Positions 1-36,254 of a stretch of DNA of 36,254 nt are shown in pieces (the stretch's first letter is position 1; every line of letters begins with the position of its first letter). Origin of the DNA: Bacteroidota bacterium (lineage in GTDB: Bacteria; Bacteroidota; Bacteroidia; Bacteroidales; Prolixibacteraceae); contig JAUYMU010000084.1 of assembly GCA_030698405.1 (NCBI GenBank), positions 1 through 36,254 on the forward strand. Reading direction: 5' to 3'. Under the pieces are notes generated by a model, which was not told the DNA's origin, did not search any database, and was given only the letters and a program-made list of their open reading frames with translations. Both the position numbers and the translations under genes were made by a program.

Positions 1-228
1 GTAATCCACTAAAAAAAGAAAGATCATTATAAACAATTGTATTACAGATATATATGTCAATCTTAGAGGTAGGTAATCGAATTTTGTCACTCTATAAACC
101 CATGTGGATCAAGAAATTTTTCCTCCGAAATGTTAGTAATACTATTAATTTCATATCTTGCACCACTCCTGAAAAGCTTATTTTCGAAGTAAATTCGACA
201 ATTCGTACCGTGTTTAATATCGCTTACT

Positions 229-1401
229 ATGAAGGCCAAAAAGAAAAAGATAAGGTTAGCTAATCAAAATATAGATAACAAAAAATACCTGCATATTTTC
301 AGGCAATCACAAATCGCGACTGAATTGTACGATGCAAATGGAAAATTGGCAGATGCCAATCCCGCCAGCCTTGATTTGTTCGGAGTAGAAAAACCGGATG
401 ACTTAGCAAACTTTAATTTGTTTACCGATCAGAACTTGCCACTTCAGGCAATTACTGATATGAAGGCCGGAATAGCTGGCAAATATGAGTTTGTATTCGA
501 TTTTGATCTGGCAAAAGAAAAAAAACTATTCGAAACATATAAAGAAGGAAAATACAATGTTGAATGTTGTATAAATCCGATTATCGGTGAAAACAAAATA
601 CCAACCGGGTACATCGTTTTTGTAAATAAAATTACGGACCGTAAACATGCTGAAATTCTTCTCGAAGAACAGGTCGAAAAACTGAAGTTACTCAATGTCA
701 GTAAGGATAAATTTTTGTCAATTATTGCCCATGACCTTAGAAACCCGTTTGGGGCAATCATCGGGTTCTCCGATTTAATGCTGAAGAATTTTACTGAAAT
801 TGATGACGACACACTCCACAAAGGACTTAAGACCATTGAAAGTGCAGCAAATCAAGCATATAAATTACTTGAGAACCTTTTGATATGGTCACGAAACCAG
901 ACTGGCATGTACAAATTCACTCCTGAAGTAATCAATATGAAGGATCGAATTGTTCAGGCGCTAAAAGTGGCAGAAGGAAATGCATCCATTAAAGACATCA
1001 AATTAGCATCTGACATCAGCAGAAATTATTTGGTTTATGCCGATCAGGACATGATCGACACCGTCCTGCGAAATCTGATTTCAAACGCAATCAAATATAC
1101 CCGAAAGGGAGGTAAGGTTAAAGTTTCGGTAAAAACAAATACCAATAATGTCGAAATAACAGTTGCTGATAATGGTGTCGGAATTCCAACCAATAAACAA
1201 AGTGAAATTTTCCAAATCGATAAAAGAACAAATACTACCGGTACTGAAAAAGAAGAGGGAACCGGACTTGGACTCATCATCTGCAAAGATTTTCTGGCAA
1301 GAAACGGCGGGCAAATCTGGGTTGAAAGTACCCTGGAAATGGGTAGTAAGTTTACCTTTAGTTTGCCTACTTACGAAAATCCCGATATATTTAAGGATTA
1401 A
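229..1401 (+). CDS. PAS-domain sensor histidine kinase
   Basis: A 390-residue two-component sensor kinase with no signal peptide or membrane segment, so probably cytoplasmic. Residues about 20-140 form a PAS-like domain (IATELYDANGKLADANPAS) ending in a PAC-like ITDRKHAE. A short coiled linker leads to the HisKA H-box IIAHDLRNPFGAIIGF with phospho-acceptor His168. The ATPase domain has N-box NLISNAIKY (Asn286), G1 DNGVGIP (314-320) and G2 GTGLGL (344-349), so all catalytic motifs are intact. The ATG at 229 is the only usable start, because an in-frame stop lies at 190-192. No response regulator is adjacent, so the partner and signal are unknown. Family assignment is firm; the ligand is not visible. 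Confidence 0.92.
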   Translation: MKAKKKKIRLANQNIDNKKYLHIFRQSQIATELYDANGKLADANPASLDLFGVEKPDDLANFNLFTDQNLPLQAITDMKAGIAGKYEFVFDFDLAKEKKLFETYKEGKYNVECCINPIIGENKIPTGYIVFVNKITDRKHAEILLEEQVEKLKLLNVSKDKFLSIIAHDLRNPFGAIIGFSDLMLKNFTEIDDDTLHKGLKTIESAANQAYKLLENLLIWSRNQTGMYKFTPEVINMKDRIVQALKVAEGNASIKDIKLASDISRNYLVYADQDMIDTVLRNLISNAIKYTRKGGKVKVSVKTNTNNVEITVADNGVGIPTNKQSEIFQIDKRTNTTGTEKEEGTGLGLIICKDFLARNGGQIWVESTLEMGSKFTFSLPTYENPDIFKD

Positions 1402-2209
1402 GACATGTATTTGTTTAAAACACGAATGGAAACCTTCCGTTAGGAGAGTTCCCATTCACTTTCAGATAACCCGAAGGTTTTCCTCAGTGCCAGACTACGG
1501 TTATTACAACTGGCTGTTTAATCCGGCCTTTCAGCCTTTTCTCTCAGCCTTGAACCTTCCGACATTGCCTGTTACAGCAAAATTTTCCGGTTGTCAGTTC
1601 GATTGTTTCTTTCGATTCGATCTTCACCGACGAAGCCTCAGGTTAGCCATCTTCATTCGATCTTGCGATCAGCCTGATGATGAAAAGATTCCGATTATCC
1701 GGAGATAATCATTCACTTCGGCCAATTTTCGGAAACCGGGGTTCCTTCCAATCTTTCACCTTCCTGAATCAACTTTTAAATGAACTTTTGACAGTAAACT
1801 TATTGGTTAACGAACCATGAAAGCAAGCTTTCGGTTCTAACTTCAGCTCTTTTTCGAATGCAGATCCTAAGATCCGGATGATTTGGTTTTAAATCCGGTT
1901 AAAAATTCAATTCCATCTCCATTCGTTTTGAGCAGCCTTTTATCGCTCGTCTGATGAAATAAAAATACAACATTCGGAGTATATAAGTCAAGCTTTTTGA
2001 AGCTTTTATACCAACCAGCTATCATTCGATGTTATCAACAATTGTTAATATCATTTCCCAGTTTACAATTACTTTCTCCATTATATTTCAGGATTAACAA
2101 GCATAATATTTTTGGAGATATTAACAAAATTGGCAGTCAAATAAATGGCAATATTCAGCCAGTTTTGCTGCTTTGGCAGATAAAAATTCAATCAATCTTC
2201 AAACTAAAA
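1402..2209. other. Gene-free 808-bp stretch
   Basis: No ORF here has a recognisable protein family. The reading frames present either continue out of the kinase in another frame or run antisense to the tlpA-like gene. Read on the minus strand, 1420-1720 is purine-rich and contains GATCGAA/ATCGAA motifs several times (around 1600-1665), with small hairpin-forming segments such as gattatCCGGAGATAATC near 1692-1709. I could not match it to tRNA, tmRNA, RNase P RNA or rRNA. It may hold an untranslated leader, a structured RNA or simply decayed sequence. Confidence 0.4.
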
Positions 2210-3337
2210 TTAAAAATACCGACCTATCATCGGGTGATCCACAATTATTTTCTTCAACTTCAGCGGATCAATTGTACCTTGCTGGCGATATACAATTTTA
2301 CCTCCCGGCTCAACCAGTATTGTATAGGGAAGCGCTCCTTTCCATGCGGGATCAACGACTTCTATTAACTGGTACATATTGCTTCCGGAAAATATATAGT
2401 TTTTGTTGGACGCTTCCTGTTCTTTTAGAAACGACAGTGCTTTCTCTTTTCGTTCAGGTTTATCGGCGCTGACAGATACAAATTCAAAGTCGCGGCCACG
2501 ATACATCCGGTCGATGGTAATAAAATCCGGAAATTCCATGGTACACGGCCCGCACCAGGTAGCCCAAACGTTTATTAAACGAAGTTTTTGCCCTTTATTC
2601 TGAATGAGTTCTTTGATTCCTTCAGCAGAAATTTCATTTATCGAAACGGGCAACTCAGCCCACTTCTTATACAGTTGTTGGGTATAATCTTTCTTCCACG
2701 ACCATTTCATCGAGCATCCAAAAACCTTTGTGGTTGCCAGATCGGGTTTTTTATTAGCAAGTACTGCATCAATGGCATTTCGCAAAACTTCACCGTTTGC
2801 TGCACCCGGCTTTTCAAACTGGTCGATGTGCCCCTCGTATTGTAACTTGCGTTCCGAATCGAAAACAAAAGTATGCGGTGTTGCAACGGGTCCGTATGCA
2901 AGTGCAGTTTTTTGATCACCGCCATCATACAGGTATGGGAAATTATACTTTTTATCCTTGTACCTGATGATCATTTCTTCGAAGGTATCACCCAAATCAG
3001 AATATCCCAATTCAGACAAACTCACCGCTTGATTGCTGTTGGAAGAAATCATCACCATTTCAACCCCTCTGGATTTATAGTCATTTGTAATGGAAATCAA
3101 TCTGTCTTCATAAGCCTGAGCGGTTGGACAATGATTTGCCCCAAAAACAACAATTATTACTTTCGCCTTAGAGAAGGAATTCAAACTATACATTTTGCCA
3201 TCAGTTCCTTTCAAATTGAAGCTGGGAGCTGTTTGGCCAATCTCAAGAGTTTTAGGCTCTTCATGATTGTTTTGGGCATGCAAACAAACCGATGAACAAA
3301 ATAAAAATACAATCAGAACCATGCGATTAATTTCCAT
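2210..3337 (-). CDS. Secreted two-domain peroxiredoxin-like/TlpA-like thioredoxin
   Basis: A 375-residue exported protein with two tandem thioredoxin folds. The N-terminus has a hydrophobic signal peptide (MVLIVFLFCSSVCLHA, likely cleaved near residue 21). Domain 1 (about 30-195) is AhpC/PRX-like, with GANHCPTAQAYEDRL carrying a single cysteine (Cys70) rather than a CxxC pair. Domain 2 (about 230-375) is TlpA/ResA-like, with the classical redox site WATWCGPC (CGPC at 262-265) and the conserved cis-Pro region near ALPYT. The likely role is thiol-disulfide exchange or peroxide handling in the periplasm; the substrate is unknown. It starts 29 bp downstream of the helicase gene on the same strand, so co-transcription is possible. 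An alternative start is Met6, at the signal peptide core. Confidence 0.85.
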   Translation of the reverse strand: MEINRMVLIVFLFCSSVCLHAQNNHEEPKTLEIGQTAPSFNLKGTDGKMYSLNSFSKAKVIIVVFGANHCPTAQAYEDRLISITNDYKSRGVEMVMISSNSNQAVSLSELGYSDLGDTFEEMIIRYKDKKYNFPYLYDGGDQKTALAYGPVATPHTFVFDSERKLQYEGHIDQFEKPGAANGEVLRNAIDAVLANKKPDLATTKVFGCSMKWSWKKDYTQQLYKKWAELPVSINEISAEGIKELIQNKGQKLRLINVWATWCGPCTMEFPDFITIDRMYRGRDFEFVSVSADKPERKEKALSFLKEQEASNKNYIFSGSNMYQLIEVVDPAWKGALPYTILVEPGGKIVYRQQGTIDPLKLKKIIVDHPMIGRYF

Positions 3338-3366
3338 AATATTCGATTTAAAGTGATGAATATAGC

Positions 3367-4605
3367 TTATGCCGGATTTGAATTTCTTCTGTCAGGTTTC
3401 TTTCCTGATGAATAATTCCTTTTTCCCTGCGGACGGCCACCTTTGCGCGGAGGACGAACTTTATAGACAGGACCTTCACCCAATTCTGACGGAACCGGAA
3501 TCTTCAGGACTTCCATTTCAATAAGCTTTTCAATCCGGTCAAATTTTTCCATGTCCATTTCATTGATCAGACTGATGGCAATACCGGTTTTGTCGGCGCG
3601 GGCGGTTCTCCCAACACGATGAACATAATCTTCAGCCGATCCTGGCACATCAAAATTAATGATGAGATTGATGTCCTTTATATCAATTCCGCGACTTAAA
3701 ACATCGGTAGCAACCAACACACGGGTACGTTTCGACCGGAAACGCATCACTACATCTTCCCGCTCCTTCTGTTCCAGATCTGACGAAATTCCTTCAACAA
3801 CATTTCCGGCACGTTTCAGGTTTTTCACAATTTCATTCACCTTTCGCTTGGTTGAACTAAATACCAGGATACTGTCCAAATCAGGTTTGTTCGAGATCAA
3901 ACTGTTGATAACAGCAATTTTCTGGTTTTCGTGAACAACATACGCCGCCTGCAAAACGCCTTCAGCAGGTTTGGAAATGGAAGTACTGAATTCTACCGGA
4001 TTCCTTAATATTTTTGAAGCAAGTTCCCTGATCTTTTGCGGCATTGTTGCCGAAAACATCAATGTTTGCCTGTCTTCAGGAACATAACTGAGAATGCGCA
4101 TGATATCGTCATAAAAACCAATATCGAGCATACGATCGGCTTCATCGAGCACTACATGTTTGATCTTATCAAATCGAACATAACCAAGATTCAGGTGCGA
4201 AATCAATTTCCCCGGAGTAGCAACTATGATGTTGGTGCCTTTTGTAAGCGCTTTGCATTCAGCATCCCAGTCAGCGCCATCGCGCCCACCATAAACGGTA
4301 ATTGAATTGATGTTCAGGAAGTATGAAAACCCCTGTATTTGCTGGTTAATCTGGATGGCAAGTTCGCGGGTTGGAACAATGATGAGCGTGCTCAAATTAT
4401 GATTGTCTTCCACTGCCAGATGATCCAGAATTGGCAAAACAAACGCAGCTGTTTTACCTGTGCCGGTTTGTGCGCACGCCAGAATATCGTCGCCTTTTAA
4501 TATCGAAGGAATTGTAAGCTCTTGTATATCTGAAGCTTTTTCGTAACCCATGTACGAAATTGCTTCCAGAATTTTATCGTTCAACCCAAATTCATCAAAT
4601 GTCAT
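3367..4605 (-). CDS. DEAD-box ATP-dependent RNA helicase (RhlE-like)
   Basis: A 412-residue DEAD-box helicase acting on structured RNA in the cytoplasm. All motifs are visible: Q-motif region ASDIQELTIP, Walker A AQTGTGKT (45-52), PTRELA, the DEAD box (154-157), SAT (185-187) and motif VI HRVGRTAR (329-336). The C-terminal tail from about residue 370 is basic and rich in Arg, Gly and Lys (PPRKGGRPQGKRN), as expected for an RNA-binding extension. The length and short tail fit the RhlE/DbpA-like group common in Bacteroidota; I cannot assign the exact paralogue. It is divergent from yebC, and a TACTTTTG box (minus strand, 4656-4649) lies about 45 bp upstream of the start. Confidence 0.93.
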   Translation of the reverse strand: MTFDEFGLNDKILEAISYMGYEKASDIQELTIPSILKGDDILACAQTGTGKTAAFVLPILDHLAVEDNHNLSTLIIVPTRELAIQINQQIQGFSYFLNINSITVYGGRDGADWDAECKALTKGTNIIVATPGKLISHLNLGYVRFDKIKHVVLDEADRMLDIGFYDDIMRILSYVPEDRQTLMFSATMPQKIRELASKILRNPVEFSTSISKPAEGVLQAAYVVHENQKIAVINSLISNKPDLDSILVFSSTKRKVNEIVKNLKRAGNVVEGISSDLEQKEREDVVMRFRSKRTRVLVATDVLSRGIDIKDINLIINFDVPGSAEDYVHRVGRTARADKTGIAISLINEMDMEKFDRIEKLIEMEVLKIPVPSELGEGPVYKVRPPRKGGRPQGKRNYSSGKKPDRRNSNPA

Positions 4606-4648
4606 ATTGTCTATTTGTATTAATTCAACCTATTTTGCAACAGAAGCG

Positions 4649-4656
4649 CAAAAGTA
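4649..4656 (-). promoter_or_regulatory. Candidate -7 box of the helicase gene
   Basis: On the minus strand these bases read TACTTTTG, a full match to the Bacteroidota -7 consensus TAnnTTTG, 44 bp upstream of the helicase start. I saw no clear -33 TTTG at the usual spacing. The box lies in the shared upstream region of the divergent helicase and yebC genes. Confidence 0.5.
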
Positions 4657-4712
4657 CAAAAACTTTGGCAACAATATTTCAGGTATTATTACGCTAAAAA
4701 CAATTCAATTTG

Positions 4713-4720
4713 TATTTTTG
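4713..4720 (+). promoter_or_regulatory. Candidate -7 box of yebC
   Basis: TATTTTTG matches the Bacteroidota -7 consensus TAnnTTTG. It lies 51 bp upstream of the yebC ATG and faces away from the helicase promoter box 60 bp to the left. The AT-rich context makes a chance match possible. Confidence 0.45.
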
Positions 4721-4770
4721 TGCCTCTTTAAAAATAAGATAAACAAAACTATCACTTAAAATATTCTGAT

Positions 4771-5481
4771 ATGGGAAGAGCGTTCGAATACCGAAGAGCA
4801 ACCAAAGAGAAACGTTGGGATAAGATGTCGCGTACATTTCCCAAATTAGGAAAAGCCATTACTGTTGCTGCCCGTGAAGGGGTGCCGGATCCGGATATGA
4901 ATTCAAAACTTCGCACCGCGATACAAAATGCGAAGGCACAAAATATGCCGAAAGACAACATTGATGCAGCCATTAAACGTGCATCAGGTAAGGATGCCGA
5001 AAATTTTGTGGAAATAAATTATGAAGGTAAAGGCCCTCATGGAGTGTTGATTTTTATTGAATGTGCAACCGACAATCCAACCCGGACTGTCGCAAATGTA
5101 AAAATGTATTTCAACAAAGCCGGGGGTGCATTGGTGCCGACTGGTTCACTCGAATTCATGTTTTCGCGCAAAGCAGTTTTTGAATTTCAGAAAAAAGACG
5201 GAATGAGCATCGAAGATCTTGAACTGGAATTAATTGACGCCGGACTGGAGGAAATTGAAGAAAACGAAGGAATCATATATGCTTCAGGGGATTACACCAA
5301 CTTTGGAACTTTAATGCAAGCACTCGAATCGTTAAAAATTGAAATTACCAAAGCCAATTTACAGAGAATCCCCAACACTCCGGTTGAATTTACCGAAGAA
5401 CAATTGGTTGACATCGAAAAAATGATCGACAAAATTGAAGATGACGATGACATTCAATCCGTTTTCACAAATATTGCCTAA
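4771..5481 (+). CDS. yebC: YebC/PmpR (TACO1) family regulator
   Basis: A 236-residue protein with the full-length YebC/PmpR family layout. The N-terminal helical domain has the typical basic start ([19 protein letters not shown]) and the family pattern [19 protein letters not shown] with [11 protein letters not shown]. The middle region has [19 protein letters not shown] and FNKAGGAL. The acidic C-terminus ends in [12 protein letters not shown]. The family has been described as a DNA-binding transcriptional regulator and, in other members, as a factor that relieves ribosome stalling; the sequence does not decide between these. It is followed after 12 bp by the DUF6155-like gene, so the two are probably one transcript. 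Confidence 0.94.
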
Positions 5482-5493
5482 AAAAAAGCGCTG

Positions 5494-6009
5494 ATGAGCA
5501 AACGTGAACTCAGAAAATATTTGAAAGACTTAACCAAAGAACAACTGGAAGATCAAATTATTGACTTGTACAGCCGGTTCGGAAACGTTAAGGAATATTA
5601 TGATTTCGCGTTCAATCCCAATGAGAGCAAACTTACTGAACAATGTCGCTTTCAGATTAGCAAAGAATACTATCCCATTGGCAGCCGAAAAGCAAAAATG
5701 CGCCGATCGGTTGCCCAAAAATGGATTAAAAAACTTATTTCGCTTGATGCTGATGCTTCGTTGCTGGCCGATGTGATGTTTTTCAATATAGAAATAGCTC
5801 AATCATTTGCAGGCGAACACATTATTCGCCAGGAAACATTTTTTACGAGCATGTATAAATCGTTTGATGAAGCGCTGAGGTTTGTTTCCGAAAAAGGTAT
5901 TTTAACTGAATTCAGAGGGCGGATAGAAAAAATTGCCGGAGATGCCTGGGATCAAAAATGGCCAAACCGAAATGCCTTTGAAGACATCGCAGATATGTAT
6001 CTTCAGTAA
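5494..6009 (+). CDS. DUF6155-like protein of unknown function
   Basis: A 171-residue cytoplasmic protein that resembles the DUF6155 family, a short Bacteroidota group without known function. It opens with a charged helical segment (MSKRELRKYLKDLTKEQLED), followed by FNPNESKLTEQCRFQISKEYYP and a basic stretch (GSRKAKMRRSVAQKWIKKL) that could bind nucleic acid. There are no signal peptide, membrane segments or catalytic motif. It begins 12 bp after yebC. Its last 7 bases overlap the 3' end of the convergent secreted protein gene. The family call is from memory of sequence style and is moderately sure. Confidence 0.7.
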   Translation: MSKRELRKYLKDLTKEQLEDQIIDLYSRFGNVKEYYDFAFNPNESKLTEQCRFQISKEYYPIGSRKAKMRRSVAQKWIKKLISLDADASLLADVMFFNIEIAQSFAGEHIIRQETFFTSMYKSFDEALRFVSEKGILTEFRGRIEKIAGDAWDQKWPNRNAFEDIADMYLQ

Positions 6010-6653
6010 TCTGATTCCAAAACCTTAATCATTTCAACAATACTTTCCTGATTTTCATATTTCACATCATTCTTTTTCAGGTAGGCCTTGCATAAATTCT
6101 CTTTTTCACCAAATAATTTCGACAACTGCCGAATACTTAAAAACTTGTTCTCTTTTCCATCCTTTTTCAGCCAATAATCTATGAATGGTCTGGTTTCATA
6201 TCCTTCAGGTAATTTCAGTTCGTAAACCTGACCGCCTGAAAAATACGATGAATAAGTAGTAGTAGCTGATGTTTGGGAAGTACCTCCATAGGCCGCAGGT
6301 TTTCCCGGATCTTTCACATTGCATTTGTGCTCGGCATACAAAGCATATTTTGATTGGTAAACAAGTTCTACAAATTTTTTATTTAGCGGAAAGAATTTTC
6401 TGCCTTGAATGTAAACGGTATCCACCAGTTCCAATTGACCAAGCGCCAGTTTTGTGCCTTTATTTTCAAAAATCATTTCTTCTGTCAACGAATTATAATT
6501 TAGCAAGACCTCATTTTTTACGCCTGCTTTCATTAATACAACCCCCTGGGTAAATTCAGGGAAAAGGTAATGCGACAATTCCACAACTTTTATCTGAGAA
6601 TAGCCTGACACAGCAAAAACACTCATAATCAGCAAGTAAAAAATTCGTTTCAT
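6003..6653 (-). CDS. Secreted hypothetical protein
   Basis: A 216-residue protein that I do not recognise. A clear signal peptide is present (MKRIFYLLIMSVFAVSGYSQ, cleavage likely after YSQ). The mature part begins with IKVVELSHYLFPEFTQGVVL and contains a Ser/Thr/Tyr-rich loop (GGTSQTSATTTYSSYFSGG, about 134-152). Its C-terminal half is rich in lysine and glutamate. The opening segment, with KAGVKNEVLLNYNSLTEEM, resembles secreted Bacteroidota proteins annotated only as hypothetical. It is probably periplasmic or outer-membrane associated. It converges on the DUF6155-like gene with a 7-base overlap. Confidence 0.72.
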   Translation of the reverse strand: MKRIFYLLIMSVFAVSGYSQIKVVELSHYLFPEFTQGVVLMKAGVKNEVLLNYNSLTEEMIFENKGTKLALGQLELVDTVYIQGRKFFPLNKKFVELVYQSKYALYAEHKCNVKDPGKPAAYGGTSQTSATTTYSSYFSGGQVYELKLPEGYETRPFIDYWLKKDGKENKFLSIRQLSKLFGEKENLCKAYLKKNDVKYENQESIVEMIKVLESDY

Positions 6654-6769
6654 GGCAAAAGTCCTTTGTTTAATGATGATTTAAGAATCCGGAAAATTAT
6701 ATAAAATTCAAAGTTATAATTAGTTTGAAATTATTCCTGAATTTAATGAGGAGGTTTTAAGATTTTTTT

Positions 6770-6777
6770 TAGTTTTG
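6770..6777 (+). promoter_or_regulatory. Candidate -7 box of tRNA-Leu
   Basis: TAGTTTTG matches TAnnTTTG and lies 17 bp upstream of the first tRNA base, a suitable position for a tRNA promoter. A -33 TTTG at standard spacing was not obvious. Confidence 0.55.
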
Positions 6778-6794
6778 CACACACAAAATTTAAT

Positions 6795-6878
6795 GCCCAG
6801 ATGGTGAAATTGGTAGACACGCCAGCTTGAGGGGCTGGTGCCGGTTACGGTGTGCAAGTTCGAGTCTTGTTCTGGGCA
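6795..6878 (+). tRNA. tRNA-Leu (anticodon GAG)
   Basis: An 84-base class II tRNA with a long variable arm. The acceptor stem is GCCCAGA paired with TCTGGGC, followed by discriminator A. The D-arm contains the expected GGTAGACAC. The anticodon stem CCAGC/GCTGG encloses the loop TTGAGGG, giving anticodon GAG, which reads the leucine codons CUC and CUU. The T-arm carries TTCGAGT. CCA is not encoded. The long variable arm between the anticodon and T stems is typical of leucine tRNA. Confidence 0.96.
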
Positions 6879-6883
6879 CTTAA

Positions 6884-6909
6884 GGGAGTTAGCAATAGCT
6901 CTCTTTTTT
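6884..6909 (+). terminator. Rho-independent terminator of tRNA-Leu
   Basis: GGGAGTTA and TAGCTCTC form an 8-bp stem (two G-T pairs) around a GCAA loop, followed by six T residues. It begins 6 bases after the tRNA. The group II intron remnant abuts the T-run. Confidence 0.8.
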
Positions 6910-6910
6910 A

Positions 6911-7572
6911 GTATGAGTTCTTCCTTGTGGAGAACAAGATAAGCCAGAAGTGATTCTACTTCCATCTTGTCCACTCCTCCGCTCCCTTTATTGCTTTTCA
7001 CCCGGTTATAGGCTTGGTTCAAATTGGTCGGAGATAGGATTTGCTCCAGCATTCCATTACTCGGTTGGTTGGCATTAGTGATGTTTTTTTTAGTTATCCT
7101 TATGTAGGTCTGCCCTCCTGCATACCCTTCGAGTTCCGCTCTATTTCTTTGCAGCCAGGTTTCTTCCGCTACTATGGCCTCGGACTTCGGCGTGAGCTCA
7201 GTCGAACGCTGACTTCTCACAACAAATCTTTTTTAACCGTGCTTCATACTTCGTTTCTGCACGTCTGTGATCCCGCAGCTGCGGGACCGTGGTAAGACAA
7301 ATAACCTTCATTCCATGTACCCGCATCATTTACACTCCGGTTTCCGTGTAGTTTTAGTACTTCGTTTTGTGATGCAAACTCATTCAACCGGATATGCCTG
7401 ATAATGTTTCCCGCCTTGCGGGACAAGCTGTGTTCCTCGGGTCAGAACTTTGCCGCCAGCTTCCTTCAGATTCCACCTTGCGGTGGACATCCTTGCTCTT
7501 GGCTAATGGTTGGCAACAACATACCCCCATAACGGACTTCCACCGTCAAGTTATTCGCCATGCACGGCGCAC
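6911..7572 (-). mobile_element. Group II intron 5' remnant
   Basis: On the minus strand the element begins at 7572 with GTGCGCCGTGCATGGCGAAT, a group II intron 5' end. It is followed by domain I-like sequence (TTGACGGTGGAAGTCCGTTA) and several small stems, then by the start of the intron-encoded reverse transcriptase. Only about 660 bp remain where intact bacterial introns are usually about 2 kb or more. The rest of the reverse transcriptase and domains V and VI are absent. The 5' end lies 3 bases past the T-run of a strong terminator, the habit of class C bacterial introns. The 3' break falls next to the tRNA-Leu terminator. It should be incapable of splicing or moving by itself. Confidence 0.8.
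6912..7220 (-). pseudogene. ltrA: Truncated group II intron reverse transcriptase/maturase
   Basis: This is the N-terminal fragment of an intron-encoded protein. The recognisable part is MLEQILSPTNLNQAYNRVKS followed by NKGSGGVDKMEVESLLAYL, the usual start of the RT domain in LtrA-like maturases, preceded by a variable leader (RSQRSTELTPKSEAIVAEE). Similarity stops after HKEELI at about 6912. The open frame then runs on antisense through the tRNA-Leu terminator and tRNA to 6720, giving a meaningless tail. The RT palm with its catalytic YADD, the X domain and any endonuclease domain are missing, so no activity is expected. Confidence 0.8.
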
Positions 7573-7575
7573 ATT

Positions 7576-7617
7576 AAAAAAAGCCGGACATTTTCAATAA
7601 CTGAAAATGTCCGGCTT
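7576..7617 (-). terminator. Rho-independent terminator of the kdgK-kdgA-dctPQM operon
   Basis: Two perfect 16-base arms (7581-7596 and 7602-7617; AAGCCGGACATTTTCA and its complement) enclose a 5-base loop. On the minus strand they are followed by a run of seven T (7582-7576). It begins 23 bp after the dctM stop codon and is the landing site of the group II intron. Confidence 0.9.
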
Positions 7618-7640
7618 AGTATTTATTTTAACAAACTTTA

Positions 7641-9104
7641 TCAGAAACCTAACTTATGTGGCAACCAAAGGCTGATTTGTGGCAAATAGGTAACCAGTAA
7701 AAGGACAACAATCATTGCAATAAACATTGGGATCAAAGGTTTTATCACTTTGTCGATGCTCAAGTTCGCTACGCTGCAACCGATAAACAGCACCGATCCA
7801 ACAGGAGGGGTACACAATCCCACGCTCAGGTTGAGGGTCATAATGATTCCAAAATGAACTGGATCAACCCCCATGGCACTTACAATGGGGAGGAAGATTG
7901 GGGTAAAGATCAGTACGGCAGGCGTCATATCCATAAAAACACCGACAAATAAAAGAACGATGTTAATAATCAGCAGGATCACAATAGGATCACTTGAGAG
8001 AGCCATCAATCCGGCAGTCACGTTTTGAGGAATATTTTCGTAGGCCATCACCCATGAAAGCCCTATACTGGTAGCAACCAGCAGCAAAACAAGTCCTGTG
8101 GTCTTTACAGACCGAAGCAGGATTTCAGGAATATGTTTCATTGAAATGACCCCGTAGATCAGGGCAAGGATCAGTGAATACAAAACGGCAATGGCCGAAG
8201 CTTCGGTGGCTGTAAAGTATCCCGCTACTATTCCTCCGATTACGATAATCAGCAGCAGCAGGCTTGGAATGGCATCGAAAAAAGTCTTGACGCCCAACTT
8301 GGCTTGTTGCTTGTTATTTTTGGTTTTGATCGCGCCCCAAACCAGAAATGAACCTACAGCGGCAACAAGAAGTATCCAATTGACAGAAGAATTAAAAGTT
8401 GCCTGTGCATAGAAAAAGGCTTTGAAGGCTGCATACAATCCAACCACAACGGCAGCTACCACAGCAAGGGCCTTCCACATGGCAGCCTGTCCGCTTTTTT
8501 TGAGGATCAACATGGCCATGGCAGTAATCATGATACCCAGCCCTGTAAGGATACCGGGTATATATCCGGCAAGGAAAAGGGCTGTGATGGATACACCGCC
8601 GCTGGCCAGTGAATAGACGATTAAAATATTACTGGGCGGAATCGACAATCCGGTGGTTGCAGAACTGATGTTGACGGCGGCACTGAAATTTTCGGGATAA
8701 CCTTCCCTTTTCATTTCAGGGCCCATGATGCTTCCAATTGCAGAAGCAGATGCAGCTGCCGAACCGGAAATTGCGCCAAACAGCATATTTGCAATTACAT
8801 TCACCATTGCCAAACCACCGGGGATGGTACCTACCATCACCCTTGCCAGATTGATTAATCGAATGGCGATTCCCCCGCTGTTCATGATGTTCCCCGCCAA
8901 AACAAAGAAGGGAATGGCCAGCAACGCAAAGCTATCGAGGCTGGTAGCCATACGCTGTGAAAAGGTCGTCAGTGCAGGAATCAGGTCAATACTGATGAGC
9001 ATTGTGATAATTCCCGAAATGCCAATACTGAAAGCCACGGGAACACCCACCACCAACAATACAATAAAAGTTACTACAAGTACAATAATCTCCAGATATT
9101 CCAT
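7641..9104 (-). CDS. dctM: TRAP transporter large permease (DctM type)
   Basis: A 487-residue inner-membrane protein, the main transport subunit of a sodium-driven TRAP system. It is almost entirely transmembrane helices. The paired re-entrant motifs of the family are present: GLSIPPSN (near 152-159) and, in the second half, GLCTPPVG. AGNIMNSGGIA and GAISGSAAASASAIGS are also typical. Family members are usually about 425-430 residues. Here residues about 205-268 look like an insertion with two extra hydrophobic helices and a basic loop (KTKNNKQQAK). It starts 4 bp after dctQ. Given the kdgK, kdgA and uxaC neighbours, the likely substrate is a hexuronate or aldonate, which is inference from context. 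Confidence 0.93.
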   Translation of the reverse strand: MEYLEIIVLVVTFIVLLVVGVPVAFSIGISGIITMLISIDLIPALTTFSQRMATSLDSFALLAIPFFVLAGNIMNSGGIAIRLINLARVMVGTIPGGLAMVNVIANMLFGAISGSAAASASAIGSIMGPEMKREGYPENFSAAVNISSATTGLSIPPSNILIVYSLASGGVSITALFLAGYIPGILTGLGIMITAMAMLILKKSGQAAMWKALAVVAAVVVGLYAAFKAFFYAQATFNSSVNWILLVAAVGSFLVWGAIKTKNNKQQAKLGVKTFFDAIPSLLLLIIVIGGIVAGYFTATEASAIAVLYSLILALIYGVISMKHIPEILLRSVKTTGLVLLLVATSIGLSWVMAYENIPQNVTAGLMALSSDPIVILLIINIVLLFVGVFMDMTPAVLIFTPIFLPIVSAMGVDPVHFGIIMTLNLSVGLCTPPVGSVLFIGCSVANLSIDKVIKPLIPMFIAMIVVLLLVTYLPQISLWLPHKLGF

Positions 9105-9108
9105 CGCG

Positions 9109-9588
9109 CTATTTTTTTCGGTTTTCTTTAATCAGGTTAATCATAAAGTCAATATCAAAGTAGGCAATTAAACTACCACTTATAGGCAGAACCAGGTAAA
9201 CAACACCAAGGGGTAAGCCCATGGCTGCCGATTTTACAGAGAGATAAAACCGCGTATAGGCTAACCAGGCTCCTCCAATTACAAGGACAGAAACCGCAAA
9301 ACTGATAATCAAAACACTGATGATGATATCCAGTTTAAAACGTCGCTCAGGAGAACTTTTCTGATACAGCAGATCGATGGCCAGGTGCTCGCGTCGTCCA
9401 GCCACATAGGCAGCCCCCAGAAGACCCACCCAAATCAGCAGATAAGCTGCCAGTTCATCGGTAAAATTACTGGGCGAATTCATTATATAACGGCTGGCAA
9501 CCTGCCAAAGCACATCAATTACCAGAATACTCATCAGAAAGATAAGCGCCCACTCCAGCCCTTTTTCAATTATTTTTCGTATTGTCAT
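9109..9588 (-). CDS. dctQ: TRAP transporter small permease (DctQ type)
   Basis: A 159-residue membrane protein with four predicted helices, the standard size and topology of a DctQ subunit. Family features include the early WALIFLMSILVIDVLWQVASR and the segment LLIWVGLLGAAYVAGRREHL, matching the DctQ WxxxxGAxxAxrxxxHl pattern. It pairs with DctM in the inner membrane. Its start overlaps the end of dctP by 4 bases (9585-9588), and it ends 4 bp before dctM, so translational coupling is likely. Confidence 0.92.
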   Translation of the reverse strand: MTIRKIIEKGLEWALIFLMSILVIDVLWQVASRYIMNSPSNFTDELAAYLLIWVGLLGAAYVAGRREHLAIDLLYQKSSPERRFKLDIIISVLIISFAVSVLVIGGAWLAYTRFYLSVKSAAMGLPLGVVYLVLPISGSLIAYFDIDFMINLIKENRKK

Positions 9589-10580
9589 GGTTTAGTTTTT
9601 TTGTCAGCTGCCTGTATTCGTTTAATATAGGAATATATTTCAGGGTGGCTGCTGTAACTTTCAATCAGAGGTTGTACTTTATCAATAAAAGGTTGTTTAT
9701 CAGGATAATTGATCGCCACACCTGCTTTGGTCACCTCGCTTAGCGACAAAGCCTCCGATTCAGCCCAAAGTTTTCGCTGCAACACTGCCGACTCATCGGC
9801 TGCCTGCTGTAACCATTTCTGCTCTTGCCCGGATAACTTATCCCAGGTTTTTTGGCTGATAATAAGCACATCGGGAACGGTGGTATGCTCATCCATGGAA
9901 TAATATTTACAAACCTCGTAGTGACGCGAAGTGTAAAGGCTTGGAGGATTGTTCTCAGCGCCGTCAACCACGCCACTTTGCAAGGCTGTGTATAGCTCTC
10001 CATACGAAATCGGGGTAGCCGATCCGCCCAGAGCCTTGACCATCTCCATGGCTGTAATACTTTGCATCACCCGAATTTTCATTCCAGCCAAATCATCGGG
10101 ATGGTTGATGGGTTTGGACATTGTATAAAAACTTCGGGAACCCGCATCATAATAACACAGTCCGCGAATCCACTTATCCTTGGTACTCACCAACATGTCG
10201 TCACCGATTTCTCCGTCCAGCACCGTAAATAAATGCTCCTTGCTCCTGAAAATATAAGGAAGGCCAAAAACTTTGTATGCCTCGGCAAAACTTTCCATGG
10301 CAGCAGCCGAAACCTTGGTAATTGCAAGGCTGCCGATCTGTAATAGCTCAACACATTGTTGTTCAGAGCCTAACTGTCCGGCAGGATACACATCAATTTT
10401 TAATTTTCCGTCTGATAGTTCAGCTGTGCGTTCTGCCATAAAAACCATGGCATGGTGAACGGGATGGTCGGTTGGCAATCCATGGGCGAGTTTAAGTTCT
10501 CTACCTTCTTTTATTCCGCAGCCAGACAAACCTGCGAAAACAGCCAATATTAGAATTCCTTTAATTTTTAAATTTATCAT
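9585..10580 (-). CDS. dctP: TRAP transporter solute-binding lipoprotein (DctP type)
   Basis: A 331-residue extracytoplasmic binding protein. The signal sequence ends in lipobox LSGC (18-21), so it is probably a lipoprotein anchored at Cys21. The mature part has the DctP hallmarks: KLAHGLPTDHPVHHA, VYPAGQLGSEQQ, the carboxylate-binding region MKIRVMQS with Arg170, and DGAENNPP (Asn210/Asn211). Arg149 in GSRSFYT matches a second conserved arginine region. DctP proteins of this group bind acidic sugars or other carboxylates. A uronate substrate is inferred from the operon, since kdgA lies 12 bp upstream. A lipid anchor is less usual than a free periplasmic DctP. Confidence 0.92.
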   Translation of the reverse strand: MINLKIKGILILAVFAGLSGCGIKEGRELKLAHGLPTDHPVHHAMVFMAERTAELSDGKLKIDVYPAGQLGSEQQCVELLQIGSLAITKVSAAAMESFAEAYKVFGLPYIFRSKEHLFTVLDGEIGDDMLVSTKDKWIRGLCYYDAGSRSFYTMSKPINHPDDLAGMKIRVMQSITAMEMVKALGGSATPISYGELYTALQSGVVDGAENNPPSLYTSRHYEVCKYYSMDEHTTVPDVLIISQKTWDKLSGQEQKWLQQAADESAVLQRKLWAESEALSLSEVTKAGVAINYPDKQPFIDKVQPLIESYSSHPEIYSYIKRIQAADKKTKP

Positions 10581-10592
10581 TTAGGTTCAGTT

Positions 10593-11264
10593 TTAATTTC
10601 TGATTTTCCTGACAATGGCCAGCGCTTCACTGCATTTGGCCGAAATATAGCCAAAATCGCCCTTTTTCAATACATCGGCAGGAAAAAGCTGCGATCCGAT
10701 GCCAACGCAATGAACCCCGGCTTTAATCCATGTGGAAAGGTTCTCTTCATCAGGAGAAACTCCACCGGTAGGCATAATACTGCTCCAGGGCATTGGTCCC
10801 AGCACTGCTTTTACAAACTCGGGGCCTCCCACCTGCTGTCCGGGGAAGATCTTCACCACTTCGGCTCCAAGTTCATGTGCGCGGCCAATTTCGGTAACCG
10901 AACCGCAACCCGGACTCCACGAAACCTTGCGTTTATTACAAACACTGGACATTCCTTCGTCGATAAGCGGCGAAACAATGAAATTGGCGCCAAGTGCAAT
11001 ATACATCGAAGTTGTTCCGGCATCTACAACCGACCCGACCCCCATGATCATTTCGGGGCACTCTTTGGCCACCCATTTATTCACTTCAGCAAAAACAAGC
11101 GACGCGAAATCACCACGGTTGGTAAATTCAAATACGCGAATTCCGCCATCGTAGCAGGCTTTTACTACCTGTTTGCACAATTCGGTGTCACCATTGTAAA
11201 ACACCGGAACAATTCCGGTTTCTTTCATTTTCAATGCTACTTCTATTCTTGTAAATCTGGCCAT
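10593..11264 (-). CDS. kdgA: 2-keto-3-deoxy-6-phosphogluconate (KDPG) aldolase
   Basis: A 223-residue class I aldolase (Eda/KdgA family) that cleaves 2-keto-3-deoxy-6-phosphogluconate to pyruvate and glyceraldehyde 3-phosphate. The Schiff-base lysine is Lys138 in VVKIFPG, and the general acid/base Glu46 lies in VFEFTNRG. GVGSV (75-79), FIVSP (95-99) and the phosphate-binding PTGGV complete the TIM-barrel signature. It stands between kdgK and dctP on the minus strand. The 170-bp gap to kdgK is filled with AT-rich repeats, but no promoter was evident there, so it is probably part of the kdgK transcript. Confidence 0.95.
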   Translation of the reverse strand: MARFTRIEVALKMKETGIVPVFYNGDTELCKQVVKACYDGGIRVFEFTNRGDFASLVFAEVNKWVAKECPEMIMGVGSVVDAGTTSMYIALGANFIVSPLIDEGMSSVCNKRKVSWSPGCGSVTEIGRAHELGAEVVKIFPGQQVGGPEFVKAVLGPMPWSSIMPTGGVSPDEENLSTWIKAGVHCVGIGSQLFPADVLKKGDFGYISAKCSEALAIVRKIRN

Positions 11265-11271
11265 TCTAAAA

Positions 11272-11432
11272 AAGTTTCAAGTTTCAAGTTCCAGGTTTCA
11301 AGTTAGCCTTGATCCTGAAAATAGGTTATTCAATATTATTAAATTGGATATTGAATATTGGTTATTGTTTATTGGATATTTAGAATTTCAAGTCCCAATA
11401 CCCAAGTCTCAATAACCAATATCCAAGTTGAA
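11272..11432. repeat. AT-rich direct and inverted repeats between kdgK and kdgA
   Basis: Short CAAGTTTCAAGTT-type direct repeats (about 11275-11304) are followed by an imperfect inverted pair. TTGGATATTG...GGTTATTG at 11344-11367 pairs with CAATAACCAATATCCAA at 11410-11426, the left copy carrying a 7-base internal duplication. Nearly the whole intergenic space consists of these motifs. It resembles low-complexity intergenic repeats common in Bacteroidota. It would be transcribed within the operon mRNA. Confidence 0.65.
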
Positions 11433-11434
11433 AA

Positions 11435-12466
11435 CTATCTTGCCACCCGACCGGAAGCATCGCCACCCATCAGCTTTTCAACTTCATCAACGGTAACCTG
11501 ATTGTAGTCGCCGTAAATCGTATGTTTCAGACAGGATGCAGCAACAGCAAAGTTCAGCGCTTTCTGGTCATCTTCGGTATAAGTAAGCAAACCATAAACG
11601 AGCCCGCCCATGAATGAATCGCCGCCACCAACACGGTCAACAATATCGGTAATCTGATAGGTTGGCGCTTCGTACAGCGTTTTTCCATCCCAAAGCACAC
11701 CCGACCAGCTGTTGTGATTGGCATTGATTGACCCACGCAAAGTAGTAATTACTTTTTTACAGCTCGGAAATTTGGCCATAATCTGTTTTGAAACAGATTC
11801 GTAAGCAGCAGCTTCAACATGACCGCCAGTTACATCAACGCCTTCAGGTTTAATTCCAAGTACTTTTTCGGCATCTTCCTCATTACCCAAAATCACATCT
11901 GTTCCGGCAACCAGTTCAGGCATTACCTCGCCAGCTTTTTTGCCGTAATTCCATAAATTTTTCCGGTAGTTCAAATCGCATGAAACAGTAATTCCCTTTT
12001 CGTTGGCTTTCTGAATGGCTTCCAGGCAAACATCGGCAGCTCCCTGCGAAATAGCAGGAGTAATTCCGGTCCAGTGAAACCAGTTAACACCTTCAAAAAC
12101 CTTGTCCCAGTCAATCATTCCTGACTTAATTTCAGAAATGGCTGAATGAGCACGGTCGTATACCACCTTGCTACCGCGACTTACAGCGCCGGTTTCAAGA
12201 AAATAAATTCCCAGACGTTCGCCGCCATAAACAATCTGATCCACTCCTACCCCGTATTTACGTAAATCCATTACACACGATTGTGCAATGTCATTTTTGG
12301 GCAGACGTGTCACAAAATCGACAGAAATACCAAAGTTTGCAAGCGAAACAGCTACATTGGCTTCGCCACCGCCGAAAGTTGCGGTTAAACTATTACTTTG
12401 ATTGAAACGCAAATAACCAGGAGTTGCCAGACGCAACATGATTTCTCCGAATGTAACTACTTTCAT
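11435..12466 (-). CDS. kdgK: 2-keto-3-deoxygluconate kinase (PfkB family)
   Basis: A 343-residue ribokinase-fold kinase that phosphorylates 2-keto-3-deoxygluconate (KDG) to KDPG. PfkB signature 1 is at FGGGEANVAVSLANFG (31-46). Signature 2 is DRVGGGDSFMGGLVYG, with catalytic base Asp283. The start MKVVTFGEIMLRLATPGYLR is typical of KdgK proteins. It is the first gene of the kdgK-kdgA-dctPQM transcription unit, with its own promoter and operator-like palindrome about 160-200 bp upstream. A second, divergent PfkB kinase lies at 17732-18805; this one is the more canonical KdgK. Confidence 0.93.
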   Translation of the reverse strand: MKVVTFGEIMLRLATPGYLRFNQSNSLTATFGGGEANVAVSLANFGISVDFVTRLPKNDIAQSCVMDLRKYGVGVDQIVYGGERLGIYFLETGAVSRGSKVVYDRAHSAISEIKSGMIDWDKVFEGVNWFHWTGITPAISQGAADVCLEAIQKANEKGITVSCDLNYRKNLWNYGKKAGEVMPELVAGTDVILGNEEDAEKVLGIKPEGVDVTGGHVEAAAYESVSKQIMAKFPSCKKVITTLRGSINANHNSWSGVLWDGKTLYEAPTYQITDIVDRVGGGDSFMGGLVYGLLTYTEDDQKALNFAVAASCLKHTIYGDYNQVTVDEVEKLMGGDASGRVAR

Positions 12467-12478
12467 TTTGTTAATTTA

Positions 12479-12618
12479 GAAACCCCCTCCAAACCTTCTC
12501 CCGGCTGAACCGGGAAGGCTTAAAGAAAAGCTAAGTTTTATTTATTTACTTTATTATCCGGAACCTCCATTTGGAACGTTTTTAAGTCCCCTCTTTTGGA
12601 GGGGATTTAGGGGAGGCT
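12479..12618. repeat. CCCC/GGGG palindromic repeat, inverted pair A/B
   Basis: Unit A (12479-12525) reads on the plus strand as CCCCCTCC then a hairpin and GGCTTAAAG. Unit B (12582-12618) is the same design in reverse (TTTAAG, CCCCTC/GAGGGG, TTTAGGGGAGGCT). A 56-bp AT-rich core separates them. The pair sits in the 5' leader of the kdgK transcript, between promoter and gene, so it would be transcribed. Confidence 0.75.
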
Positions 12619-12623
12619 CTTAA

Positions 12624-12665
12624 TGCAATCGATTGCAAATCTACGATTTTTATCAATTTTACAAA
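12624..12665 (-). promoter_or_regulatory. kdgK operon promoter with overlapping palindromic operator
   Basis: On the minus strand TTTG (12665-12662) and TAGATTTG (12643-12636) match the Bacteroidota -33/-7 promoter with an 18-base spacer. The perfect 14-base palindrome TGCAATCGATTGCA (12637-12624) overlaps the end of the -7 box. A central CG in an even-length palindrome is typical of LacI/GalR-family operators. A bound repressor there would block transcription of kdgK. The palindrome differs from the operator pair in front of lacI. Confidence 0.65.
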
Positions 12666-12704
12666 GTTCTGTTCGTACCAAAAGGCGGGAAAAGTAACTT
12701 ATTC

Positions 12705-14108
12705 TTAAAAATTAAAATAGTTTTTTGCATTGTTGAAACAGATATTCTCTACCATTTTACCCAATAATTCCATGTCGTTCGGAATTTCTCCGTTTTCCAC
12801 ATCATTTCCTAAAATATTGCAAAGGGTCCGGCGGAAATATTCATGACGGGTGTATGACAAAAAGCTCCTTGAATCGGTCAACATTCCAACAAACCGGCTC
12901 AGCAAACCAAGGTTCGACAAAGCGTTGATCTGTTTTTCCATGCCGTCTTTCTGATCCAGAAACCACCATCCGGAGCCCCACTGCATTTTTCCGGGAACGC
13001 TTCCATCCTGGAAGTTTCCGATCATGGTTGCATACAATTCGTTGTCCCTTGGATTCAGGTTGTACAATACCGTTTTGCATAGTTTGTCTTCCATGTCCAA
13101 TCGGTTCAGCAATTTTGATAACGGCTCAGCAACCGGTTTGTCGCCAATCGAGTCGAATCCTGTATCTGGTCCTAATTGATTATACAATCTTGTATTGTTA
13201 TTTCGCAATGCACCAATATGAAATTGCTGGGTCCATCCGCGGGAGTGATCCATCCGGCCAAATTCGTACAACATGCACGATTTAAACTTTAGTATTTCTC
13301 TTGAAGTAAGGCGGTAACCAATTCTAACTTTTATAAAAAGTGCATCAATTTCGTCGGAAGTATAATCGTCGGCAAAAGCGGTATCCAAACCATGATCCGA
13401 CAAACGGCAACCATTTTCGTGGAAATACTGATGACGTTTGTCCAAAGCTGCCATCAAATCAGGAAATGATTTAATTTCCATTTCAGCAACTTTTGCCAGT
13501 TGATTGATATACTCGTTGTACGAGATCGGATGTTCAACCATCATGGCTTTGTCAGGGCGCCAGGCAGGCAAAACCGCTACTTCAAAACCGTCAGCTTTAA
13601 TTTTCTGGTGATATTCGAGCAAATCAACCGGATCGTCGGTGGTGCAAATAGTATGCACATTGGCCATCCGGATAATATTGCGGCAACTGTATCCAGGAGT
13701 TTGCAGTTTTTCGTTGCAGGCATCGTAAATTGCACGTGCATTTTTCGGGCTTAAAACTTCATTAATTCCAAAGAATTTCTTCAATTCCAGATGAGTCCAG
13801 TGATACAATGGATTACGCAAAGTGTGAGGAACAGTTTCTGCCCACTTTTCGAACTTTTCCCAATCGCTGGCATCGCCGGTGCAATATTTTTCGGCCACCC
13901 CGTTGGTACGCATTCCGCGCCATTTATAATGATCACCAGCCAGCCATATTTCGGTAATAGTATTGAATTTCCGGTCGTCGGCAATATCTTTTGGGTTGAT
14001 GTGACAGTGGTAATCGAAGATGGGCATTTTGGCCGCATGTTCATGATACAATTTCTGCGCAGTTTGGGTTTGCAGCAGAAAATTCTCGTCCATAAATTTT
14101 TTCATCAT
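12705..14108 (-). CDS. uxaC: Glucuronate/galacturonate isomerase
   Basis: A 467-residue uronate isomerase that converts D-glucuronate to D-fructuronate and D-galacturonate to D-tagaturonate, the first cytoplasmic step. It has the family's usual length. The metal-site motif DYHCHI (32-37, His34/His36) and the start FMDENFLLQTQTAQKLYHEHA are characteristic. Further markers are HTICTTDDPVDLLEYH and DHGLDTAFAD. Met2 (14105) is an equally good start. The gene lies downstream of uxaE on the minus strand, separated by an 87-bp gap containing a long perfect hairpin (14128-14185). Confidence 0.96.
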   Translation of the reverse strand: MMKKFMDENFLLQTQTAQKLYHEHAAKMPIFDYHCHINPKDIADDRKFNTITEIWLAGDHYKWRGMRTNGVAEKYCTGDASDWEKFEKWAETVPHTLRNPLYHWTHLELKKFFGINEVLSPKNARAIYDACNEKLQTPGYSCRNIIRMANVHTICTTDDPVDLLEYHQKIKADGFEVAVLPAWRPDKAMMVEHPISYNEYINQLAKVAEMEIKSFPDLMAALDKRHQYFHENGCRLSDHGLDTAFADDYTSDEIDALFIKVRIGYRLTSREILKFKSCMLYEFGRMDHSRGWTQQFHIGALRNNNTRLYNQLGPDTGFDSIGDKPVAEPLSKLLNRLDMEDKLCKTVLYNLNPRDNELYATMIGNFQDGSVPGKMQWGSGWWFLDQKDGMEKQINALSNLGLLSRFVGMLTDSRSFLSYTRHEYFRRTLCNILGNDVENGEIPNDMELLGKMVENICFNNAKNYFNF

Positions 14109-14127
14109 GTTTTTAGTTTTTTCTATT

Positions 14128-14187
14128 GTGCTCTATGTGCCTATGTGGTTATCTTATTTTTTACCACATAGGCACATAGAGCACATA
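14128..14187. repeat. CTATGTGCC palindromic repeat, copy 1 (uxaE-uxaC)
   Basis: Two perfect 23-base inverted arms (14128-14150 and 14163-14185, containing TATGTGCCTATGTGGT) enclose a 12-base AT-rich loop. It occupies most of the gap between uxaE and uxaC and would form a strong hairpin in the uxaE-uxaC transcript. It belongs to a family with three more copies at 18815, 21367 and 21886. Confidence 0.85.
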
Positions 14188-14195
14188 ATTTGGTT

Positions 14196-15443
14196 TTACA
14201 AATTGAAGAGTCTCTTCAAATGTCGTTCGTAAATATTTTCTTCCACGCAGTTGCCAATCACATCAGCGTTTTTTTCCAGAAGGTCGGTGTAGGTTTTACC
14301 CATGTCGGCGGCCAATTTATATCCAACATGGATTAACTGACGCAAATTTGCATTGTAGTCCGGATGGCCGGGAATATGGCGCAATGTATTGGCAAATTTT
14401 TCGCTTGTCCAGCCGGCAACTTCTTCTGCTGAAGGAAGTTTCGAGTCATCAATATCAATTACATCGGCGTACGGGGCGCAAAGTTCAGTTTTATGAACCA
14501 ATGCTTTTGTATAAATATCTTTGGCAGCATCCAGTGCTTCACCGCCTGCAACTGCAAGTCCAATCACTTCTTCGAGCCAGGTTGTTCCGGCGGTTTTCAC
14601 ATGCAGACCTTTGTCATATTTCTTGATGATTCCAGCCATGATCGGATAAATGGTGAACTTATCACTTCCGGAATGAACGCTCAGCTTCAAATCTTCAGGA
14701 AGGCCAAATTCTTTCACCGCAAAGTCAATCACCAAAACATCCTCCTCAAATTCGCGGGCGAACTGATCAACATTTCCGATATAATCCACACCTTTATTAA
14801 AGCGTCCGGTAAATTTGGGTGCAATTGTTTGTGCCGGAACCCCTTTATCGGCCAACATTTTCAGGATAAAAAACAGATCGACTGGTGTTTGAGGAGTTTC
14901 TACTTCGTCCATTGAAACTTCTGTAATGAAATTACCTACACCTTTCTTTTCTTTCAGGAAACTATAAATTTCGGAAGCCTGTTTGGTTGCCGCTAAAAAT
15001 TTACCGGCAATAGCTACCAGCAGTTCTTCGGTTACTTCAATCGGATGATCAATTCCGGGGATAGAAAGTTTGCCCATGTATTTGCTGCACGAATCCACAA
15101 AAGCTTTTACTTCGGCTTCCGGACTTTCTTTTCCGATGAATGAAGCTACATCCAGCGTGAAAAAATCCGCTGTTTCAACAAACGGCGCTACCGTTCCCAG
15201 ATTAATATGGTCGGCATCAACGAAATATTTTCCGGAGAAACCCAGTGCGGCAACGGCAGCATCAGCCTCTTTTCTGACATCAGCCGGATGCGAATGAACA
15301 TAGATATGCTCGCGGTTCGACTTGTTCCAAACAGGACTAATGTCCAACCCGGTTTGATTGGCTTTTACAATTGCCCGCAACTGTGCAACGCCCTGGTGCG
15401 AAAACCTGTCACCAATTCCCAAACTAAATTTCCCTAATTGCAT
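14196..15443 (-). CDS. uxaE: Tagaturonate epimerase
   Basis: A 415-residue protein of the UxaE (tagaturonate/fructuronate 3-epimerase) family, known from Thermotoga-type hexuronate pathways. It interconverts D-tagaturonate and D-fructuronate, so that galacturonate carbon can enter the glucuronate branch without altronate enzymes. The opening MQLGKFSLGIGDRFSHQGVA and the segments VHSHPADVRKEADAAV, FTGRFNKGVDYIGNV and SVHSGSDKFTIYP fit the family. Being next to uxaC supports the assignment. It is divergent from lacI, and two operator-like palindromes lie between them. I cannot name the catalytic metal ligands with certainty. Confidence 0.85.
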   Translation of the reverse strand: MQLGKFSLGIGDRFSHQGVAQLRAIVKANQTGLDISPVWNKSNREHIYVHSHPADVRKEADAAVAALGFSGKYFVDADHINLGTVAPFVETADFFTLDVASFIGKESPEAEVKAFVDSCSKYMGKLSIPGIDHPIEVTEELLVAIAGKFLAATKQASEIYSFLKEKKGVGNFITEVSMDEVETPQTPVDLFFILKMLADKGVPAQTIAPKFTGRFNKGVDYIGNVDQFAREFEEDVLVIDFAVKEFGLPEDLKLSVHSGSDKFTIYPIMAGIIKKYDKGLHVKTAGTTWLEEVIGLAVAGGEALDAAKDIYTKALVHKTELCAPYADVIDIDDSKLPSAEEVAGWTSEKFANTLRHIPGHPDYNANLRQLIHVGYKLAADMGKTYTDLLEKNADVIGNCVEENIYERHLKRLFNL

Positions 15444-15486
15444 ATTGTATTAATTTACTGATACATACATAAAACAAAAAACACTC

Positions 15487-15500
15487 CGTGTACGGACACG
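15487..15500. promoter_or_regulatory. LacI-type operator candidate O1
   Basis: CGTGTACGGACACG is an inverted repeat CGTGT-N4-ACACG, extended as CCGTGT..ACACGA. It lies 44 bp upstream of the uxaE start. On the minus strand a near -7 box (TATTTTCG, one mismatch to TAnnTTTG) abuts it, so binding would cover the uxaE start region. Confidence 0.6.
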
Positions 15501-15575
15501 AAAATAGAAACTAAAAATTTATCCTGCAACTTCAAAAACCTAAAATCGCACAAAAATGTTATACAATACTTTTTC

Positions 15576-15589
15576 CGTGTTCGTACACG
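15576..15589. promoter_or_regulatory. LacI-type operator candidate O2
   Basis: CGTGTTCGTACACG is the second copy of CGTGT-N4-ACACG, 89 bp from O1, and shares the flanks TCC and A. It lies 19 bp upstream of the lacI -7 box, covering the -33 region, so it could mediate autoregulation and, with O1, a repression loop. Confidence 0.62.
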
Positions 15590-15608
15590 ACAAAAAGCAA
15601 AATTTATT

Positions 15609-15616
15609 TAGTTTTG
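15609..15616 (+). promoter_or_regulatory. Candidate -7 box of lacI-uxuB
   Basis: TAGTTTTG is a full match to TAnnTTTG, 28 bp upstream of the TTG start of the regulator gene and just downstream of operator O2. Confidence 0.55.
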
Positions 15617-15644
15617 TTGCTGCCAAATATTTTTCACTTTAAAA

Positions 15645-16715
15645 TTGAATATTATTAAAGCAATTAACCGCACACGAATCAAAGATATTGCACAAAAGGC
15701 AAATGTTTCAATAGGAACTGTTGACCGTGTAATTCACAATCGGGGCGAAGTTTCAAATGCAACACGCGATCGAATTCTTAGGATTATTGATGAAATGGAA
15801 TATCAGCCAAATTTAATGGCAAGTACGCTGGCATCAAAAAAAACATTCTCGTTTGCATTGCTTCTTCCTGAACCAATTTCTCCGGAATCATACTGGAATA
15901 AACCGATGGTTGGCGTTCGGAGGGCATTTCAGGAAATTCAGCAATATGGAATCAATATAAACATTCACCTTTTCAAACAATCTGATGCAAATACTTTCAA
16001 TACCGAAGCCGGAAAAATTATTGACAGCAATCCTGAAGGAGTAGTTCTGGCGCCATTCTTTTCACGCGAGTCGAAGGAATTTATTTCAGAACTAAAAAAG
16101 CGTGCTATTCCTTATGTATTTATTGATTCGAACATTAAAGACAGTGATAAATTAAGTTACATCGGACAGAATTCTTTTCAATCGGGAACTTTGGCGGCCA
16201 AATTGCTCGATTTTTCCGTTCCTGAAAATTCATCCATATTGGTTTTGCATTTTGCCAAAGAAAGAGACAACATGAACCATCTGGTGCAAAGAGAGAAAGG
16301 GTTTTATGAATATTTCAATACAAATTTATCTTCAGGAAAAAAGAAACTGATCACACTTGAAATATCTGACCCAACCGACATTGCCTGTCAAAATCAAATA
16401 ACAGATCAATTAAAATCTAATCCCGAAATCAAGGGCATTTTTGTTACCAATTCGCAGGTTTATTACCTCGCCCGATTAATTGAGGGAACCAATATTTCAG
16501 GAATACGTGTAATTGGACACGACTTGATTAATGAAAACATCGATTTTCTGAAGAAAGGAATTGTTGATTTTTTGATTTGCCAGCGCCCTGAAGAACAAGG
16601 ATACAAGGCAATCATCACGCTTTTCGAACATTTGGTACTGAAAAAAGAAGTGAACAATGAAAATTACACTTCGATTGATATTATAACCAAAGAAAATCTG
16701 GACTATTATAAATAA
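15645..16715 (+). CDS. LacI-family transcriptional regulator
   Basis: A 356-residue regulator with a LacI helix-turn-helix (residues 12-31: IKDIAQKANVSIGTVDRVIH), a hinge region up to about 60 and a periplasmic-binding-protein-like effector domain (from about 68, FSFALLLPEPISPESYW). The start codon is TTG. It is chosen because the HTH begins 11 residues later and no ATG lies upstream of it. Two CGTGT-N4-ACACG palindromes precede it. It stands between the two arms of the uronate locus and is followed after 15 bp by the fructuronate reductase gene, so it most likely senses a uronate intermediate and controls both arms. The effector is inferred. Confidence 0.9.
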   Translation: MNIIKAINRTRIKDIAQKANVSIGTVDRVIHNRGEVSNATRDRILRIIDEMEYQPNLMASTLASKKTFSFALLLPEPISPESYWNKPMVGVRRAFQEIQQYGININIHLFKQSDANTFNTEAGKIIDSNPEGVVLAPFFSRESKEFISELKKRAIPYVFIDSNIKDSDKLSYIGQNSFQSGTLAAKLLDFSVPENSSILVLHFAKERDNMNHLVQREKGFYEYFNTNLSSGKKKLITLEISDPTDIACQNQITDQLKSNPEIKGIFVTNSQVYYLARLIEGTNISGIRVIGHDLINENIDFLKKGIVDFLICQRPEEQGYKAIITLFEHLVLKKEVNNENYTSIDIITKENLDYYK

Positions 16716-16730
16716 CTAAATAATAAGAAT

Positions 16731-17582
16731 ATGAATCCAATCAGTTTTAGTGACCTTAGCGGTAAAGTATGTGTAATAACCGGCGGTGCAGGTGTTATCG
16801 GTTCAGCAATGGTAAAAGCAATGGCCTCGGTTGGGGTGAAAATTGCGATTGCCGATATCAATAAAGACATTGCTGAAAAAGTAGCTGCCGAAATCTCGAA
16901 AGAGTTTAATTCAGAAGTTATTGGCGTTGAAGCCAACGTACTCGATAAAGAATCATTGATTAAAGCGAAGAAAATCATCAACGAAAAACTCGGGGACATC
17001 GATTTGCTGATTAACGGTGCAGGTGGAAACCACCCCACTGCAACAACAAAAGTGGAGCAAATGAATGAAGCCAGCCTCGATCATCTGGAAGATACTTTCT
17101 ACGGACTGGAAATGGATGGTTTCGACAAGGTTTTTGCGCTAAACTTCAAAGGAACTTTGCTTCCGTCAATGGTATTTACTACCGACATGCTGAAAAATAA
17201 AAAGGGTGTAGTCCTGAATGTTTCTTCAATGAATTCGTACAAACCATTGACAAAAATTCCAGCTTATTCGGCGGCAAAAGCGTCGGTGAATAACTTTACC
17301 GAATGGTTGGCCGTACACTTGGCTAAAGTTGGAATTCGCGTTAATGCCGTTGCTCCCGGTTTTTTCATCACCGACCAGAACCGCTTTTTGGTTCTTGATA
17401 AGGAAACCGGCAATTTCTCTGCCCGTGGACAAAAAATTGTGAACAACACTCCAATGGGCAAATTCGGCGAACCCGAAGATTTACAGGGCGCTACTCTGTT
17501 CCTCCTTTCTGATGTTTCGTCTTTCGTTACCGGAATCGTAATCCCGGTTGACGGCGGATACAGCGCTTTTGGAGGAGTTTAG
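16731..17582 (+). CDS. uxuB: SDR-type fructuronate reductase (D-mannonate oxidoreductase)
   Basis: A 283-residue short-chain dehydrogenase. The Rossmann motif is TGGAGVIG (17-24), followed by NGAGG (95-99), the catalytic serine in SSMNSY (about 165-166) and the YxxxK pair Tyr179/Lys183 (YSAAK). Its length and opening (FSDLSGKVCVITGGAGVIG) match the SDR-type UxuB group, which reduces D-fructuronate to D-mannonate with NAD(P)H, rather than the shorter KduD. It is unrelated to the long-chain UxuB of E. coli. It is probably co-transcribed with lacI, 15 bp upstream. The exact substrate is inferred from the neighbours uxaC and uxaE. Confidence 0.82.
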   Translation: MNPISFSDLSGKVCVITGGAGVIGSAMVKAMASVGVKIAIADINKDIAEKVAAEISKEFNSEVIGVEANVLDKESLIKAKKIINEKLGDIDLLINGAGGNHPTATTKVEQMNEASLDHLEDTFYGLEMDGFDKVFALNFKGTLLPSMVFTTDMLKNKKGVVLNVSSMNSYKPLTKIPAYSAAKASVNNFTEWLAVHLAKVGIRVNAVAPGFFITDQNRFLVLDKETGNFSARGQKIVNNTPMGKFGEPEDLQGATLFLLSDVSSFVTGIVIPVDGGYSAFGGV

Positions 17583-17717
17583 GAGCCCCTCCCCAACCCT
17601 CCCCAAAGGGGAGGTCTTAAAACCGCACAGTTTCAGAGACTTTGCATAAAAGAGAAAATATTATGAACATGCACCGCCTAAAGTCTCCCCTTGTGGGGGA
17701 GATTTAGAGGGGGCTTT
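17583..17717. repeat. CCCC/GGGG palindromic repeat, inverted pair C/D
   Basis: Unit C (17583-17621, GCCCCTCCCC...CCCCAAAGGGGAGGTCTTAAA) begins directly after the uxuB stop codon. Unit D (17679-17717, AAAGTCTCCCC...GGGGGAGATTTAGAGGGGGC) is its inverted partner. A 57-bp core lies between. It fills the uxuB-kinase gap. Confidence 0.75.
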
Positions 17718-17731
17718 TAAATTATTAAACC

Positions 17732-18805
17732 ATGGAATTAAAAAAAGACTTTAAATATTCCCTGTTGGTGGCAACCAGCATGGGTGTTCGCATTACTCCG
17801 GTTAACGGACAACCGGTTCACAGCAGTAACCTTTTCGAAATGCAGGCTACAAGCGCCGAAACTAATGTTGCAAACATCTCCTCATCACTTGGACTTCCGG
17901 TTAAAGTACTGACTACCTTCGTAAAAGATAGTCCAATCGCGCTGTTTATTAAAAGTAGTCTTCGTAGCCGAAATATGGATTACGAAGGCCCGGAAGTTGC
18001 TCAGGGCGATCCATGGGGTTACCGCCACCAGTTCAACATTGCCGACAGTGGCTTTGGAACCCGCGGCCCACGCGTACAAAACGACCGTGCCGGCGAAGTT
18101 GGCCGGACTTTGAATGTGAAAGATTTCGATCTGGAACGTATATTTGGCAAAGAAGGTGTTCAGATTGTTCACCTTTCAGGATTGATTGGAGCTTTGTCTC
18201 CTGAAACCACAACTTTTTGTCTTGAAATTGCACGCGCAGCAAAAAAATACGGAACACGCATTTCCTTCGACCTGAATTACCGCGCTTCGTTCTGGAAAGG
18301 CCGCGACAAAGAATTACGCGAAAGTTTTACTGAAATTGCTTCGGTAGCCGATATCCTGATTGGCAATGAAGAAGATTTTCAGCTTTGTTTGGGTATTCAG
18401 GGACCGGAAGCTGGTGGCAAAGGTATTGAAGCCGAAATTGATGGATTCAAAGGAATGATCAACCGTGTAAAGGAAGCTTTCCCAAATGCTTCGGTATTTG
18501 CGACTACTTTGCGTCAGGTAATCAGCGCCAACGAACACCTTTGGGGCGCTATCATGCTCGAAGGGAACGAATGGCAGGTCATCGAACCACGCAAAATTAC
18601 CGTTCTCGATCGCATCGGCGGTGGTGACGGTTTTGTAGGCGGTTTGCTTTATGGTATCCTGAAAGGTTGGGAACCTGAAAAATGGCCGCAATTTGGCTGG
18701 GCAACCGGCGCATTGGCAACTACATTCCTTACCGACTACGCCCAACCTGCCGACGAAGACATGGTTTGGAGCATCTGGGGCGGAAATGCCCGCGTTAAGC
18801 GGTAA
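17732..18805 (+). CDS. PfkB-family sugar or sugar-acid kinase
   Basis: A 357-residue ribokinase-fold kinase. The C-terminal signature DRIGGGDGFVGGLLYG carries catalytic Asp299, and the sheet region SFDLNYRASFWKG is typical of KdgK-like kinases. It shares the GGGDxFxGGLxYG core with KdgK at 11435-12466 but is clearly divergent elsewhere: a longer substrate lid (about 90-125, with GFGTRGPRVQNDRAGE) and no FGGGEAN motif. It may be a second KDG kinase or act on a related acid such as gluconate; the sequence does not decide. It lies between the fructuronate reductase and the LarA-family gene on the same strand. Confidence 0.85.
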   Translation: MELKKDFKYSLLVATSMGVRITPVNGQPVHSSNLFEMQATSAETNVANISSSLGLPVKVLTTFVKDSPIALFIKSSLRSRNMDYEGPEVAQGDPWGYRHQFNIADSGFGTRGPRVQNDRAGEVGRTLNVKDFDLERIFGKEGVQIVHLSGLIGALSPETTTFCLEIARAAKKYGTRISFDLNYRASFWKGRDKELRESFTEIASVADILIGNEEDFQLCLGIQGPEAGGKGIEAEIDGFKGMINRVKEAFPNASVFATTLRQVISANEHLWGAIMLEGNEWQVIEPRKITVLDRIGGGDGFVGGLLYGILKGWEPEKWPQFGWATGALATTFLTDYAQPADEDMVWSIWGGNARVKR

Positions 18806-18814
18806 TGATTTTTT

Positions 18815-18882
18815 CTATGTGTCCTATGTGCCTATGTGGTTCAAAAAAATATATAAACACATAGACACATAGGGCACAATAG
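18815..18882. repeat. CTATGTGCC palindromic repeat, copy 2 (kinase-larA gap)
   Basis: The left arm 18815-18841 (CTATGTGTCCTATGTGCC...) and right arm 18855-18882 (...GACACATAGGGCACAATAG) form an imperfect inverted repeat around an AT-rich loop, occupying nearly the whole intergenic gap. Confidence 0.8.
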
Positions 18883-18904
18883 TTTTAACCTTAAAAATAA
18901 AGAT

Positions 18905-20194
18905 ATGCTTTATTACGAAATAGGTTCAGTAAACAACGAATTAAGCCCTGAAGATCTGAGAGTTGGTCTATATCAGGCATTAATAAAGCTGGGGCCACGA
19001 AAGAAAGTACTGGCGATTCCGCCGGATTATACACGTTTGCCAAGTCGTGCCGGTGAATTAACCGAAATGACCTGGAATTTTTATGGCGATGCGTTAACAG
19101 ACGTTTTGCCAGCATTGGGAACTCACACACCAATGACCGACCGTCAGATCAGTCACATGTTCGGTGCCATGCCTGCATCACTTATCCGCGAGCACGACTG
19201 GCGCAACGATGTGGTGACAGTTGGAACTGTTCCTGCCGAATTCGTCAAAGAAGTTTCGGGCGGAGCTGTTGAGTTTCCATGGCCTGCACAGGTCAACAAA
19301 TTGCTGATTGAAGGCAATTTCGACCTGATTTTGTCGATTGGGCAGGTTGTTCCGCACGAAGTAGTGGGAATGGCCAACTACAACAAGAATATTTTCGTCG
19401 GAACAGGCGGAGTTGAAGGCATCAACAAAAGCCATTTCGTGGGCGCAGCCTACGGAATGGAGAAAATGATGGGTCATGCCGACACTCCTGTTCGCCGCAT
19501 TTTCAATTATGCTTCGGATAATTTCACCAACCACATGCCAATTGTTTACGTGCAAACGGTAGTTGGTCTGGATAAAGCCGATGGCAAAATTAAAACCCGC
19601 GGATTGTATATCGGCGACGATTTTGAAGTGTTCGACAAAGCTGCCAAACTGGCTTTGCTGGTGAACTTCGAAATGTTGGAAAAACCGCTGAAAAAAGTGG
19701 TGGTTTATCTTGATCCTACCGAATTTAAAAGTACATGGCTGGGCAACAAATCAATTTACCGCACCCGCATGGCTATCGACGATGATGGCGAACTGATTGT
19801 TTTGGCTCCTGCCCTGAAAGAGTTCGGCGAAGACAAGGAAATCGACCGTCTGATCCGCAAATACGGTTACTTCGGAACTCCGGCAACTTTGAAATTTTGC
19901 GATGAAAACGAAGAACTTCGCAACAATCTGAGCGCCGCAGCTCATCTCATTCACGGCTCTTCGGAAGGACGTTTCAATATAACCTATTGCCCCGGAAAAG
20001 GATCGGAAAACCTGACACAGGCTGAAATTGAAAGTGTTGGCTTTAAATACGCCGACATTGACGAAGTAACTGCCAAATATGATCCGGCCAAACTGCGCGA
20101 TGGGTACAATGTGATGGACAACGGAGAGGAAATATTCTACATTTCGAATCCGGCATTGGGTTTATGGGCATTTAAAGAAAGGTTCAAATACTAA
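18905..20194 (+). CDS. LarA-family nickel-pincer hydroxyacid racemase/epimerase
   Basis: A 429-residue protein of the lactate racemase LarA family (DUF2088 plus C-terminal domain). The residues that define the active site line up with L. plantarum LarA. PDYTR holds Asp41/Arg44, ALGTHTPMT holds His74 (as His108), and VPHEVVGM holds His151 (as His174). Lys161 is exactly 10 residues later (as Lys184, which tethers the nickel-pincer nucleotide), and His177 lies at +26 (as His200, the nickel ligand). Characterised homologues racemise or epimerise 2-hydroxyacids, including D-gluconate at C2. Here a sugar acid such as mannonate or gluconate is the likely substrate, by context. The cofactor genes larB, larC and larE are not in the window. 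Confidence 0.86.
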   Translation: MLYYEIGSVNNELSPEDLRVGLYQALIKLGPRKKVLAIPPDYTRLPSRAGELTEMTWNFYGDALTDVLPALGTHTPMTDRQISHMFGAMPASLIREHDWRNDVVTVGTVPAEFVKEVSGGAVEFPWPAQVNKLLIEGNFDLILSIGQVVPHEVVGMANYNKNIFVGTGGVEGINKSHFVGAAYGMEKMMGHADTPVRRIFNYASDNFTNHMPIVYVQTVVGLDKADGKIKTRGLYIGDDFEVFDKAAKLALLVNFEMLEKPLKKVVVYLDPTEFKSTWLGNKSIYRTRMAIDDDGELIVLAPALKEFGEDKEIDRLIRKYGYFGTPATLKFCDENEELRNNLSAAAHLIHGSSEGRFNITYCPGKGSENLTQAEIESVGFKYADIDEVTAKYDPAKLRDGYNVMDNGEEIFYISNPALGLWAFKERFKY

Positions 20195-20197
20195 GAG

Positions 20198-20386
20198 AAG
20201 CCCCTCTAGATCTCCCCGAAGGGGAGACTTTGAAGAAGCCTCGTTCCCTGCCATTCCATGCTAGAGAAGGGAACTAGGCTTTGATAAATTATAAAATTTT
20301 GATTTAGAATAAACGGCGTAAATGATAAAGCATAAATCATCCCATACCGATTCTTTCTCCCCTCCTTTGGAGGGGCAGGGGGAGGC
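20198..20386. repeat. CCCC/GGGG palindromic repeat, inverted pair E/F
   Basis: Unit E (20198-20233, AAGCCCCTCTAGATCTCCCCGAAGGGGAGACTTTG) begins just after the larA-like stop. Unit F (20357-20386, CTCCCCTCCTTTGGAGGGGC and GGGGGAGGCT) is inverted and lies inside the following ORF. The core contains another small hairpin (GTTCCCTGCC...AGGGAAC, about 20243-20276). Confidence 0.7.
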
Positions 20387-21383
20387 TCGCTGGGGAATAA
20401 TTGGCTGTGGCAATGTGACCGAACTAAAGAGTGGTCCAGCTTTTAATAAGGTGGAACATTCCAGATTGGTCGCCGTGATGCGCCGAAATGCTGCTTTGGC
20501 TCAGGATTATGCAGAGCGGCATGGCGTTCCTAAATGGTATTCCGATGCAAATCAGCTCATCAACGATCCGGAGGTAAATGCAGTTTACATTGCTACCCCA
20601 CCCGACACCCATGCATCGTATGCAATTGCGGCAATGAAAGCCGGAAAGCCGGTTTATGTGGAAAAACCAATGGCCCGGAATTATCAGGAATGCAAAGAGA
20701 TGATCCGCGTGTCGGAAGAAACCGGAATGCCTTTGTTTGTAGCCTATTATCGTCGCACGCTTCCGGCTTTTCTGAAAGTAAAAGAGCTGGTTGACAATGG
20801 AATCATTGGAAAACCGTTGACTGTAAATATTCGGTTACACAAATCTTCCGGAGAAAAGGACCAGTTTCCTGAGATGCAATCCTGGCATATTAATCCGGAG
20901 ATTGCCGGAGGCGGGTATTTTTTCGATCTGGCTTCTCACCAGTTGGATTACCTCGATTTTTTGTTTGGCCCGATAGTGCAAGTGCATGGAATAGCTGTCA
21001 ATCAGGCCGGTTATTACAAAGCCGAAGATACGGTTACCGGAACATTTCTGTTTGGAAACGGTGTAATTGGAACCGGAAGCTGGTGTTTTGTGGTTTCAAA
21101 AGGAAGCGAAGAAGACATTATTGAGATTTCGGGAACCAAGGGAAAACTCAGCTTTTCCAGCTTTCAGCATGGCGATGTAAAACTTACCACCCCTGACGGA
21201 ACGGTTAGCTTCAGTTCCCAAAATCCTGAAAATATTCAACATTATCTGATTGATCAGGTTGTAAAAACATTAGAAGGAAAAATCGAATGCGTGAGTACTG
21301 GAAAAACAGCCGCCCGAACCAGTTGGGTTTTAGAAGAGATAGTTAAAGAATATTATAAAAAAATTAACCACATAGGCACATAG
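20322..21383 (+). CDS. Gfo/Idh/MocA-family oxidoreductase
   Basis: A 353-residue NAD(P)-dependent oxidoreductase. The Rossmann motif is GIIGCGNV at residues 25-32, followed by the family marker YVEKPMA (Lys in EKP). The C-terminal alpha/beta domain has SWHINPEIAGGGYFFDLASH, with the GG-x-DxGxH-like metal/substrate region. The usual N-terminus would be MRWGIIGCGNV. Here the start codon is lost and the frame opens upstream at 20322, so about 23 extra residues (ending SPPLEGQGEAR) are encoded partly by repeat unit F. The substrate is unknown, perhaps a sugar or sugar acid given the locus. The true start is uncertain. Confidence 0.86.
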   Translation: MIKHKSSHTDSFSPPLEGQGEARWGIIGCGNVTELKSGPAFNKVEHSRLVAVMRRNAALAQDYAERHGVPKWYSDANQLINDPEVNAVYIATPPDTHASYAIAAMKAGKPVYVEKPMARNYQECKEMIRVSEETGMPLFVAYYRRTLPAFLKVKELVDNGIIGKPLTVNIRLHKSSGEKDQFPEMQSWHINPEIAGGGYFFDLASHQLDYLDFLFGPIVQVHGIAVNQAGYYKAEDTVTGTFLFGNGVIGTGSWCFVVSKGSEEDIIEISGTKGKLSFSSFQHGDVKLTTPDGTVSFSSQNPENIQHYLIDQVVKTLEGKIECVSTGKTAARTSWVLEEIVKEYYKKINHIGT

Positions 21384-21433
21384 AACACATTAGAAAAAAT
21401 TTAAAAACTATGTGACCAATGTGCCTATGTGGT
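21367..21433. repeat. CTATGTGCC palindromic repeat, copy 3
   Basis: Left arm ACCACATAGGCACATAGAAC begins at 21367, and the right arm 21408-21433 ends in TGCCTATGTGGT. The stem is imperfect and the loop AT-rich. It begins inside the last codons of the oxidoreductase gene and ends at the start region of the GxxExxY gene. Same orientation as copy 4. Confidence 0.82.
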
Positions 21434-21446
21434 AAAAAAAAACAAC

Positions 21447-21872
21447 ATGATACCAGAATTAATTACACAAAAGTATGTCAACGAGATAAGCCATGCTATA
21501 ATTGGATACGCTATCGAAGTACACAAAGAACTTGATCCCTGTTTACTGGAAAGCATCTATGAAAAATGTCTGACTCATTTGTTACAAATTAATGGATACA
21601 CAGTTTTAAGACAGCAAACTATTCCGATCAATTTTCGTGGCCTCAATCTCGATTGTGGTCTTCGCTTTGACATGCTGGTAAATGATTTGGTGATTGTTGA
21701 ATTAAAAACCGTTGAATCGTTTGTTGCAATTAATGAAACACAATTGCTTTCCTATTTAAAGCTTTTAAAGAAGCCGAAAGGAATTCTGATCAACTTTAAT
21801 TGCATTAATATTTTCAAAGAAGGTCAAAAAACATTTGTCACAGATCATTTCAGACGTTTACCAATCGAATAG
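21447..21872 (+). CDS. GxxExxY protein (putative PD-(D/E)XK fold)
   Basis: A 141-residue protein of the GxxExxY family, recognised by IIGYAIEVHKELDPCLLESI followed by YEKCL, and by QLLSYLKLLKKPKGILINF. The middle has LRFDMLVNDLVIVELKTVE, a D...ExK arrangement as in PD-(D/E)XK nucleases. Activity in this family is unproven. A GTG at 21429 gives 6 more residues but lies in the repeat arm (ATGTGGT), so the ATG at 21447 is preferred. The gene is flanked by two like-oriented copies of the CTATGTGCC repeat and is unrelated to the metabolic genes around it, which suggests insertion as a small cassette. Confidence 0.85.
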   Translation: MIPELITQKYVNEISHAIIGYAIEVHKELDPCLLESIYEKCLTHLLQINGYTVLRQQTIPINFRGLNLDCGLRFDMLVNDLVIVELKTVESFVAINETQLLSYLKLLKKPKGILINFNCINIFKEGQKTFVTDHFRRLPIE

Positions 21873-21885
21873 AATATTTAAAAAT

Positions 21886-21950
21886 CACACAGACACCTAA
21901 ACACAATAGAATAGATAAAAAAACTATGTGCCCTATGTGCCTATGTGGTT
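21886..21950. repeat. CTATGTGCC palindromic repeat, copy 4
   Basis: The left arm 21886-21909 (CACACAGACACCTAAACACAATAG, degenerate) and right arm 21924-21950 (CTATGTGCCCTATGTGCC...GGTT) form an imperfect hairpin. It lies between the GxxExxY gene and pdxB. In-frame codons through its right arm explain the spurious upstream start of pdxB. Confidence 0.8.
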
Positions 21951-21963
21951 CAACTATAAGACT

Positions 21964-23091
21964 ATGAAGATTATTATCGACGATAAAATACCCTATATCA
22001 GTGGTGCTTTTGAAGGTGTTGCCGAGGTGGTTTATCTGCCCGGATCAAAAACAACTCCGGAAGTGGTAAAAGATGCCGACGCGATTGTTACCCGAACCCG
22101 AACCATCTGCAACGAGAAATTGCTTGCCGGTTCATCGGTCAAATTCATTGCCACAGCAACCATTGGTTACGACCACATCGATACCGATTATTGCGATGCC
22201 GCCGGGATCAGATGGACAAATGCTCCGGGCTGCAACAGTAAATCGGTGGAACAGTACATTGCATCCACGCTCATGGTTTTGGCAGAACAGAAAAATCTGG
22301 ACATAAAAGACTTGTGCATCGGGGTGGTTGGTGTCGGAAACGTGGGTAGCAAAGTGACCCGCATTTGCGATTTATTTGGCATGAAAGTTTTGCTGAACGA
22401 CCCGCCACGTGAACGCGCTGAAGGTTCGTCCGCTTTTTCCAGCCTGAAACAAGTGATGGACGAAGCCGATATTATTACACTGCATGTTCCCCTGAATTTG
22501 AAAGGAGAAGATGCTACTTTCCATCTGGGCGATGAAGCTTTCTTTGCTGATTTAAAACGAAAACCGATTCTGATTAACTCTTGCCGCGGTGAAGTGGTCG
22601 ATACAATTTCAGTAAAAGCTGCTTTGAATAACGGACAAATTTCAGGATTTGTATGCGACTGCTGGGAAAATGAACCAGACATAGATTTGGAATTGCTGGC
22701 AATGACCGAAATTGCAACGCCGCACATTGCAGGCTACTCAAAAGACGGGAAAGCCACCGGAACACAAATGAGCGTTCAGTCAATCAGCCAATTCTTCCAT
22801 CTTGGACTGGACAACTGGCAACCTTCAGGAGTAGAACTTCCGGCAAACCCTGTTTTTGAACTGGATGGCGCTGGATTGAACGAACAGAAAGTCATTGCCA
22901 AAGTTATTTTGCATACCTACGATATCCGGAATGACGATCAGGATTTCAGGAAAAACACAGCACAATTCGAACAATTACGAGGAGATTACCCTGTTCGCAG
23001 AGAGTTTCCTGCATTTACGATTGTTCCGAAAAATATTGGAGAAGAAACTTTGGAAGTATTGCGAAAACTAGGGTTTAGAAGCCTCCCCTAA
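21964..23091 (+). CDS. pdxB: Erythronate-4-phosphate dehydrogenase
   Basis: A 375-residue D-2-hydroxyacid dehydrogenase that oxidises 4-phosphoerythronate in pyridoxal 5'-phosphate synthesis. The start MKIIIDDKIPYI is the canonical PdxB start; the in-frame ATG at 21928 lies in repeat copy 4 and is rejected. RTRT (44-47), the NAD motif VGVVGVGNVGSK (119-130), NSCRGEVVD and HIAGYSKDGK (catalytic His) are all present. The C-terminal part with HTYDIRNDD corresponds to the PdxB-specific dimerisation domain. The last codons (RSLP) and the TAA stop come from GC-rich repeat unit G, so the natural C-terminus may have been altered by a few residues. Confidence 0.93.
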   Translation: MKIIIDDKIPYISGAFEGVAEVVYLPGSKTTPEVVKDADAIVTRTRTICNEKLLAGSSVKFIATATIGYDHIDTDYCDAAGIRWTNAPGCNSKSVEQYIASTLMVLAEQKNLDIKDLCIGVVGVGNVGSKVTRICDLFGMKVLLNDPPRERAEGSSAFSSLKQVMDEADIITLHVPLNLKGEDATFHLGDEAFFADLKRKPILINSCRGEVVDTISVKAALNNGQISGFVCDCWENEPDIDLELLAMTEIATPHIAGYSKDGKATGTQMSVQSISQFFHLGLDNWQPSGVELPANPVFELDGAGLNEQKVIAKVILHTYDIRNDDQDFRKNTAQFEQLRGDYPVRREFPAFTIVPKNIGEETLEVLRKLGFRSLP

Positions 23092-23187
23092 CCCCTCCGA
23101 AGGAGGGGAACAAAAGCGTTCTTAAATAAAAAAAAGTTCAAAATCAAAGCGGCTCTAAAGTCCCCCTTCGGGGGATTTAGGGGGCTA
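23078..23187. repeat. CCCC/GGGG palindromic repeat, inverted pair G/H
   Basis: Unit G (23078-23110, GAAGCCTCCCCTAACCCCTCC...GGAGGGGAA) overlaps the last codons and stop of pdxB. Unit H (23156-23187, TAAAGTCCCCCTTCGGGGGATTTAGGGGGCT) is inverted and ends 17 bp before gnd. The core between them is 45 bp and A-rich. Confidence 0.78.
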
Positions 23188-23203
23188 ATAATTTAAATTT
23201 ATT

Positions 23204-24658
23204 ATGAAAAAATTAGCAGACATTGGATTAATCGGTCTAGCCGTAATGGGCGAAAACCTGGTATTAAACATGGAAAGCAAAGGCTTTACCGTTGGTGTTT
23301 TTAACCGCACAGTTGCCCGTGTTGACGAGTTTATGGCTGGTCGCGGCGCTGGAAAAAATTTCATCGGAGCGCATTCGATTGAAGAATTGTGCGCTTCGCT
23401 GGAAAAACCCCGCAAAGTGATGATGCTTGTAAAAGCCGGAAAACCAGTGGATGATTTCATCGAACTGATTATTCCTCACCTCGAAGAAGGCGATATCATC
23501 ATCGATGGCGGAAACTCGCATTTTCCTGACACGATTCGCCGTGTCAAATATGTTGAAAGTAAAGGTTTATTGTACATCGGAACCGGCGTTTCGGGTGGCG
23601 AAGAAGGCGCTTTACTCGGGCCATCAATCATGCCAGGCGGTTCACCTGCCGCATGGCCAGCCGTAAAAGATATTTTCCAGGCAATTTCGGCCAAAGTTGA
23701 AGACGGCTCACCTTGCTGCGACTGGGTTGGCGAAGGTGGCGCGGGTCACTTCGTAAAAATGGTTCACAACGGTATCGAATATGGCGATATGCAGATTATC
23801 TGCGAAGCCTATCAGTTGATGAAAGAAATGCTGGGACTGAGCGCTGACGAAATGCACGATGTTTTCAAAAAATACAATGAAGGCGATCTGGATTCGTACC
23901 TGATTGAAATTACCCGCGACATTCTTGGTTTCAAAGATGAAGATGGCGAACCGATGGTTGAAAAAATTCTCGACACTGCCGGACAAAAAGGTACCGGAAA
24001 ATGGACTGCTGTTTCAGCCCTCGACCTTGGAATTCCCTTGACATTGATCGGTGAATCTGTATTTGCACGTTGCCTGTCAGCGCAAAAAGACATGCGTGTT
24101 GAGGCTTCCAAAGTAATCAGCGGACCGGCTGTCGATAAAACCATCGACAAAGCTCAGATGATTTCAGACCTGAAAGACGCGTTGTTCGGAGCCAAAATAA
24201 TTTCGTATGCTCAAGGCTACAATCTGATGATGGAAGCTGCCAAAGAATACGGCTGGAACCTGAATTACGGCGGCATTGCTTTGATGTGGCGTGGTGGTTG
24301 CATCATTCGTTCAAGGTTCCTGGGAGATATCAAAATTGCATTCGACAAAAACCCGGAATTATCAAACTTGCTGCTTGATCCACACTTTAAAGAAATCGTT
24401 GAAAAAGCACAGGCTGGATGGCGTCGTGTTTGCGCAACAGCCCTGACCAACGGAATTCCGGTTCCTGCTTTGACTTCAGCGCTTTGTTACTTCGACGGAT
24501 TGCGCAGCGAACGTTTGCCAGCTAACCTGCTGCAGGCTCAACGCGACTATTTCGGTGCACACACTTACGAACGCATTGACAAACCTCGTGGCGAATTCTT
24601 CCACACCAACTGGACTGGAAGAGGCGGAGACACGACTTCGAGAACGTATGTAGTATAA
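23204..24658 (+). CDS. gnd: 6-phosphogluconate dehydrogenase, decarboxylating
   Basis: A 484-residue full-length enzyme that converts 6-phosphogluconate to ribulose 5-phosphate and CO2 with NADP(+). Signatures include GLAVMGENL (11-19), IIDGGNSHFPDTIRR, the 6PGDH motif VSGGEEGALLGPSIMPGG, catalytic GHFVKMVHNGIEYGDMQ and QKGTGKWT. The C-terminal YFGAHTYERIDKPRGEFFH is typical. It is the last plus-strand gene of the locus and is closed by a strong terminator. Its presence beside uronate and LarA-family genes is unusual enough to consider a link between aldonate breakdown and the pentose phosphate pathway. Confidence 0.97.
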   Translation: MKKLADIGLIGLAVMGENLVLNMESKGFTVGVFNRTVARVDEFMAGRGAGKNFIGAHSIEELCASLEKPRKVMMLVKAGKPVDDFIELIIPHLEEGDIIIDGGNSHFPDTIRRVKYVESKGLLYIGTGVSGGEEGALLGPSIMPGGSPAAWPAVKDIFQAISAKVEDGSPCCDWVGEGGAGHFVKMVHNGIEYGDMQIICEAYQLMKEMLGLSADEMHDVFKKYNEGDLDSYLIEITRDILGFKDEDGEPMVEKILDTAGQKGTGKWTAVSALDLGIPLTLIGESVFARCLSAQKDMRVEASKVISGPAVDKTIDKAQMISDLKDALFGAKIISYAQGYNLMMEAAKEYGWNLNYGGIALMWRGGCIIRSRFLGDIKIAFDKNPELSNLLLDPHFKEIVEKAQAGWRRVCATALTNGIPVPALTSALCYFDGLRSERLPANLLQAQRDYFGAHTYERIDKPRGEFFHTNWTGRGGDTTSRTYVV

Positions 24659-24660
24659 AG

Positions 24661-24696
24661 AAGCCTCCCCCAAACCCCCTCCAAAAGAGGGGGCTT
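24661..24696 (+). repeat. CCCC/GGGG palindromic repeat, single unit I
   Basis: AAGCCTCCCCCAAACCCCCT followed by CCAAAAGAGGGGGCTTAAA, directly after the gnd stop. No inverted partner follows; the gnd terminator takes its place. Confidence 0.75.
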
Positions 24697-24736
24697 AAAA
24701 AAAGCCGCTTTCCAGAAATGGAGAGCGGCTTTTTTA
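24697..24736 (+). terminator. Terminator of gnd (probably bidirectional)
   Basis: AAAAAAAGCCGCTTTCC and GGAGAGCGGCTTTTTTA form a strong stem around AGAAAT, with a T-run on the plus strand and an A-run at the 5' side, so it can also stop the minus-strand hutI-ftcD-phnA side. Confidence 0.85.
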
Positions 24737-24737
24737 T

Positions 24738-24792
24738 GGGTGCAGCGATTTTCAATCGCTGAATTTGATCGCGATTAAAAATCGCGACACCC
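24738..24792. repeat. Three-way-junction palindrome
   Basis: GGGTG (24738-24742) pairs with CACCC (24788-24792). Inside are two perfect 8-bp hairpins, CAGCGATT/AATCGCTG (24743-24761) and TCGCGATT/AATCGCGA (24769-24787). The 55-bp element folds into a closed three-way junction on either strand. Its function is unknown. Confidence 0.7.
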
Positions 24793-24840
24793 GATGAGAC
24801 CACTGATTTGATGAATGGAGTTCAGCGGATCAGGGAATTT

Positions 24841-25074
24841 TTAGGTTGATTTCTTCACAAACTTGGTCAAAAGCACCAACTGCTGACCGTTTACTTTACC
24901 TTCAATTTGTTCGGAATTTTCAATCTGTTCCAGGCATGTTTCGCAAACCAACACACATTGATCGGCTTTTGCGTTGTAATATGGCGGAACCTCGTATACT
25001 TTCAGGTCGCCCTCAGCTCCACAGAATTCACATTTAGAACCACTCCTTGCCTGAATTTCCTTTTCTACACTCAT
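24841..25074 (-). CDS. Internally deleted PhnA-family zinc-ribbon protein
   Basis: A 77-residue protein. Residues 1-56 are the N-terminal zinc ribbon of the PhnA/YjdM-type family (SVEKEIQARSGSKCEFCGAE, CxxC at 15/18; VCETCLEQIEN, CxxC at 44/47). Residues 57-77 (IEGKVNGQQLVLLTKFVKKS) match the extreme C-terminus of the same family. The roughly 100-residue middle normally found in the Bacteroidota form, with its KOW-like YjdM core, is missing, yet the frame is intact. The start ATG at 25074 is preferred over an upstream one at 25161, as the family begins MSxEKEIQxRSG. It may be non-functional or a minimal zinc ribbon. The name PhnA is historical; no phosphonate role is implied. Confidence 0.72.
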   Translation of the reverse strand: MSVEKEIQARSGSKCEFCGAEGDLKVYEVPPYYNAKADQCVLVCETCLEQIENSEQIEGKVNGQQLVLLTKFVKKST

Positions 25075-25098
25075 CGTTGATAATTTAAATTTTGGCCG

Positions 25099-25106
25099 CA
25101 AAGCTA
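25099..25106 (-). promoter_or_regulatory. Candidate -7 box of the PhnA-family gene
   Basis: On the minus strand these bases read TAGCTTTG, a full match to TAnnTTTG, 24 bp upstream of the ATG at 25074. With the hairpin at 25130-25162 it suggests the gene has its own promoter. Confidence 0.5.
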
Positions 25107-25129
25107 AGGTTAAAATCGAAATAGCACAA

Positions 25130-25162
25130 AGTGAGGGTTTCACTCGAAGTGAAGCCCTCACT
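25130..25162 (-). terminator. Hairpin after ftcD, terminator-like
   Basis: AGTGAGGGTTTCACT and AGTGAAGCCCTCACT form a 15-bp stem with one wobble pair and a 3-base loop, 10 bp after the ftcD stop. The T-tract on the minus strand is short (TTTGTG), so termination may be weak. Confidence 0.6.
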
Positions 25163-25172
25163 AAATTCGCAC

Positions 25173-26852
25173 TTATATTCTTGATTCAACCAAATTCAGT
25201 ATTTCGGTTTCTTTGGCCAGTGTTTCCTGAAGCAGATTAGAAGCTTTAGTCAGTATTTCCGCTACATAAGTTTTGTCAGCCAGTTCTCCTGAATTGATCC
25301 TGACATTGAGATAAGCACCGTAAACAGCTGTTCGGGCGCACAAAGCTCCAACACCGGCATCCGACAAGGAATTTGGGTTGCCAATTTCGGCCATTGCCTG
25401 AATAACCTCAAGCGACAGAAAAGCGGTTTGCATCACTTCAAAAGGCACTTCGATGGCATGTTTCGTCGCAGCCTGAATGGCTATCGATCGTTGTTTTTTC
25501 TCCTGATCGGTATTTTTAGGCAAACCGAATGCATCCATTATGGCGTTGAATGCGGCAGTATCTTCATCCACTAATTTCAGCAAATGGTCGTGGTACTGTT
25601 TCCCTTTTTCGGCCCAGTTGGAGAATTCATCCCAACGATCGTCCCAACCGCGTTTGTGAGCCGAAAGGTTGGCTACCATCGAACCCAGTGCAGCGCCCAA
25701 AGCGCCTACATAAGCAGCAACTGAACCTCCGCCGGGAGCAGGTGATTCCGACAAAGTTTCGTTTGAAAATCCGGATAAAGTCAAATCAACCAGTTTATTT
25801 TGCTGATCGTCAATCAGGTATTCTATGATTCGTTTCTTCGGATCGAAAGGTGACAGTTCGTCCAATCCAAGCGATTTAACTGCTATTTTGATGATTTCCT
25901 CATCGGGAATTCCAACTGATCGTTGCTGTTTCCGGAGGAAGTATTTACCGGCATTGAGCATGGCCTGAAGCGGAATAACGCCAATAAGTTCGGAACCGGT
26001 CACCCGAATTCCGCGTTCACGGGCGCGTTCAACCACCTCATCAAAAGCCTTGTGCATGGAAGTTACCGTAATGTCGGTAAGGTTCATGGAGATTTGTGCA
26101 ATGCCGTATTCCTTGATGAACCAGCCAATGGCACGGACTTTTTTAAGCGTTCCGGGAATGCGCATTGGTTCACCATTTTCGTCGTTTACAATTTTTCCGG
26201 TCACCTGATCGCCTTCGCGAACCACACGGCCAGCTTCACGGACATCGAATGCGATGGAATTGGCCCGACGAACCGAAGTTGTATTCAGGTTCACATTGTA
26301 GGCAATCAGGAAATTACGCGCTCCAATTGCTGTTGCTCCTGATTTTTCATTCAGCACAACCGGTCCAAAATCGGGTTTCCATTCGGGTTTCTGAAGTTTT
26401 TCCTTCAGTCCTTCGTATTCGCCTGCACGGCAATTGGCCAAACTTTGGCGATCGTTACTGAATGCTGCAAACTCGTAACAATAAACTGAAATCCCGAGCT
26501 CCTCTCCCACTCTTTTGGCCAGTCTGCGCGCATAAACCACTGTTTCTTCCATCGTAATGTTGGCAATTGGCACCAACGGACAAACATCCATTGCCCCGAA
26601 ACGCGGATGTTCGCCTTTGTGTTTGCTCATGTCGATTAGTTGTGCAGCCATTTTTGCACCCCGGAATGCGGCTTCAATTACATGTTCAGGTTCACCAACA
26701 AAAGTGACTACTGTGCGGTTGGTATCCTTTCCCGGATCAACATTCAGTAATTTGATTCCGTCAACCGACTGAATTGCATCGGTAATCTGACGGATTATCT
26801 TTTCATCTCTTCCTTCCGAAAAATTCGGAACACATTCGATTAGTTGTTTCAT
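25173..26852 (-). CDS. ftcD: Glutamate formimidoyltransferase/formimidoyl-THF cyclodeaminase
   Basis: A 559-residue bifunctional enzyme of histidine degradation. The N-terminal half (about 1-305) is the formiminotransferase (MKQLIECVPNFSEGRDEKI, GEHPRFGAMDVCPLVP), moving the formimino group from formiminoglutamate to tetrahydrofolate. The C-terminal part (from about 360; SESPAPGGGSVAAYVGALG) is the cyclodeaminase, giving 5,10-methenyl-THF and ammonia. The start at 26852 is the family start and leaves 4 bases after hutI; an ATG at 26873 would overlap hutI by 17 bases. It is co-transcribed with hutI. HutH and HutU are not in the window. Confidence 0.94.
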   Translation of the reverse strand: MKQLIECVPNFSEGRDEKIIRQITDAIQSVDGIKLLNVDPGKDTNRTVVTFVGEPEHVIEAAFRGAKMAAQLIDMSKHKGEHPRFGAMDVCPLVPIANITMEETVVYARRLAKRVGEELGISVYCYEFAAFSNDRQSLANCRAGEYEGLKEKLQKPEWKPDFGPVVLNEKSGATAIGARNFLIAYNVNLNTTSVRRANSIAFDVREAGRVVREGDQVTGKIVNDENGEPMRIPGTLKKVRAIGWFIKEYGIAQISMNLTDITVTSMHKAFDEVVERARERGIRVTGSELIGVIPLQAMLNAGKYFLRKQQRSVGIPDEEIIKIAVKSLGLDELSPFDPKKRIIEYLIDDQQNKLVDLTLSGFSNETLSESPAPGGGSVAAYVGALGAALGSMVANLSAHKRGWDDRWDEFSNWAEKGKQYHDHLLKLVDEDTAAFNAIMDAFGLPKNTDQEKKQRSIAIQAATKHAIEVPFEVMQTAFLSLEVIQAMAEIGNPNSLSDAGVGALCARTAVYGAYLNVRINSGELADKTYVAEILTKASNLLQETLAKETEILNLVESRI

Positions 26853-26856
26853 ATTT

Positions 26857-28104
26857 TCATTGTATTTCACCATTTAAAATCACGGTTTCAATCAGGTTGG
26901 AGCTGAACAAATACGGAATAACTGCATAGCTGGAAATCTCTTTGGTGATGAACAGGTTGGCTACTTTTCCTTTGGCAATACTGCCGTAACTTTCACTTAT
27001 TCCCATCGCATAAGCCGAATTGATGCTAGTAGCATGGATGGTTTCCTCGGGGGTCATGCCATATTTCAGGCAGCCAAGCGATTGGATAAAATTCATGTTC
27101 CCTGATGGTGATGAACCCGGATTAAAATCGGAAGCCAGCGCCACCGGCAACCCTGCATCAATCATTCTGCGAACAGGCGCCAGTTTCAGGTTCAGGAAAA
27201 AGGCCGCGCCAGGCAAAACGGTTGGCATTGTCTCGCTGTCCATCAATGCGGCGATTTCTTCATTTTCAACATATTCAAGGTGATCGGCTGAGATTGCGTT
27301 GTATTTTACACCCACCTGCACACCGCCCGAGTTTGCAAGTTCGTTGGCATGCACTTTTCCCCGCAAGCCGTGTTTCATCCCGGCCATGAGAATTCGGTCA
27401 GTTTCCTCAACAGTATAAAAGCCACGGTCGCAAAAAACATCCACATAATCGGCCAGCTCTTCCGAAGCAATCAGCGGAATCATTTCGTTGATAAGTAAAT
27501 TCACATAATCTGCACGCTTGCTGCGGTATTCCATCGGAAAAGCATGAGCCAGAAAGGTGGACTTTATCATTAACGGAGAATTTTGTTTCATCCGGCGAAT
27601 CACCCTCAGCATTTTAAGCTCCGATTCGGTCGTCAAACCGTAACCACTTTTGATCTCAACGGCGCCGGTTCCCAACCACATAATTTCATCGAGCCGCTCC
27701 ATCGCCTGAACGTACAAATCATCCTCCGACATTTCCTGCAAGTGCCTGGCTGAATTCAGGATTCCACCGCCGTTGGTCGCAATTTCCTCATAAGTCAGGC
27801 CTTTGATACGATCGACAAACTCCTGTTCACGGGTAGCAGCAAAAACCAAATGCGTATGCGAATCGCAATAACTTGGAAAAACCATTTTGCCTGAACAATC
27901 AATTTCCATGATCATGTCGTCCAACTCATAGTCCGATTGATGAAAATTTTCCATCGATCCAAAATCTCTAATCAACTCATCCTGAATGATCAGGAATGCG
28001 TTTTTTATTGTCTGAACTTCGGCCATTGATTTTCCGGCAACCCACAGCCGGTTCTTAGGATCAACCTGAACAATTTTTTTGATATTCTGAAGGATTAGTC
28101 TCAT
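26857..28104 (-). CDS. hutI: Imidazolonepropionase
   Basis: A 415-residue amidohydrolase that opens 4-imidazolone-5-propionate to N-formimino-glutamate, the third step of histidine breakdown. The metal-binding CDSHTHLVFA (His83/His85), VHANELANSGG and the late SDFNPGSSPSGNM (metal-ligand Asp) are characteristic, as is the start with two beta strands and the LILQNIKKI opening. It is immediately followed by ftcD, which uses its product, so this pair forms the end of a Hut pathway. The gene is divergent from the propeller kinase across a 410-bp gap. Confidence 0.95.
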   Translation of the reverse strand: MRLILQNIKKIVQVDPKNRLWVAGKSMAEVQTIKNAFLIIQDELIRDFGSMENFHQSDYELDDMIMEIDCSGKMVFPSYCDSHTHLVFAATREQEFVDRIKGLTYEEIATNGGGILNSARHLQEMSEDDLYVQAMERLDEIMWLGTGAVEIKSGYGLTTESELKMLRVIRRMKQNSPLMIKSTFLAHAFPMEYRSKRADYVNLLINEMIPLIASEELADYVDVFCDRGFYTVEETDRILMAGMKHGLRGKVHANELANSGGVQVGVKYNAISADHLEYVENEEIAALMDSETMPTVLPGAAFFLNLKLAPVRRMIDAGLPVALASDFNPGSSPSGNMNFIQSLGCLKYGMTPEETIHATSINSAYAMGISESYGSIAKGKVANLFITKEISSYAVIPYLFSSNLIETVILNGEIQ

Positions 28105-28514
28105 AGTTTATGCCTTTTACTGACGATTTTTTCTGGCCACAATTAAAGAAAGTACTTCCATTTATTTTATGCTATTGATCATGAGTTGTCTGTAAATCAC
28201 AACAGAATGACAATGAATGACCACAATTGACTGCCACAAAATACCCAATAGGTGTGCAAACGACCAATCATATTGAGTTTTAAATGATTGCAAAAAAAAA
28301 TTCTTTGGTTTAAATGAACTTTATTGACAACCTAACGTTTGCGTATTTTAAGATGCTAATATATTTAAATATGCGCCATAATTAAAAATTTAGCATCGGT
28401 AAAGGTATTTTTAAATACTAGAGATCTTACCGAAGAAAGCGGCAGGGAATTAAAGAGATAGAAAAAAGGATAGGCTCTGAGTTGGTAATTGGTTCAAACA
28501 TTTAATTTATATAA
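28105..28514. other. 410-bp divergent intergenic region
   Basis: No ORF or RNA gene was recognised. The region is AT-rich and must hold promoters for hutI (minus) and the propeller kinase (plus). TTGACAACCTAACGTTTG at 28323-28340 resembles a -7 box but has three rather than two spacer bases, so I do not call it. AATATATTTAAATAT near 28358-28372 is a short AT palindrome. Confidence 0.4.
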
Positions 28515-31500
28515 ATGCCAAAAATCGCCAAACTAAGCTTTAAGCATCTTGGTGCAGTTTACCTATTAATTACTGCATTAACAGCCACGACCTCATTTGC
28601 ACAAATAAAACCAGGTAATTTAACCCAATTTACCGAACAGGATGGCCTGCCGGGAATCCAGGTAAATAACATTCTTCAGGACAAATTCGGTTACCTGTGG
28701 GTCGGAACTATCAACGGCCTTGCGCGTTACGATGGTCATGAATTCAAAAGGTACTACAATAATCCCAACGATTCAACTTCTATTAATGGTTTGATTGTAT
28801 GGTCGATTTTTGAAGACAAAGATGGCCGGATCTGGACCGGAACTTCTCCTGAAAACCTGAATGTTTATAATCCGGCCACCAAATCATTCCGGAATTATCC
28901 TTTTAAACACCTTGTTGATCATCTCTCCAATTTTGAAATTGGGATAGTTACGATGTGTGAAGATCTACAAGACCGAATCTATTTCGGAGTAGGATCACAA
29001 TATAACAGCATTAAACCCGGACTCCTGTATTATGACAAAACCGAAGATCAGATAAAAAAATTTATTGGGCCCGACAGTCTGGAAATTCAAAATGTGTACA
29101 GAATAATTGCTGATAAACCGGGCAATATTTGGATTTTGAGTGCCAGCGGATTTTATAAAATTAGCAATGACAGAAAACTTAGCAGAATTCGGTCGTTTGA
29201 TAATGAATTTGCAAAAACCAACGATTATGTCACCGACATGAAAGTTGACAACGATGGCCAAATCTGGGCTTCAACCTGGAATTTAAAACTGTACAAATTT
29301 GATCCTGAAAATGAAAAATATATCTTCTATTCATCCATCAAATCCGGTTTAGAAAATAACAGCGAACTTCATTATACGGCCATTGAAGTTGATAAAAATG
29401 ACAATATCTGGATCGGAACAAACAAAGGCTTGCAATATTTCGACAGAAAGAAAGAAAAATTTGAGGTTTTTAACGATGAATCAAACTTACTGCTTGAACA
29501 AACTACTGTTATTGCTTTAAATATTGATTCATTCGGAACGCTTTGGATAGCAACCTACACGAAAGGTTTGTTTAAATATGAGGAAAGGGCGCTACTGAAA
29601 TCATACAGTTACAGTGCCACCGATAAAAATTCAATAACGCCGGGCTGGGTTAATAATATTTATGAAAGCACGGATGGCAAAATTTGGATTACCACCTCAG
29701 GACAAGGTTTAACTTCAGGAATATCCGAATTGAATCCTCAAACCGGAACGATTCGATCATGGTTCTATAAAACTACTTTGCCCGTAGCTGATTATATATC
29801 AGGAATAATGGAAATTAGTCCGGGTGAATTCTATATCAGTACTGTTACCGGGTTGTATCAATTTTCATCCGGTACGAATGTGATGAAAAAGACATCGTTG
29901 ATTGGGGTACCTGATTCTGTTTTTATATACCAGTTTCACAATGACAAAAGTGACAATTTATGGCTTTGCACAATTGGCGGTCTTTTCAAAAAAGCTAAAG
30001 ATGACAAGGCTTTCAGAAAATATGATTTAAGTAAGATTACCGATGGAAATGCAAGCAGCAATGAAATTACAAAATCGTTTGAAAGTGAAAAGCATGGTTT
30101 GTGGCTTCTTACCAACAACGGTTTGTTTTTGTACAATTATGCGACTGATAAAATAGAAAGACACGGATTCGATAAAACTGCCGGTGATATTTTTATCACA
30201 CAGGATATCAACTCGCTTTATGAAGATTCTGAAGGAATAGTCTGGGTAGGCACCTGGCAAGGCGGACTTAGCAGATATGATGTAGAAAACCGAAAGATAA
30301 AAACCTACACCCGCAATGAGGGTTTGCCATCAATGAGCATTCAGGGTATTTTAGGCGATGAAGAAAACGATAACTTATGGCTAAGTACTTTTGAAGGCCT
30401 GAGCCGATTTAACCGAAAATCCGGGCAATTCAACAATTTCTCTATTGCCGATGGAATTCAAAGTCAACTGTTTGCCGATGGTGCTTATTTAAAAACATCC
30501 CGTGGACAATTTATTTTCGGTGGCTCAAACGGCATAACTGTATTCAACACCAACGATGTGAATACCAATTCAATGCCTCCAAAAGTATTTCTAACTGACC
30601 TGAAGTTGTTTAATAAATCGGTCATTCCCGGTGATCAGTCGGTATTGAAAAATGCCATTTATGATACAAAGGAAATTACCCTGGCACACGATCAGAATAA
30701 TATTTCCATTGAATTCGAAGCCATTCATTACTCCAATCCATCAAAAAACAAGAGCGCTTTTAAGCTCGAAAATTACGATACTGAATGGCGTGAAGTTGGC
30801 ACCCAGCAAGTTGCTTCCTATCCGATGCTTCCTCCAGGCGAATATGTATTTCGTGTAAAAGCCGCCAACAACAACGGCGTTTGGAACGAAGAAGGTGCGA
30901 CACTAAAAATAACTATCGGTCAGCCCTGGTGGAAAACATTTTGGGCTTATGGCTTGTACCTGTTAATCTTTGCTTTGGCAGTATTTTCACTCGATCGTTA
31001 TTTCCGTAATCGTGTGATTCATAAAGAACGGGAACGTAGCCGAACCCGTGAACTCGAACAAGCCAAGGAAATCCAGAAAGCCTATACTGAGCTTAAAGCT
31101 ACCCAGTCCCTGCTCATCCAATCCGAGAAAATGGCATCGCTCGGCGAACTCACCGCCGGAATTGCCCATGAGATACAGAATCCGTTAAACTTCGTCACCA
31201 ATTTTTCGGAAGTGAATACCGAATTGATAGACGAACTGAAAGGTGAAAGGCAGAAGGCAGAAGCCGAAAGAGATCTTCAACTGGAAGATGCCTTATTAAA
31301 TGATATTTCAGCCAACCTTGAAAAGATACTTCACCACGGCAAACGCGCCGACGCCATTGTCAAAGGAATGCTGCAACATTCGCGAACAAGTTCCGGCCAG
31401 AAAGAACCTACCGATATCAACGCTTTGGCTGACGAATATTTGCGTCTAGCTTACCATGGACTTCGTGCAAAAGACAAATCGTTCAACGTAACCTTGAAAA

Positions 31501-31943
31501 CAGATTTTGATGAATCAATTGGAAACATCAACATCATTCCTCAGGATATTGGCCGGGTGATTCTGAATTTGATTACCAATGCGTTTTATGCGGTGAAAGC
31601 CCCCCTGCCCTCCCGAAATGAATTCGGGACAAGCTCCGAAGGGGGGTTCAAAAACCCGAACTACATACATCAGCCAACGGTTACTATTTCTACGAAGTTG
31701 ATCATCCCCCCTGCGGGGGGAACGAGGGGGGCTTCAATTTCTGTTCGCGACAATGGCCCCGGCATCCCCGCCCACATCGTCGATAAAATCTTCCAGCCAT
31801 TCTTTACCACCAAACCGACCGGTGAAGGAACTGGTCTGGGATTGAGTATGAGTTATGATATTGTGAAAGCGCATGGCGGAGAGTTGAAGGTAGAGACGAA
31901 GGAAGGTGTGGGAAGTGAGTTTATAGTTCTACTTATAGAATGA
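28515..31943 (+). CDS. Two-component regulator propeller histidine kinase
   Basis: A 1142-residue membrane sensor kinase. It has a signal peptide (ending TTSFAQ, about 30), then a periplasmic beta-propeller of many blades with the repeated WxGTxxGLxxYD pattern ([19 protein letters not shown] and variants to about 690). A Y_Y_Y domain follows (about 725-810, AIHYSNP...[16 protein letters not shown]), then one membrane helix (about 815-835), a coiled coil and the H-box [17 protein letters not shown] (His885). Next come N-box [10 protein letters not shown]1 DNGPGIP and GEGTGLGLS. There is no receiver or AraC domain, unlike many hybrid relatives. Repeat units J and K add residues about 1029-1045 and 1065-1072 inside the ATPase domain without breaking the frame. 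The ligand is unknown, probably carbohydrate or other periplasmic signal. Confidence 0.93.
31597..31735. repeat. CCCC/GGGG palindromic repeat pair J/K inside the kinase gene
   Basis: Unit J (31597-31653, AAGCCCCCCTGCCCTCCCGA...CGAAGGGGGG) and inverted unit K (31704-31735, ATCCCCCCTGCGGGGGGAAC...GGGGGGCTTC) lie within the histidine-kinase ATPase domain and are translated in frame. The 50 bp between them encode native-looking ATPase sequence ([10 protein letters not shown]). Confidence 0.82.
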
Positions 31944-31974
31944 ACAGAAAAATTTATCCACTAAAAAAAATAAA

Positions 31975-32541
31975 ATGAAAAGAGGTAGCTTTTTACTGAC
32001 AGCACTTGCAATTTTTCCATTGAGCGTTTTTCCAAAATTAAAAATCGATTTTCAGAAGAGAACTGAAAAGGGATTTAAAATTAATGCCGGAGAAGGCCGG
32101 ATACATGGACATATCAAATTAAAAGGTGTAAATTCAAATACACTTGATGTAAAAGTTTCGGGAAGCGACACGGACGGATCAATAGCCATATTTGAACAGA
32201 CATCGCTTTCACAAGGAAAAGGAACTCCTTTGCATCTTCATTTTTCACAGGATGAAGTCTTTTATGTTATCGAAGGCTCATACTATTTTCAGGTTGGAGA
32301 TGAAAAGCATAAACTGGACAAAGGAGACAGCATTTTTTTACCTCGAATGGTTCCTCATGCATGGACACAGATCTCAGAAACAGGTAAAATGACTGTTGTT
32401 TTGCAACCTGCCGGAAAACTGGAAGATTTTTTCGTTACAGTGGCGGCGTTGGACCATGAGCCAACACCTGAAGAAATGAAAACTATTTTTGCTGATAACG
32501 ATATGCAGGTTGTCGGACCACCCTTGAAAATTGAGAACTGA
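31975..32541 (+). CDS. Secreted cupin-domain protein
   Basis: A 188-residue single-cupin protein. The N-terminus (KRGSFLLTALAIFPLSVFP) looks like a signal peptide or anchor. The cupin metal site is HLHFSQDEVFYVIEG, with His87, His89 and Glu94, and the second motif contributes His128 in VPHAW. It resembles the quercetin-dioxygenase-like or sugar-binding cupins; the reaction is not evident. It starts 31 bp after the propeller kinase and precedes the FIST gene on the same strand, so it may belong to the same transcript and modify or bind a ligand in the envelope. Confidence 0.82.
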   Translation: MKRGSFLLTALAIFPLSVFPKLKIDFQKRTEKGFKINAGEGRIHGHIKLKGVNSNTLDVKVSGSDTDGSIAIFEQTSLSQGKGTPLHLHFSQDEVFYVIEGSYYFQVGDEKHKLDKGDSIFLPRMVPHAWTQISETGKMTVVLQPAGKLEDFFVTVAALDHEPTPEEMKTIFADNDMQVVGPPLKIEN

Positions 32542-32612
32542 AACGAACATGCCACCGAAATAAACACTTCGGACTCCTGACTCCGAACTTCAAACTTCAA
32601 ACTTTTCAAAAC

Positions 32613-33767
32613 ATGAAAGCAAAATCAATAAAAGGAAATTCACCATCAGAAATTAAAACCGCTCTGGAACAAAACATGGCAGACGATTTTAAACCAACAC
32701 TGGCCTTTGTATTTATCTCCATCAAACAAGATATTGATGCAGTGAGCGATCTGCTCGACAAGCAGGGCATCACCATTTTTGGAGCAACCACAGGCGGTGA
32801 ATTCATTGATGGCGACATTGGCTCGGGAACTATTGCCATACTTTTACTCGATATGGATCCATCCAACTTCATGATAATGCTCGAAGATTACCGCGATAAA
32901 GAGCCCGAAGCGGTGGCAAGTGAAATGGCTTCAAAAGCAAAAGAGAGATTTAAAAACCCTACTATTATTCTTTCTACCAGTTTTTTCACTCGAGGTGAAA
33001 TGGAGGCTTTGCTGGGCGACCAGCTTATCAGAACTATTGAATCGGTTGCCGGAAAAGATACGATCGTTTGGGGAGGCCGTGCCGGTGATGATTTCATTTT
33101 TGATGAATCAGTAGTTTTCACCAATCACCTGTCAACCAAAAGAGGCATCATCATGCTTGTATTCGATGGAGATAAAATAGTTGCAACCGGCGAAGCTGCA
33201 TCCGGACAAAAGCCGGTAGGAACCGAAAAGGTTATTACAAAAGCTGTTGGTAACTGGGTTTACGAGATCGACAACAAGCCTGCCGCGGAAATGGTGCTAA
33301 AGTACCTGGGTTTGAATTTATCGCCGGAAGAAGCAGAAACTTTCAATCCCTCAGGAATGGGTATTGCATTTAGTGTTTCGCGTGACAAAGGCACACAAGT
33401 TATAAGGGGAGTGGGTACATTCAACTGGGGTGATAAATCTGTCTCTATCCTGGGAAGCATTCACGAGGGGGATAAAGTCCGTTTTACCCTTCCGCCCGAT
33501 TTCGAGGTTGTTGAAGAAGTGAGAATAAATGCTGAAAAAATTCAACACGACGAAATGCCCGAAGCAGATGCATTGCTGATGTTTTCCTGTATCGGGAGAC
33601 TCACGCAGTTCGGGCCCATTGCAGGCGACGAAGTTGAGGGAGTAAGAAAAGCTTTCAATGTGCCTATGGCAGGGTTTTTTACTTATGGCGAATATGGCAG
33701 GGCAAGGAATGGGAACAACGAATTTCACAACAACACTTGTTGCTGGGTGGCTTTGAAAGAAAAATAA
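32613..33767 (+). CDS. FIST-domain signal transduction protein
   Basis: A 384-residue protein with FIST_N (about 25-220; TLAFVFISIKQDIDAVSDLL, GITIFGATTGGEFI, TIVWGGRAGDDF) and FIST_C (about 220-370; WVYEIDNKPAAEMVLKYLG, ALLMFSCIGRLTQFG, GFFTYGEYG) domains. FIST proteins are proposed sensory input modules for small ligands such as amino acids and usually work with a partner kinase. The gene sits between the cupin gene and the long multi-helix sensor protein, the probable partner. The preceding 70 bp contain a short CTTCAAACTTCAAACTT direct repeat. Confidence 0.92.
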   Translation: MKAKSIKGNSPSEIKTALEQNMADDFKPTLAFVFISIKQDIDAVSDLLDKQGITIFGATTGGEFIDGDIGSGTIAILLLDMDPSNFMIMLEDYRDKEPEAVASEMASKAKERFKNPTIILSTSFFTRGEMEALLGDQLIRTIESVAGKDTIVWGGRAGDDFIFDESVVFTNHLSTKRGIIMLVFDGDKIVATGEAASGQKPVGTEKVITKAVGNWVYEIDNKPAAEMVLKYLGLNLSPEEAETFNPSGMGIAFSVSRDKGTQVIRGVGTFNWGDKSVSILGSIHEGDKVRFTLPPDFEVVEEVRINAEKIQHDEMPEADALLMFSCIGRLTQFGPIAGDEVEGVRKAFNVPMAGFFTYGEYGRARNGNNEFHNNTCCWVALKEK

Positions 33768-33800
33768 GGAAGCCCCCTCCGACTCCCCCGAGGGGGAGAG
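33768..33800 (+). repeat. CCCC/GGGG palindromic repeat, single unit L
   Basis: GGAAGCCCCCTCCGACTCCC followed by CCGAGGGGGAGAG, directly after the FIST stop codon and 30 bp before the next gene. No inverted partner is seen. Confidence 0.72.
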
Positions 33801-33829
33801 AAAAAAAAGAAAAGAAATAAAACAACAAA

Positions 33830-36254
33830 TGAACGAAAACTTAAAAACGATTTTCGATTTTATTCAGCAAAATGAGAATTTGACGGCTGATGAGAAAGAT
33901 ACGTTTTCAAAAGCTGTTAAAGAGGTCGATAAAGAATTGACCATTACAACATTCAAGCTCGACCGCACCGAGAAAGTCAAACGCACCACAGCCATTTTAT
34001 TAGAAGAAACCATCGAAGAGCTGGAGCAGAAACGAAAAGCGGTTGAAGCACAAAACCATGAGCTGGAAATTGAATCTTCACTTGAACGGGTGCGTTCAGT
34101 TGCAATGGGTATGCAGAATCCGGCAGAAATGGTGGACGTATGCAAAATTATTTCTGAACAGCTTGAATTTCTGAAAGTAAAAGATATCCGGAATGTGCAA
34201 ACGGCTGTTATTTATGAATCCAAAGGTACTTACATCAACTACGAATATTATACACGGCACAACAAACTGCTGACGACGGAAGTAAGTTACAAAACTCATC
34301 ATTTGCAAGAGCAGTTTGCCAACCAGATGCTTAAGGGAGCAGGTGAGTTTTTTTCGCCCTCACTCGAAGGTCAACAGGTTAAAGATTGGTACGAATATCA
34401 GAAAACGACCAATCAGTTTGCCGATTCCTTTTTAGAAGGTGCACAAACGCTCAATTATTATATGTTTTCATTGGGTCCGGTTGCATTGGGTATTTCAACA
34501 TATTCACCTTTGAAAGAAGAAGAAATTAACCTGTTCAAACGATTTCGCAATGTTTTTGAGTTGGCTTACCGAAGGTTCCTGGATATCCAAAAAGCCGAAG
34601 CACAGGCACGCGAAGCACAAATTGAACTGGCGCTTGAAAGAGTTCGGGCAAGAGCAATGGCAATGTACAACAGCACTGAGCTGGCCGAAGTGGCAACATT
34701 GCTTTTTGAACAGCTTAAACATCTTGGCGTTGAATCATACAGCAGTGGATTTAACATTTGGGACAAGGAACATAAAAATCTTATCTCATGGATGAGCAAT
34801 CCAAGTGGGTCACTCAATCCCCCGTTTGAAATGCCCATCCGTGACTTTGAACAACACAAACGCATTTATACTTCGTGGGAAAAACACAAATCGTTTATGG
34901 AAGACGATATTAAAGGTAAAGCTCTTATCAGGCATTATAAATTCCTTCGATCCTTTCCCCTGCTCGATGAATCATTTAAAATAGCAGAAGAAGCTGGAAT
35001 CAAAATACCAGACAGACAAGTTCATAATATTGCCTTTTTTTCGAACGGATATTTATTATTTATCACCCTTCAACCCTGCGAACAAAACCATTCCATTTTC
35101 AAACGCTTCGCCAAAGTCTTCGAACAAACCTACACCCGTTTCCTCGATCTTCAAAAAGCCGAAGCACAAGCGAGAGAAGCCCAGATTGAATCAGCCGTTG
35201 AAAGAGTTCGTGCGAAATCAATGGGTATGTACCAAACCAGCGATTTATATAAGGTTAATGAGGAAGTGCTTAACCAGTTATATAAGCTTAAGGTAGATGG
35301 ATTAACAGGTGTAAGTATTTACCTTGTTGATGAAAATGATACCGTAACAATCTGGGATCTATCAAGCCCGGGAAACATGAGTATTCCCAATAGTTATTCC
35401 ATTAAATATAATGCAAAAAAATACCCCATTTTGGGTGAATGGGTTGAAATTTGGAAATCATCAAATCAGGACTATTTCGTTTTCGATTTTCCAAAAGAGA
35501 AATTGTTAAAGGCTATTGAAGAATTTAAAGAAATACATCCTGAAATGGCAAATAATTTTAAAAATGCAATTGAATCAGGAAAGTTAAAACATCAATGGAG
35601 TCCCGCAGGAAGACTATCGGATGGATTGTTATCTATCGACCTCATGACTCCTCCTTCCGAAGACACCAAATCCATAGTAATAAAAATGGCCGGTGCGTTT
35701 AACATGGCTTATCAACGTTTTCTCGACCTGCAAAAAGCCGAAGCCCAGGCAAGGGAATCACAAATACAACTGGCACTTGAAAGGGTTCGTGCCAGAACTA
35801 TGGCCATGCAAAAAAGCGATGAGCTTTCAGAAACAGTAACTGTTCTTTTTCATCAGTTCACCGCTTTGGGTGAAAAGCCGGAACGTATGGCGATAGAAAT
35901 TGTGAATGAAAAGGAAAATATATTTGAGATATGGGCTACTCAGCACGGCGGTTCACAAATGAACCAGTTATTTAAGGCTTCATTGGACGAACCGCATGTG
36001 ATGCAAAAAATGTACAAGGCATGGGAAGAACAAACAAAATCAATCACCATTGATTTACAGGGAAGAGAACTGGAAGAATATTTTCAATACCTTAAAAAAG
36101 AAGGATTGCCGGTGCAACGAGAGATTTTTGGTACAAGAAGGATACAAAATGTGGCAACATTTTCCAAAGGAATACTAACTATTATTACACCAGAGCCCAA
36201 GCCACAAGTAACTATTGATTTATTGGAAAGATTTGCTGCTGTGTTTGATGGAAC
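33830..36254 (+). CDS. Multi-module signalling-helix sensor protein (3' end outside window)
   Basis: An open frame of 808 codons that runs off the window. It starts MNENLKTIFDFIQQNENLTA, with a coiled-coil region (LLEETIEELEQKRKAVEAQ). It then repeats a unit of about 190 residues at least four times. Each unit begins with a signalling helix (for example FLDLQKAEAQAREAQIE then LALERVRARAMAM; at about 34050, 34574, 35138 and 35720) followed by about 150 residues of alpha/beta sequence that could be GAF-like. Similar proteins in Bacteroidota end in histidine kinase domains; that end is not visible. The preceding FIST gene is a likely partner. The sensory fold is inferred. Confidence 0.8.

Follow-up and report, generated by a model that had tools for sequence, protein, structure and literature searches.

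The window, i.e. the whole stretch of 36,254 nucleotides analysed here (contig JAUYMU010000084.1 of a Bacteroidota bacterium affiliated with the Prolixibacteraceae), contains two divergent gene arms. Features were assigned from a scan of 27 main frames against NCBIfam, 19 of which were also compared with Pfam, leaving out shorter or overlapping frames:

7641..10580, minus strand: TRAP transporter, consisting of large permease (TIGR00786), small permease (NF007374, below cut-off) and DctP binding protein (TIGR00787)
10593..11264, minus strand: KDPG/KHG aldolase (NF005499, 361 bits, cut-off 275)
11435..12466, minus strand: canonical 2-keto-3-deoxygluconate (KDG) kinase, kdgK1 (340 bits against the KDG kinase 2afb)
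12705..14108, minus strand: glucuronate isomerase UxaC (PF02614, NF002794)
14196..15443, minus strand: tagaturonate epimerase UxaE (PF16257)
15487..15500, no strand: palindromic putative operator, copy 1, CGTGTACGGACACG (exact match to CGTGTNCGNACACG)
15576..15589, no strand: palindromic putative operator, copy 2, CGTGTTCGTACACG (match to the palindrome)
15645..16715, plus strand: LacI-family regulator with a periplasmic-binding-protein-like sensor domain (PF00356, PF13407)
16731..17582, plus strand: SDR D-mannonate oxidoreductase (fructuronate reductase, UxuB role; NF006132, 371 bits, cut-off 281)
17732..18805, plus strand: diverged PfkB kinase, pfkB2, a proposed hexonate 6-kinase (PF00294)
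18905..20194, plus strand: LarA-family (group 18) putative hexonate 2-epimerase (NF052594, 652.4 bits, cut-off 500; Pfam Lar_N, 29.2 bits, cut-off 23.3)
20322..21383, plus strand: Gfo/Idh/MocA oxidoreductase (PF01408)
21429..21872, plus strand: GxxExxY protein (TIGR04256)
21928..23091, plus strand: 4-phosphoerythronate dehydrogenase PdxB (NF001309, 456 bits, cut-off 434)
23204..24658, plus strand: 6-phosphogluconate dehydrogenase, gnd (TIGR00873, 760 bits)

The plus-strand genes named in a preliminary description of this locus are all open frames at the positions it gave. That description mentioned neither the minus arm (uxaE, uxaC, the canonical KDG kinase, KDPG aldolase and TRAP transporter) nor the Gfo/Idh/MocA, GxxExxY and pdxB genes, which separate larA from gnd. 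Among related loci, pdxB is a usual neighbour, the Gfo/Idh/MocA gene is variable, being found in only part of them, and the GxxExxY gene is sporadic; the latter protein is probably outside the pathway. The palindrome CGTGTNCGNACACG occurs twice before the LacI gene, and both copies were found in all 13 aligned intergenic regions from the same genus. The LacI regulator presumably binds these palindromes, and the divergent cluster is probably a uronate catabolic regulon under this one repressor.

By curated score the LarA protein belongs to NCBIfam family NF052594 (NPN_18_hexonate, 'putative hexonate epimerase'), whose name itself carries the word putative. The catalytic residues of LarA are D72, H108, H174 and K298, and R75, K184 and H200 bind the NPN cofactor (PMC7583248; like PMC6978723, PMC11770544 and PMC11796402, cited here from extracts). 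According to alignments with 4nar and 2yjg, these correspond to D41, H74, H151 and K282 and to R44, K161 and H177, all invariant in 109 of 109 orthologues. The four nickel-pincer residues pointed out in the preliminary description (His74, His151, Lys161 and His177) thus align with LarA residues (2yjg alignment) and are fully conserved. The nearest solved relative is the gluconate epimerase GntE2 of Thermotoga maritima (4nar), which was assayed in 2020 and is active on D-mannonate (PMC7583248). The structures 4nar, 2yjg and 5huq were within the top 19 Foldseek matches, all LarA-like (E 1e-23 to 3e-10); the comparison is one of fold matches, with TM-scores of only 0.5-0.65 and a model pLDDT of 77.9 that falls under 50 in the active-site loops. 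LarA groups 18-20 are characterized by a loop E followed by V or S and by a W in alpha-11 (PMC7583248); E152, V153, W278 and the catalytic K282 are present in 109/109 sequences. Among the specificity positions of GntE2 (E155, S156, G286 and N348; PMC7583248), two are kept, as E152 (109/109) and N341 (105/109, located beside an alignment gap), and two are changed, to V153 for S156, a residue still covered by the published V/S range of groups 18-20, and to N281 for G286. H350 and R356 are invariant here and align with N355 and T361 of GntE2.

The kinase at 17732 matched 13 NCBIfam models, each with a score under the cut-off, including the KDG kinase models NF041633 (170.6 bits of 700) and NF052444 (29.6 of 400), although kdgK1 also misses these two cut-offs (505.8 and 53.2 bits, respectively). 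Its nearest fold is the KDG kinase of T. maritima, with 24% identity. A comparison of the two orthologue groups (90 with 29 sequences) revealed that G33, G34 and Y103 of kdgK1, the glycine pair and the tyrosine of the sugar site that presumably touch the substrate, are replaced by S41, A42 and N117 in pfkB2, while the DR and N-R arginines are retained. Judged by score and motifs, pfkB2 is hence not a standard KDG kinase. In a literature search, no hexonate 6-kinase activity was found for the PfkB fold. A GntK-type kinase (TIGR01313) over the cut-off was found in none of 41 relatives, this genome included; this negative is weak because the control T. maritima, for which a gluconate kinase has been proposed (PMC7583248, PMC6978723), gave no match either, so that these genomes may well encode a gluconokinase of another type.

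The preliminary description had asked whether larA, the kinase gene and gnd co-occur in related genomes, and they do so widely. In 74 of 80 related loci the kinase gene is found upstream of larA (within 700 bases in 73), as it is in 69 of the 70 loci whose upstream sequence measures 1300 bases or more; gnd lies downstream in 50 of the 51 loci where 5 kb or more is available on that side. Fifty of the 80 loci were chosen as a subset omitting most of the window's own genus, and at least three (L036, L056, L081) duplicate other panel genomes. The arrangement occurs more often than expected by chance. Among 41 relatives, gnd over the cut-off was present in 27/27 larA carriers versus 2/14 others (Fisher p 1e-8). 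The order-wide set comprises 58 larA carriers (56 over the cut-off, one split, G285, and one partial, G177), 43 of whose loci were examined. A PfkB kinase gene stands beside larA in 20 of these, and in 10 a PfkA-type kinase and a HAD protein are encoded directly before larA instead, so that the kinase slot is filled by either of two families in 30/43 loci. Neither kinase nor HAD protein adjoins larA in 10 loci, and the HAD protein alone does so in three more, two of them cut near a contig end. A role of gnd specific to the shunt was rejected: a single copy was found in this genome and zwf is present elsewhere, which means that gnd has to work in the ordinary pathway as well. The presence of zwf and that of gnd also track each other, so the placement of gnd may be owed to the usual demands of the oxidative pentose phosphate pathway.

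As described previously, no mannonate dehydratase is encoded in the window, no UxuA match being found among the main frames scanned. A full-length orphan uxuA does exist elsewhere in the genome (G000:C48:21565-22746, 401.8 bits; TIGR00695, 494.8 bits), but no palindromic operator with up to three mismatches was found near it (L004:8623 to 9541). In 17 of 80 related loci uxuA lies inside the operon, between the reductase and kinase genes, hence LarA is not simply a replacement of UxuA. This role was also rejected from the 41 relatives, 12 larA carriers having and 15 lacking a full-length uxuA, and order-wide the association of larA with uxuA is weakly positive (19/58 versus 60/335, p 0.013). 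Nonetheless, no full-length uxuA was found in 12 of 21 larA carriers of the same genus, nor in 26 of 38 high-quality genomes of the order carrying larA. These counts drop genomes with only partial or paralogous matches (G199, G222 and G031 in the order panel; G005 and G031 among the relatives) and keep G007, in which uxuA is cut by the contig end.

The genes larE, larC and larB for making the nickel-pincer cofactor are located together in this genome (L113:6705-9704). Across the order, larC over the cut-off is missing in 27 of the 58 larA carriers (this genome being one of the 58) and in 19 of 38 high-quality genomes with this larA; G166, whose LarC-like match (75.7 bits) is under the cut-off, was counted as larC-less. 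Nor was larC found in two cultured isolates, Draconibacterium aestuarii and Maribellus sediminis. Across the 41 relatives larE tracks larC; the larE of G014 is a fragment (119 bits). Every examined cofactor residue is kept in the LarA of larC-less genomes (59/59), and no alignment column separates larC-less from larC-bearing LarA. The idea that larA decays in genomes lacking larC was not supported, since purifying selection acts on all six larC-less cases tested from the same genus (median dN/dS 0.031, versus 0.038 in twelve larC-bearing ones; 18 of 21 larA genes used); the values are rough because dS is near 1.2. Compensation by uxuA was not supported either (8/19 larC-less versus 4/19 larC-bearing high-quality genomes, p 0.30). 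Among the papers listed by literature searches, none was seen to deal with NPN salvage or with larA without larBCE; the converse case, larBCE without larA, has been described (PMC11796402). This gap is unexpected and is the most interesting part of the findings. Tentatively, group-18 LarA may work in many Bacteroidales unable to make the nickel-pincer nucleotide via LarB-LarC-LarE. These would import the cofactor, complete or as one of its late precursors, from other bacteria, build it with enzymes not yet described, or operate this LarA with a different cofactor form, and the PfkB kinase (in some lineages the PfkA-type kinase plus HAD protein) would act as hexonate 6-kinase; we regard this combination as possible but doubtful. 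Should the nickel-pincer cofactor indeed be at work in carriers without larC, it is either shared or made by a route absent from the literature examined.

The likely role of the conserved cluster is the conversion of sugar acids from plant walls into pentose-phosphate building blocks via a nickel-cofactor enzyme. UxaC and UxaE would feed fructuronate, which the SDR enzyme would reduce to D-mannonate, where the flow would split. One branch would proceed through UxuA (where present), KDG kinase and KDPG aldolase to pyruvate and glyceraldehyde phosphate. In the other, LarA would invert C2 of the hexonate with the nickel-pincer cofactor, the diverged PfkB kinase would phosphorylate the hexonate at C6, and Gnd would decarboxylate 6-phosphogluconate to ribulose 5-phosphate, returning reduced nicotinamide cofactor. 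We favour the epimerase-first order, i.e. mannonate to gluconate followed by a gluconate kinase, and give a uronate regulon with this split and this branch a somewhat better than even chance of being correct. The LarA-based shunt put forward in the preliminary description hence stands in part: the larE-larC-larB group, the co-occurrence of larA, kinase and gnd and, weakly, the lack of a GntK-type match speak for it, whereas uxuA in the genome and in 17 of 80 operons, and the single gnd beside zwf, speak against it. The latter points were also counted against our main reading, together with the 10/43 loci without kinase or HAD protein and the three with the HAD protein alone, the two differing GntE2 specificity positions and the 27/58 carriers without larC.

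A reversed order of the two steps, in which PfkB is a D-mannonate 6-kinase and LarA a 6-phosphomannonate 2-epimerase giving 6-phosphogluconate, appears unlikely. Such an order has been demonstrated in cell extracts of Lactobacillus suebicus, with genes unknown (PMC6978723), the invariant H350 and R356 could suit a phosphate, and the kinase gene sits between the reductase gene and larA. However, the sequence of reactions need not follow that of the genes, the hexonate-acting LarA proteins in the extracts of PMC7583248 and PMC11770544 were assayed on free mannonate or gluconate, and two of the four GntE2 specificity positions are kept, the change at a third staying inside the published V/S range. 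That no shunt exists at all, with LarA acting on another sugar acid, PfkB being a second keto-acid kinase and gnd an ordinary 6-phosphogluconate dehydrogenase, is quite improbable in our judgement. Such a reading would account for uxuA in the genome and within some operons, for the single gnd with zwf and for the kinase fold nearest to KDG kinase, and no group-18 member is among the proteins assayed in the extracts of PMC7583248; it has to contend with a canonical KDG kinase already present in the minus arm, with the loss of the kdgK1 glycine pair and tyrosine from a PfkB enzyme that kept its arginines, and with how common larA carriers without full-length uxuA are.

Similar to the classical UxuA-KdgK-Eda route, the window encodes UxaC, the fructuronate reductase step, a KDG kinase and an aldolase; the classical route differs in requiring a mannonate dehydratase, which here is encoded elsewhere without palindrome and was not found full-length in 12/21 larA carriers of the same genus. 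The route of the preliminary description is essentially the published proposal for uronate use in T. maritima (Rodionova 2012, via PMC7583248 and PMC6978723) and is not new in kind. That proposal comprises GntE2 (LarA group 20), a gluconate kinase and entry into the pentose phosphate pathway, and shares with ours the net idea of mannonate passing via gluconate and 6-phosphogluconate to that pathway; UxaE comes from the same work. In contrast, the LarA protein described here affiliates with group 18 instead of 20 and carries N281 at the position of G286. The gene called gntK there has its counterpart here in a diverged PfkB kinase, the host is a member of the Bacteroidales, and the palindromic site is a feature of the present cluster. 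The mannonate kinase/6-phosphomannonate 2-epimerase pathway of L. suebicus likewise joins an upper galacturonate-isomerase route to 6-phosphogluconate and is redox-neutral to ribulose 5-phosphate, but its genes are unknown, the kinase acts first and a phosphoketolase follows below (PMC6978723). For the branch from mannonate to 6-phosphogluconate, extracts of the literature describe an assayed epimerase from Thermotoga (PMC7583248) and activities without genes from Lactobacillus (PMC6978723), and the cluster, with relatives in named strains of Sunxiuqinia, Mangrovibacterium, Draconibacterium and Maribellus, offers candidate genes.

The uronate gene cluster in the window consists of two divergent arms:

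Minus strand: UxaE, UxaC, KDG kinase, KDPG aldolase and TRAP transporter
Plus strand: LacI regulator
Plus strand: SDR mannonate oxidoreductase
17732-18805, plus strand: PfkB kinase
18905-20194, plus strand: LarA
Plus strand: Gfo/Idh/MocA oxidoreductase
21429-21872, plus strand: GxxExxY protein
21928-23091, plus strand: PdxB
23204-24658, plus strand: Gnd

The preliminary description had built a route fructuronate > mannonate > gluconate > 6-phosphogluconate > ribulose 5-phosphate on four plus-strand genes (fructuronate reductase, kinase, larA and gnd), all of which were found in their places; its interpretation is partly right. A net route from uronate to the pentose phosphate pathway via larA, the kinase and gnd, whichever of the two enzymes LarA and kinase acts first, is likely. 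The genome carries one copy of uxuA, preceded by a glycanase-like gene and followed by a beta-hydroxyaspartate-dehydratase-like gene. The likely net route does not require uxuA to be missing. Both zwf and gnd are single-copy in the genome. Within the genus, larA occurs in 21 of 23 genomes (the two others are 66 and 76% complete) and full-length uxuA in 10, nine of which carry larA.

Kinase, larA and gnd widely co-occur in related loci. Of the 80 loci taken from named genomes, 74 have the kinase ahead of larA, at a distance of up to 700 bases in 73 and of 2 kb in the other. Counting just the 70 loci whose upstream sequence reaches 1300 bases or more, 69 have it; gnd follows in 50 of the 51 loci that extend 5 kb or further downstream. 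Among 41 relatives, gnd scored over the cut-off in 27/27 larA carriers versus 2/14 others. The operon itself includes uxuA in 17/80 loci (15/57 where at least 5 kb lies upstream). Across 43 loci of the Bacteroidales order panel, the PfkB kinase adjoins larA in 20; in 10, its place is taken by a PfkA-type kinase together with a HAD protein, directly before larA; three show only the HAD protein, and 10 show neither a kinase nor the HAD protein. The PfkA-type kinase is PPi-PFK-like and the HAD protein is odd (L128:5677-7904, L137:9386-11615 and eight further order loci).

The nearest named relatives, among them L025 (titled Prolixibacteraceae bacterium, LarA 97% identical), place the organism in the Bacteroidales, as one of the Prolixibacteraceae type. 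An uncultured Phycisphaerales contig (L099) bears a kinase-larA pair 87 and 81% identical to that of the window, with gnd absent nearby, representing either transfer or a mis-binned contig. Related loci often have pdxB between larA and gnd as well, and the GxxExxY gene, here between gfo and pdxB, is sporadic. Pairs of zwf and gnd occur in two genomes (G016:C305:3659-6549 and G035:C67:1935-4886), in G016 additional to the cluster gnd. The cluster adjoins histidine degradation genes (25173-28104; a formiminotransferase-cyclodeaminase fusion and imidazolonepropionase), and consecutive genes at 28515-33767 encode a sensor histidine kinase of the propeller type, 1142 aa long, along with cupin and FIST-domain proteins.

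The PfkB kinase matches 13 NCBIfam models, under the cut-off in all. Against the T. maritima KDG kinase (2afb) it scores 106 bits and the minus-arm enzyme 340 bits; the latter is the cluster's canonical KDG kinase. In a comparison of 90 versus 29 sequences, the glycine pair and a tyrosine are replaced in the PfkB kinase and the DR, N-R and GGGD motifs kept. Together with a predicted KDG-kinase-like fold (pLDDT 81), this suggests a sugar-acid kinase with a substrate other than KDG. The search for gntK yielded none over the TIGR01313 cut-off in 41 genomes, a weak negative as the T. maritima control gave no match either.

The palindrome CGTGTNCGNACACG occurs twice before lacI, the only window sites with at most two mismatches, and both copies are kept in 13/13 aligned same-genus regions. 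Since 8 of 100 shuffles also yield at least two sites, the argument for it is conservation, not count. Exact sites occur in 68/163 loci, some being overlapping copies of one place. Judging from position and symmetry, LacI probably binds this putative operator. No such site was found upstream of uxuA or of the larE operon of this genome.

The cofactor genes sought, larE-larC-larB, are present in the genome, downstream of nadA. In the order panel, 27 of 58 larA carriers lack larC over the cut-off, with group-18 larA keeping all examined cofactor residues; isolates L102 and L104 likewise keep larA with no larC over the cut-off. Among the 41 relatives these residues are also kept where larE is missing besides larC. 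This lack of cofactor genes alongside a conserved LarA is the part that deserves specialist attention. A distant locus (L163:275-7281; larA 49% identical) has larC, by match, in the same row as larA; by appearance, this row also holds uxaC, kdgK, eda, a PP-loop gene resembling larE and one further gene.

LarA affiliates with NF052594, 'nickel-dependent putative hexonate epimerase' (652 bits; cut-off 500). Its best Protein Data Bank sequence match (E 5e-34) and top fold match are both 4nar, the D-gluconate 2-epimerase GntE2 (PMC7583248). For group 18, to which the window's LarA is assigned, that paper hypothesises a hexonate substrate, and the tested proteins it tabulates include no group-18 member. 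Catalytic and cofactor positions are invariant across 109 orthologues. The GntE2 specificity positions E155 and N348 correspond to E152 (109/109 sequences) and N341 (105/109), and S156 corresponds to V153, inside the V/S range published for groups 18-20 (PMC7583248). G286, replaced by N281, is the one clear difference among the four. Because family, context and most of the pocket signature agree, LarA looks GntE-like. The likely net route is a variant of a published one and not new in kind.
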